From Lathyrus oleraceus (taxonomy: Eukaryota; Streptophyta; Magnoliopsida; Fabales; Fabaceae), in NCBI RefSeq assembly GCF_024323335.1, contig NC_066581.1:445185816-445249815 (forward strand): a stretch of DNA of 64,000 bases, in the 5' to 3' direction. Within the stretch, counting starts at the first letter, position 1, and every line of letters starts with the position of its first letter. Below the pieces are notes generated by a model. It did not search any database. It was not told the origin of the DNA and worked only from the letters and a program-made list of their open reading frames with translations. The position numbers and the translations under genes were made by a program. Below, one piece after another: positions 1-64,000 of this stretch.

Positions 1-767
1 TCAAGAGATTGCTGATCTGTTTCATATAGATGAAGCTGTTATTGGTGCTCATATGACTTCCAAAGGTGGAATTTAAGGTCTCCCATCTGATTTCCTCATT
101 GCTCAAGCTACTATGTTTGGGAAGGCCATGAGTGAGGACGCCTTTGAAGCCATATTTGTACTTCTCATCTATGGGCTAGTGTTATTCCCCAACATCAACA
201 ATTTTGTGGATGTGAACGCTATTAGGATTTTCTCTACTCTTAATCCCGTTCCTACTCTGTTGGGTGACACTTATTTCTCTTTGCATATGAGGAATGCAAA
301 GGGTGGTGGTACCATTGTGTGCTGTTTGCCTCTGTTGTACAAGTGGTTTATTTCGCACTTGCCACAGACGCTCGCCTTCAAGGAGAACAAAGTATGTCTA
401 CGGTGGTCTGCGAGACTTATGTCTCTCACTAATGATGATATCTTTTGGTAGAACCGTGTATATGATGGTGTGCAAATTATTGACTCTTGTGGTGAATTCT
501 CTAATGTGCCTCTTCTTGGAAGATGTGGTGGGATTAACTACAACCCTATTTTGGCACGCCTTCAGCTTGGGTTCCCCTTAAATGATAAACCTAATAACAT
601 TCTGTTAGAAGGTGTGTTACTTCAAGAGGGTAAAAATCCCTAAAACTTGAAGGGCAGGATGGTCCGCGCTTGGTGCAAGATTCATAGGAAGGGAAGGAAA
701 GAGCTTGGTCCGAAGAATTGTATTGCTTTGGAACCCTACACCTCGTGGGTGAGGACGATAGCTTATA
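1..767 (+). pseudogene. Ogre ORF1 remnant (element E), interrupted by element B
   Basis: This is a decayed piece of the extra 5' ORF found in Ogre elements, read in frame 2 on the + strand. It aligns residue by residue with the ORF1 of element B (27100-28551): for example FGKAMSEDAFEAIFVLLIYG and LPLLYKWFISHLPQT occur in both. In-frame stops lie at 74-76, 449-451 and 641-643. The reading ends at about 767, where the LTR of element B begins, just after the TSWVR segment that continues with RRASEYRMPYD in B. E is therefore an older Ogre of the B family into which B inserted in the opposite orientation. The start and the rest of E are outside the window. Function of the ORF1 protein is unknown. 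Confidence 0.85.
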
Positions 768-981
768 AGTAGCGGGGTATTCGTTACCTTTAGATTTATT
801 GACTAAATCAAAAGTAAATCATACAATTCGAGTTGCCATCGCACTTCTATTTATCCAAAGAAAAAGTTAGAAAGCGAACAAAAACCGAGAAGTTTTATCA
901 AATCAAAAACTAATAAAAATGTCAGAGATCTGGGTAAGGGGGTTGGTTATGCAATGGGAAGGTTTTAAGCACCCAAAACAT

Positions 982-997
982 CCTTAGTACTCTAAGG
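982..997 (-). promoter_or_regulatory. AGTA-loop hairpin in B 3' LTR
   Basis: On the sense strand CCTTAG, AGTA, CTAAGG form a 6-bp stem with a 4-nt loop. The same place in the LTRs of A and C has different stems round the same loop (CCTAGG/CCTAGG in A; CCGTCG/CGACGG and CCGTAG/CTACGG in C). It lies just upstream of the conserved GGTGC.TAA.ACC segment. Role unknown; an RNA element in R or U5 is inferred. Confidence 0.6.
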
Positions 998-1109
998 GAG
1001 CCCTTTTTACAAATGTTGTATGGTAGGTTGGTATTTGTGAAAATATTTGTGCAAACATGATTGGGGAGATGAGAAAAGAATATACAAGTTATTTACAATT
1101 TTGTGTTTG

Positions 1110-1167
1110 AATGGATAAACCCATTGCCTACGTACCATCTTAAAAAGGTAGGATCAAAACCTCGTAG
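1110..1167 (-). promoter_or_regulatory. Three-helix RNA module, B 3' LTR copy
   Basis: Sense-strand order is CTACG (P1 left, 1163-1167), GATCC, a TACC/GGTA hairpin (P2, 1133-1150), CGTAG (P1 right, 1128-1132), GGCA, then AATGG/CCATT hairpin (P3, 1110-1125) with a 6-nt loop. The layout matches modules in A and C whose stems differ in sequence. The matching copy in the other LTR of B is at about 63419-63477. Confidence 0.6.
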
Positions 1168-4100
1168 TTCGGGGTAAAAATCTCAAAAATGAATTGGTGA
1201 ATTGATTGGTCAAAAGCCTTAAGGTCTTTTTATTATCAAAGGGAGAAAACTCAACCTAAAACCATAAATCCACCATGTGAGGAGAGCTTCAACATACTAG
1301 TGAGGGATCCACCATATAATAAGTGTGGAAGACTTATAGTCTAATCACTAAGGATACAGGTGAGGATTACATCAACCTCTATGATAACTCAAACCTAATA
1401 GCTAATGTTTATGAAAAGCTTTGGCAAAAGTGGCCATTGGAACCACAAAAACAATTGAGTGAGTTGTATTTACAAATGAAAAGTATTCACGAAATAAAGT
1501 CAGAGTAAACTTAAGATTCAATTCAAAATAAGTGTTATGAAAAGAGTTTGAAAAATCAAAGTCATAGTGCATAGGTTTCTAATTTTGAAAGAAATGTTAA
1601 TGTTTGCACAAAAAGTTTGGTTTGGGTTAGAGTGGAGAGAAGAAGAGAAGGGCTAGATCCTAAACATGCAAAGATGAAGGAAGAGAAATAAAACCACTTA
1701 GAGTTCCCTTCTTGAGATCATAAAGATGATCCAAGTTGCTCCTTTCCTTTGGACTTAGCAAGCAATAAGCAATTAACTCAAGCAATCAAGCAAATATTCA
1801 ATCAAGCTCCTAGGAATCTTCCAATTGGCTTTGTCTCTCTTATCTTGGATGCTCATGACAATGGTTTTTTCTAAGTAGCTCAAGTTTGGGATCCCTATCA
1901 CAAGAACACACAAATCAAAAAGTTCCACAATGCAATAAAAAGAATGGACAAGAGTGAGTTTAGAATTAGGGTCCTTTCAATTCATCTTCAAGATTAAGCA
2001 TTCTAAAGGCATGAGGCCTAGTTGCTCTTCAACATATTTAGCACTCTAAAGGCAGGAGGCCTAGTTGCTCTTGAAACTCCATTTAGCATAGGTAAGGTCC
2101 TAAATTTAAGTCCTTTCTCCATTTGCATTGGATTCACACAAACAAAAACAAAACAAGCACAAGGCAATAGTATATACACAATAATGTGCTCAAGTGAGCA
2201 AAAGGCAAATTGCATAAGCATAAACATGAGCTCAAGTGAGCAAAGGGCAAAGACAAATGAATTAATAAGCAAGAAATTAAATTGCATTAAAGTAAATTGC
2301 AAGAATTAAATGCTTGAATTAAAAGTTAGTAATTAGTAGTTAGTGTTAGTGTGCCATAAGGAAATTTAGCACTATGTTAAGCAATCGTAAGTGGACTAAT
2401 ATAGTAGTCACACCTATCTGAGGCCGTTCAATAAAACTATAGGCAAATAAACAAAAGTTAGAGTCCATGACTAGTAAGCCAAGCTCCTACAACTTGCCAT
2501 GCCAAAAGAAAAGAAGAATGACCTTGTATGGATTTAGGTTTTTTGCTTGACCAAGAAGCAACATATCTCTAATACAAAGCAACTCACTTGATCTTTGATC
2601 AAGATGAATTTTATTTGGATCAAAGAAGGTTAAGCCCCTCATATGTCAAGGCTAACCACCAATCATTATCTCATTGGTCAAAAAGAAAAAAGAAGAAGAA
2701 GAAGATGGAAATGGAATGTACATAATTGAAATTCAAATGAAATAAGTAAAACACATTGATCAAACATGAATGGAATCAACATTGATTAATGGTAAACAGA
2801 AGTAAGATGAAGCTTAGAAGTCAAGAAACAATAAAAATATTTTTGGTATTTTTTTTGGAATTAAAATAATACTTGAATTAAAATAAACAAATGAAGGCCA
2901 AATTTCAAATCCAATTCAAATCAACTTAGAAAAGTCCAATTGGATCATCATGAGTCTAACATGGTCAAACAAGGTTTGACAAAAAATTTCATCATTTTTT
3001 GAAAACAGAAACTAATTTTAAACAATTAAAAATGAAGAGAAATAACATACTTGGACTAAAATCTCAAATAAATCTCAAATCAATTAAGAAATTGATGATA
3101 ATATTTTTCATAGATCCATCATCATCCAAAGATGTTAAGAAAATATTTTTGGCATTTTTAAATATTGAAAAGTATTTTAAATGAATTAAAAATGACTAGA
3201 AAAGAAATAATTCACAAAAAATATTAAATGGAATCACAAAAATAATTAAAAATTATTTTTAGAAACTAGAATTTAAGAGAATTTTTTTGCAATTGGTCCC
3301 ATATTTTTGTGATTCCAAATAAAGAAGTTATGAATTTTTAAAAATAATTGGAATAAAAGAAAATAAAATAAAAATTCAGAAAATAACAAAAATCCACATC
3401 GCTTGGATCTTGGTTCATTAATTAACGTGGCGTATCTGGTGGCTGAGAAGCACACGTGCATGGTGAGGCTTGGTCAACAGCGAAATATGAAGCATTTAAA
3501 ATAGTCAATCAAACCAAGAGCCAAGATTAGATCTGAAGCAAAGGATCCAAGGGCCAGGAACTCATCCATATGGGGACGGTGGTGGAAACCACCGTCTTCT
3601 CCGGCGAACCTCACTGTTTCCGGCCAGAGTTGCAGGTTTTCAAACCTCAACCATCATACACGATCCATACATCATTAGAAAGCTGGGGTGATGTACATCA
3701 CCCCTGTGACCTTAGTTTCCACTCAAGATCCCTATATAGAGAGAAATTTGAGATGGAAAAATGAGGTGCTCAATCTGAACTTGCTCAATTCACAAAATTA
3801 AAAGCACAAACCAATTGCCTCTCACTTGAGAACTTCAGAGGTACCAACCAAACCAAGTAATGCACTATATTAAGAGAGATTCGAATCAAAATAGTTTGAA
3901 TATAAACCTTTGAAGTGCAGCTTTCAATGGCATGTTTTGATCCAATTCTTCAATGCGGCTTGATCTTGAAGTAACAAGGATGCAAGGCTAAGGAAATATA
4001 AGTCAGAGATCAACCAATGAAGTTGAAATCTGAGCTTGAAAAATTGAGAAAAATCAGAATTCCTTTGAGTGAGGGTTAGGGATTCAAATATGCAGAGCTT

Positions 4101-6158
4101 CAGGCGCCTTTAGGTTGAAGTTTGAAGTGTGCAAGGCATTCTATTTATAGCCAAGGGTGATGCAATGCCATGAAGAATTCGTGTGCATGTGAAGTTGGGT
4201 CCTCCATGCATGGGCATGTACAGGCGCATGTGAGTCCCAAAATCCATTGTAAATGCAACTTGAAATGAATGTGAGATGGGTTGGACGTGCAGACATCAAT
4301 GTATTAGCTTGTGCACAAAGATTTAACATGGTTTCCATAAATGATCACAAAACTTCACCTCTTCGAAAATGCCATTTGCAAAATTGAAACATAGGCATGT
4401 GGGTAATGGTTGGAAAGGTCTTGACATAAGGAACAAATGTTATGTTGAACAAAAATCCATTTGGAGTTGGGAAAATATTGAAAACTGGCCATGAAGTTCA
4501 ATGTACAGAACATGTATATGGAAATTTTGCCAAAATGTACCAACTTGAATCCATTCTGTTTCATTGATGCAAGACTCCAATGACAAAACCTCCAACAACA
4601 AAGTTGTACATATTTTCAAGACAATCAATTTGGACTTAAATTTTGCATCATTTAGATTTTTGATGAGAAAGTTATGAGCACTTGAAGTTGGACTTTTTCA
4701 CATTTCGATGACTTTGGTCCAAAGTGACCTATAATATTTTGTATTATCACATATATTTATTTTCGGATTATGAATTTTTTTCCAACATAACAATTGAAGT
4801 AGACATATTAAAATTACCAATTCAGTTGGTCCCACCTCAAAATCATAAAAAATGAAGGAGTTAGGTCCTTGGGAAGTTGACCCCAAATTAGGGTTTTAGT
4901 CAAAATGACCTATAATGTTTTGAAATGAATGATGACCTTAAAAGTTTCAAATGAATTTTTGATGAACATTAAAGTTGTTCATATGGTTATTAAAAACATA
5001 TTTTATCTTGGGGTCATCTTAATTTGACAAACACATCAAAAGTTAGGTCTCAGTGGATTTTAAAATAGTTAGATGAATTGACTGATCAACTTCTCAAAGC
5101 CAAACTTCAAACCTTGATGGATTAATGATTGAGGAAACCCACATGGGATCAAATAGGCATAAAATTATGAATGAAAGAACTTCCCTTGATTGTATTTGAT
5201 CATAGGTTGAGGTTGCTTCATGAGCAAGGCACAATCAATGCACAGTTGAATTAGGGTTTCCTTGGGAAACAATCCTCAAGCCCTTTGGCTTATCTTGATC
5301 AAATTGACTAATTGAGATACTTGGGAGGCATATATGATGATTGAGAGAATTGGGAACCATTGTCATGCTTGCTTTCACTTTAATCTGGCCACTTCAATGG
5401 GCATAGGGGCCTCCTAGGAGCCTTGGATCACATGATTGCTCAAGCTTCAAAACAAAAAATGTTAGTGACATATTTTTGTGCTTCTGGTTAGTAAACAAAA
5501 TAAGAAAAGCAATAATGTACAATTCAAGCATGTTTGGTGGTCTCAAACCAACTCACACAAGTCCCAACCTTAGGGTAAGGAGCCAAGATGCTATGATCCT
5601 TGAGGCAAATGCAATATGCAATGATTTGATGCTATGAGGGATCTTAGGGTCAAAATTAGGGTCTTACAGATGCCCTAATTTAAGGTCATTCTAGCCGGAG
5701 ATATGAAGGTTAAAATCTTTGTCTCGACGAGGTAGAATGGGCTTAAATAATAACAAAGAGACGAATTTTGGTCCCTAAGAGACCTCATGATGCAAATGTA
5801 CGTACGCAAAAGTTAATACTCTGTGGGGATATATGTCCATAAAAGGGAAAAAGAAATCAAGAGAAACTGAAAATCCATATAAGTAATACACTCATAAATG
5901 GGAAAGAGACTCTAGGGGACTTTACTGGGGAATAAAGGGGATAAAAATGCATGAGCAGGTCACGACTTGAAACTTGCTGGGAGACACGAAGGGATTCCAT
6001 GAAAATAAATCAATTGAAAGACTCATGCTGACACAGAGATGCATGTATTAGGGAATATGCCAATACAACAAACTATCCACAAAGGATACTTCGGATAAAA
6101 ATCCGGACTCGGATGGGGATGTCCATAAAGGACTCAGTTGAGGAAGAAGCAAATGAGG

Positions 6159-7133
6159 TATTACCGGCTACTGGGTAATAAGCTCAAAGAGACATGTGAT
6201 TAAGACACCGGTACAAGGGTGAGAGAACAACATGCTCAGGGAGAAAGAATATCTAAGACCGGTATAAGGGTGGGAGATATCAATCATCTAAAACATCTGA
6301 GGAAGACCTTAAAAGGTAAAATTCAACTCAGGAAAATCTGACTCCACAGGGGACAAAAGTCATAATAGGGAGCAAAAAGGAAGGAACACCAGGGATATCG
6401 GTTACTGGGCATATAATAGGTGACCAACTAGTCGTGAATTGGGGAATATGTCTAAAACACTCATCATTCGAAAGGAGAGCTGGAAAAGCAAACTCGATTA
6501 CAAGATAGATATTCAATTCCATAAGGAAATACAAATCTTACTCAACTGGGGAAGAAAAAGACTTCGACTAAAGAGCGCGTGAGATATATTATCTATTACC
6601 GTCAGAACATAGATAACATACTCTCATGGAAGATTATCCATAACCGGTTACTAGGTTAATAAAGGATAAATCGACCGAAAAGAAAGGACATCGGGATACC
6701 GGCTACTAGGTATAAAATGATGACCAATCAAAGGGAGAGACAATCATTACCAAACAAGGGTAAATGAAAGATGATTCATTGGGGATAAATTGCTTGATTA
6801 GAGCAACTATCCAAGGGATATATCACCGGTTACTGGGAGATATACTCAACAAATGAAGGAATATCAATACCGAATATTGGATAAAGATAACCAACCAAGA
6901 GGGGATTACATCTACCGGTTACTGGGTAGAAAACCAAAGAAGAGAGTAACCGTCATCGGTTAGGATGAACAAAATCAAGGGTTAACTCTGCAAGGGGAAC
7001 AAAATAGGGTTTACAACTACCGGTTACTGGGTAAAAAACCACAGAAATAGGAATTACAACTACCGGTTACTAGGTAGAAGGCCACAACATCCGCTGGGGA
7101 GAGAATGAACAATTAACGATTACTGAGTAATTG
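6159..7133 (-). repeat. Array of mini-hairpins with GGYTACTR loop (B 3' UTR)
   Basis: At least nine irregularly spaced units, written on the + strand, have a near-constant 8-nt loop GGYTACTR and stems that differ but stay self-complementary: TATTACC/GGTAATA (6159-6180), TAACC/GGTTA (6641-6658), ATACC/GGTAT (6696-6713), TATATC.CC/GG.GATATA (6819-6844), TCTACC/GGTAGA (6911-6930), TACC/GGTA (7018-7033), CTACC/GGTAG (7060-7077) and CAATTA/TAATTG (7110-7133, loop core GATTACTG). Less perfect units lie near 6210, 6255 and 6395. Ogre 3' UTRs are known to be rich in repeats; the paired variation of the arms is what I see here. Confidence 0.75.
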
Positions 7134-8780
7134 GTCACCTGAACCACAGGGAATGGCAGGGGAAATAACAAGAAAGGAGTCAATCTAGGAACAAACTAGA
7201 GAGACGCAATGAAACAAAACTCAACCCAATAAGGATATAACTCAGGGGAGTAATTCCATCCCGATACTTATTCAAGGAGGAAACTGAAACAATAATCATC
7301 CACGAGGACATAACTCAGTGGGGAATATGGAAGAAAAGATAGACACTTTCTGCCTATGAGGCTGACTCTATATGGAGAGAACAGAAATAATCATCTGCTT
7401 GGGGAAATATGTATCACCAAACAGCAGGAGATAACAAACAAAGATATATGGCAAAGAATGCAACATGAATATCTGAATGTTATGATTATGCATGTATATG
7501 CATGGTTTATGTATGATTAATGCTGACAAACAGACATATCTAACACAAACAAGTCCAAGAATCAATGGACAGACATCCGATACAACATCTCAAAAAAGAA
7601 AGCCAAGCCTACAGGAGAAATCCAATCCGGTGGGGGCAATAAATACCAGGGAACCAATCACCACTGAGGATCAAGCAGGGGGCTTCCAGGGACAAAGACC
7701 ACTGCAAGGGGAACAAGCAAGATCACCGGGGATCAGAGACCGCTATTGGGAATAAGCAAAGGGTCACAAACACCGAAGCTAGGGATCTTCCAACAGTACG
7801 CGGAAACATGGATAAGATCAGTCAGAGAAGAAACTCTACTGGGAATCTTATCAGGGGGTGATGTGGAACTCTGTGGGGAACAACCACCAAATAGAAGCAC
7901 ATCAAACAACATTCACTTCTATCCATCGAGGGAAACATCTCTACTGCAGAGAAGGAGAACCAGTCACTCCATTGGGAAGGAATCAACACATCTTCCTCAA
8001 AGTTCCAAAGCCAATCTATGATCAAGTTAAGCCTTAGCTGGCGGAAGCTTAACACGGATAAGATTCCATTGTAGAAGAAACTCTACTAGGGAGCTTATCA
8101 GGGAAAGATACAGAACTCTGTGGGGAATAACCATCAAACAAAAGTTCCAATAACCATCACATTTCCTCATACTGCTGGAGAAACAATCTCTGCTGAGGAG
8201 AAAAGAAACACCGCTCCGTTGGGGATAGAAAATAAACATTTTCATCTCCCGCTCTGCTAGGAGGGAGAATTATCCGAGAAGGAGGAAGGAACAAATAATC
8301 AGGCTCCCATTAGGAAACTTTACTGAGGAAAAAAATTGCTGATGCTTGAACCGGGGATAACCTGTAGGCGATCAACTGGAGATAACCCACTGGTGACCAA
8401 ACTGGGGAAGTCTAATATGAACAACCCTGCTCAGGATGAATGGTAGGCAAACCTGCTGGAGATCAATGTATGTGAATCCGTTGGGATAAGCTACAAACCA
8501 ACTTGTGAAAATTCTCCTCATGCTAGGATTTCCTGCTCACTCTGCAGGAGATTTCCAATCTGAATCAGGGAAGACCAATTTCCTCGAAAAAATAGCATAT
8601 CAATTCATCAATCTATAGGGATTTTAGGTCAATCTACACAAGGGATGACAACCATATAATTGATAAAACACGGATGCTAGATCCAGACTCATTGGCGAGC
8701 TAAAAGATTGAGACCAAAATCCAGACTCTCTAGGGACTTTGGTAGTGTATTACCTTCTTCTGCACTCGCTGAGGAGACAA
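7090..8780 (-). repeat. Dispersed primer-site-complementary motifs (B 3' UTR)
   Basis: About fifteen degenerate copies of a motif close to ACTCTGCTGGGGA occur on the + strand, for example at 7092, 7310, 7867, 8079, 8113, 8190, 8213 and 8251. The primer site of B on the + strand is the reverse complement (CAGCAGAGT at 63058-63066). In the element's RNA the two can therefore pair. Spacing is irregular and the units are embedded in unrelated AG-rich text. Confidence 0.55.
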
Positions 8781-9289
8781 ACCTGAAAGATGACGAAGAG
8801 GATACAACATATGCTAGGAATATGAACAAATGTCTTACCCTTTTGGAAATCGTACTATCCTTGGGAGAGCACTGAAGATGTTCCAATTATCCTTTTCAGT
8901 CTTTTGGTGAATGTTCACTTTGTTTAAAAACAGTTTAAAAACTTTATTTGTTTAAAACAATGATATTTATCAATTAAAACATGCAAACATTTGTTGAGCA
9001 GAAACAAATAAGAGTGCAAAGAATTGGATAAAGACTCAAATTTATTTGATGGAATGGTAGTCTGCAAATGGCAAGACCCCATGGATCTTTACAAATTTGA
9101 AATTGGTGATATATATATATATATATTGGAAAAGGGCTACATTGAACATAATGACCATTTCTCCACCAACTCTGAATCCAATGTATTTGAAGCTTCAGTT
9201 GACGATGACTGAGCAAGAATCTTTGACAGAAGACGGTTGAAAAACAAAGTCTTGTCAGAATGCAGTTACTTGCCAAATCCCTAATTTTT

Positions 9290-9445
9290 GCCTAGATTGC
9301 CCCAGGGTGATGTACTCAATCTAGCGGGATATATATTCATTTCTTTTCATGTCTCTAACTTTTTCCTGGATCGCCATTTCGGGTTTTCAATCCACCGAGA
9401 CGCTCATTTTTGCCTAAGTCGCCCTTTCGGGTTTTCAACTTAGCG
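9290..9445 (-). repeat. Three large-loop hairpins with variable stems after B pol
   Basis: Read on the + strand, units follow the pattern TTGCC, stem, CGCC.TTTCGGGTTTTCA-type loop, stem, CCGGGA-like. Stems are CTAGAT/ATCTAG (9292-9324), TGGAT/ATCCA (9367-9394) and CTAAGT/ACTTAG (9414-9443). Four matching units with other stems follow pol in element A (44849-45039). Confidence 0.65.
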
Positions 9446-9462
9446 AGCTATTCTATTTTTAT

Positions 9463-12400
9463 TTAGGCGAAGTATTTCTTGACTGCATCTGAATTCACAG
9501 GACGAGTGAAATCCTCCCCATCCATAGTTGTAAGTATCAAAGCACCGACTGAAAAGGCTCTCTTAACAACATATGGACCTTCATAGTTTGGAGTCCACTT
9601 GCCCCTGGAATCGGGCGCGAAAGACAAAACTTTCTTGAGCACAAGGTCACCTTCTCGGAACACGTGAGGCTTGACCTTCTTATCAAAGGCTTTCTTCATC
9701 CTTTGCTGATATAACTGACCATGGCTCATGGCAGTTAATCTTTTCTCTTCTATTAAATTCAACTGGTCATAACGACTCTGAACCCATTCAGCCTCATTCA
9801 ACTTGGCTTCCATCAAGACTCGCATTGATGGGATCTCAACCTCCACGGGGAGCACATCCTCCATGCCATATACAAGAGAGAAAGGGGTTGCCCCTGTTGA
9901 AGTGCGGACGGATGTACGATAACCATGCAAAGTAAATGGTAACATCTCATGCCAATCTTTGTACGTAACAACCATCTTCTGGATAATCTTCTTGATGTTC
10001 TTGTTAGCAGCTTCAATAACCCCATTCATCTTGGGTCTATAAGGAGAAGAATTATGATGTGCAATCTTGAACTCACTACACATCTCTTTCATCATCTTGT
10101 TGTTCAAGTTGGATCCATTATCAGTAATGGTCTTATCTGACACACCATAACGACATATGAGTTAATTCTTGATAAACTTCACAACCACCTGCCTGGTCAC
10201 GTTTGCATATGATGCCGCTTTAACCCACTTGGTGAAGTAATCAATTGCTACGAGAATAAACCTGTGACCGTTGGACGCCTTTGGCTCTATCATGCCAATC
10301 ATGTCAATTTCCCACATAGAGAAAGGCCATGGTGATGAAATCACATTCAGAAGTGTCGGGGGGATATGAATCTTATTCGTATAAATCTGACACTTATGGC
10401 ATTTCTTCATATATTTGCAGCAGTCAGACTCCATTGTCAGCCAATAGTAGCCTGCTCTCAACATCTCCTTTGCCATGGCATGTCCATTGGAATGAGTACC
10501 AAATGAACTCTCATGGACTTCAGTCATTAACACGTATGCTTCGTGTCTATCCACGCATCTGAGCAGAACCATGTCAAAGTTCCTCTTATAAAGTACATCA
10601 CCATTGAGGTAGAAACTACCAGATAATCTTCTCAAAGTCTTCTTATCTTTAACAGATGCCCCAGGCGGGTAAATCTGACTCTGAAGAAAACACTTGATAT
10701 CATAATACCATGGCTTATCATCTTTCACTTCTTCGATTGCAAATACATGAGTTGGTCTATCCAAGCGCATCACAGTGATATTGGGGACTTCATTCCAAAA
10801 TTTCACCATAATGATAGAAGCAAGCGTAGCAAGTGCATCTGCCATCCGATTCTCATCTCGAGGAATATGATGGAAGTCAACCTTTATAAAGAATGTTCAA
10901 ATCCTCCTCGCGAAATCTATGTATGGGATGAGGCCAGGCTGATTCCTCTCCCTTTAACCCTTAATCTGATTAACAACAAGGGCCGAATCGCCATAAACAT
11001 CAAGATGCTTGATCCTAAGATCAATACACTCTTCCAAACACATAATACAGGCCTCATACTCTGTCATATTATTCGTGCATTCGAAAGTTAGCCTTGCTGT
11101 AAAAGGAAAATGTGTGCCCTGAGGAGTAATAATAACTGCCCCAATACCATTTTAATATTGATTTACAGCGCCATCAAACACCATGCTCCATCGAAAATCA
11201 GGCTCTGGCCCTTCATCGAGCGTAGGCTCATCACAATCTTTCATCTTCAAATACAGAATCTCCTCATCAGGGAAGTCATACTGAAATGACTGATAATCCT
11301 CAATTGGTTGATGTGCCAAGTGGTCAGCCAAGATACTACCTTTAATAACTTTCTGAGCTCGATACTCAATGTCATACTCAGATAACAACATTTGCCAACG
11401 GGCAATCCTCCCAGTTAGAGCAGGCTTCTCAAAGATATACTTGATTGGAATCATTTTGGATATCAACCAAGTCGTATGATTTAACATATACTGGCGTAAA
11501 CGCTTAGCAGCCCAAGCCAAAGCACAACATGTTTTCTCAAGCATTGAGTATCGGGACTCACAATCAGTGAACTTCTTACTCAGGTAGTATATATCATACT
11601 CTTTCTTTCCTGATTCATCTTGCTGACCCAATACATAACCCATAGAGTCTTATAGAACTGTCAGATACATAATCAAGGGTCTTCCTTCCACAGGAGGAGA
11701 TAGAATCGAAGGCTCGTACAGATACTCATTGATACTGTCAAAGGCCTTCTGGCAATCCTCGGTCCAATAATGACGTTGATCTTTCTGGAGGAGCTTGGAT
11801 ATTGGCGCACATGTGGCAGTCATGTGGGATATAAATCTGGAAATATAATTCAAGCGGCCAAGAAATCCTCGGACTTGCTTCTCAGTTTTGGACGTAGGCA
11901 TCTCTTGTATTGCTTTGACCTTGGCAGGATCAACTTCAATACCTCTTTCACTGACAATAAAGCCCAATAACTTGCCGGAACCGACTCCAAATGTACACTT
12001 GTTCGGATTCAGACGGAGTTTGTACTTCCTCAAACGCTGAAAAAGCTTCAACAAGTTCTCTACATGTTCAACTTCCGTTCTCGACTTCGCAATCATATCA
12101 TCAACATATACCTCGATCTCCTTGTGCATCATATCATGAAACAAGGTAGTCATAGCGCATTTATAGGTGGCTCCGGCGTTCTTCAAACCGAAGGGCATCA
12201 CTCGATAAAAGAATGTTCCCCAAGGTGTGATGAATGTTTTCTTCTCCATATCCTCGGGTGCCATTTTGATTTGATTATAACCGGAAAATCCGTCCATAAA
12301 CGAGAAGACATTGAATTTAGATATATTATCTACCAACATATCAATATGTGGTAGAGAATAATCATCTTTCGGACTAGCTTTATTCAAGTCTCTATAGTCT

Positions 12401-12921
12401 ACACACATTCGGACTTTTCCATCTTTCTTAGGCACGGGAACAATATTGGCCACCCATTGAGGATATGTAGAAGTCACCAGAAACCCCGCATCAATTTGCT
12501 TATGAACTTCTTCTTTGATCTTCACTGCCATATCAGGATGAGTTCTTCTGAGCGTCTGCTTCACAGGCATACACTCAGGCTTCAAAGGCAGGAAATGTTG
12601 CACGATATCAGTATCCAGACCGGGCATGTCTTCATACGACCAGGCAAAGACGTCGACATATTCTCGTAGCAACTCAATCAACCCCTTCTTGACTGACTCT
12701 TCCAGGAGTGCCCCAATCTTCACTTCGCGAACACAATCCTCAAACCCCAAGTTGACTGTTTCCAGATTCTCAAGATGCGGTTGAATGATCTTTTCTTTGT
12801 GCTCAAGTAGACGGGTAATCTCATCAGGAATCTCTTCAACATCATCTTCTTCTGCCTCAAATACAGGGAACTCAAAGTTGGGAGATGGTGTTGGATCATT
12901 ATGTTCAATGGGTTTGATCAA
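9463..12921 (-). pseudogene. Ogre B pol (RT, two RNase H domains, integrase), five stops
   Basis: The pol polyprotein makes and inserts element cDNA. One frame runs from 12921 to the terminal KKYFA stop at 9463 without frameshift, but has five internal stops at 11650-11652, 11152-11154, 10954-10956, 10897-10899 and 10162-10164. RT is recognisable from VPVPKKDGKVRMCVDYRDLN, MPFGLKNAGATY and the YVDD site. A Ty3-type RNase H (YYLSKKFTDC) is followed by a second RNase H starting at FDGAVN and including YGDSALV and RMADALATL, and then by an integrase with the CHKCQ zinc site, ITDNGSN and a GVIEAANK glutamate. It is colinear with the open pol of element A at 45049-48519. It must be inactive. Confidence 0.92.
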
Positions 12922-13308
12922 CCTGCCTAATGATTTTGGATATAAAATAGATTTTAGAATTCAAGCAAAGCAAATCATTATGCAGATGAAAAGATTGATT
13001 TTATTCTCATTTTTTAGGGTTTTATGTGATCATCAATTTCATGCAAAAAGAAAAAAGTGAAAATCATTTGGAAAAACAAACATTTAACATGCAATTTTTG
13101 AATGAATATCATTGTATTTATGTGCCAACAATGTCATCACTTCTCCTTTTGGCATGGGAGAAGGGTTTTTAAACAAAAATGAACATTACGTGGACTTATG
13201 GACAACTGTTGGAACATCAACAGCGACCCAATTATTGCAGACTCCTCCAGGGATGACAAAGTTGCCAAAAACTTCCTCTGCATCATCTTCCACTACAACA
13301 GCTACCTC
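12922..13308 (-). other. Gag-pro to pol spacer of B (Ogre intron position)
   Basis: This non-coding, AT-rich gap between the protease frame stop and pol lies where Ogre elements are known to carry a spliced intron. It is the counterpart of 48520-48776 in A. I cannot fix the splice sites from sequence alone. Confidence 0.5.
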
Positions 13309-14096
13309 CTAGTCTTTGACCGTGTGGATAAAACCACCACTCTGAAATAGACCGTGCTTGTTGAAAGTGCCTAAAGAATACCCTATGCTAGCCCGAGATT
13401 TATTGTCTTCCAGCTTAATCATTTGTCCTAAACCAGTAGTTGCGCCATGCTCAATGGCCAATCTCGCATCATTGTAGGATGCAAATGAAGAAGTTCCTTT
13501 CTTAGAAGGCTCAGCATTAGACAAGGCTTGGAACTGCATTCCAACCTCGTCCTCAGCATCTATGTAAGAAAAGGAAGACAAATGGCTTACCAAGAGAGCC
13601 TTCTCTCCCCCTACCACCACCAACTTCTCGTTCTTCACGAACTTCAACTTTTGGTGTAGGGTGGATGTCACGGCGCCTGCCTCGTAAATCCATGGTCTGT
13701 AGAGCAAGCAGCTATATGATGGGTGGATATCCATAACCTGGAAAGTAATATGGAAATCACTAGGTCCTATCTTGATTGGGAGCTCAACCTCACCAATCAC
13801 AGTTTTCCTGGATCCATCAAAAGCTTTGACGACCACTCCACTCTGCCTCATGGGAGGCCCTTCGTAAGAAAGTTTCGCCAGAGTGGATTTTGGCAACACA
13901 TTCAGCAATGATCCTATGTCTACCATCACATTAGACAGGGCATCATCCTTGCAATTCATAGAGATGTGTAGTGCCAAATTGTGGTCTTTTCCCTCCTCGG
14001 GAAGATTAGCATCACAAAAGCTCAAGTTGTTACAAGCAGTAATGTTTGCATCAATGCTATCAAACTGTTCTATGGTGACATCGTGATCCACATATG
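13309..14096 (-). pseudogene. Ogre B gag-pro, protease part (3' half, split by element C)
   Basis: This is the C-terminal part of the B gag-pro ORF with a retropepsin-like aspartic protease. The active-site region reads VDIGSLLNVLPK, with the catalytic Asp codon at 13918-13920. The usual D-T-G triad has become D-I-G, and element A keeps DTGSSLNVLPK. Downstream are the flap-side segments VVKAFDGSRKTVIGEVELPI and SCLLYRPWI, colinear with A. The upstream half continues at 24366 on the far side of element C: the peptide VLDVAY at 24371 joins YVDHDV at 14096 once C and one copy of the 5-bp duplication are set aside. Codons before 14096 in the same frame belong to the LTR of C. Confidence 0.9.
14092..14096. 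repeat. Target-site duplication ATATG, left copy (element C)
   Basis: ATATG directly precedes the TGTAGC start of the C LTR; the identical 5 bp follow its CGACA end at 24366-24370. This fixes both borders of C. Confidence 0.9.
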
Positions 14097-17000
14097 TGTA
14101 GCACCTCAAATTTGCACCTATCTTTGTACATGCCATCTCATATTAGGTCATAGCATATCATGATCCATTGCATAGTATTGCATTGTCCCCAGTTGCCTCA
14201 AGAGTAAGCAAGCCAAGAATTAGGTCAAACTGATCAGGAGATCAGTCAACCAATCAAGCAAAGGTATTTCTCAAGGAGCAAAGGCCCTAGGGTTTGTCCA
14301 ACAAGTTCACATGACTTGGAGGCCCATTTGAAGTGTTTAAGTCAAGGGTTGGATGTTCAGAAGCCATCAGTTCATGCACAGACAGTCAAAAAAACCCTAG
14401 ACAGTCAACAGTCAGTCAAAGCAGTGGATGGTGGCCATTCTTGTGGAATTTGGGCACCATGATCATTAATCAAGAGTCCATACAACTTGGGACATCATTT
14501 GAAGTCAAGGTCTCAAGGAATTAGGGTTTGGAATTCATCAGAAGTGCACAGACAATCCAAAACTCTAAAAAAGTCAAAGTGGGTCAACTGTGGTTGATTC
14601 TATGGTTTTGATGGATGGAAATGGTTTGAGAGAGCTTATTCATGTCCTAATAGGCCTCATGTATCATGGCAATCAATATCATTGAAGAATTTGAAGCCGA
14701 TCAGAAAATTTCCAAAAATAGAAACTGGACCTGTAATTTTAACTGCCTAAAATGGAAACTTCTTGATCCTCAACTTGCATCATGATACAAGCTCCAAATG
14801 AAATTTTGCCCAACATGAAAGTTGAAGATCTTGTTCTCCCATTTTCAAAAAGTCCAAGAACTCTCAAATCCCATGCATGGTTGTCAAGATATGATCAAAT
14901 CATTTTCACAAAATCTTGAACTTCAAAAGGCCATATCTCTCAAACCATAAGGCCAATTTTGGTGGGGTTTTTTCCTACAAACCAAATTTTTCCTCCTCTT
15001 TCCAAAAATATAAGTTTCATGCCCCAAAACCTTGCCATTCAAAATGACATTTTTTGACTTGTTTCATTTAAAAATCAAGTTTGACTCAAGTTTGACTTTT
15101 TGATTTAAACCTTTTCAGCATAATTGGACAATTGGGATTCATTTTAAATGTCATTTGCAAGATGTTCCAAGCCCAAAATTGAGAAGCATTCCATCATACC
15201 ACCTCCATATACACCTTTGGTTCACAAGTGGAAAATATTGCATTTTGGTTCATTTAAGTGGAACAAGTTTAATACTTGAGGAGCAGACATAAAACAGTAA
15301 ATGTAAGGATCATTGGCAGCCTGTTTACAAGCCCAATTCGTGTACAACACTACACCTCCATATCCACTTATGTCAAAATTAGCAATTTGCAATTGGCTTC
15401 ATTTGAGTAAAACCAGCTTAGCATTGGATTAGCAGACCTTAAACAGTCATATATAAATGATTTTCTGACAGAAAGCAACCCTAGATAGCAGCCTTCATAC
15501 ACAGAAAATCTCATGCTCCCTCATTTGGCATTGTGACACTTTTGCATTTTTCTGCAAAAATTCCCCAAAACACCACGAACCATCTACATTGTTTCTTCAC
15601 TTGGACATCATTTGGAAGGGTTTTCGAGCACCAAACCTCAACTGTGCTGCAGCATATCGACTGTTTTCTTCATGGACCCTTCAATGGCAGATCATGATTT
15701 GGTTGTCTCCAAGCATCAATGAGCTAAAGCTATCCAACCATTCATCATTTCAAAGCATCTGAAGCATCTGTTTAAGCTTGCAACCTTCAAATAACCGCTG
15801 CTGCTCCATTCACTTCAAATCCAAGTAAGATTTTGACTCACCTATTTTCCAAAATCATGTTGTGTTTATGAAGGGTCTTTGTATGCTGAAGCAAATGCAA
15901 CTTGAACCATTGAAAATGATTAACTATGCTGTGAGAAATATGGATTTCAACTTTTATGCTCAAATGTGTTTTGGCTCGATTTGGTTTGTTTAGGCTGATT
16001 TAATGAAATCTATTGCTGAAATGTTGATGTACATGACTTGATGTTTCGATTGGTGTGTTCCATCCACGTTTCTGGAAAATTTTCGAATTGAGCTTGTTAG
16101 AGATGATGAAGATCATACTGTGCCATGATAAACCCTAGCTAGTTTCCAGAAATTTACATGAATGTGTTGTTTACTGTTGCTTTAGTTGTATGAATGTCAA
16201 TGCCATGCTATTGTGTGATGCTTGTTTGAATGTTGGTTTGTTGGTGTTGGCTGCACGATGCCCTGCTGTTCCAAAACCCCTCTTGTTTTGCCCAGAAAAT
16301 TTACATGATCTATGCTTGTCTTGTTGTCATCTGATGGTGCATGATGATAGTATTCCTTTGCCATGTTTGATTGTTGATGCTGGTTATGTTGTTGTTCATG
16401 GTTAATGTTTGAAAATGAGCTGATGTTGTTGCTGTTACTTAAACCCTAAGTTGCCCAGAAAGTTGAATTTCGATTGGCCTTTGATACATGAGGTTACTGT
16501 TCTATTGGAAGATGACCAATCAAATCATTTCGTGGCCTGGCCTTAAACACAGTCGTTTTGATAAGTGGCATGCTGAATTACAGAAATGCCACGCTGACTT
16601 CCTTTGACTCACTTAAATTATGTTATGTGTTCATGTTTGCTTCCATTTGTTCATTCAACTTACAAAATCCATTTCTCATCCAATTCAACTCCAAAAATTA
16701 TGGGATTTTTTGCATTGTGACCTGTTGGATGTCTAGTATTTTACCATGATTTTTAATATTTTTTCTAATCATTGGATTTTAATTGGCCTTAGGGTTTTCG
16801 TTATGTGACCATAAATGATACATATTGCCAATCCTTTTGTGAAATACTCATGTTGTATCCAATGACCCTGAAATTTTTTGTGGAGAAACTAGACACATTC
16901 ACCTTTGTTTTGATGTAAAGTTTGTGCATTTATCATATGTGGCGTGTGAGATATGATTTTCTGAAGTAGGGTGTGACAATTTGTGTCACACCAATGATAT

Positions 17001-18628
17001 GCAATTTCTTGAATTTTGTTCATATGCTTCCTTACATCCAAATGACCCCAAATTTTGCATGATTCTTCCCTTACATGTCTAGTTCATGTGTGAATTTTAT
17101 TGGAATTAATTGTGCTGTTTTCCATTTATTTGATATTTTTATTCCCTGCCTAGTCAAATGTTGACTTTTTGTGCTACATGTTGCCAAATCCTTTGGGAAA
17201 TTCTCATACCATATTGTATGACCATGAAATTTCATATGTGATAACTAGACATCTTGAGCTTTGCATTGGTGTTAATCTCATTCATTTCTCATCTGTTTTC
17301 AATTTGTTATGATTTTTTGAAGTTGACCCATGTTTGTTGACTTTCATTGTGCTTACTTGAAATTATGTTGACTTCATGATTTTCATTGACTGCTTTCCTC
17401 TCATCCAAATGCCATGAAATTTGACATGCTTACCATGCTAGATATTAGGATTGAGTGTGATTTATTTGATGATTTTTGAAATTGTTTGAGTTGACTTTTG
17501 ATGCAAGTCATTCTGTTGACTTCTTTGAGCTTCCATTTGCCTTACTTTGACTTCAAATGTTCATGAAATGATGATAGTGATTGATATGCATGTGAACCCA
17601 ATTGGAATTACTTCTTGATTGATTGAATTTGATTTTGATTGAATATGGTTTGCTGTTTTGACTTTTTCATTCACTTTTGACCCTAGGCTTGCCCTAGTGG
17701 TCCAGTTACTTACTGTTGAGTTTGTGTTTTCAGGTTAAGCACCAATGCCTCAAAGATCATTCAAACTTGTTTGAACTTGATTGTTTACCATGTGCTAACT
17801 TTTGTTTTGTAGGTGTGACTCATGTGTTTGAGTCTTGCTTTGCACAGTTGATCATCTGTTTTGTTTGTGAATCCCATTCCTTTTGCTTTTAACTGTTGAA
17901 TTGCATACTGATTGGTTTGACTTTTTCAGGTACTTTAGTTGCTTAAGTTCTCTGAACTTGATTTGCTTTGCTTTTTAGCAACTTGCTTGAGGTATAATCT
18001 CTGTTACTTCATGTAGTCTGGAGACCCGGCCTGTTATTTGGCCGGGCAAACTGTCTGAAGTCCTCCTTAAGAGGCAATGTTTGTGTATGTTTAAATCTTG
18101 TCCTTGTATAGAGTCAAAGACCTCCTAAGTGAAGAGGCAATTGGTAGATCAAAGGGATAAGCAATCTATCCCCTACTATTCAGTGAGTCTTCTCAGTGCT
18201 CCCATTACATGGTTGTAGCACTGAGATCTTAACCCAAGATCTTGTGCAATTGCACAGTTGAGTCAGTATTAAATGTGTAGAAGGGTTCCCACTTTCTGAA
18301 CCCACACATTCTTGTCAAATGCTCTCCCAGGCCAGGGATAGAAGCAATGAGGCACACCCCTCATCTCCTTTCATCTGCTTCACCTTAGCCTCTCAATGGC
18401 AAGGTTAAGAGCACACTTACCCTATTCCAGTTGGCCCTAGTGCCTAACCCTTGTGTGAGCCTCTTGTATGCATATAGAGTGTGCTTCCTGTGATTGCCTG
18501 TTTGCTTTGCCTCTTTAGGTGTAGTTTGGACTTGCCCTTGTGCAAGGTAGGTTGTGCTTGACTTGCTTCCTGTGCAAGTCAAGTCTGTGTGGCTTACTCC
18601 CTGTGTGAGCCATGCTTAGAGTTGTTTA

Positions 18629-18695
18629 GCCGAACTACGGCAACTCTGATTCTCATGTCCAGATGAGATACGTAGGCACGAGATGCGATATCTTG
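18629..18695 (+). promoter_or_regulatory. RNA module copy 1 in C 5' LTR
   Basis: P1 is CTACG (18635-18639) with CGTAG (18671-18675). P2 is CTCAT/ATGAG (652-656/663-667 of 18 kb). P3 is CGAGATG/TATCTTG (18679-18685/18689-18695) with loop CGA, including two G-T pairs. The constant parts are CCGAA before P1, CTGAT before P2 and GGCA after P1. Confidence 0.65.
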
Positions 18696-18932
18696 TCGAG
18701 TTTGACTAACAACTAACACTAATTCTTTTCTCTCACCCTCGTTGTGATTGAGATCTCCCCTTTCTCTTTCCCTAGTTGCAATCGAGACCCTCCTTTTTTC
18801 TTGTGCCATCTAGCTAGAAACCTTAACTTAGGGTTGACTTTTGCATGACAACATCTAGGCTCGAGTCGTAGTCTCCCTAGAGTTGTGTCTCCCTCTGTTA
18901 TCTGGTTAGGCTAGATCCTTGTCCCTGCGTAG

Positions 18933-18997
18933 GGGAACTACATCGCCCTGATCTTCACACCAGATGAAGTATGTAGGCAGGAGATTGAGCTGATCTC
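18933..18997 (+). promoter_or_regulatory. RNA module copy 2 in C 5' LTR
   Basis: P1 is CTACAT (18938-18943) with ATGTAG (18971-18976). P2 is CTTCA/TGAAG (18953-18957/18965-18969). P3 is GAGAT/ATCTC (18981-18985/18993-18997). The P1 change on both arms relative to copy 1 keeps pairing. Confidence 0.65.
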
Positions 18998-19237
18998 TCC
19001 GGGCGCCTTTCTTTTCTTTTTGTGTTTTGTTTGACAGTTATAGGCTAAGTCCCCGACTCCCTATCTATCTGTTGTGTGTGTATTAGGTTCGGATGTCAAT
19101 GTAAGTCCAGTGATTGGCATTTGGGCTCCATGTTTGCCTCTTTGTGTGTGTTTTAGGTTCGGATGCTGACATAAGTCCAGCGATTGGCAGTCGGGCTCCA
19201 TGTTTGCCTTTGTCTGGTTTTGTTTGTGTGCGTGTCA

Positions 19238-19306
19238 GCCGAGCTACGAATGCTCTGATTCTTCTCTCGTCCGAGAAGATACGTATGCATAGGATGCGAC
19301 ATCCTA
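19238..19306 (+). promoter_or_regulatory. RNA module copy 3 in C 5' LTR
   Basis: P1 is TACG/CGTA (19245-19248/19282-19285), shortened by one mismatch. P2 is CTTCTC/GAGAAG (19261-19266/19273-19278). P3 is TAGGATG/CATCCTA with loop CGA (19290-19306). Confidence 0.65.
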
Positions 19307-19330
19307 GCGAGCATGTGTCGTTTCCCCAGT

Positions 19331-19394
19331 CCGAACTACTTCGACTCTGATGTCTATGCCTGATAGACTAAGTAGGCCCAGGATACGATATCCT
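19331..19394 (+). promoter_or_regulatory. RNA module copy 4 in C 5' LTR
   Basis: P1 is CTACTT/AAGTAG (19336-19341/19370-19375). P2 is GTCTAT/ATAGAC (19352-19357/19363-19368). P3 is AGGATA/TATCCT with loop CGA (19380-19394). Every stem differs from copies 1-3 on both sides, yet all pair. Confidence 0.7.
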
Positions 19395-19496
19395 GCCGAG
19401 TCAGTTTCAGTCAGTTTCTTTTGTCTCTTTTCAGCCAGTGTGTGTGTGTTTGAGCAGTGTTTAGCAACCATTTTTCCTTCCTATTGTGCGTGGATC

Positions 19497-19512
19497 CCGT
19501 CGAGTACGACGG
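19497..19512 (+). promoter_or_regulatory. AGTA-loop hairpin, C 5' LTR
   Basis: The hairpin reads CCGTCG, AGTA, CGACGG, just before the conserved GGTGCTAATACCTTCCC segment. The 3' LTR copy (24163-24178) reads CCGTAG, AGTA, CTACGG: two changes, one per arm, and pairing is kept. Confidence 0.65.
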
Positions 19513-19701
19513 ATGCGTAGGGGTGCTAATACCTTCCCTTCGCATAACCGACTCCCGAACCCATTCTCTTTGGTCGCGAGACCATGTCTTTTCCCAGGTT
19601 TACTTCGAGCGTTTCCTTTCCCTCTTTTGGGATAAATAACGCACGGTGGCGGCTCTGTTGTTTCTTTCTTTTCCCGCCGGTTTTTCGCGTAATGCGACAG
19701 C

Positions 19702-19719
19702 TGGCGACTCTGCTGGGGA
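19702..19719 (+). other. Primer-binding site of element C
   Basis: TGGCGACTCTGCTGGGGA lies 2 nt after the LTR end. It is complementary to an 18-nt tRNA 3' end finishing in CGCCA, the tRNA-Arg type primer site described for Ogre. The primer sites of A and B are the same with 0 and 1 difference, but lie 6 nt from their LTRs. Confidence 0.85.
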
Positions 19720-20513
19720 TACGGAGAAGTTGACCTATGCTGGTCCATCTTCCCTGAGCGAGTCTCTCCTAGCGCTCTCTAGGATTAGGGTTTTGGTTGC
19801 TTTCTGCTTATTGTATTTTATTGCATTCATTGTATATATGTACATTTATTTGTTTGCATTGATTGTGTGCATTGATGTTTGCATTCATATTCATTATTCA
19901 TTACTGGCTGGCTGTCTGTTTTTCTCTGTGTGGGGGGGGGGGGGGGAGTCAGTTGAGGTAAAAGGTCCAATACCCAGACCATGAGTGAAAATCTAGGATG
20001 ATTAGGAATAGAGTGATTCATGGGAAGCGGGTGGTATGGCGCCACTTAGCGGAACATTGATATCACGAGCAGTTCAGACCCTGGTGGGATACTGTCGTTA
20101 CATACTTCGGGTGTGTATATGACAGTATTTCTGCGAAAGGTTATTTATGCTGCGTTTCTCTCAGCTTTACCCTGGCCTAGACTACACCCGTGAGTGGGAA
20201 GGGTTATTCATTACAGGTACCGTTGGTGACTTTGGTTCTGTTGGTGACTCTAGTTCAGACAACAGTGTGATCAGTTTGACCATAAGTTGGATTTATGTTC
20301 TGATCTTGACTGAAGCTTCGACCTAGTCAGAGTTTGCACAACCAGCCAGTCCAGTCTGCATCATGTGCATCATAGCATATTTATTTTTCAAAAGAAACGC
20401 AATGAAAAAAAAAAAATCAAAAAAAAAAGAAATCAAAAAAAAAAAGGAAAAAAACTAATCTCTGCATGCATATCATTTCTCAGGTACATTCCAGAGTCTG
20501 TCTACTGATAGAG
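19720..20513 (+). other. Leader of element C
   Basis: This non-coding 0.8 kb between primer site and ORF1 contains a run of about 15 G at 19932-19946 and an A-rich tract at 20402-20456. I see no conserved structure here that I can support. ATGs in the region open only short frames. Confidence 0.6.
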
Positions 20514-22154
20514 ATGACAACGGTCCCCGAGCCGAAGCGGAAGACCTGTTCCTACAGTTTCCACCGTGAGCCGTTGACTCCGCTAATTGAGTTGGGTAGC
20601 CTTGTGAAGGATGATCACCTGAAGAGTTTCGTTGGGCGGTATGGAGACATCTTGACAGTGTTGAAGACAGTAGTGGATCCGGTGCCTCTACAGACCCTTC
20701 TTCAGTTCTATGATCCCGAGCTCAGATGCTTCACTTTCCAGGATTACCAGTTAGCACCCACCCTCGAGGAGTACTCTATCTTGTTAAGTATCCCTATTCA
20801 GCATCAGACTCCCTTCTTGGACGTCCCAAAGGAGGTCGACTTCAGATTGATTGCCAGAGCTCTCCAGTTGAGTGTTGAGGAGGTTGGTAAGAATTGGAAG
20901 CCCTGTGGGGAAGTAGTAGGTCTGCCTTTGAAGTTTCTGTTGAGGGTAGCCAGAGTTGAAGCAGAGAAGGGAAATTGGGAAGTTTTTCACGCTCAGCTAG
21001 CTGCCATGATCTATGGGATCATCCTATTTCCCAGTATGCCGAACTTCATAGACCATGCTGCCATCAGCATCTTTATCAGAGGGAATCCAGTCCCTACTCT
21101 CTTAGCAGATACTTACTATGCCATCCACAGTAGGCATGGTAAGGGTGGAGCCATCAGGTGCTGCCTGCCTCTCCTATTCAAATGGTTCATGTCTCTTCTG
21201 CCAGCCAGTGGACCATTTGTGGATACCCAGAGCACTCTGAAGTGGACTCAGAGGGTCATGTCGCTCACTTCCTACGACATCAGGTGGCACTCATACCGGA
21301 TGGATGTGAATGATGTCATCATAAGTTGTGGTGAATTCCGGAGCGTGCCACTCATAGGGACCAAAGGTTGCATCAACTACAACCCAGTTCTTTCTCTTCG
21401 CCAGCTAGGGTTTGTTATGAGTGAAAGACCGCTCGAAGCAGAGATAGCCGAGAGTTTTTGTTTTGAGAAGAAGGATGACCCTGCTAAGTTGGAGCAGATA
21501 GGGAAAGCCTGGAGATCTCTTGGGGTCAAGGATGGATCCGTCTTAGGGAAGAAATTTGCCATTGCAATGCCCGATTACACCGATTGGGTAAAGAAGAGAA
21601 TGGAAACTTTGCTGCTACCCTACGATAGGATGGAGCCGTTGCAAGAGCAACCACCTTTGGTGCTTGCTGATAGTGTGCCTGCTGAGCACTATAAGCAAGC
21701 CCTGATGGAGAGTCGTCGTCTGAGAGAGAAGGAGCAAGACACTCAGATGGAGTTATACAAAGCTAAGGCTGATAAGCTGCACTTGGCCCATCAACTCAGG
21801 GAAGTGCAAGGAGAAGATGCTAGCAGAGCAAGGGGGAAGAAGAGATCATATGGTGAGATGGAATCCCTGATGGATGCAGAGCATAGGGAGTGTCTGAGAT
21901 TGCAAAGAGCAGAAGTTAACTATCAAAAGAAGATCAGAGACTTGGAGAAGCAACTCAGAGACAAAGACAGTCAGTTGAAGAAAGAGATGGAGTTGAGACA
22001 GAAATCAGAGGAGTATCTTGGAGGAGAAGTTTTGGAGCTGAGAAGACAGTTGAAAGAGAAGATCACTCCCCTACCAGATTGTTCAGAATGCTCACTGTTG
22101 ATAGACCAGTGTCATTACCTGAAGACCCTCATTCCGGAAGACCGGCTGACTTAG
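20514..22154 (+). CDS. Ogre C ORF1 protein (546 aa), unknown function
   Basis: This is an intact ORF1, the extra gene that Ogre elements carry before gag. The frame is open upstream to 20466, but I choose the ATG at 20514 because the protein from there (MTTVPEPKRKT) begins near the point where the conserved part starts in A and B. The N-terminal two thirds is a globular region shared with A and B ORF1 at low identity: LLQFYDPELRCFTFQDYQ, PTLEEYS, NPVPTLLADTYY and CCLPLLFKWFMSLLP recur as blocks. The last 150 or so residues are rich in E, K, R, Q and L and look like a coiled coil. There is no catalytic signature that I know. Despite being in a defective element the frame has no stop, so C is not very old. 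Confidence 0.8.
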   Translation: MTTVPEPKRKTCSYSFHREPLTPLIELGSLVKDDHLKSFVGRYGDILTVLKTVVDPVPLQTLLQFYDPELRCFTFQDYQLAPTLEEYSILLSIPIQHQTPFLDVPKEVDFRLIARALQLSVEEVGKNWKPCGEVVGLPLKFLLRVARVEAEKGNWEVFHAQLAAMIYGIILFPSMPNFIDHAAISIFIRGNPVPTLLADTYYAIHSRHGKGGAIRCCLPLLFKWFMSLLPASGPFVDTQSTLKWTQRVMSLTSYDIRWHSYRMDVNDVIISCGEFRSVPLIGTKGCINYNPVLSLRQLGFVMSERPLEAEIAESFCFEKKDDPAKLEQIGKAWRSLGVKDGSVLGKKFAIAMPDYTDWVKKRMETLLLPYDRMEPLQEQPPLVLADSVPAEHYKQALMESRRLREKEQDTQMELYKAKADKLHLAHQLREVQGEDASRARGKKRSYGEMESLMDAEHRECLRLQRAEVNYQKKIRDLEKQLRDKDSQLKKEMELRQKSEEYLGGEVLELRRQLKEKITPLPDCSECSLLIDQCHYLKTLIPEDRLT

Positions 22155-22645
22155 TTTATCTCTTTGTTTGTATTTGTTGAGAATCACCTCCAGGCTTGTT
22201 GGGTGGGATTCATTTGTGTGTAATCCATCTCTTGGATCTTTTTGTTGAGAATCACCTCCAGGCTTGTTGGATGGGATTCTTTTTTTCTTTGTACTCTGTT
22301 TTCGAATATTTCAGTTGAATGACTCTTTTACCCTTATCCATGTATAAGGTTGTCAGTATTTCCTTGTTGCCTTTTTTCCCTGTATCTGTTGCTCTCTTTT
22401 TCCTTGCATTTGTTTGTTCTCTTGTTGCTGCAGGTTGCCATCTTTTCAGAATGGGTCAGGCTCTTTGAACGCCTGAGAAATGAGCATCTCATGTGCATCA
22501 TGCATATCATTAAAACATCATAAGCATATCATTTGCATAACAGGTGTTCTTGTGCTGTCTTCTTACTGTGGGTTCCTGTGTCCAGGCAGGATAGCTGATC
22601 AAAGACCGCACCGCTACTCAACGAGGCTCAACCATCAACGCAACA
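22155..22645 (+). other. ORF1-gag spacer of element C
   Basis: The spacer contains a direct repeat, TTGTTGAGAATCACCTCC and following bases, at about 22177-22215 and 22242-22281. Just before gag lies TGTGTCCAG (a good splice acceptor shape), then an open stretch that encodes HRYSTRLN upstream of the gag ATG at 22646. The same block occurs in A and, diverged, in B. Confidence 0.55.
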
Positions 22646-23282
22646 TGGATCAAGTACAAGCCGAGTTGGCAGAGATGAGGGCAAGCATGGCCCAGTTTAT
22701 TCACATGATGCAAGGGGTCGCACAAGGTCAAGAAGAGATCCGAGCACTGGTTCAGAGACAAGAAGCTACATTGCCACCGCCCAACCAGCCTCTGCAAGAA
22801 GGAAACCCAGTCCCTGACGTTCCTGCCGCTGCTATTCCCGTCAACAACTATGCTGTGGGAGAAGAGTTGAGGGGTATCCGAGTTGACGGTCAACCGATTG
22901 CTCCAGATGTTGTTAGTGCCAGAGCCATTCATGTTCCAGCCCGTAATAGAATTCCTATTGTTGACAGACAAGAGGATTTGTTCACCATGCTCAGTGAAGA
23001 CGACGACATCTTGGGTAGAAATGATGCGAGAGATCGCAAAGTAGAGGCCCTTGCTGAGAAAATCCGGGCAATGGAATGTCAAAACTCCCTCGGTTTTGAT
23101 GTTACCAACATGGGATTGGTTGAAGGACTCAGAATCCCGCATAAATTCAAGGCGCCGTCATTTGACAAATACAACGGTACCTCCTGCCCTCGCACCCATG
23201 TGCAGGCATATTACCGAAAAATATCCGCATACACTGACGATGAGAAGATGTGGATGTATTTTTTCCAAGATAGCCTATCTGG
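22646..23282 (+). pseudogene. Ogre C gag, N-terminal 212 codons only
   Basis: Gag forms the particle that packages element RNA. From the ATG at 22646 (MDQVQAELAEMRASM) the product matches the first 212 residues of A gag (52124 leftwards) with only about four to five differences. It includes a predicted N-terminal helix, a Pro-rich linker and the start of the retrotransposon gag core (FKAPSFDKYNGT, WMYFFQDSLSG). Coding homology stops at 23282. The frame then runs by chance into inverted LTR sequence and ends at 23355. The frame before the ATG is open to 22480 and could be translated if splicing joins it. Confidence 0.9.
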
Positions 23283-23347
23283 ACATCGCGTCTCGTGCCT
23301 ACGTATCTCATCTGAACGTGAGAATCAGAGTTGCCGTAGTTCGGCTA
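23283..23347 (-). repeat. Inverted LTR segment at the deletion junction of C
   Basis: These bases are the reverse complement of about 18629-18690 of the C LTR (module copy 1): CTACG is at 23299-23303 and CGTAG at 23335-23339, in the opposite order. The next bases (CTAAC.ACTAACACTG) resume the LTR in direct orientation, matching 18705 onward. The inversion therefore sits exactly between truncated gag and LTR remnant. Confidence 0.85.
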
Positions 23348-24365
23348 ACCACTAACACTGATTTCCTTTCTCTCACCCCTGTTGTGATTGAGATATCCCT
23401 CTTCTCTTGCCCTAGTTGCAATCGAGACTTTGCTTCTTCCTGTGTCTGCTTAGGATAGGTTGGCCCTTGTGCCATCTAGCTAGAAACCTTAACTTAGGGT
23501 TGACTTTTGCATGACAACATCTAGGCTCAAGTCGTAGTCTCCCTAGAGTTGTGTCTCCCTCTGTTATCTGGTTAGGCTAGATCCTTGTCCCTGCGTAGGG
23601 GAACTACATCGCCCTGATCTTCACACCAGATGAAGTATGTAGGCAAGAGATTGAGCTGATCTCTCCGGGCACCTTTCTTTTCTTTTTGTGTTTTGTTTGA
23701 CAGTTATAGGCTGAGTCCCCGACTCCCTATCTATCTGTTGTGTGTGTATTAGGTTCGGATGTCAATGTAAGTCCAGTGATTGGCATTTGGGCTCCATGTT
23801 TGCCTCTTTGTGTGCGTTTTAGGTTCGGATGCTGACATAAGTCCAGTGATTGGCAGTCGGGCTCCATGTTTGCTTGTGTTTTGTTTGTTTGTGTGCGTGT
23901 CAGCCGAGCTACGAATGCTCTAATTCTTCTCTCGTCCGAGAAGATACGTATGCATAGGATGCGATATCCTAGCGAGCATGTGTCGTTTCCCCAGTCCGAA
24001 CTACTTCGACTCTGATGTCTATTGCCTGATAGACTAAGTAGGCCCAGGATACGATATCCTGCCGAGTCAGTTTCAGTCAGTCTCTTTCGTTTCTTTCAGC
24101 CAGTGTGTGTGTGTTTGAGCAGTGTTATAGCAACCAATATTCCTTCCTAGTGTGCGTGGATCCCGTAGAGTACTACGGATGCGTAGGGTGCCTAACACCT
24201 TCCCTTCGCATAACCGACTCCCGAACCCATCCTCTTTGGTCGCGAGACCATTTTCTTTCCTAGGTTTACTTCGAGCGTTTCCTTTCCCTCTTTTGGGATA
24301 AATAACGCACGGTGGCGGCTCTGTTGTTTCTTTCCTTTCCCGCTGGTTTTTCGCGTGATGCGACA
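23348..24365 (+). repeat. 3' LTR remnant of element C
   Basis: This is a direct copy of about 18709-19699 with 2-3 percent differences and small indels. Module copies 2, 3 and 4 lie at about 23599-23663, 23903-23970 and 23996-24060. In copy 3 P3 has become AGGATG/TATCCT (a G-T pair). The AGTA hairpin is at 24163-24178. It ends GCGACA and is followed by the ATATG duplication. Confidence 0.9.
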
Positions 24366-24370
24366 ATATG
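24366..24370. repeat. Target-site duplication ATATG, right copy (element C)
   Basis: ATATG follows the CGACA end of element C and matches 14092-14096. Confidence 0.9.
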
Positions 24371-26839
24371 CCACGTCCAACACCTTCTGCAAAGCTTCGC
24401 GGTGTGGCTCAGAGTTCATCAACAAAGATAACACAGATATCTTTGATGGAGTTTGTAGCAGCTGATCTATAACATTATATTCGCTCCTCTTGATGAGCCT
24501 TAGCATCTCATCACAATCCTTTTTCATCATGCCATTCTGGCCAGTAGGGACATGAGTTCTAAAAACAACGGCAGGTTCAACAACAACAAGTGCCGGATTC
24601 GGAGAAGTAGAAGAAGTCCCCACAGGACGGGCGACATTATTAACATCATTAGCTCTTCTGGTGTCAACCTGGGGTTTCGGCGGTGCCGAGAAAACATGAC
24701 CACTGCGGGTCAAACCACTCATATCAGAAATATTAATCATAGAAGTGGAGGGCAGAGGCACCTTCTTCCCATCTTCTAATGCAACCGCATTATATCGATA
24801 GGGAACAACCTTGTCTGAAGAGTAAGGAACAGGGCCAACTGGCTTAATAATGAGAGTAGGAGAAGCCTTCTACTTGCTGTCGTCATATCTAAAAACAACA
24901 GGCTCAGGTATTCTGAATACAGGCGATATAACATTAACTTCATTTCATCACGATTCTGAAGTATCTCGATCACACCCTAATCCAGCATTTCTTGGATGTC
25001 TTTCCTGACTTGATGACATCCTCTCTCATTGACAGTGCACACACGACAACTGTCATGGTCATGCTCATAGTGACTGTATCCACATAACAGTCTATGCATC
25101 TCGACCAAAGATTGTCTGATATGGCTGACATATTTGACCTTGTACTTGCCAGGACAACCCTGAACCATATTAACAGCAGATTTCCCATGCTCGGGCAATG
25201 GGTTTTTCTTCACATTAGCACTTACGTCCTCGAAAAACAAAATACCACTTCTAACAAGGTCTTGAACCTTGGTCTTGAGAGGGTAATAGTTCTCCACATC
25301 ATGTCTGGGAGCACCGAAATGACAAACACAGTGAAGCTCGGGCTTATACCACCATTGAGGGTTGGTCGATATAGCAGGTGGGTCACGTGTAGTAATCAGC
25401 TTCCTTTCAATCAGTGAAGGATATAAATCTGTATAAGTCATTGGAATAGGATAAAAAGTGACCCTCTTCCTATCATAGCTAGTGCTGGTTTGATTATTGT
25501 TTCGAGGCGGGTAAGCCTGCTGTTGCGGACGATGCTGTGGCTGTTGATATTGTTGATGTTGTTGTTGTTGGTTCTGATGTTGATAATGTTGATTTTCCCT
25601 GAAAGCAGGTGCTATATGAGCCACCTGGTGTTGGGTACTGGCCGGGCGCACTGTCTTCCTCTTCACAGAGGGTCTTCGTTGTTTGACATGGGAGGACATA
25701 TCATGTGCCTCTCCATCTTTCTTCTTGGAAAACGCCTCATAACGTTTGGCAGAAGAGCCCTCTTCTCTAGTCAGGCATCCTTCCCTGACTCCCTCCTCTA
25801 GTCGCATCCCCATGCTCACCATCTCGGTGAAATCAGAAGGAGCGGTAGCAATCATCCGCTCGTAGTAGAAAGAGCTTAAAGTCTTGAGAAAGATCTTCGT
25901 CATTTATTTCTCTTCGAGCCGGGGTACAATCTGTGCAGCCAATTCTCGCCATCTCTGGGCGTACTCCTTGAATGTTTCTTTCTCCTTCTGGGACATAGCC
26001 GTCCGTTGGTCCCTATCGGGAGCCATATCAACATTATACTTGTAATGCTTGGCGAAGGCTTCGCCAAGGTCGTTGAAGGAGAGGATGTTCGCACTATCCA
26101 GGCCCAAGTACCATCTCAAAGCGGCACCAGACAGGCTGTCCTGGAAGTAGTGGATCAGGAGTTGATCATTGTCGGTTTGAGTTGACATCTTGCGTGCGTA
26201 CATCACAAGATGGCTGAGCGGGAAAGTGTTTCCTTTGTAATTTTCAAAGTCAGGCACTTTGAATTTGATAGGAATCTTGACATTCGGCACGAGGCATAGC
26301 TCAACAGCAGATTTTCCGAAGAGGTCCTTCCCTCTGAGAGTTTTAAGTTCCTTGCACAGCTCAAGGAATTGATCATTCATAGCGTCCATTTTCTCGTACA
26401 CATCTGGGGCCTCAGATGGCTCAGAGTTATAAATGGTGTCATCAACTCTCGGCAAAGTGTGCACGACTGGAGGTGGCACAACAAGGACTAGGCTAGATGC
26501 CGGCAGAGAAGCAAATGTAGGGGTAAGACCCTCTAGAACAAAATTAGCGGGCATCCCCCAGGGAAACCCGACTGGCATAGCAGACGGAGCAAAGTGAGCA
26601 CTGGCAGCAGGCACGGTAGAGGAAGCAACCTCTGAAATGACCGTCCTCTGGGGAGGAGTTGAAGGCGTTGGAGAAGACTGGCTTTTGGAGGCCAAGAATG
26701 ACTCCATCAAGGAAGTCAATCTTGCCACTTCCTCCTTGAGTTCTCTGTTCTCTTGCTCTAGGTGATCCATTAGCTTTGATAAATTGGCTCTGGTGCAGTA
26801 CCGGTGCGTCAGCTTGTCTTCAAAATAAATGAAGAACAC
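24366..26839 (-). pseudogene. Ogre B gag-pro, gag part (5' half)
   Basis: Gag is read right to left. It has an N-terminal leucine-rich helix (MDHLEQENRELKEEVARL), a Pro/Ser linker, and a gag core including HYFQDSLSGAALRWYLGL and FKEYAQRWRELAAQ. The zinc-finger-like site has the pattern C-X2-H-X5-H and is followed by a region rich in Gln encoded by CAA/CAG repeats (about 25530-25580). Breaks: in-frame TAA at 25904, TAG at 24977-24979, and a frameshift near 24950, after which coding continues in another frame to element C at 24370. The protein is only about half identical to A gag, in contrast to ORF1. A likely start is the ATG at about 26769. The frame is open 70 nt upstream and encodes HRYCTRAN, as in A and C. 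Confidence 0.88.
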
Positions 26840-27099
26840 AGAGTTAGACCACTGATCAAGAAGCCTGGAACAAAACCTGCTTATGCATATGATGCATGCA
26901 GTGCTTGTGCATATGATTTATTTTTAACTAGGGGAACTTTTGGAGTTCTATTTGCAAATATTTGAAAAATAATAATCATTTAGACATATATGGAATAATC
27001 ATATCAATAATATCTGGAAAAATTTTTACACCAAAGAAGTACAATCTTGGTAACCAAATACAATACAAGAGAGAAGGAAAATGAACATCCTATGGAACC
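26840..27099 (-). other. ORF1-gag spacer of element B
   Basis: This 260 nt AT-rich spacer is counterpart to 52125-52423 in A. It shares the GCATATGAT.CATGCA and TTTGCATA words with A and C, but I see no further feature. Confidence 0.5.
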
Positions 27100-28551
27100 C
27101 TAGAAACAATCGTCCAAAGCTCTCGAGACCGAAAGATAAGCTGCACGAAGCCTCTTCACCTCTCTCTCATAGGTTGCCTCCATATCTGCCTTCTCCTTAG
27201 CGAGTCGATCATACTTCCTCTTCCAAAACCTGGAAGACTGAGGAAGAAGAGAAGTAACCACATCATCAGGCTCGTCGATAACCTGATGCTCCAGAAACTC
27301 TATCAACGCATCCTTATCTTTAAGTTGCTGAAGTAGCTCCTCTCGCTCATGGACCCAAGCACGCGAATGGTCTTCATCTCTCAACTCCTCTACTCCTTGG
27401 TTAGGGAGGGTTGAAGGCCCAACCATAACCATAGGTATAGGTCTCGGGTAGTCATAGGGCATGCGATACTCAGAAGCTCTCCTCCTCACCCATGAGGTAT
27501 AGGGTTCCAAAGCAATACAATTCTTCGAGCCAAGCTCTTTCCTTCCCTTCTTATGAATCTTGCGCCAAGCGCGGACCCTCTTGCCCTTCAATTTTTGGGG
27601 ATCTTTACCCTCTTGAAAGAACACACCTTCTAACAAAATGTTATTAGGTTTATCCTTTAAGGGGAACCCAAGCTGACGACGTGCCAAAATAGGGTTGTAT
27701 TTAATCCCACCACATGTACCAAGAAGAGGCACATTAGAGAATTCACCACAAGAATCAATAATCTGTACACCATCATATACACGATTGTACCAAAAGATAT
27801 CATCATTAGTGAGAGACATAAGTCTCGTGGACCACCGTAAACATCCTTTGTTCTCCTTGAAGGTGAGCGTCTGTGGCAAGTGCGAAATAAACCACTTGTA
27901 CAACAGAGGCAAACAACACACAATGGTACCACCACCCTTTGCATTCCTCATATGCAAAGAGAAATAACTGTCACCCAACAGAGTAGGAACGAGATTAAGA
28001 GTAGAGACAATCCTAATAACGTTCACATCCACAAAATTGTCGATGCTGGGGAATAACACTAGCCCATAGATGAGAAGTACAAATATGGCCTCAAAGGCGT
28101 CCTCACTCATGGCCTTCCCAAACATAGCAGCTTGAGCAATGAGGAAATCAAATGGGAGACCTTGAATTCCACCTTTGGTAGTCATATGAGCACCAACAAT
28201 AGATTCATCTTTATGCAACAGATCAACAATCTCTTAGGAAGAAGGAACTCTCTCCAAGCCACTGAACAACAACTGATCTAGGATAGGTATACCCACCAGA
28301 TAGACATACTCCTCAAGCGTAGGCAAAAGCTGGAAATCCGGAAAAGTGAAGCAATGGTATAGGGGATCATAGAACTGCACCAACACACGCATCAGACCTT
28401 CATCCACCTGAGTAGCAAGAATAGACAGAAGCTTCCCATGACGAGCTTTGAACTCCAAGGGATCTAATACATAGGATGTCAAACTCCTTAACTCTTTCAA
28501 GTCGGGTTGTCTGAAACTATACTTCTTCGTATTCCTTCTTTGCTTATCCAC
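27100..28551 (-). pseudogene. Ogre B ORF1, one stop and lost start
   Basis: ORF1 of B is colinear with ORF1 of A over its whole length and highly similar (KKYSFRQPDLKELRSLTSYV against KKYSFKQPDVKGLRNLTSYV in A). A single in-frame TAA lies at 28234-28236. At the position of the A start codon B has GTG (28551-28549), so the normal start seems lost; an ATG further upstream at 28647 is in frame but its peptide is not shared with A. The C-terminal third has a coiled-coil look (RAWVHEREELLQQLKDKDAL). Function unknown. Confidence 0.88.
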
Positions 28552-28710
28552 GTCTGACAATTTGCAAATAGACCTCTTAAGTTCTTTGAAGATTTTCTCA
28601 TTGTTGATGATATGGATGTGTATGAATGCATGAATGCATGGATGCAACAGTCACACTCAAGGATCAAGAAAAACACACCACACAAAGGTCACGGGATGGA
28701 TCAAGTTATT

Positions 28711-28783
28711 CTTAATATCAATCATCCATTTTGGTGGATTATGGTTTACACCTTATCAACACCCAAGTTCCATTGATATTAAG
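28711..28783 (-). promoter_or_regulatory. Leader inverted repeat, B
   Basis: Arms of 12 bp are separated by about 49 nt containing CCATTTTGGTGG. In A the element is duplicated (54038-54106, 54135-54199) with 10- and 9-bp arms. It lies between primer site and ORF1, where a retroelement RNA packaging or translation signal could sit. Function is not known. Confidence 0.55.
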
Positions 28784-29295
28784 GATACACGAGAACGGAT
28801 CAACCGCGAATCAAAGGTTTGTTGCAAGTCACGAGCATGGAGTCTCGGTTAAGAACCACCCAAAGGGAGTGTACTATGGTTAAACCTGACAATCATGTTC
28901 TAAAAGAGGTTCCCATAGTTATCATCCCATCTTTCGGATATTATGGGATAAACGACTACTCGTATTCCAAAAATATTCTCAAGAGAGACTCTTATGAGTG
29001 TAGTATCGTGTAACAATCATATCAAATCTTACACATGAACGACCTTCGCACTACGTCCTAAAATAGGCCAAGATGGGCTACTCGTGTGACATTATTGATC
29101 CCAACATAACCTCCACCAAGTGAATGGACTTACAAGTCAACTTGCTAAGGAATAAATCCACACAAGTCAATAAGACTATGCCATTCTCCTATCATAAGTG
29201 CACTCGAGTTCGGGGATAGAACTCATCTCACAAGAGACCACCAAGCACACAAGCAATTGATATATATATCAAGCAATTCATACATTACAAACAAT

Positions 29296-29300
29296 ACATT
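29296..29300. repeat. Target-site duplication ACATT, left copy (element D)
   Basis: ACATT abuts the TGTTGG start of D; the same 5 bp are at 62952-62956. Confidence 0.9.
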
Positions 29301-30523
29301 TGTTGGTTCTAAGTGTTGACAACAATTTTGGTAAAACAAAGAGTGTTCACAAGATGTTGTGTGTGATGCCTTAACATAAGATATCCTATGTACCTGCTGG
29401 AGTTTAAATGGAAAACATAATTATGCAGGATTGTTTTAGAATGTCATACACCATGACATGGCATTTGATATTGTGTACCTGCTGGAGTTCAAGTGGAAAA
29501 CATGATCATGCATAATTATTTCAAGATGTCATACACAATGTCATGGCATCTGATATGGTTGTACCTGCTGGAATTTATAAAAAGAATTATGGAATTATGC
29601 AGGATTGTTCCAGGATGTCAAACCCGATGTCATGACATCCTGTACACAGAACATTCAGTATGAATGTCTGGTGTTTTGTGATTGCACAATTAATGGCAAT
29701 CTATATATGATTGAAGATCTGATTTGGAGGCGCATTCAATCATAGATTACAACCTGATTTACTTATTTTCCAAAGAGATCTAACCAGCTGTCATGAGAAG
29801 ATTTAATTGGAAAATAGATTTAGGGTTTTCAAGATGTCCAAACCCAGCTGAAAGCTTCTATAAAAAAGGACTTGGAAAACCTGATTGAACACACAACCAA
29901 TACTGAGCGAAATATAGAGAGGGAGTTAGGGTTTGTGTCTTGTTTATTCGTAAGACTTGTAAGCCATTCAAGTCATCCATTGATGATTGAATTGGTCTGA
30001 TTTGTGGTTGTAATTTGTCACTCTAAAGCTATTAAGCAAGAGTGTGTGTCTACTTGATCAAAGTTGTTAAGCAAGATCAAGTGTGTGTCTTCTTGATCAA
30101 AGCTGTGAAGCAAGATCAAGAGTGTGTCTTCTTGATTGAAATTGTGAAGTAAAATCAAGAGTTTATTATTGAAAAGTGTTTTCTTTTCTCAAGGGATTGT
30201 TGTTTAAGATCACATGTGTGATTGTAGGGAAGTGAGTGGGTTCTCATATCTAAGAGTGCTTAGGTAGAAATTGCACGGGTAGAGATTAGGTGAGAAAGAC
30301 TGTAACTTGTTGAAGTGTACGGAGAGTCTTTGAACTGATTCTATTTTAGTGAATTTCCTTCCTGGCTTGGTAGCCCCCAGATGTAGGTGAGTTGGACCGA
30401 ACTGGGTTAACAATTACTTGTGTCTCTTGCATTATTATTCTCAATGTGTATTCTGTTTGCATTACTCAGATATTAGTGTCGTGACATTACCTTCGACATC
30501 TCATATCTGATACTAGAATTTCA
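29301..30523 (+). repeat. 5' LTR of element D
   Basis: The LTR starts TGTTGGTTC and ends AATTTCA. It contains three diverged tandem units of about 86 bp starting at GTACCTGCTGGA (about 29390, 29477, 29562) and three to four units of about 46 bp with CTTGATCAAAG.TGT.AAGC (about 30020-30165). Small ORFs inside are not supported. Confidence 0.92.
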
Positions 30524-30541
30524 ATTAGTATTAGAGCAGGC
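30524..30541 (+). other. Primer-binding site region of element D
   Basis: ATTAGTATTAGAGCAGG directly follows the LTR. It resembles the TGGTATCAGAGC tRNA-Met site usual in copia elements, with two or three changes. The following CATCCTGCTCTGGTTCTGGG is the usual SIRE leader text. Confidence 0.7.
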
Positions 30542-30590
30542 ATCCTGCTCTGGTTCTGGGTGAGATCTAGGGGAAATACTTACTGGTACA

Positions 30591-32170
30591 ATGGAGAGAG
30601 ATGGATGATCTGTTCACAGGCCATCAATTTTGGATGGATCTAACTATGACTATTGGAAACCTCGAATGGTAGCTTTCCTAAAATCTCTTGATAACAAGGC
30701 TTGGAAGGCTGTGTTAACAGGCTGGGTACATCCTGTAATTACTAAAGAAGGAGGAGCCACAATTGATAAGAAACCTGAAGAACAATGGTCCAAGCAGGAG
30801 GATAATCTAGCCCTTGGAAATTCTAAAGCATTGAATGCATTATTCAATGGAGTAGACAAGAATATTTTTCTAGGTTGGTAAACAACTGTGAAGTGGCTAA
30901 AGAAGCTTGGGACATTCTCAAGACCACTCATGAAGGCACCTCTACAGTAAAGATGTCTAGACTACAATTGCTCACCTCCAAGTTTGAAAATTTAAGGATG
31001 AAAGAAGATGAAAATATTCATGAATTTCATATGAGTATCCTTGAAATTGCTAATGCCTCAGGAGCCATGGGAGAGAAGATGTCAGATGAGAAACTGGTAA
31101 GGAAAATACTCAGGTCACTCCCTAAGAGATTTGCTATAAAAGTGACAGCCATAGAAGAGTCTCAAGACATTTCCAATATTAGAGTTGATGAGCTCACTGG
31201 TTCCCTTCAAACATTTGAGATGGGAATGAATGATGGATCTGAAAGGAAAACTAAAAGCATAGCCTTCGAATCAAACACAGAGGAGGAAAATAGTCAGGAT
31301 GGTGATGAAGATTTGGCCAATGAAGTAGCAATGCTGGGAAGACAGTTCAACAGATTGTTGAAAAAGATGGATGTAAGATCTAAGGCTAATGTCAAGAACA
31401 TCTCATCTGACATTAGTAAATCCAACAATGCTGGAAGAAGAGCAAGGTCAGATGAGAAACCCAATGAAGGAAAAGAAGTTCAGTGCTTTGAATGTGATGG
31501 GTATGGACACATTAGGACTGAATGTGGAACCTAGCTCAAGAAGCAGAAGATGAGTCTTGTTGCCACTTGGTCTGATGAGAGTGAAACAGAAGAATTTGCA
31601 AATCTAGTAACTGCATTAACAGGAAGATGGGGTCCTGATGAAGACTCAAGTGATGATGAAGTAACCTTTGAAGAGTTGACCTCTACCTACAGAAAGTTGT
31701 GTCACAAAAGTGTAGAGTTGTGTAAACAAGTCGAAAGCCAGAAGAAGGAGATAACTCAACTTGAGAATGAGAAGGTAGAACACTTGGAAACCATCTCCAA
31801 ATTAAAAATAGAGGCAGTGGTTCTGAATGCCAAGCTGGATGAGAGTTAACAAGTTGAAAGCCATAAGATAGTACAACTGGAGAATGAGAAGGCAGACCTT
31901 GTGGAAACCATCTCCAAGTTAAAAACTGAAGTTGTTTTCTTAAATTCAAAACTAGAAGAGATGACCAAGTGTGTAAGGATGTTAAACAATGGATCTGACT
32001 CCTTAGATAAGATTCTCCAAACTGGACTAGTAACAGGAGACAAATCTGGCATTGGGTATAATAAATCTAAGCCTGAGAGCAGTTACACTGATTGCAAAGC
32101 TCAAGCCAAACCAAAAGGCAGCCATAGAAAAGGCAAACCTGTGATGTCACAACATCTGAAGAGGAGATAG
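30591..32170 (+). pseudogene. Element D gag, several breaks
   Basis: This is gag of a SIRE-like copia element. From the ATG at 30591 the frame meets TGA at 30606-30608. The LDGSNYDYWKPRMVAFLKS block then opens the typical copia gag domain. A frameshift near 30870 moves the reading to another frame (NNCEVAKEAWDIL). A CCHC finger CFECDGYGHIRTEC lies at about 31483-31524. Further stops are TAG at 31532-31534, TAA at 31847-31849 and TAG at 32168-32170. Between them are two similar Leu/Glu/Lys-rich repeats (ENEKVEHLETISKLK, ENEKADLVETISKLK) that look like coiled coil. Stops here and in the rest of D show it is not translated as a full polyprotein. Confidence 0.88.
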
Positions 32171-34231
32171 CAGAAAGGGAAATATCAAAGATGGAGATGC
32201 CATTACTATGGGAAATTTGGTCACCTGAAGCCCTTCTGCTATAAGCTGTATGGTTATCCTAGCCCTGCTCATCATCAGACTCACTATCAACCCAGACCCA
32301 AACAGCACAAGCCTGTCAACAAGAAGCAATCAGTTCCTAAAAGGAATGTTACAAGTCTAATAGCTCACATTCCCCTCAAAGCCTCTGCCAAAGAAGAGTG
32401 GTATTTTGATAGTGGATTTTCCAGACACATGACTGGAAACAAAGACCTGATAACTGGACTTCATCCTCATGCCATAAACTGTGTAACCTTTGGTGATGGA
32501 GCAAAAAGTGAAATCAAGGGGATAAGCAAGCTTGTTCGTCCTGGAGTGCCTAAATTGGACAAGATCCTACTGGTTAAGGGCTTGACTGCAAATCTAATAA
32601 GCATCAGTCAACTATGTGATCAAGGTCTAAATGTTAACTTCACCAAAACTGAATGTCTGGTTACTAACAAAGACAGTAAAGTGATCATGAAAGGAATCAG
32701 GACCAGAGACAACTGCTACATGTGGAACTCTCAAATTAGTTTCTCCTCAAAAGGTAATTCAGTCAAGGAGAAAGGGAAAAAGATGATTGTATCTGCTAGA
32801 GAAACTCCCAAATTAAAAGTCTGTGGGAAATGTCAGACAAGGATGTCACACCAGAAACTCAGACTTAAAGGAGAAAAGCTCATGATGGCTCAAATAGATA
32901 GGAAGTTGGATCAGATGGTTGAACATTTTGATAGACATACACAGTCTAAAGTTGGAGAGAGCTCTGTTGGACTTGGGCTACCAGTCAAGCAGATAGAAGG
33001 GCCTATGGCTCTATCTCAAAGAAAAAGTGCCAAGTGCAATGTTGAGAAAATTGAGATGAAGAGTGAAAGGACACCTGCTCCTACACATTTGACAGATGAA
33101 AATGGAGTTTATGCTGAAGATATAGCAGATGTTAGCAGTTGTTCTCAACAGGGATGGTTGAAACTACTGATGATTGCATACAATGTTACACATGATGTCA
33201 TGACATTGTATTATGACAACCAGAATGCTACAACTATGTCCAAAAATTCTATTCAGCATAGTTGGACCAAGCACATCATTTGCTGTCATCACTCCATTAG
33301 AAAATTTGTGGAAGATAAATTCATAGCTCTAAAGCATGAAATGCAATCAACTGACAAGTTTGCAAGGGATTTGAATGATAATCAATTTGAATATGTAAGA
33401 GGGAAATTAGGGATTTGGATTCTTGAGAAATTATGGCAATTAATATGGAGTGGAAAAGGTAACAAAAATATTGTCTGCCCAACTAAAAGAAAGAGCCACA
33501 TTAATGATGAATCATTCCCTAGCATTGGAAATAGTATCTATGTCATTTGCACATGCTACCTGAACACAAATCTTTCCATCTTCATCAAACTTCTCAGAGA
33601 ACCTCTGCTAGGGCAAAGAAATTTCTCTCAAGAGTTTAACAACATGTCTCAACACCCTTCATCGTCTGGATCAAAACCCATTCATCATGCAAGGACTCCC
33701 TCCATGGAGTTTCTAGATGAAGAAGTGCTGGACGTTACTCCTCTTTGTGTGATACCAGGTGACGCCTCAGGCCCCTCTTTCATGACTGGTAATATCCCTG
33801 ATAAATCTCCTCTTCCAAATGACATGCATTATGCTGATCGTGCCATTAGGAACCTAATTACTAGGATTCTAAGTGAAGGGCATGCAGTCAAGGGTGTTTC
33901 TACCCCTCTGTCTAGAAGGGACCCCTCACGTGAGGAGGAACCCCAAACTGAGAAAGTTGATGACTCATCTAGATCAGAAAAGGAAGTGGATGCAGAGGGA
34001 TTATGTTCTCTAGGTAAAACCCTACCTAGCAAGAAACCAACAAGTGTGTCTCATGAAACTGCTGAGGGTATCATTGAGGAAGAAAGTTCTGAGGAAGAAG
34101 ATGACACCTTGGTTCATCTAGTAAAACCAAGCGTAGCAAAGAAACTGAGGACCAGAACAGGGAAGAATGTGGTTGAAATGAGAACAACAAGAAGAGTGAA
34201 AAAGGTTGCTGGTGTAAGACCCTCAAAATCT
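32171..34231 (+). pseudogene. Element D pol remnant: zinc site, protease, RNase H tail; INT and RT missing
   Basis: One open frame of about 687 codons. It begins with a zinc site where the second Cys is Tyr (CHYYGKFGHLKPFC), followed by a protease region with WYFDSGFSRHMTG (Asp codon 32408-32410; the usual Cys of SGCS is Phe) and a GAG-pre-integrase stretch ending KVCGKCQ...MSHQKLR at about 32870. It then jumps, over about 90 codons I cannot assign, to SSCSQQGWLKLLM and YNVTHDVMTLYYDNQNA, the distal RNase H of copia elements, ending near 33440. The integrase core and the RT with its YVDD are absent. The last part (from about 33640) is the start of the envelope-like ORF in the same frame. Stop TAG at 34232-34234. 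Confidence 0.88.
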
Positions 34232-34234
34232 TAG

Positions 34235-35189
34235 AGTAAAGTTGAGGTTAGGAAGAGGAAAGAAAGAGAGAGTTCTGACTCTGATGAGGATGTCGAAGAC
34301 GATGTCCCAGACATCTCCTCTGCTAAAAAGCAAGCTGTTAAGAATTCTCCAGGCAAAATGGAAGTTTGTCATTCAGAGGAGGGTAGCGGTTGAAAGAGAG
34401 CTGGGCAAAGAGGCTATTGAGGTGAAGGAAGTCATGAAGTTAATTAAGGATGTTGGTCTGATGAAAACAGTTGTTGGTTTACCCCAATGTTATGAGGGGT
34501 TGGTTAAAGAATTTGTTGTGAATATCCCTGAGGATAGTTCTGAAAGGAGCAGCAGGGAATTCTGGAAGGTGTTTGTAAGAGGTAGATGTGTGAGATTCTC
34601 TCCTATCATAATCAACAAGTTCCTAGGAAGAGGAAATGATGGAGGAGTGGCTTTAGAGACTACAGACAATGAGGTCTGTAGGACTATTACAGTTGGCCAA
34701 GTTAAGGAATGGCCTAATAGGAATCACTTATCAGCTGGAAAGCTAACTGTCAAGTATGCCATCTTACACAAGATTGGTTCAGCCAACTAGGTGCCTACTA
34801 ATCATATCTCTACCATCTCCATTGGTCTTGGAAGAATCATACATGCTATTGGAACCAGGATAGACTTTGACTTTAGAAAGTTTATGTTTGATCAAACTAT
34901 CAGACATGCTTCCACAAATGCAATGAAGCTGCCCATTGCCTTCCCATCCATCATTTATGGTATTATCTTGAGCGAACAACCAGGCATTCTTAATACAAGT
35001 GACACTCCAAGCAGAAGAAATCCCCCACTATCCATTCATTACAAACTGTTTGAGGGAAGTCATGTCAATGATGTTATCATGACATCTGCCAGAAAGGAGC
35101 CTGTATCTCAAGGGAGTTTAATTGATCAATTGAAGGAAACCTGCAAGGAACTGGATAATGGTATAAGGGTGGCCAAGGTAAGAAAATAG
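34235..35189 (+). pseudogene. Element D envelope-like ORF, broken
   Basis: SIRE/Maximus elements carry a 3' ORF of unknown role often called envelope-like. Here it continues from the previous frame past TAG (34232), has a frameshift near 34385, and a TAG at 34788-34790. The recognisable core is ERELGKEAIEVKEVMKLIKD, GLPQCYEGLVKEFVVNIPED, VRGRCVRFSPIIINKFLGRG and the later IYGIILSEQPGIL with SIHYKLFEGSHVNDV. The upstream part is acidic and Ser-rich. I see no signal peptide or clear membrane segment. It ends at TAG 35187-35189. Confidence 0.8.
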
Positions 35190-35816
35190 AATTTGGAGAT
35201 TCTTATTAGCAGCCTAGAAAAGGAATAAATGGAGAAGGCTGGTGATACCAAAGATTCAGATGCCAATACCTCAAGTGAGAGGTCAAATGCTCAATCTAGT
35301 GGCAGCTCTGAAGGCTCTGAAGGTGAAGATGATACTTCTTCCTCTGATTAATGGTCCCCCCCCTTTGTGTTGAAGACTGGTATGAAGACTACTGTGCTGA
35401 AGACTGTGATGTGTGTGTTATGATGAAGACTGTTTTGGGTTGGTTGTTTGAGCTGATGTTATGGAAGCTGTTCCCCCCTGCTGTTTGGATGTTGAAGTTT
35501 TTATTGTTTTTTTTTAAATATGTGTAATTTGTGGCAGTACTTATTGATGCCTTTTTTTAATATTTTAGGCTCTTAATGAGTTCCATGGATTTGTTCATTA
35601 TCTCAGCTATCACAGCTGTGTATAATGTTGGTATCTATCTCCTGAACAATTATGTTTTAACATGTTATATGTTATGACATCTGTGCTGACATTCTCTGTT
35701 AGGCTAATTGACATTTATTTTGTCTAATTGGTCACCTTTGGTCAATTTTGACTAAAAAGGGGGAGAAGTGTTGATGTGGAAGCAGTTAAAGTTGTGGAGC
35801 TGTGAGGAGATGTATG
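35190..35816 (+). other. Element D 3' untranslated region, part before element A
   Basis: Non-coding; contains a TGAAGACT.TG repeat (about 35373-35430), a pyrimidine run near 35350, AAAAAGGGGGAG (35753-35765), and the GTATG target at 35812-35816. It resumes at 61266. Confidence 0.6.
35812..35816. repeat. Target-site duplication GTATG, left copy (element A)
   Basis: GTATG abuts the TGTAGCGG end of A; the same 5 bp follow it at 61261-61265. Confidence 0.95.
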
Positions 35817-36035
35817 TGTAGCGGTGTATTCGTCGCCATATGATTTATCAATTAAACCATAAGCAAAGCATACAATGAAATTTCGAGTCGCCACCGCACT
35901 TTTATTTATCCGAAGGACTGGCTAAAAAGCGAACAAAAGCCTAAGAAGTTTTACACGTAGAAAACTAATAAAAGATCAGAGATTCCAGGTAAGGGGTAAG
36001 TTACGCAATGGGAAGGTGTTAGGCACCCACTACGT

Positions 36036-36051
36036 CCTAGGTACTCCTAGG
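36036..36051 (-). promoter_or_regulatory. AGTA-loop hairpin, A 3' LTR
   Basis: The sense strand reads CCTAGG, AGTA, CCTAGG, with a 6-bp stem. Copy in the 5' LTR at 55107-55122. Homologous to 982-997 (B) and 19497-19512 (C) with different stems. Confidence 0.6.
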
Positions 36052-36159
36052 GAGCCCTTTTCACACTTGCTGTACTAAATTGTTATTCGTTATGACATAT
36101 ACATTGTGCAAACATGAGTGAGATGATGAGAAAAGAATGTACAAGTTTTATTGGGTTTG

Positions 36160-36218
36160 AGCGGATGAACCCGCTGCCTACGTACCTTCCATCAAAGGTA
36201 AGGATCAAAACGCCGTAG
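36160..36218 (-). promoter_or_regulatory. Three-helix RNA module, A 3' LTR
   Basis: Sense order: CTACG (36214-36218), GATCC, TACCTT/AAGGTA hairpin (36183-36200), CGTAG (36178-36182), GGC, AGCGG/CCGCT hairpin (36160-36175) with 6-nt loop. The P3 stem of B at the same place is AATGG/CCATT. Confidence 0.65.
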
Positions 36219-36789
36219 TTCGGCTAAAAGATTTCCAAAAGTGAGTTGGATTCAATTTTAAACAATAGCACTGAGGCTTTTCATTATCAATGGGAGAACA
36301 CTCGACCAAAACCAACATCCACCATGCGAGGATAGCTTCGACGTACGAGAGGGGTTAACCCTGTTTTCAGTACGGAAGTCTTACTGTCGACTCACTAAAG
36401 ATAAGGTGAGGTTTACATCAACCACAATGATAATTGAAACCTACGGCTAATGCATGAAAAGATTAATGGACATGGCCAAAACAAGTGAATGAGTAAAGTT
36501 AATTGATTGTGATTAAGAAAGTGAAGTCAGAGTATGATTAGGATTGATTCAGAGAAGTATTATGAAATGGAGTTTGAAAAAGTCAAGGACTTGAGTCCAG
36601 GTTTTTAATTTGAAAACATGAAGATGTTTGCACAACACTTATGTCAAATTTGAAAGGTATTGTGTGAAAAAGTCTAGGACATAATGAATGATGAATGGAT
36701 GGATATGGATTATAAAACTCCTTAGAAGGTTCACTTCTTGAGATCATATAGAGGATGATTCAAGGGTGTCCTTTGGAATGGAAAGTAAG

Positions 36790-37450
36790 TAATGATGAAA
36801 TAAACAAACAAATGATACCGGATGCCACTCAATGGTCTTACTCCAATCTCACAAACAAAAGCGGATATCGGATACCAATAGCTGGATTTACACCAATCTC
36901 CTAAAACAGACATGGATATCAGAGGCCACTCAATGGTCTTACACTAATCTCCCCAAAAGAAAAAGAAACGAGAATGGAATATGGAAATCAACTGCCAACT
37001 TGTGGGACTTAGGTTAACTCCCCACATGATCATAGGAAAGCAAATGCCAACTTGTGGGACTTACAATTGCATCCTCTCATAAACAAAGAAAACAAAACAA
37101 TAGATGTCAGATGCCAATCTATCTGGGCTTACTCTAACATACGCAGTATGATCCTAGGAAAACAAATGCCAACTCGTGGGTCTTACAATTGTATCCTCAC
37201 ACACAAACAAAGAAAGCAAAAACAGGGGTGTCAGATGCCAACTTGTGGGACTTACTCTAACACACAGTATGATCCTAGGAAAACAGATGCCAACTCGTGG
37301 GTCTTACAATTGTATCCTCACACACAAACAAAGAACAAGCAAAGATAAGATGAGTGGCCAACGTGATGGTCTTATACTCACTTCCATGTCATAGGAACAA
37401 ATGCCAACTTGTGGGACTTACAATTGTCCTCAATGGGTAAACAGCAACGA
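36790..37450 (-). repeat. Tandem repeat field inside A LTR
   Basis: Diverged units share GATGCCA.CT..TGG.CTTAC.C (36816, 36868, 36919) and then AAATGCCAACT.GTGGG.CTTACAATTG.ATCCTC (37041, 37164, 37284, 37400). Identical field at 55861-56521. It lies exactly between the B-like and C-like parts of this LTR. Confidence 0.75.
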
Positions 37451-40400
37451 TGGTGTCACACAGACAAAGGAAATGATCATGCATTAATGACAATTGATGA
37501 TGATAAATACATAACATACAAGCAAACAGATGCATATGAAGCACTCAAACAGTCAATGAGAATCAAAACAGCACACTCTATAGCCAAACAAGGGGGCTCA
37601 CACAAGAGGGTTTGACTATGAAAGTCCACTGTAATGGGTGAAGGTCGCTCTTAACCTTGCCATTGAGAGGCTAAGGTGAAGCAGATGAATAGGAGATGAG
37701 GGGTGTGCCTCATTGCTTCTATCCCTAATCAGGGAGAGCATCAAATAATAGAAAGTGGGGGAGCTCAGAAAGATGGAACTCTTTCCCCATTATTGACTCG
37801 ATTAGATCTTGGGTTTTTATCTCAATGCTTCAACCATGTGATGGGAGCAAGGAGAGGACACACTGAATAGTGGGGGATAGATTACTTATCCCTACCTTCC
37901 ACCAATTGCCTTACTTGAAGGACTTTTCCTGCTTGGGACAATTTTAAACACACACAAGCATTGCCTCTTAAGGAGGACTTCAGACAGTTTGCCCGGTCAA
38001 ATAACAGACCGGGTCTCCAGACTACATGAAGAAGAAGTAATTATACCTCAAAAGCAATTGCTAAATAGCAAAGCAAGCAAAAAGCAACTAAAGGGTACCT
38101 GAGAAAAACCAAACAAATCAGTATGCAATTAAACAGTTAAAACCAAAAGGGATGGATAAACAGTCAACCACAGAAGGTCAACTGTGCAAAGCAAGACTCA
38201 AACACATGAGTCAAACCATCTACAAAACAAAGGTTAGTTCATATGTAAACAAATCCAATCACATTTGTATGATCTCAATGGCAATGGTGCTTAACCTGAA
38301 ACAGGAACTCAATAGTAAGCACAAAAGACCACTAGGACTAGCCTAGGGTCAAGGATGAAAGAAAAAAAATCAAGGCAGCAAGGAAAAGTCAACCAAAACC
38401 AAAGTCAAACATTTGAGAAGCTATCACAATTGGGCCCACATCCAAATCATGCATTATGATCATTTCATGAACATTTGAAGTCAAAGTAAAGCAAAGGAAA
38501 GCACACAAAAGTCAACAGAATGACTTGCATCAAAAGTCAACCCAAACATTTTCAAAAATCATCAAATAAATCACACTCAATCCTAACATCTAACATGGTA
38601 TACATGTAAAATCTCATGGCATTTGGATGAGAGGAAGGCAGTCAATTAAAATCATGAAGTCAACATAATTTCAAGTAAGCACAATGAAAGTCAACAAACA
38701 TGGGTCAACTTCAAAAAATCATATCAATTTTAAAACAGATGAGAAATGGATGAGATTAACACCAATGCAAAGCTCAAGATGTCTAGTTATCACATATGAA
38801 GTTTCATGATCATACAATATGGTATGAGAATTTCCCAAATGATTTGGCAACATGTAGCACAAAAAGTCAACCATGGACTAGGCAGGGAAGAAAATTCACA
38901 ATCAAATGGAAAACAGCACAATCAATTCCAAGAAAAATCACACATGAACTAGACATATAAAGGATGGATCATGCAAAATTTGGGGTCATTTGGATGCAAG
39001 GAAGCATGTTAACAAAAATTGGGAAAATGCACATCATTCATGTAACACCAAATGTAACACTTAACTTCAGAAAATCATATCTCTCAATCCACAAATGATA
39101 AATGCACAAACTTTATATCAAAATGAAGGTGAGCATGTCTAGTTTTACCACAAAAAATTTCAAGACCAAAGGATGCAACATGAGTATTTCACAAAAGAAA
39201 TGGCAAGAGGTATCAATTTTTGTCACATTTCACAAACCCTAGAGCCAATTAATATCCAATGATCAGGAAAAATATTAAAAATCATGATAAAATTCTAGAC
39301 ATCCAACAGATCACAATGCAAAAAATCCCATAATTTTTGGAGTTGAAATGAATTAAAAATGGATTTTGGAAGTTGAGACATAATTAGAACAAAACATGAA
39401 CAAAAGCATGGCATGGCAAGTCAACTAAGTTGACCGAGTGGCACTCTTGTAAATACGCGCCTCATTAATCAAAACGCAGAGTTTTGGCAAATGCAATGAA
39501 ATGTTTTGATTGGCCACTAGCCAATGGAACAGTACAGCCTGCGAAAATTCCAACAACAACAGCCAAATGTATTCATGCTTCTAGGCAGGGTTTCATGTTC
39601 ATGCGACCTAGGGTTTTGGCTGTAACAAAGTGCATTCATCCTCATGTAATCACCATAAACAACATCAAATAAACAGCACGGCATCATAGCAAACAGCATC
39701 ATGCAACATTAGGCAACAGGGAAACAAGCATGATTCAAAGGAGACCTGGAAAATGTCCTAGGGTTTAAGCTACAGGGTTTAGCAGCATGGCAACTCATGT
39801 AACTAGGGTTTCTAACAGCAATCAACATGCATCTTCATCATTCATCATTCAATCATCAAAACATGAACAATAACATCAACAAATAAGCGTGGCCATGTAA
39901 CATCATCATTAAGCAACATCAGCCAATAGCAAAACAAACATCATCATGGGAAAATTCTGGAAATGCTAGGGTTTTAGCTACAGGGTTTATGCAACAACAA
40001 TCATGCATTCATCAGTTTCAAACATTCGTGCATAAAACATGAATAACAAAACGCATCCAGCATCACCAACCAAACCAGGCCTATGAAACACTATCATCAC
40101 ATAACATCAGCTAACAACAAAACAAACAACTAATCGAGTAAATTTCTGGGCAGGTATGAAGTTTATGAACAGGGTATCAACTTCATCATCATCATGAACT
40201 CAAAATTAAATCACCCAGAAATCCAAATTAAACAATGCAATACACTCAGTAAACATTGTACATTAAGAATCAAAGCATGGTTTCCCTTAAAACACTATAT
40301 CCATCATGAATCGAAGGCAAATGCATTCATACATCAAATTTCAAATCAGAAAATCTTCCAGCATACTCAACCATTTTCAACAATCTAAGGCTTAAAACAA

Positions 40401-42189
40401 CCATCAAAGAAGGACCTACATGACATATGGCATGATTTGGACAAACAAGGAAGTTGAAAAACTTACTTGAATTGAAGAACTCGATGGTACAGTGTCGTTT
40501 TGGTGGTTTTAAGCTGAAATAGAAGGAGATAATGCTTGGTAATGAAGGATCCTTGAGGTTGTTTGGCTCAATCTTGCTTGGAATTCTTCAAAGCTCTAAC
40601 TGCCATTTCATGTCCATGAAGAAAACAGAACAATAGGATGGTTGTGCTGGTGATGAATAATGCTTGAAATGAGCTTACAATGTCGGTTGGATGAAGAAAT
40701 AATGGGGGAATGCTCGGGTTCTTTGAAGGGTTTGGCAGAAAAATCTCAAAATGCCAAAATGCAAGAATGAGAGAGTGAGTGCTTTTGGTCTGTGGAGGCT
40801 GCGATTCCAGGGTTGCAAATGGCAGAAAAATGACTTTATATTATCTGTTTAAGGTCCTCTAATCAAATGGTAATCTTGCTTAGCTTAATGAAACCAAATT
40901 GCCAATTGCTAAGTTTGTGCATAAGTGAGTATGGAGGGTGTAAGCTGCACGAGCTGGGCCTTGAAATAGGCTGCAAAGGACCATTGCAAATGCTGTTTTT
41001 GGTCTGCTCCTGAATTGCTACATTGCCTTGCTTATTTCAAACCATTTTGCCATATTTGCACTTTTGCACCTTGGTCCAAAATGGTGGTATGATGATGGAA
41101 TGAGCATGAATTTAAGCTTGAGGCAAGTTTCAAATACCATTTAGAATGAATCCCCATTGGCCAATTGTGTAAAAAGTGTTTGAATCAAAAAGTCAAAGTT
41201 TGGTCAAACTTGATTTTTAAATGGAAAAGGTCAAAAAATGCCATTTTGATTGGCAAGGTTTTGGAGGGTGAAATTTATATTTTTGGAAAGAGGAGGAAAA
41301 ATGTGGTTTGTAGGAAAAAACCCCACCAAATTTGGCCTTATGGTTTGAGAGATATGCCCCTTTGAAGTTCACAAATTTTTGAAATTGAATTGATCATATC
41401 TTGACAACCATACATGGGATTTGAGAGTTCTTGGACTTTTTGAAAATGGGAGAACAAGATCTTCAACTTTAATGTTAGGCAAAAATTCATTTGAAGCTTG
41501 TATCATGATGCAAGTTGAGGATCAAGAAGTTTCCATTTTTGGCAGTTAAAATTACAGGTCCAGTTTCTATTTTTGGAAATTTTCTGATTGGCTTCAAATT
41601 CTTCAATGATGTTGATTACCATGATACATGAGGCCTATTAGGACATGAATAAGCTCTCTCAAACCATTTCCATCCATCAAAACCAAAGAATCAATCACAG
41701 TTGACCAACTTTGACTTTTCTAGGGTTTTGGACTGACTGTGCACTTCTGATGAATTCCAAACCCTAATTCCTTGAGAACTTGACTTCAAATGATGTCCCA
41801 AGTTGTATGAACTCTTGATTATTGACCATGGTGCCCAAATTCCACAAGAATGGCAACCATCCACTGCTTTGACTGACTGTTGACTGTCTAGGGTTTCTGA
41901 TTGTCTGTGTATGAACTGATGACCTTTGAGCCTTCAACCCTTGACTTGAACACTTCAAATGGACCTCCAAGTCATGTGAACTTGTTGGACAAACCCTAAG
42001 GCTTTGATTCCTTGAGAAACACCCTTGCTTGATTGGTGGATTGATCTCCTGATCAGTTTGACCTAATTCTTGGTTTGCTTGCTCTTGAGGCAACTGGGGA
42101 CAATGCAATGCTATGCAATGTATCATGATATGCTATGACCTAATATGAGAATGTATGTACAATGATAGGTGCAAATTTGAGGTGCTACA

Positions 42190-42201
42190 GCTGCCCCTAT
42201 T
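42190..42201 (-). other. Probable polypurine tract of element A
   Basis: The sense strand reads AATAGGGGCAGC directly before TGTAGCACC. It is short and not purely purine, but in the right place; B has AAATTAGGGCAT at the same place. Confidence 0.5.
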
Positions 42202-42322
42202 CAATCAGCTGGGAACCCGAACGGATGATAGCAATGGCTGTCAGACTTTCAGGGTAAACAGGGATTGAATACAAAAGAACCGTAGAAATTTGCACCGACT
42301 GGGTATGATACATGAGAACCAC

Positions 42323-43370
42323 GTCATTTACCGATGACAAACTGCATGACAGCTTCAGAAAAGCAAAACCATTTACCGATGGTTGGAAACTGGAAACTTG
42401 ATATTTACCGATATCAACTTCAGCGAGACCATTTACCGATGGCGGCTGGGGAAAACAAACTTCTGAAAAACAAAACCATTTACCGATGGTTAAAACTGGG
42501 ACTTTGATATTTACCGATATCAACTTCAGCACGACCATTTACCGATGGCGGCTGGGGAAACCACTTCTGAAAAGCGAAAACCATTTACCGATGGTTAAAA
42601 CTTGATATTTACCGATATCAACTTCAGCCAGACCATTTACCGATGGCTGCTGGGGAATAATTTGATGTAGGAAGGAAGCAAGACCATTTACCGATGGTGG
42701 CTTCAAAGTACACTTGACATTTACCGATGTCAACTTAGCAAGACCATTTACCGATGGCTGCTGAGAACTCGATATTTACCGATATCGAAGAAAACTGGGC
42801 CATTTACCGATGGCATCTCCGCTTGGGGAGGAACAAAATCTTTGTGGTGATACCAGACAAGACGTTTACTGACGACTTCTGGGGATTTTGATTTTATTGA
42901 CAAGAGAACAAAGAATGACCAGACATTTACCGATGACTGGGATGAGACTCGATGTTTACCGACATCGAAAGATGATGTTTACCGACATCAAAAAGAATGA
43001 CCAGACATTTACCGATGACTGGGGATGGGAAATTTATTGGTGAGAGACAAACAAAAGTTTGCAACTGAAAACCGGGTAGGACATTTACAGATGACTCTAC
43101 TGGGGATTTTTGTTGGGGATTAATCAGACATTTACCGATGACTGATGGAACGACTCGATGTTTACCGACACCGAAACAATGGCGTTTACCGACACCCAAA
43201 AAAGACCAGACATTTACCGATGACTGGGTGAGACTCGATGTTTACCGACATCGAAAGATGATGTTTACCGACATCAAAAAGAATGACCAGACATTTACCG
43301 ATGACTGGGTGAGACTCGATGTTTACCGACACCGAAGCAATGGCGTTTACCGACACCAAAAAATAAAACA
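42323..43370 (-). repeat. Array of about 30 mini-hairpins with TTACCG loop (A 3' UTR)
   Basis: On the + strand each unit has the loop TTACCG (TTACTG once, TTACAG once) between arms that pair: GTCAT/ATGAC (42323-42338), AACCAT/ATGGTT (42367-42384), TTGATAT/ATATCAA (42398-42417), TTGACAT/ATGTCAA (about 42712), TCGATAT/ATATCGA (about 42767), GCCAT/ATGGC (about 42798), CCAG.CAT/ATG.CTGG (about 42917, with an A-A mismatch), TCGATGT/ACATCGA (about 42947), TGATGT/ACATCA (about 42972). The flank differs from unit to unit but the two arms change together. The CAG.CAT, AACCAT and TTGATAT types recur. Later units (43155 on) have single mismatches. Confidence 0.85.
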
Positions 43371-43443
43371 CACGCGGGTGCTGACATGACACTTACTGGT
43401 ATCACAAGATCAAAACTGAGATATGTTAAGGCGAGACTGATCA

Positions 43444-44330
43444 CTTGCTGGGGGTCTCACTGGGGGAGAAACAAACTTTCTGTCACCATCGGGTGAGGAA
43501 ATAAACCTCTGTCACCATCGGGTGAGGAAATAAACCTCTGTGGGGATAACAATCCTGAATGCTGTCAAAGCAACTGTAGCTGATTTGCTGTGCTGATGTT
43601 GAATAAGGATGATCCGCCTCTGCCGGGGACACGATCTGATGGAGTTTCGAACACATGAATGCATATGTTTGAATTTTTCTATGGCGTAATGCTCCATATG
43701 GAATGGAAATGCTACGCAATTTGAGGATGCAATGATTACTATATGCAATGCAGTATGATGAGAACTCTGCGGGGAGAGATACACAGGATGACTGTGCTGA
43801 GGAATCTTCAAGATACTTCCACTGGGGGAGACAAATCAACTGCTGGGGATGGCCAACAATACAACTCCACTAGGGGAAGACAAGGCAACTCACTGGGGAG
43901 TAAGACAGCAACTCTGCTAGGGAAAACAACGGTAAACTGCTGGAGATAGTCCAATGAATCCACGAAAATTCCGCTTGGGGAAATAACCGCTCTGCTGAGG
44001 AAATAACCATTCCGCTGGGGAAGATAAACCAAGAAACTCTCTGGGGATAAGGCTCAGACAATCCTCAGATATGATGAACTCTGCTTCGGGGGATATCTGT
44101 TACTCCGCCGGGGACGACCCATACCATACAAGCAGAAACAACTCAGCTGGGGATGTAGGTATCCGTCTGCTATGAAAACTAGTCCAATCCACTGGTGGGA
44201 TGAACTCTGCTGGAGAAATAATTGCTTCGCTGGGGAAGGCTCAAACAAAACATAGCTAGGAGAATGATTCTGTCTGGGGAAAAGCACTGCTGGTGAATGC
44301 TCACAGGTGACGACCCTACTGGGGAAAATA
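43444..44330 (-). repeat. Dispersed primer-site-complementary motifs (A 3' UTR)
   Basis: About 18 degenerate copies of AACTCTGCTGGGGAA on the + strand, e.g. 43535, 43616, 43763, 43838, 43910, 43990, 44011, 44035, 44140, 44196, 44225 and 44317. The primer site on the same strand is TCCCCAGCAGAGTCGCCA (54864-54881), the reverse complement. In element RNA each copy resembles the 3' end of the primer tRNA and can pair with the primer site over up to 12 nt. Confidence 0.65.
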
Positions 44331-44848
44331 TTCACAGGTGACGTCCTGCAAATCGGAACAAACAGATGCCCCAGGGAGTACATGGACAAGATACGGTCAA
44401 GTGTCCTCAACATTCAAAATGATTTTCAAATGTTTTAATCTTTCTGCACGTCATTGTTTAGCCTTCATGTTTTTATATGCAATGTTTATCAAAAGTTCGG
44501 ACGTTTTTGCAAACAAAACAGTAAAAATAAAAACAAGAGAGCAATTTATCTGAATAACGACTTTTATTGATTGAAAATGTGCCTGAAGAGGCAAATACAT
44601 TGGGAAGCAATTCCTAGAAAGAGGTAATTGCGCACAAAAGGAAAATAAACTATCCTAATGGCAATGTGAACACGGCATCCACTGTTTCCCAACTCTGTTA
44701 TAACTCATAGATCATCAGTTTCCTCCCAATTCCTTGCTTTCTGAGAAAAATGACTGGACCGATTACATCTTTCGAGATGGCAGCTGACGAAGCATGACGA
44801 AGTACAGATGACTCAGACTGTAGTCTTCGCTTTAATCCCTCTTTTGGC

Positions 44849-45039
44849 TGGATCGCCCTTTCGGGTTTTCAATCCACCGGGATACCCATTTTTGCCTAAG
44901 CCGCCCTTGCAGGTTTTCGACTTACCGGGTGTACAATTTTTTCATTTTTATCCCTAACTTTTGCCCGAACCTTTTCTTTCTGTTTTTGGTTCGCCGGGAT
45001 GCCCATTTTTGCCTGGACTCTTTTATTCTTTTTGTCCAG
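44849..45039 (-). repeat. Four large-loop hairpins with variable stems after A pol
   Basis: Written on the + strand: TGGAT/ATCCA (44849-44853/44872-44876), TAAG/CTTA (44897-44900/44921-44924), CGAACC/GGTTCG (44966-44971/44988-44993) and CTGGAC/GTCCAG (45013-45018/45034-45039). Each stem is preceded by TTTTGCC or a variant and followed by CCGGG; the first two loops share CGCCCTT.C.GGTTTTC. Three homologous units with other stems are at 9290-9445 in B. Confidence 0.7.
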
Positions 45040-45048
45040 CGGGTCAAT

Positions 45049-48000
45049 TTACGCGAAGTATTTTTTGACTACATCTGAGTTGACAGGGGAAGGAAAATCT
45101 TCACCGTCCATAGTTGTAAGCATCAAGGCTCCACCAGAGAAGACCTTCTTCACAACATATGGTCCTTCGTAATTAGGAGTCCACTTGCCCCTGTTATCTG
45201 TACCGGGAGGAAGGATCCTCTTCAAAACTAGATCGCCAGTTTGAAATGTCCGAGGACGCACTTTCTGATCAAAGGCTCGCTTCATCCTTCTCTGATACAA
45301 CTGCCCATGGCAAACAGCTGCTAACCGTCTCTCTTCGATAAGGCTTAACTCATTAAACCTTGTACGAATCCACTCGGCTTCGTCCAGCTTGACATCCAAT
45401 AATACCCTCAGAGAAGGGATCTCCACCTCAACTGGTAGGACTGCTTCCATACCATACACAAGGGAGTAGGGGGTTGCTCCGGTCGACGTACATACAGAGG
45501 TACGGTATCCATGCAAAGCGAAAGGTAACATCTCATGCCAATCTTTGTACGTAACGACCATCTTCTGCACAATCTTCTTGATGTTCTTGTTTGCTGCCTC
45601 TACAACACCATTCATCTTTGGTCTGTAAGGAGAAGAATTGTGATGTTCAATCTTGAAATCTCTGCATAAGTCTTTCATCATTTTGTTGTTGAGATTCGAA
45701 CCATTGTCAGTGATGATTCTCTCAGGGACTCCATAACGACAGATGATTTCTTTCTTGATGAACCGGGCAACCACTTGTTTGGTGACGTTGGCATAGGAAG
45801 CTGCTTCCACCCATTTGGTGAAGTAATCAATCGCAACCAGGATGAAGCGATGTCCATTCGAAGCAGTTGGTTCAATCCTCCCAATCATATCAATGCCCCA
45901 CATGGCAAACGGCCAAGGCGAGTTCATGACATTCAACGGGCTTGGTGGTACATGTACCTTATCAGCATAGATTTGACATTTATGGCACTTCCGAGCATAT
46001 TTGAAGCAATCGGATTCCATAGTCATCCAATAATAACCGGCTCTCAGCAATTTCTTCGACATTGCATGACCACCAGCATGGGTACCAAACGAACCCTCGT
46101 GCACTTCTTGCATTAACATGTCTGCTTCGTGTCTATCCACGCATCTGAGCAAGACCATGTCAAAGTTCCGCTTATACAACACGTCATCCTGATTCAGATA
46201 AAAGCTTCCAGCCAGCCTTCTCAGGGTCTTCTTATCATTCTTCGACGCACCCTCCGGATACTCTTGAGTCTTGAGGAAGTTCTTGATGTCATAATACCAC
46301 GGCTTATCATCAATAGCATTAACAGACTCGGCTGCAAACACATATGCAGGCCTCTCGAGTCGATTCACAGCAACATGTGGCACCTGATTCCACCAATGAA
46401 CCTTTATCATGGAAGATAAAGTGGCCAAAGCATCAGCCATTTGATTCTCGTCCCGGGGGACATGATACAACTTCACCTTCTTGAAGAACGTCAGTATTCT
46501 TCTGGTGTAATCTCTGTACGGAATCAAATGCTGCTGATTTGTATTCCAATCTCCATTGACCTGATTGATCACTAGAGCAGAATCTCCAAATATGTCGAGT
46601 GTTTTGATCCTCAGATCAATGGCTTCTTCTATACCCATGATACAAGCCTCATACTCAGCTTCATTGTTGGTGACATCGAATGTCAATCTGGCAGAAAAAG
46701 GTATATGAGCACCTTTGGGATTGATTAGCACTGCTCCAATACCGTTACCGTTCATATTCACAGCCCCATCAAACATCAGTGTCCACTTGTCATCAGGATC
46801 CGGTCCCTCCTCAACAAGCGGCTCTTCACAGTCTTTCGTCTTTAGATACATGATGTCTTCATCAGGGAATTCAAACATCATTGGCTGATAATCATCGATT
46901 GGTTGTTCGGCAAGATAGTCTGACAGAATACTACCTTTGATGGCTTTCTGAGACGTGTACTGAATGTCATACTCGGTTAAGATCATCTGCCAACGGGCAA
47001 CACGTCCGGTGAGAGCTGGCTTCTCAAAGATGTATTTCACAGGATCCATCCTAGAAATCAACAGAGTAGTATGGTTCAACATATACTGCCTTAGTCGGCG
47101 AGCAGCCCAGGCCAAAGCACAGCAAGTTTTCTCGAGCAGTGAATATCTTGTTTCACAGTCGGTAAACTTTTTGCTTAGGTAGTATATGGCATGCTCTTTT
47201 CGACCAGACTCGTCATGCTGCCCCAATACACACCCCATTGAAGTCTCGGTGACTGATAGGTACATTATCAGTGGTCTCCCTGGAACTGGAGGAATCAGGA
47301 TTGGAGGTTTTTGTAAATATTCCTTGATTTTGTCAAAAGCTTTCTGACAGTCATCATTCCATTTGATCGCCTGATTCTTTCTGAGTAGTTTGAAAATTGG
47401 TTCACATGTAGCAGTTAGATGAGATATGAACCTAGCAATGTAGTTCAACCTCCCTAAAAACCCACGGACTTGCTTTTCCGTCTTTGGTTCAGGCATCTCT
47501 TGAATAGCTTTGACTTTAGCTGGATCTACCTCAATCCCTTTCTCACTGACAATGAAGCCTAAGAGCTTCCCGGATCTCACTCCAAACGTACACTTGTTCG
47601 GATTCAGCCTCAGTTTGAACTTGACCAGTCTGTCAAACAACTTCTGCAGATTAACCAGGTGCTCCTCTTCCGTCTGCGACTTCGCAATCATATCATCCAC
47701 GTACACTTCGATTTCGTTGTGCATCATGTCATGAAAGAGAGTCGTCATTGCCCTTTGATAGGTAGCACCGGCATTCTTCAGCCCAAATGGCATCACTTTG
47801 TAGCAGAACGTGCCCCAAGGTGTAATGAATGTCGTCTTTTCCATGTCCTCTGGCGCCATCTTGATCTGGTTGTAGCCTGAGAAACCGTCCATGAAAGAGA
47901 ATACCGAGGATTGAGCCGTATTATCCACCAATACATCAATGTGAGGTAATGGGAAATCATCTTTCGGACTCGCCCTGTTCAGATCCCGGTAGTCGACACA

Positions 48001-48519
48001 CATTCTGACTTTGCCATCCTTCTTCGGCACGGGAACAATGTTGGCAACCCACGGTGGGTAACTTGTAACAGCCAGGAAACCTGCGTCCCACTGCTTCTGA
48101 ACCTCTTCCTTGATCTTGACAGCCATATCAGGACTTGTTCTGCGAAGCTTCTGCTTGACTGACGGGCATTCTTCTCGAAGAGGTAACCGATGCACCACAA
48201 TGTCTGTATCCAGCCCAGGCATATCTTGGTATGACCAGGCGAATATTTCCACATATTCTTTCAGCATCTCAATTAACCTCCTCTTGACAGAGTCTTCTAA
48301 AGCAGCCCCAATCTTGATTTCTCTTCTGGCGTCCTCAGTACCCAGATTAACAACTTCCAACTCCTCCTGATGAGGTTGGATGATCCTTTCCTCTTGCTTC
48401 AGTAATCTGACCAATTCTGCAGGGAGTTCACAGTCTTCCTCACTCTCCTCTTCAGCTTGGTAGATGGGATTGTTGAAATCATACTGAGCCATAACAGAGT
48501 CGTTCACAGTGGATGCCAA
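45049..48519 (-). CDS. pol: Ogre A pol polyprotein (RT, two RNase H domains, integrase)
   Basis: Pol copies the element RNA into DNA and integrates it. The frame is open for 1156 codons. RT: VPVPKKDGKVRMCVDYRDLN, MPFGLKNAGATY, and the active site Y273-V-D-D. A Ty3-type RNase H follows (about 425-545: YYLSKKFTDCETRYSLLEK, but its first strand reads MYLSVTETS, without the usual Asp). A second RNase H has Asp584 (FDGAVN), the Glu of NNEAEYEA, FGDSALV and QMADALATL; two RNase H domains are typical of the Tat lineage. Integrase: a His pair in HEGSFGTH, CHKCQ, then Asp877, Asp938, Glu974 (35 residues apart) and a C-terminal GPYVVKK segment ending KKYFA. Codon 1 is TTG; the first ATG is at 48492. 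Pol is probably made after splicing from gag-pro. Confidence 0.95.
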   Translation of the reverse strand: MASTVNDSVMAQYDFNNPIYQAEEESEEDCELPAELVRLLKQEERIIQPHQEELEVVNLGTEDARREIKIGAALEDSVKRRLIEMLKEYVEIFAWSYQDMPGLDTDIVVHRLPLREECPSVKQKLRRTSPDMAVKIKEEVQKQWDAGFLAVTSYPPWVANIVPVPKKDGKVRMCVDYRDLNRASPKDDFPLPHIDVLVDNTAQSSVFSFMDGFSGYNQIKMAPEDMEKTTFITPWGTFCYKVMPFGLKNAGATYQRAMTTLFHDMMHNEIEVYVDDMIAKSQTEEEHLVNLQKLFDRLVKFKLRLNPNKCTFGVRSGKLLGFIVSEKGIEVDPAKVKAIQEMPEPKTEKQVRGFLGRLNYIARFISHLTATCEPIFKLLRKNQAIKWNDDCQKAFDKIKEYLQKPPILIPPVPGRPLIMYLSVTETSMGCVLGQHDESGRKEHAIYYLSKKFTDCETRYSLLEKTCCALAWAARRLRQYMLNHTTLLISRMDPVKYIFEKPALTGRVARWQMILTEYDIQYTSQKAIKGSILSDYLAEQPIDDYQPMMFEFPDEDIMYLKTKDCEEPLVEEGPDPDDKWTLMFDGAVNMNGNGIGAVLINPKGAHIPFSARLTFDVTNNEAEYEACIMGIEEAIDLRIKTLDIFGDSALVINQVNGDWNTNQQHLIPYRDYTRRILTFFKKVKLYHVPRDENQMADALATLSSMIKVHWWNQVPHVAVNRLERPAYVFAAESVNAIDDKPWYYDIKNFLKTQEYPEGASKNDKKTLRRLAGSFYLNQDDVLYKRNFDMVLLRCVDRHEADMLMQEVHEGSFGTHAGGHAMSKKLLRAGYYWMTMESDCFKYARKCHKCQIYADKVHVPPSPLNVMNSPWPFAMWGIDMIGRIEPTASNGHRFILVAIDYFTKWVEAASYANVTKQVVARFIKKEIICRYGVPERIITDNGSNLNNKMMKDLCRDFKIEHHNSSPYRPKMNGVVEAANKNIKKIVQKMVVTYKDWHEMLPFALHGYRTSVCTSTGATPYSLVYGMEAVLPVEVEIPSLRVLLDVKLDEAEWIRTRFNELSLIEERRLAAVCHGQLYQRRMKRAFDQKVRPRTFQTGDLVLKRILPPGTDNRGKWTPNYEGPYVVKKVFSGGALMLTTMDGEDFPSPVNSDVVKKYFA

Positions 48520-48776
48520 AAGATCATCTTTGCATGTTTAATGTTTTGTTTTTAGAAAAAGATTTCAATAAAGTCACAAAAAACAAAAACATTGCCATTT
48601 TTATTGTTTTGAAAAAGTGAGAAAACAAAAAATAGAAAGACAAAGATCTCAAAATTTGATTGAAAAAACGTCCTTTATTTATAAACATTGTAAAACATGA
48701 TGTGGCCCTACAATGAACCACTACGCCTTGGGCAGAACGTAGGGTTTTCATGCAAAAATGAAAAAACAAAAGAAAA
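48520..48776 (-). other. Spacer/intron between gag-pro and pol of A
   Basis: This 257 nt AT-rich, T-rich (sense) gap carries stops in all frames. Gag-pro and pol are in different frames. The gag-pro stop lies in GAGTAATTTT, which holds a possible GT donor. Ogre elements are known to splice an intron here. AG acceptors near 48527 and 48486 exist, but neither joins in frame with that donor, so I do not name the sites. Confidence 0.6.
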
Positions 48777-51700
48777 TTACTCTGTCAGTAGAGTAACTTG
48801 GACCACTTCTTCAGCCGTCCAATTGTTGATAACCTCGCCTGGTGCACAAGGGCGGACCCAGACATCCAAATCATGATCACTATCTTCACCATCAGTAGCA
48901 AAGACATCTCCATGGTTCATCAGCCCAGCGCTGGTGAAGGTGCTCGGACCTGCTTGTACATGCTGCTCTGCTTGGAGAGGCTCGTAACCAATGCCGAATT
49001 TGTCTTCTTTAACTGGCAAGTCAACCATCTTGCCCCAGCCTTCTGCTTTTCCAGAGTCAACCACCTCCTTAGCCTGCTTGTACGACGATATCGAAGCGCC
49101 CGGCTTCCTCTGCTCAGCACAAGCAACCCCTTCAAGCGCCACAGTCTCAAATGCCTGGCACAGGGTTTCGTGGATCTCGCCATCCACCTCAACATATTTG
49201 AATGAGGAGAGATGACTCACCAGAATCTCCTCTTCACCACAGACGGTCACGATCTGACCGTTCCAGACATATTTGAGCTTCTGATGGAGAGTCGACGAGA
49301 CCGCTCCAGCTGCATGAATCCACGGACGCCCCAACAGACAGCTATAAGCAGGCTGAATGTCCATCACATAGAAAACAATGTCGAACACTTCCGGACCTAT
49401 CTTCACCGGCAATGTGACTTCACCAAAGACAGAACGCTTGGATCCATCAAATGCACGAACTATCAGGTCACTGGGAGTGAGTACAACTCCCTCGACATCG
49501 ATCTTCTTTAGAATCTGTTTGGGCAGGACATTCAGGGACGACCCGGTGTCCACTAGCACGTGAGATAATACAGCACCCTTACACTCCATAGTGATGTGCA
49601 AGGCCTTGTTGTGATTGCGTCCCTCAGGCGTTAGGTCTAGGTCAGTGAAACCTACACCGTGCCTGGTGCTCACGTTGGCTAGTACACCCTCCAACTGGTT
49701 GACTGATATCTCTTGCGGGACGTATGCCATGTTCAGCATCTTTAGCAAGGCGTCCCGATGTGCCTCAGAACACATCAGCAAAGAGAGTATCGAGATCTTC
49801 GACGGAGTTTGATTGAGCTGATCTACAATCTTGTAGTCACTCTTCTTGATGATCTTCATGAACTCCTCAACATCTCTTTGAAAAGAACCCTCAGCCTCCT
49901 TCTGAGCCGGTTCTTCGTCAACCACTGCTTGCTTCCCCTTAGCCCTTGCAGATGCCTCAGCATTAGCATCCCTCAAAGGCTGAGGAGCAAACAGTCGTCC
50001 GCTCCTAGTGAAACCTCCTGGTCCTCCGACATTGTCCACTACCGGACTTGCAACAGCAGGAGTTCTCACCGGAGCACTGATTGTGACCGGAGCTTGCACA
50101 GCTGGTCTTGTTTGGTTACCAGCCCTCCTATCACGGCGATAGGCGTTGTCATAACTCCAGGGCACTGCTCTACTATTTTCAATTTGCCTTCTGCCAGGCG
50201 CAACAATAGTAGTTGGTGCACGGATGGTTACCGGAGTTGGAATGGTAACCGGAGTATTGTTTGTTGTGGGTGCACTGACAGCCCCTCTTCCTCGTCCTTC
50301 AGACGGCTTGTAAAAAATAGTGACAGTAGACACTGCCCCATTATCTCTAGTAGCCCGGCTGAACTGCAAACAGCCTTCGTCCATCAGCCTCTGAATACCA
50401 GTCTTCAACTGGTCACAACCGTTGATCGCTTCTGAACAGCCCACACAATCTTCTTGACAACCTGGGTCAACACCCCCCTTCAACAATCGGCCCTTGATTG
50501 TCAACAAAGAAGTCCGAACTTCATCAACATTCACAATCAAGTCTTCAACCTCCCCATCTTCAATATTGTTAACCCTATGCCCACCATGCTGAGGCATAGG
50601 ATTGTTCACCACATTCGGAACTGGAGAGAAGTTGATCGCCTTAGCATCGATCAAGTCCTGAACCTTATGTTGCAAAGCCCTACATCTTTCAATATGGTGG
50701 CCTGGTGCCCCAGAATGAAAATCACAACGGACATTTGCGTCATAGCCAGGAGGCAGCACTGTTGGAGTAGCCATCGTACGCAACTCTACAAACCCTAACC
50801 GGAGTAGTTCGGGTAGTAGCTCTACGTAAGACATAGGTAGAGGATCAAATCTTCTATCAGGATTCAACCTCTGTCTCTGCTGAGGCTGGAAAGGACGTTG
50901 TTGTTGTTGCTGCTGTTGTTGAGGTCGTTGCGGTTGTTGTTGAACTCTCTGTTGTTGTGGACGAGGTTGAGGTGCAGGAATAGTCACTGCAGCCACTAGA
51001 CGATACTGGTCCCTATTTGTATTGGCTCTGTACGCACTCCCTCTGTGCTGTACAGCATTGGTTTCTCCTTCTCTACGGCGAGGTGCCCCAGAGAAGGGTT
51101 TCTTTGAAGAAGATGAGGAACCAGCATCATGGATCCTCCCAGCCTTGATTAGACTCTCTGTTCTTTCGCCGCAGATAACGACGTCAGAAAAACTTCCGAA
51201 TGGGCAGCTTCCCATCCGGTCCATGTAAACACCTTGCAGAGTACTGATGAACATGTCAGTCAACTCCCTTTCCAGCATAGGGGGTTGAACTCTCGCAGCT
51301 AGTTCGCGCCATCTCTGGGCGTACTCTTTGAAACTTTCATTGTTTTTCTGGCAAAGACTCTGCAGCTGAGTCCTTGTTGGAGCCATGTCCATATTATGCT
51401 TATACTGCCTGAGGAACGCCTCACCCAGGTCTCTCCAGCATCTGATGGAATCCCGCTTCAACTCCATATACCAATCCAAGGACGCCCCAGATAGGCTGTC
51501 TTGGAAGAAATACATCCACATCTTCTCATCGTCTGTGTATGCGGATATCTTTCTGTAGTATGCCTGCACGTGGGTCCGAGGGCAGGAGGTACCGTTGTAT
51601 TTATCAAATGACGGCGCCTTGAATTTGTGCGGGATTCTCAGTCCTTCAACCAATCCCATGTTTGTAACATCAAAACCAAGGGAGTTTTGACATTCCATTG

Positions 51701-52124
51701 CCCTGATCTTCTCAGCAAGGGCCTCAACTTTGCGATCTCTCGCATCATTTCTACCCAAGATGTCGTCGTCTTCACTGAGCATAGTAAACAAATCCTCTTG
51801 TCTGTCAACAATAGGAATTCTGTTACGGGCTGGAACATGAATGGCTCTGGCACTAACAACATCCGGAGCAATCGGTTGACCGTCAACTCGGATACCCCTC
51901 AACTCTTCACCCACAGCATAATTGTTGACGGGAATAGCAGCAGCAGGGACCTCAGGAACTGGGTTTCCTTCTTGCAGAGGCTGGTTGGGCGGTGGCAATG
52001 CAGCTTCTTGCCTCTGAACCAGTGCTCGGAGCTCTTCTTGGCCTTGTGCAACCCCTTGCATCATATGAATGAACTGGGCCATGCTAGCCCTCATCTCAGC
52101 TAACTCGGCTTGAACCTGATCCAT
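48777..52124 (-). CDS. gag-pro: Ogre A gag-pro polyprotein (1115 aa)
   Basis: Gag shapes the particle and binds RNA; the protease cleaves the polyproteins. From the ATG at 52124: N-terminal helix (1-45), Pro-rich linker, gag core at about 180-290 (FKAPSFDKYNGT, WMYFFQDSLSGASLDWYMEL, FKEYAQRWRELAARV). A Gln-rich tract from CAA/CAG repeats lies at about 50890-50960, followed by a zinc-finger-like CDFHSGAPGHHIERC (C-X2-H-X5-H-X4-C). A second Cys-rich spot is CQEDCVGCSEAINGC. The aspartic protease has Asp859 in DTGSSLNVLPK, followed by IVRAFDGSKRSVFGEVTLPV and SCLLGRPWIHAAGAV. The frame is also open before the ATG and encodes HRYSTRLN, shared with C. The first 212 residues are nearly identical to element C. 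Confidence 0.95.
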   Translation of the reverse strand: MDQVQAELAEMRASMAQFIHMMQGVAQGQEELRALVQRQEAALPPPNQPLQEGNPVPEVPAAAIPVNNYAVGEELRGIRVDGQPIAPDVVSARAIHVPARNRIPIVDRQEDLFTMLSEDDDILGRNDARDRKVEALAEKIRAMECQNSLGFDVTNMGLVEGLRIPHKFKAPSFDKYNGTSCPRTHVQAYYRKISAYTDDEKMWMYFFQDSLSGASLDWYMELKRDSIRCWRDLGEAFLRQYKHNMDMAPTRTQLQSLCQKNNESFKEYAQRWRELAARVQPPMLERELTDMFISTLQGVYMDRMGSCPFGSFSDVVICGERTESLIKAGRIHDAGSSSSSKKPFSGAPRRREGETNAVQHRGSAYRANTNRDQYRLVAAVTIPAPQPRPQQQRVQQQPQRPQQQQQQQQRPFQPQQRQRLNPDRRFDPLPMSYVELLPELLRLGFVELRTMATPTVLPPGYDANVRCDFHSGAPGHHIERCRALQHKVQDLIDAKAINFSPVPNVVNNPMPQHGGHRVNNIEDGEVEDLIVNVDEVRTSLLTIKGRLLKGGVDPGCQEDCVGCSEAINGCDQLKTGIQRLMDEGCLQFSRATRDNGAVSTVTIFYKPSEGRGRGAVSAPTTNNTPVTIPTPVTIRAPTTIVAPGRRQIENSRAVPWSYDNAYRRDRRAGNQTRPAVQAPVTISAPVRTPAVASPVVDNVGGPGGFTRSGRLFAPQPLRDANAEASARAKGKQAVVDEEPAQKEAEGSFQRDVEEFMKIIKKSDYKIVDQLNQTPSKISILSLLMCSEAHRDALLKMLNMAYVPQEISVNQLEGVLANVSTRHGVGFTDLDLTPEGRNHNKALHITMECKGAVLSHVLVDTGSSLNVLPKQILKKIDVEGVVLTPSDLIVRAFDGSKRSVFGEVTLPVKIGPEVFDIVFYVMDIQPAYSCLLGRPWIHAAGAVSSTLHQKLKYVWNGQIVTVCGEEEILVSHLSSFKYVEVDGEIHETLCQAFETVALEGVACAEQRKPGASISSYKQAKEVVDSGKAEGWGKMVDLPVKEDKFGIGYEPLQAEQHVQAGPSTFTSAGLMNHGDVFATDGEDSDHDLDVWVRPCAPGEVINNWTAEEVVQVTLLTE

Positions 52125-52423
52125 GTTGCGTTGATGGTTGAGCCTCGTTGAGTAGCGGTGCGGCCTTTGGTCAGCTATCCTGTCTGGACACAGGAATCAA
52201 AGTGAGAAGACGGCCTGAGAACACCTGTTATGCAAATGAGATGAGTATGATGCATGCAATGCTTGTGCAAAAGCTTTGTTTTCAAGGAACCCTTAGGGTA
52301 TTATTTGCAATATTTTGAATATTTAAACATTTTAACTGTTCATGGAAATATTTCATTCAATATATTGAGACAAAGAAATACAGCATTTTTGATTTATTAC
52401 AAAGAGAAAAGGTAAATGACATC
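52125..52423 (-). other. ORF1-gag spacer of A
   Basis: On the sense strand it contains ATTTGCATAACAGGTGTTCT and CCTGTGTCCAG, both shared with C. The latter has the shape of a splice acceptor just before the conserved open stretch that precedes the gag ATG. Confidence 0.55.
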
Positions 52424-53872
52424 CTATGGATCCCTAGAAGCTCGGGATGCTGGAAGACGGGAAGTGCACAACTTCTTGATCTCCCTCTCATAGGCAGCCT
52501 CCATGTCAGCTTTCTCTTTGGCAAGTCGATCATACTTCCTCTTCCAGAATTTGGATGACTGAGGAAGCAGAGAAGTCCAAGTGTCGTTCGGATCGTCGAT
52601 CACTCGGTGCTCGAGAAACTCAATCATAGCATCCTTCTCCTTGAGCTGCTGCAGCAATTCCTCCCTCTCACGGATCCAGGCACGCGAAAGGTCCTCCTCT
52701 CTCAACTCCTCTACACGTTGGGTAGGGAGGGTTGAAGGCCCAGCCACATCCAACGGTGTAGGTCTTGGATGATCGTATGGCATCAGGTAGGTGGCAGCTC
52801 TCTGCCTGACCCAGGAAGTGTATGGCTCCAAAGCAATGCAGTTCTTCGGACCCAACTCATTCCTACTCTTCTTACGGATACTGCGCCATGCACGGACAAA
52901 TCTGGCTTTCAGGCCTTGGGGATCTTTACCCTCCTGGAAAAACGCACCTTCTAACAGAATGTTATTAGGTTTATCTTTCAAGGGGAACCCAAGCTGACGT
53001 CGTGCAAGAATAGGATTGTAGGTAATCCCACCACATGTGCCAAGAAGAGGCACATTAGGGAATTCCCCACAATAGTCGATGATCTGAACGGTATCATACA
53101 CGCGATCATACCAGGTGATATCATCATTAGTGAGAGACATGAGTCTCTGAGACCACCGTAGACATCCCTTGTTCTCCTTGAAAGCGATTGTCTGCGGCAA
53201 GTGCGAAATAAACCACTTGTACAGCAGGGGTAAACAGCAGACAATAACTCCTCCATTCTTCATATTCCTCAAGTGCATGGAGAAATAAGCATCACCCAAC
53301 AAAGTCGGAACTGGATTAAGGACTGCAAAGATCCTAATAGCGTTCATGTCCACGAACTTGTCGAAGTTGGGGAACAGCACCAATCCATAGATGAGCAGCA
53401 CAAACAGAGCCTCAAAGGCGTCCTCACTCATGGCCTTCCCATAAAAGGTAGCTTGGGCAATGAGGAACTCGGAAGGAAAACCTTGAATTCCGCCTTTGGT
53501 AGTCAGATTAGCTCTAATCAGGTCTTCATCTATGTGCAACAAGCTGGAAATCTCTCGAGCAGATAGAATACTCTCTAGGCCACTGAACGGCACTTGATCC
53601 AGAATCGGAATCCCAATAAGGTGAGAGTATTCTTCCAAAGTCGGCAGTAGCAGGAAGTCCGGAAATAAGAAGCAACGATGCAACGGATCGTAGAACTGAG
53701 CCAAGGTACTCATCAACCCTTCGTCAACCTGAGTGGTGAGCAGAGGCAGAAGCTTCCCATAGCGAGCTTTGAAACCCAAGGGATCTAATACATATGATGT
53801 CAGATTCCTTAACCCTTTTACGTCGGGCTGCTTAAAGCTGTACTTCTTTGTATGCCTCTTTGGTCTTTCCAT
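52424..53872 (-). CDS. Ogre A ORF1 protein (482 aa), unknown function
   Basis: Intact ORF1. I take the ATG at 53872 (MERPKRHTKKYSF); the frame continues six codons upstream only by a TTG. It is colinear with ORF1 of B and E at high identity and with ORF1 of C only as scattered blocks (FYDPL..CF.F.D, PTLEEYS, NPVPTLLGDAY, CCLPLLYKWFISHLP). Residues about 20-370 look globular. The last 110 are rich in charged residues with heptad-like REELLQQLKEKDAMIEFLEH and FWKRKYDRLAKEKADMEAAY, so a coiled coil is likely. I know no catalytic motif in it. Its presence before gag is a hallmark of Ogre. In the frame sense it stands alone, about 300 nt before gag. Confidence 0.9.
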   Translation of the reverse strand: MERPKRHTKKYSFKQPDVKGLRNLTSYVLDPLGFKARYGKLLPLLTTQVDEGLMSTLAQFYDPLHRCFLFPDFLLLPTLEEYSHLIGIPILDQVPFSGLESILSAREISSLLHIDEDLIRANLTTKGGIQGFPSEFLIAQATFYGKAMSEDAFEALFVLLIYGLVLFPNFDKFVDMNAIRIFAVLNPVPTLLGDAYFSMHLRNMKNGGVIVCCLPLLYKWFISHLPQTIAFKENKGCLRWSQRLMSLTNDDITWYDRVYDTVQIIDYCGEFPNVPLLGTCGGITYNPILARRQLGFPLKDKPNNILLEGAFFQEGKDPQGLKARFVRAWRSIRKKSRNELGPKNCIALEPYTSWVRQRAATYLMPYDHPRPTPLDVAGPSTLPTQRVEELREEDLSRAWIREREELLQQLKEKDAMIEFLEHRVIDDPNDTWTSLLPQSSKFWKRKYDRLAKEKADMEAAYEREIKKLCTSRLPASRASRDP

Positions 53873-54863
53873 TGTCTGAAAATTTTGCAAAATAACCCTT
53901 TAAGTTCCTTGAAAATTTTCTTTTTCTGATGATGACATGTATGCGGATGAATGCATGAATGCATGAATGCAACAAACACACTCAAGGATCAAGCAAAGCA
54001 CACCAAGCAAAGGTCGTGGGAAAGCTCTATGTATCCCTAATATCAATCATCCATTTTGGTGGATTTAGGTTTTCACCTTATCGACACCCAAGTTCCATTG
54101 ATATTAACGGTACATGAACCGATTCAAACATCCCTAATATCAACCAGCCGCTTTGGTGGATTTTAGGTTTTGCACCTGATCCGGGATCCATTGATATTAA
54201 CGATGTTTGAACGACTCAACCACGAATCACGGGTTTGTTGAGAGTCACGAGCATGGAGTCTCGGTTAAGAACCACCCAAAAGGAGTGTACTAGGGTTTAA
54301 ACCTGCCAGACATGTTCTATCAGAGGTTCCCATAATCATCGTTCCTTCTTTCGAATATTATCGGAGGAACGAATACTCGTATTCCAAGAATATTCTCAAG
54401 AGAAACTCTTATGAGTGTAGTATCGCGTGACAATCGTATCAGAACTGACATCTGAACGACCTCCGCACTACGGTCCTAAAAATAGGCCAAGATGGGTTTG
54501 GTAAACTAAGGTCCTTGGCTTCTGCGGAACATGATTGAAAGAATAATGCCTAACCACAAATAACTTGTGTGACATTATTAGTTCAACATGACCTCCACCA
54601 AGTGAATGGACTCGCAAGTCAACTGGCTAAGGACTACTCCACACCAGTCAACAAGACTATGCCATTCTCCTATCCTAGAGTGCACTCGAGTTCGGGTACA
54701 GAACTCATCTCACAGACCACCAAAACAAACAGCATTGTATATCAAGCAAATCACGCATTACAATCAATACAGTGATCCCAAATTGTACAAGAATAAATCA
54801 AAACAAATAACAATATATCACAACAAAGGTGAAAAGTAGGCACTACCGCCAAGGAAACTAGTG
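53873..54863 (-). other. Leader of element A
   Basis: About 1 kb of untranslated sequence between primer site and ORF1, similar to the leader of B. It includes GCATGAATGCATGAATGCA (53952-53970), a duplicated inverted repeat (54038-54199), and a GAGTCTCGGTTAAGAACCACC block (about 54257). No coding capacity of note. Confidence 0.75.
54038..54199 (-). promoter_or_regulatory. Duplicated leader inverted repeat, A
   Basis: Copy 1: TAATATCAAT (54038-54047) with ATTGATATTA (54097-54106). Copy 2: TAATATCAA (54135-54143) with TTGATATTA (54191-54199). Both enclose a TTTGGTGGATT core. B has one copy (28711-28783), so A gained a tandem duplication of about 95 bp that later diverged between the arms. Confidence 0.65.
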
Positions 54864-54881
54864 TCCCCAGCAGAGTCGCCA
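54864..54881 (-). other. Primer-binding site of element A
   Basis: The sense strand reads TGGCGACTCTGCTGGGGA, 6 nt (GAAAAG) from the 5' LTR end; it is complementary to a tRNA-Arg-type 3' end as known for Ogre. Confidence 0.9.
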
Positions 54882-54887
54882 CTTTTC

Positions 54888-57800
54888 TGTAGCGGTGTAT
54901 TCGTCGCCATATGATTTATCAATTAAACCATAAGCAAAGCATACAATGAAATTTCGAGTCGCCACCGCACTTTTATTTATCCGAAGGACTGGCTAAAAAG
55001 CGAACAAAAGCCTAAGAAGTTTTACACGTAGAAAACTAATAAAAGATCAGAGATTCCAGGTAAGGGGTAAGTTACGCAATGGGAAGGTGTTAGGCACCCA
55101 CTACGTCCTAGGTACTCCTAGGGAGCCCTTTTCACACTTGCTGTACTAAATTGTTATTCGTTATGACATATACATTGTGCAAACATGAGTGAGATGATGA
55201 GAAAAGAATGTACAAGTTTTATTGGGTTTGAGCGGATGAACCCGCTGCCTACGTACCTTCCATCAAAGGTAAGGATCAAAACGCCGTAGTTCGGCTAAAA
55301 GATTTCCAAAAGTGAGTTGGATTCAATTTTAAACAATAGCACTGAGGCTTTTCATTATCAATGGGAGAACACTCGACCAAAACCAACATCCACCATGCGA
55401 GGATAGCTTCGACGTACGAGAGGGGTTAACCCTGTTTTCAGTACGGAAGTCTTACTGTCGACTCACTAAAGATAAGGTGAGGTTTACATCAACCACAATG
55501 ATAATTGAAACCTACGGCTAATGCATGAAAAGATTAATGGACATGGCCAAAACAAGTGAATGAGTAAAGTTAATTGATTGTGATTAAGAAAGTGAAGTCA
55601 GAGTATGATTAGGATTGATTCAGAGAAGTATTATGAAATGGAGTTTGAAAAAGTCAAGGACTTGAGTCCAGGTTTTTAATTTGAAAACATGAAGATGTTT
55701 GCACAACACTTATGTCAAATTTGAAAGGTATTGTATGAAAAAGTCTAGGACATAATGAATGATGAATGGATGGATATGGATTATAAAACTCCTTAGAAGG
55801 TTCATTTCTTGAGATCATATAGAGGATGATTCAAGGGTGTCCTTTGGAATGGAAAGTAAGTAATGATGAAATAAACAAACAAATGATACCGGATGCCACT
55901 CAATGGTCTTACTCCAATCTCACAAACAAAAGCGGATATCGGATACCAATAGCTGGATTTACACCAATCTCCTAAAACAGACATGGATATCAGAGGCCAC
56001 TCAATGGTCTTACACTAATCTCCCCAAAAGAAAAAGAAACGAGAATGGAATATGGAAATCAACTGCCAACTTGTGGGACTTAGGTTAACTCCCCACATGA
56101 TCATAGGAAAGCAAATGCCAACTTGTGGGACTTACAATTGCATCCTCTCATAAACAAAGAAAACAAAACAATAGATGTCAGATGCCAATCTATCTGGGCT
56201 TACTCTAACATACGCAGTATGATCCTAGGAAAACAAATGCCAACTCGTGGGTCTTACAATTGTATCCTCACACACAAACAAAGAAAGCAAAAACAGGGGT
56301 GTCAGATGCCAACTTGTGGGACTTACTCTAACACACAGTATGATCCTAGGAAAACAGATGCCAACTCGTGGGTCTTACAATTGTATCCTCACACACAAAC
56401 AAAGAACAAGCAAAGATAAGATGAGTGGCCAACGTGATGGTCTTATACTCACTTCCATGTCATAGGAACAAATGCCAACTTGTGGGACTTACAATTGTCC
56501 TCAATGGGTAAACAGCAACGATGGTGTCACACAGACAAAGGAAATGATCATGCATTAATGACAATTGATGATGATAAATACATAACATACAAGCAAACAG
56601 ATGCATATGAAGCACTCAAACAGTCAATGAGAATCAAAACAGCACACTCTATAGCCAAACAAGGGGGCTCACACAAGAGGGTTTGACTATGAAAGTCCAC
56701 TGTAATGGGTGAAGGTCGCTCTTAACCTTGCCATTGAGAGGCTAAGGTGAAGCAGATGAATAGGAGATGAGGGGTGTGCCTCATTGCTTCTATCCCTAAT
56801 CAGGGAGAGCATCAAATAATAGAAAGTGGGGGAGCTCAGAAAGATGGAACTCTTTCCCCATTATTGACTCGATTAGATCTTGGGTTTTTATCTCAATGCT
56901 TCAACCATGTGATGGGAGCAAGGAGAGGACACACTGAATAGTGGGGGATAGATTACTTATCCCTACCTTCCACCAATTGCCTTACTTGAAGGACTTTTCC
57001 TGCTTGGGACAATTTTAAACACACACAAGCATTGCCTCTTAAGGAGGACTTCAGACAGTTTGCCCGGTCAAATAACAGACCGGGTCTCCAGACTACATGA
57101 AGAAGAAGTAATTATACCTCAAAAGCAATTGCTAAATAGCAAAGCAAGCAAAAAGCAACTAAAGGGTACCTGAGAAAAACCAAACAAATCAGTATGCAAT
57201 TAAACAGTTAAAACCAAAAGGGATGGATAAACAGTCAACCACAGAAGGTCAACTGTGCAAAGCAAGACTCAAACACATGAGTCAAACCATCTACAAAACA
57301 AAGGTTAGTTCATATGTAAACAAATCCAATCACATTTGTATGATCTCAATGGCAATGGTGCTTAACCTGAAACAGGAACTCAATAGTAAGCACAAAAGAC
57401 CACTAGGACTAGCCTAGGGTCAAGGATGAAAGAAAAAAAATCAAGGCAGCAAGGAAAAGTCAACCAAAACCAAAGTCAAACATTTGAGAAGCTATCACAA
57501 TTGGGCCCACATCCAAATCATGCATTATGATCATTTCATGAACATTTGAAGTCAAAGTAAAGCAAAGGAAAGCACACAAAAGTCAACAGAATGACTTGCA
57601 TCAAAAGTCAACCCAAACATTTTCAAAAATCATCAAATAAATCACACTCAATCCTAACATCTAACATGGTATACATGTAAAATCTCATGGCATTTGGATG
57701 AGAGGAAGGCAGTCAATTAAAATCATGAAGTCAACATAATTTCAAGTAAGCACAATGAAAGTCAACAAACATGGGTCAACTTCAAAAAATCATATCAATT

Positions 57801-60800
57801 TTAAAACAGATGAGAAATGGATGAGATTAACACCAATGCAAAGCTCAAGATGTCTAGTTATCACATATGAAGTTTCATGATCATACAATATGGTATGAGA
57901 ATTTCCCAAATGATTTGGCAACATGTAGCACAAAAAGTCAACCATGGACTAGGCAGGGAAGAAAATTCACAATCAAATGGAAAACAGCACAATCAATTCC
58001 AAGAAAAATCACACATGAACTAGACATATAAAGGATGGATCATGCAAAATTTGGGGTCATTTGGATGCAAGGAAGCATGTTAACAAAAATTGGGAAAATG
58101 CACATCATTCATGTAACACCAAATGTAACACTTAACTTCAGAAAATCATATCTCTCAATCCACAAATGATAAATGCACAAACTTTATATCAAAATGAAGG
58201 TGAGCATGTCTAGTTTTACCACAAAAAATTTCAAGACCAAAGGATGCAACATGAGTATTTCACAAAAGAAATGGCAAGAGGTATCAATTTTTGTCACATT
58301 TCACAAACCCTAGAGCCAATTAATATCCAATGATCAGGAAAAATATTAAAAATCATGATAAAATTCTAGACATCCAACAGATCACAATGCAAAAAATCCC
58401 ATAATTTTTGGAGTTGAAATGAATTAAAAATGGATTTTGGAAGTTGAGACATAATTAGAACAAAACATGAACAAAAGCATGGCATGGCAAGTCAACTAAG
58501 TTGACCGAGTGGCACTCTTGTAAATACGCGCCTCATTAATCAAAACGCAGAGTTTTGGCAAATGCAATGAAATGTTTTGATTGGCCACTAGCCAATGGAA
58601 CAGTACAGCCTGCGAAAATTCCAACAACAACAGCCAAATGTATTCATGCTTCTAGGCAGGGTTTCATGTTCATGCGACCTAGGGTTTTGGCTGTAACAAA
58701 GTGCATTCATCCTCATGTAATCACCATAAACAACATCAAATAAACAGCACGGCATCATAGCAAACAGCATCATGCAACATTAGGCAACAGGGAAACAAGC
58801 ATGATTCAAAGGAGACCTGGAAAATGTCCTAGGGTTTAAGCTACAGGGTTTAGCAGCATGGCAACTCATGTAACTAGGGTTTCTAACAGCAATCAACATG
58901 CATCTTCATCATTCATCATTCAATCATCAAAACATGAACAATAACATCAACAAATAAGCGTGGCCATGTAACATCATCATTAAGCAACATCAGCCAATAG
59001 CAAAACAAACATCATCATGGGAAAATTCTGGAAATGCTAGGGTTTTAGCTACAGGGTTTATGCAACAACAATCATGCATTCATCAGTTTCAAACATTCGT
59101 GCATAAAACATGAATAACAAAACGCATCCAGCATCACCAACCAAACCAGGCCTATGAAACACTATCATCACATAACATCAGCTAACAACAAAACAAACAA
59201 CTAATCGAGTAAATTTCTGGGCAGGTATGAAGTTTATGAACAGGGTATCAACTTCATCATCATCATGAACTCAAAATTAAATCACCCAGAAATCCAAATT
59301 AAACAATGCAATACACTCAGTAAACATTGTACATTAAGAATCAAAGCATGGTTTCCCTTAAAACACTATATCCATCATGAATCGAAGGCAAATGCATTCA
59401 TACATCAAATTTCAAATCAGAAAATCTTCCAGCATACTCAACCATTTTCAACAATCTAAGGCTTAAAACAACCATCAAAGAAGGACCTACATGACATATG
59501 GCATGATTTGGACAAACAAGGAAGTTGAAAAACTTACTTGAATTGAAGAACTCGATGGTACAGTGTCGTTTTGGTGGTTTTAAGCTGAAATAGAAGGAGA
59601 TAATGCTTGGTAATGAAGGATCCTTGAGGTTGTTTGGCTCAATCTTGCTTGGAATTCTTCAAAGCTCTAACTGCCATTTCATGTCCATGAAGAAAACAGA
59701 ACAATAGGATGGTTGTGCTGGTGATGAATAATGCTTGAAATGAGCTTACAATGTCGGTTGGATGAAGAAATAATGGGGGAATGCTCGGGTTCTTTGAAGG
59801 GTTTGGCAGAAAAATCTCAAAATGCCAAAATGCAAGAATGAGAGAGTGAGTGCTTTTGGTCTGTGGAGGCTGCGATTCCAGGGTTGCAAATGGCAGAAAA
59901 ATGACTTTATATTATCTGTTTAAGGTCCTCTAATCAAATGGTAATCTTGCTTAGCTTAATGAAACCAAATTGCCAATTGCTAAGTTTGTGCATAAGTGAG
60001 TATGGAGGGTGTAAGCTGCACGAGCTGGGCCTTGAAATAGGCTGCAAAGGACCATTGCAAATGCTGTTTTTGGTCTGCTCCTGAATTGCTACATTGCCTT
60101 GCTTATTTCAAACCATTTTGCCATATTTGCACTTTTGCACCTTGGTCCAAAATGGTGGTATGATGATGGAATGAGCATGAATTTAAGCTTGAGGCAAGTT
60201 TCAAATACCATTTAGAATGAATCCCCATTGGCCAATTGTGTAAAAAGTGTTTGAATCAAAAAGTCAAAGTTTGGTCAAACTTGATTTTTAAATGGAAAAG
60301 GTCAAAAAATGCCATTTTGATTGGCAAGGTTTTGGAGGGTGAAATTTATATTTTTGGAAAGAGGAGGAAAAATGTGGTTTGTAGGAAAAAACCCCACCAA
60401 ATTTGGCCTTATGGTTTGAGAGATATGCCCCTTTGAAGTTCACAAATTTTTGAAATTGAATTGATCATATCTTGACAACCATACATGGGATTTGAGAGTT
60501 CTTGGACTTTTTGAAAATGGGAGAACAAGATCTTCAACTTTAATGTTAGGCAAAAATTCATTTGAAGCTTGTATCATGATGCAAGTTGAGGATCAAGAAG
60601 TTTCCATTTTTGGCAGTTAAAATTACAGGTCCAGTTTCTATTTTTGGAAATTTTCTGATTGGCTTCAAATTCTTCAATGATGTTGATTACCATGATACAT
60701 GAGGCCTATTAGGACATGAATAAGCTCTCTCAAACCATTTCCATCCATCAAAACCAAAGAATCAATCACAGTTGACCAACTTTGACTTTTCTAGGGTTTT

Positions 60801-61260
60801 GGACTGACTGTGCACTTCTGATGAATTCCAAACCCTAATTCCTTGAGAACTTGACTTCAAATGATGTCCCAAGTTGTATGAACTCTTGATTATTGACCAT
60901 GGTGCCCAAATTCCACAAGAATGGCAACCATCCACTGCTTTGACTGACTGTTGACTGTCTAGGGTTTCTGATTGTCTGTGTATGAACTGATGACCTTTGA
61001 GCCTTCAACCCTTGACTTGAACACTTCAAATGGACCTCCAAGTCATGTGAACTTGTTGGACAAACCCTAAGGCTTTGATTCCTTGAGAAACACCCTTGCT
61101 TGATTGGTGGATTGATCTCCTGATCAGTTTGACCTAATTCTTGGTTTGCTTGCTCTTGAGGCAACTGGGGACAATGCAATGCTATGCAATGTATCATGAT
61201 ATGCTATGACCTAATATGAGAATGTATGTACAATGATAGGTGCAAATTTGAGGTGCTACA
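54888..61260 (-). repeat. 5' LTR of element A (6,373 bp)
   Basis: Copy of 35817-42189 shifted by 19,071 with two noticed substitutions and no indel. RNA module at 55231-55289, AGTA hairpin at 55107-55122, tandem field at 55861-56521. Transcription should start inside this copy; I could not point to a convincing TATA box or start. Confidence 0.95.
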
Positions 61261-61265
61261 GTATG
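61261..61265. repeat. Target-site duplication GTATG, right copy (element A)
   Basis: Matches 35812-35816. Confidence 0.95.
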
Positions 61266-61727
61266 TAGCTGAACAGATGGACAACTAGTATTAAAGGAGA
61301 TGTGCTTGTTGTAAAACAGAATGCTGTTCTATTTATAGATGTCACAGAGGTGATGTCTGATGTGGTGCACAGGTGTTGATTTTGAAGCAGATGTCAGAAT
61401 GAAATTCTGATTGTTACAGGTGATGTGGTTACAGGTGTTGTTATCATCAAAGGAGATGTATGTGATGCACAGATTTAGGGGGAGAAGTAGTACCCTTGTG
61501 CATTTGTGTGTCTTACTAGTTGCATATATAACTAGTAATTCTGTTTGTGTTGCACAAATTTAGGGGGAGGAGAAGTACCCTCGTGCATGTGTGTATTACT
61601 AGTAGCTATAACTAGTAATTGTATTTGCTTTTGCTGTTGTTTAAACTGCTGTTTAACTGCTGATAGTTTCCTTGTGAATAAAAAGGATAGATATATGTTT
61701 TAGCCAAAATTTGCCAAAGGGGGAGTT
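61266..61727 (+). other. Element D 3' untranslated region, rest, with polypurine tract
   Basis: This stretch contains two diverged tandem units of about 85 bp, each with ACA.ATTTAGGGGGAG..GAAGTA and ACTAGTAATT (about 61468-61550, 61552-61622). The purine tract AAAGGGGGAG at 61716-61725, two bases before the LTR, is the plus-strand primer. Confidence 0.8.
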
Positions 61728-62951
61728 TGTTGGTTCTAAGTGTTGACAGCAATTTTGGTAAAACAAAGAGTGTTCACAAGATGTTGTGTGTGATGCCTTA
61801 ACATAAGATAGCCTATGTACCTGCTGGAGTTTAAATGGAAAACATAATTATGCAGGATTGTTTCAGAATGTCATACACCATGACATGGCATCTGATATTG
61901 TGTACCTGCTGAAGTTCAAATGGAAAACATGATCATGCAAGATTGTTTCAAGATGTCATACACAATGTCATGGCATCTGATATGGTTGTACATGCTAGAA
62001 ATTATAAAAGGAATTATGGAATTATGCAGGATTGTTCCAGGATGTCAGACCCGATGTCATGACATCCTGTACACAGAACATTCAGTATGAATGTCTGGTG
62101 TTTTTGTGATTGCACAATTAATGGCAATCTATGTATGATTGAAGATATGATTTGCAGGCGCATTCAATCATGGATTACAACCTGATTTACTTATTTTCCA
62201 AAGAGATCTAACCAGTTGTCATGAGAAGATTTAATTGGAAAATAGATTTAGGGTTTTCAAGATGTCCAAGCCCAGCTGAAAGCTTCTATAAAAAGGGACT
62301 TTGAAAACCTAATTGAACACACAACCAATATTGAGCGAAATATAGAGAGGGAGCTAGGGTATGTGGCTTGTTTAGTTGTAAGACTTGTAAGCCATTCAAG
62401 TCATCCGTTGATGATTGAATTGGTCTGATTTATGGTTGTAATTTGTCACTCTAAGGCTGTTAAGCAAGAGTGTGTGTCTACTTGATCAAAGCTGTTAAGC
62501 AAGATCAAGTGTGTGTCTTCTTGATCAAAGATGTGAAGCAAGATCAAGAGTGTGTCTTCTTGATTGAAACTGTGAAGTAAAATCAAGAGTGTGTTATTGA
62601 AAAGTGTTTTCTTTTCTCAAGGGGTTGTTGTTTAAGATCACAGGTATGATTGTAGGGAAGTGAGTGGGTTCTCATATCTAAGAGTGCTTAGGTAGGAATT
62701 GCACGGGTAGAGATTACGTGAGAAAGACTGTAACTTGTTGAAGTGTACGGAGAGTCTTTGAACTATTTCTATTTTAGTGAATTTCCTTCCTGGCTTGGTA
62801 GCCCCCAGATGTAGGTGAGTTGGACCGAACTGGGTTAACAATTGCTTGTGTCTCTTGCATTACTATTCTCTATCTGTATTCTGTTTGCATTACTCAGATA
62901 TTAGTGTCGTGAAATTACCTTTGATATCTCATATCTAATACCAGAATTTCA
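61728..62951 (+). repeat. 3' LTR of element D
   Basis: Copy of 29301-30523 with about 3-4 percent differences by eye; same internal tandem units. Followed by the ACATT duplication. Confidence 0.92.
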
Positions 62952-62956
62952 ACATT
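62952..62956. repeat. Target-site duplication ACATT, right copy (element D)
   Basis: Matches 29296-29300. Confidence 0.9.
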
Positions 62957-63076
62957 CATTCTAAATTTGCACAAAAATTTGTCACAAATAAATATAAACA
63001 TACAATACAACAGAGGTAAAAAGTAGGCTAAACCCACTAGGAAATATTACCCTCCTCAGCAGAGTCGCCACTTTTC
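62957..63076 (-). other. Element B leader start and primer-binding site
   Basis: The primer site is 63053-63070 (sense TGGCGACTCTGCTGAGGA, one change from A and C), 6 nt from the LTR as in A. The rest joins the leader at 29300 across element D. Confidence 0.85.
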
Positions 63077-64000
63077 TGTAGCGGGGTATTCGTTACCTTT
63101 AGATTTATTGACTAAATCAAAAGTAAATCACACAATTCGAGTCGCCACCGCACTTCTATTTATCCAAAGGAAAGGTTAGAAAGCGAACAAAAACCGAGAA
63201 GTTTTATCAAATCAAAAACTAATAAAAATGTCAGAGATCTGGGTAAGGGGGCTGGTTATGCAATGGGAAGGTTTTAAGCACCCAAAACATCCTTAGTACT
63301 TTAATGGAGCCCTTTTTACAAATATTGTATGGTAGGTTGGTATTTGTGAAAATATTTATGGAAACATGATTGGGCAGATGAGAAAAGAATATACAAGTTA
63401 TTTACAATTTTGTGTTTGAATGGATAAACCCATTGCCTACGTACCATCTTAAAAAGGTAGGATCCAAAACCTCATAGTTCGGGGTAAAAATCTCAAAAAT
63501 GAATTGGTGAATTGATTGGTGAAAAGCCTTAAGGTCTTTTGTTATCAAAGGGAGAAAACACAACCTAAAACCACAAATCCACCATGTGAGGAGAGCTTCA
63601 ACATACTAGTGAGGGATCCACCCTATAATAAGTATGGAAGACTTATAGTCCAATCACTAAGGATACAAGTGAGGATTACATCAACCTCTATGATAACTCA
63701 AACCTAATAGCTAATGTTTATGAAAAGCTTTGGCAAAAGTGGCCATTGGAACCACAAAAACAATTGAGTGAGTTGTATTTACAAATGAGAAGTATTCACG
63801 AAATAAAGTCAGAGTTGACTTAAGATTCAATTCAAAATAAGTGTTATGAAAAGAGTTTGAAAAATCAAAGGCATAGTGCCTATGTTTCTAATTTTGAAAG
63901 CAATGTTAATGTTTTCACAAAAATTTTGGCTTGGGTTAGAGTGGAGAGAAGAAGAGAAGGGCTAGATCCTAAACATGCAAAGATGAAGGAAGAGAAATAA
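63077..64000 (-). repeat. 5' LTR of element B, end part only
   Basis: Begins (on +) TGTAGCGGGG and matches 768-1690 with about 3-4 percent substitutions and two short indels. RNA module at 63419-63477 with CATAG for CGTAG (a G-T pair on the sense strand). The AGTA hairpin (63291-63306) has lost part of one arm. Continues beyond the window. Confidence 0.9.

Follow-up and report, generated by a model that had tools for sequence, protein, structure and literature searches.

Retroviral packaging hairpins bound by Gag, and 3' export elements, combine conserved loops with changeable stems and act in cis in genomic RNA. Such structures are compact, occur as one or a few and have known ligands, whereas the array that concerns us here (array 1) consists of about 30 short hairpins with a candidate ligand only. 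In plants, Ogre-like elements are abundant in some genomes, and the repeats of their 3' UTRs give rise to satellite DNA (PMC7004042; papers cited by PMC number are cited for the portions available to us). The hypervariable repeats of Ogre/Tat 3' UTRs resemble array 1 in their place between pol and the 3' LTR, in their tandem units and in their high variability (PMC7004042; PMC11963269). In the available portions of these papers, however, they figure as repeats and as seeds of satellites; hairpins with a constant loop and matched stems go unmentioned there, and the word "hairpin" is absent. Among the papers listed on Ogre and hairpins, 3' UTRs and their hypervariability, satellites, RNA structure and the primer-binding site (PBS), titles and opening lines of abstracts mentioned neither such hairpins nor antisense PBS copies, and the papers listed for the letters of the motif dealt with unrelated subjects; absence from print is not thereby established, as the main paper on these UTRs (Macas et al. 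2009) was not covered. Ogre 3' UTRs have so far been described only as hypervariable, as far as the available text goes (PMC7004042). If the repeats are selected hairpins, this variability would be a turnover of stems around conserved loops, and it would help to show how the RNA of such elements is packaged or exported and why their UTRs keep forming tandem arrays. Antisense copies of the primer site pose a second question, namely how the two ends of a plant element's RNA come together.

The window, the whole 64,000-nucleotide stretch of Lathyrus oleraceus DNA that was analysed, contains several Ogre-like copies that are nested together and lie in both orientations; related pieces of LTR, ORF1 and pol occur at 769-1691, 14097-19699, 24977-30524 and 61726-64000. 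No tRNA genes were found in these 64 kb. The sample consists of one young element and one older relative, both inside the window. The young one, element A, is an intact, minus-strand, Ogre-like LTR retrotransposon that houses array 1 between pol and the 3' LTR:

35812-35816 and 61261-61265, both flanks: target-site duplication GTATG of element A, read by eye
35817..42189, minus strand: 3' LTR of element A
42318..43408, minus strand: array 1, 31 hairpins whose stems, about 5-7 bp long, vary by matched changes
45049..48519, minus strand: ORF of element A for RT, RNase H, second RNase H and integrase
48777..52124, minus strand: gag-protease ORF of element A
52424..53890, minus strand: ORF1 of element A, with DUF7745 (PF24924)
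54888..61260, minus strand: 5' LTR of element A

The two LTRs of element A differ at two sites only. Pfam domains in the pol ORF are RT_RNaseH (413-517), RVT_3 (583-700) and rve (870-967), and the second RNase H is thus located between RNase H and integrase, as in Ogre; this trait is common to Retand too (PMC6317226). The gag-protease and RT-RH-INT ORFs are separated by 257 bp (48520-48776), close to the gap of about 274 bp that splits the polyprotein ORFs of Ogre (PMC6317226). Ogre also has an extra ORF before gag, and the plant mobile domain pfam10536 is found in 57% of Ogre elements (PMC6317226). In element A, ORF1 precedes gag and matches DUF7745 (PF24924), with no PF10536 at E values up to 0.001. 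Tandem repeats are present between pol and the 3' LTR, again as in Ogre. On account of the second RNase H and the 257-bp ORF gap, element A fits Ogre as described in the available portions of PMC6317226. The sequence-only reading had assigned the hairpins to a young Ogre and its 3' UTR, and the nearly identical LTRs and the encoded domains bear this out for an Ogre-like element; its remark that Ogre 3' UTRs are repeat-rich and can seed satellites agrees with what is available of PMC7004042.

Because array 1 lies between pol and the 3' LTR of a minus-strand element, its loop reads CGGUAA in sense RNA. We took as units all hexamers on the plus strand of 42190-43420 with at most one mismatch to TTACCG, which gave 28 exact loops and three with one mismatch (42866, 43085 and 43393). 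The sense loops are accordingly CGGUAA (28), CAGUAA (2, at 42866 and 43393) and CUGUAA (1). The position first given for the array and its count of about 30 constant-loop hairpins hold with these 31 loops. That every unit has the same loop is correct for 28 of the 31 but not for the three one-mismatch loops, and TTATTG, at 42894 and 43034, has no stem.

Pairing was counted at seven stem positions, with sense-strand G.U taken as paired, and compared with arms that had been re-dealt. Among 27 distinct rows, 163 of 189 cells were paired, against a permuted mean of 125.0 (sd 5.5, maximum 145; 5000 permutations); with the exact-loop rows only (n = 24) the count was 145 of 168 against a mean of 112.2 (maximum 132; 5000 permutations). 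Two-sided changes were found at all seven stem pairs, and 50 cells carried such a change; shuffling gave 20.0, and slid registers gave no more than 24. Further pair types showed no excess in array 1 (16 versus 16.8 shuffled, with 417 of 500 shuffles as high). Perfect hairpins with stems of 6 bp or more numbered 12, against a mean of 1.3 and a maximum of 6 in 300 dinucleotide shuffles, and a loop scan of the window (1,577 repeated 4-8-mers) placed TTACCG at the top, tied with the overlapping TTTACCGA (z 6.1). The proposal that pairing is preserved through two-sided changes, and in excess of dinucleotide-shuffled sequence, is therefore upheld. The arms had also been described as mutual reverse complements: in the inner five positions of the 20 distinct arm pairs (n = 100 cells) this is true of the 90 Watson-Crick cells, the others being 7 sense G.U and 3 mismatched. 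Permutation and slid-register controls, rather than phylogeny-aware ones, were exceeded by arrays 1 and 2 on most measures and by array 3 on three of five. Between 42150 and 45100 the single Rfam match up to E 1 was GlsR7 (E 0.5, 18.9 bits versus a gathering score of 75), that is, no family match.

Two simple ideas about array 1 were abandoned. A coding origin was set aside, the longest overlapping ORF having 113 codons (ORFs of at least 50 codons were listed). Kissing of CGGUAA with UUACCG was dropped, as sense UUACCG occurs at two window sites only, 43930 and 47160.

Many units of array 1 belong to tandem repeats about 106 or 81 bp long, so that the 31 units are not 31 independent observations; 20 distinct arm pairs are left. 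In hand-chosen, well-aligned segments of the tandem copies, all with exact loops, differences were found at 0 of 240 loop sites (0/108 and 0/132 in the two families), 42 of 560 stem sites (23/252 and 19/308) and 123 of 363 spacer sites (95/238 and 28/125, gap cells set aside). Divergence between tandem copies is thus lowest in the loop, higher in the stem and highest in the spacer. The constancy of the loop partly reflects these choices, because the loop served to define the units and the more strongly decayed sequence between the segments was excluded. On the plus strand, related units show matched steps: TTGATAT/ATATCAA at 42511 and TTGACAT/ATGTCAA at 42721 differ by a matched double change at pair 3, and further steps are seen in TCGATAT/ATATCGA (42776) and TCGATGT/ACATCGA (42956). 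In TCGATGT/ACACCGA, at 43162, the odd pair is G.U in sense. The order of descent among these units is our own reading.

The same design recurs in the older relative, element B, which is also Ogre-like. Its pol (9461-12809) is 72% identical to that of element A, and its 3' LTR probably spans 769 to about 5667. Hairpins of a further kind, array 3, directly follow pol in both elements:

6152..7139, minus strand: array 2 of element B, with nine hairpins in its 3' UTR whose sense loop is YAGUARCC and whose inner stem is ACC/GGU
9292..9443, minus strand: array 3 of element B, three hairpins directly after pol
44849..45039, minus strand: array 3 of element A, four hairpins directly after the pol stop (45049)

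Array 2 is placed near the 3' LTR of element B, matching the place of array 1 in element A. Its outer stems differ among units yet pair, in 76.4% of cells versus 64.0 shuffled (0 of 500 as high). When units were chosen by loop letters alone, a test that excluded the unit at 7104, which had been picked by eye, 48 of 64 cells were paired versus 40.4, with 5 of 5000 permutations as high. In the scan of 1,577 repeated 4-8-mers, array 2 came ninth (z 3.0). A C(R)GUAA-like loop is common to elements A (the CAGUAA units) and B (YAGUARCC). Since the same design comes with other loops elsewhere, a single ligand that reads the loop cannot account for every array, even though C(R)GUAA-like loops are common to two families.

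Array 3, unlike array 1, has no constant loop. Its stems are UGGAU/AUCCA, UAAG/CUUA, CGAACC/GGUUCG and CUGGAC/GUCCAG in element A, and CUAGAUUG/CAAUCUAG, UGGAU/AUCCA and CUAAGU/ACUUAG in element B; the near flanks of the units are CCCGG and GGCAAAA. Of the seven units, four show a GNRA-like apex on the sense strand, which reads GAAA in three and GCAA in one and has an unpaired closing base in one case; two of these are among the four units of element A, and the loops of the remaining three units differ. In the outer helix 89.8% of cells are paired, and the covariation score was 0.567 versus 0.323 shuffled (0 of 500 as high). No excess was seen in array 3 for pairs with two-sided change (5 versus 3.8 shuffled, 135 of 500 as high) or for further pair types (9 versus 11.0, 490 of 500 as high), and the small inner helix is paired in 65% of cells only. 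Divergence is about equal in stem (0.47), loop (0.42) and wider left flank (0.46), as against 0.12 and 0.16 in the near flanks.

Which strand folds was judged from wobble pairs and from energy. At inner pairs, rows with departures that are G.U in sense outnumbered those that are G.U in antisense by 7:0 in array 1, 3:1 in array 2 and 4:0 in array 3; over all positions the ratios were 10:3 (array 1) and 6:2 (array 2). Merging the rows by hand into independent events leaves an inner count of about 9:1, for which hand arithmetic gives P of about 0.01 at equal chance and about 0.06 at a sense share of 0.6, the share that shuffled arms already give. MFE z-scores of array 1 (150-base windows, 60 shuffles each) ranged from -0.4 to -2.0 in sense and from -1.6 to -4.1 in antisense, and the mean pair probability was 0.65 and 0.74, respectively. 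Relative to shuffled controls, array 1 folds more weakly in sense than in antisense; array 3 of element A showed no energy excess in sense (z 0.2). The evidence conflicts, wobble pairs pointing to the sense and folding energy to the antisense strand. We consider sense RNA the likelier, rather than the demonstrated, acting strand.

We would give an even chance to the reading that array 1 consists of short sense-RNA hairpins kept by selection and forming a candidate multi-site platform for a protein. Units would have been multiplied by tandem duplication first; selection at the RNA level would then have held the loop letters and the pairing, while the stem letters drifted in matched steps, some of them through G.U. 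The loops may be repeated binding sites, most probably for the element's Gag, in packaging or assembly, or else for a host factor acting, for example, in the export of only partly spliced RNA; we propose the latter because Ogre RNA is spliced only in part, according to the available portions of PMC6317226. Many copies of the hairpin would confer avidity. Independent changes in the arrays are few, which counts against this reading. What the sequence shows is the excess of hairpins, their matched changes, the graded divergence of loop, stem and spacer, and the recurrence of the design in element B; the RNA level, the selection, the ligand and the function are inferred. The main rival, which we consider unlikely, is that switches of template from arm to arm, in the course of reverse transcription or replication, copied changes from one arm to the other and so produced complementarity without function. 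Template switching creates and maintains hairpins and yields multi-base compensatory changes, and the hairpins so described resemble ours in the matched changes of their arms and the little change of their loops (PMC8794818, as available); it would also readily explain why several arrays share one design although their loops are unrelated. It homogenises arms and inverts spacers (PMC8604942, as available). It predicts fast arms and some inverted loops; here, in contrast, the arms vary less than the spacers and the loop varies least, a comparison qualified by the hand choice of segments. Inverted loops are absent, with 28 TTACCG to 0 CGGTAA within 42190-43420 and 8:0 in array 2, though switching within a strand need not invert. 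Nor would DNA-level switching predict G.U departures that lean to the sense strand. The calmer stems and the absence of inverted loops lead us to favour selection over template switching.

That the hairpins act in antisense or in DNA, as antisense RNA, single-stranded minus cDNA or cruciforms that promote duplication, appears improbable. The lower folding energy and higher pair probability of the antisense strand of array 1 speak for it, whereas the inner departures would be A.C on that strand in the 7:0, 3:1 and 4:0 rows, and the GNRA-like apices of array 3 are on the sense strand. That a handful of chance hairpins were simply duplicated in tandem and not maintained afterwards is already disfavoured and in our view very improbable, even if many units belong to two tandem families and the hypervariable tandem repeats of Ogre 3' UTRs are known to seed satellites (PMC7004042, as available). 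Units 42511 and 42721 are related and yet show their matched double change, and stems go on pairing as spacers diverge.

The 3' UTRs of both elements also hold a motif antisense to the primer-binding site, which was noticed before the comparison with the PBS was made:

54863..54881, minus strand: PBS of element A, sense TGGCGACTCTGCTGGGGAC, six bases inward of the end of the 5' LTR
42203..44325, plus strand, antisense to the element: 18 degenerate copies (up to 3 mismatches) of the PBS 13-mer ACTCTGCTGGGGA in the 3' UTR of element A
5919-8866: 19 degenerate antisense copies of ACTCTGCTGGGGA in the 3' UTR of element B

In 60 shuffles the mean was 0.67 copies for element A and 0.77 for element B (maximum 3 in each), and copies of ACTCTGCTGGGGA in sense orientation numbered 0 in either 3' UTR. 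In five control regions each strand had 0-2 copies, of which one is the PBS itself. When 13-mers were slid across 180 bases around the PBS, the count peaked at ACTCTGCTGGGGA, with 37 in both UTRs and a median of 1; 1,816 random 13-mers of the window had at most 17 copies, the top one being a poly-A word. In sense, these 3' UTR stretches resemble the 3' portion of the primer tRNA minus its terminal CGCCA and could pair with the PBS. G.U-compatible changes in the antisense copies were not in significant excess (38/296 versus 16/185, P = 0.18), and pairing with the PBS is therefore not supported by selection. The copies may tie the RNA ends together, or they may be relics of tRNA copying. The bipartite 5'-3' PBS of Ty3 is similar in that primer-related sequence lies at the 3' end of the genomic RNA; in Ty3, however, the 3' segment binds the tRNA, whereas the 18-19 degenerate copies found here are tRNA-like and would pair with the PBS (PMC5371799 and PMC11381356, as available). 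With the one PBS 13-mer used, all copies were antisense, and a Ty3-type 3' segment complementary to the primer tRNA was not found.

A wider reading, doubtful at present, is that the Ogre 3' UTR as a whole works as an RNA device built of modules. Arrays of covarying hairpins would bind protein at many sites, and about 18 PBS-complementary stretches interleaved with them would tie the 3' to the 5' end for primer placement or for the first strand transfer. The stems would diversify and so avoid pairing with their neighbours, and the hypervariable repeats that seed satellites would arise as by-products of this selected device.

No strong unit other than those used to build them was retrieved with models of the three arrays; one array 3 unit, at 45014-45058, scored only E 0.16 in this search, behind two unrelated places at 0.14. 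The pol protein of element A had no match in viral contigs. A paired-loop pattern occurred in at least 120 stretches of viral contigs and at least 118 of genome contigs, and a GNRA-hairpin pattern had 14 matches in viral contigs, with unrelated flanks; both sets look like chance matches. Among the matches listed, two of 252 pattern-matched loci held TTTACCGA five or more times on one strand (5 and 6 copies).

Several other features of the window are recorded here as minor observations. The stretch 42151-42300, which comprises the 3' LTR border and the polypurine tract, had the lowest folding z among the windows tried (-4.8 sense, -4.7 antisense). A 29-bp repeat at 43479-43541, with 2.2 identical copies, carries a different small hairpin, TCACC-ATCG-GGTGA. 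Finally, a 39-bp tandem hairpin repeat is found at 30019-30160 and 62447-62588, in the presumed leader of another Ogre-like copy. Around similar loops it has the stems CACTCT/AGAGTG, ACTTGATC/GATCAAGT, TCTTGATC/GATCAAGA and TCTTGATT/AATCAAGA, with matched differences of the form CTTGAT(C/T)/(G/A)ATCAAG.
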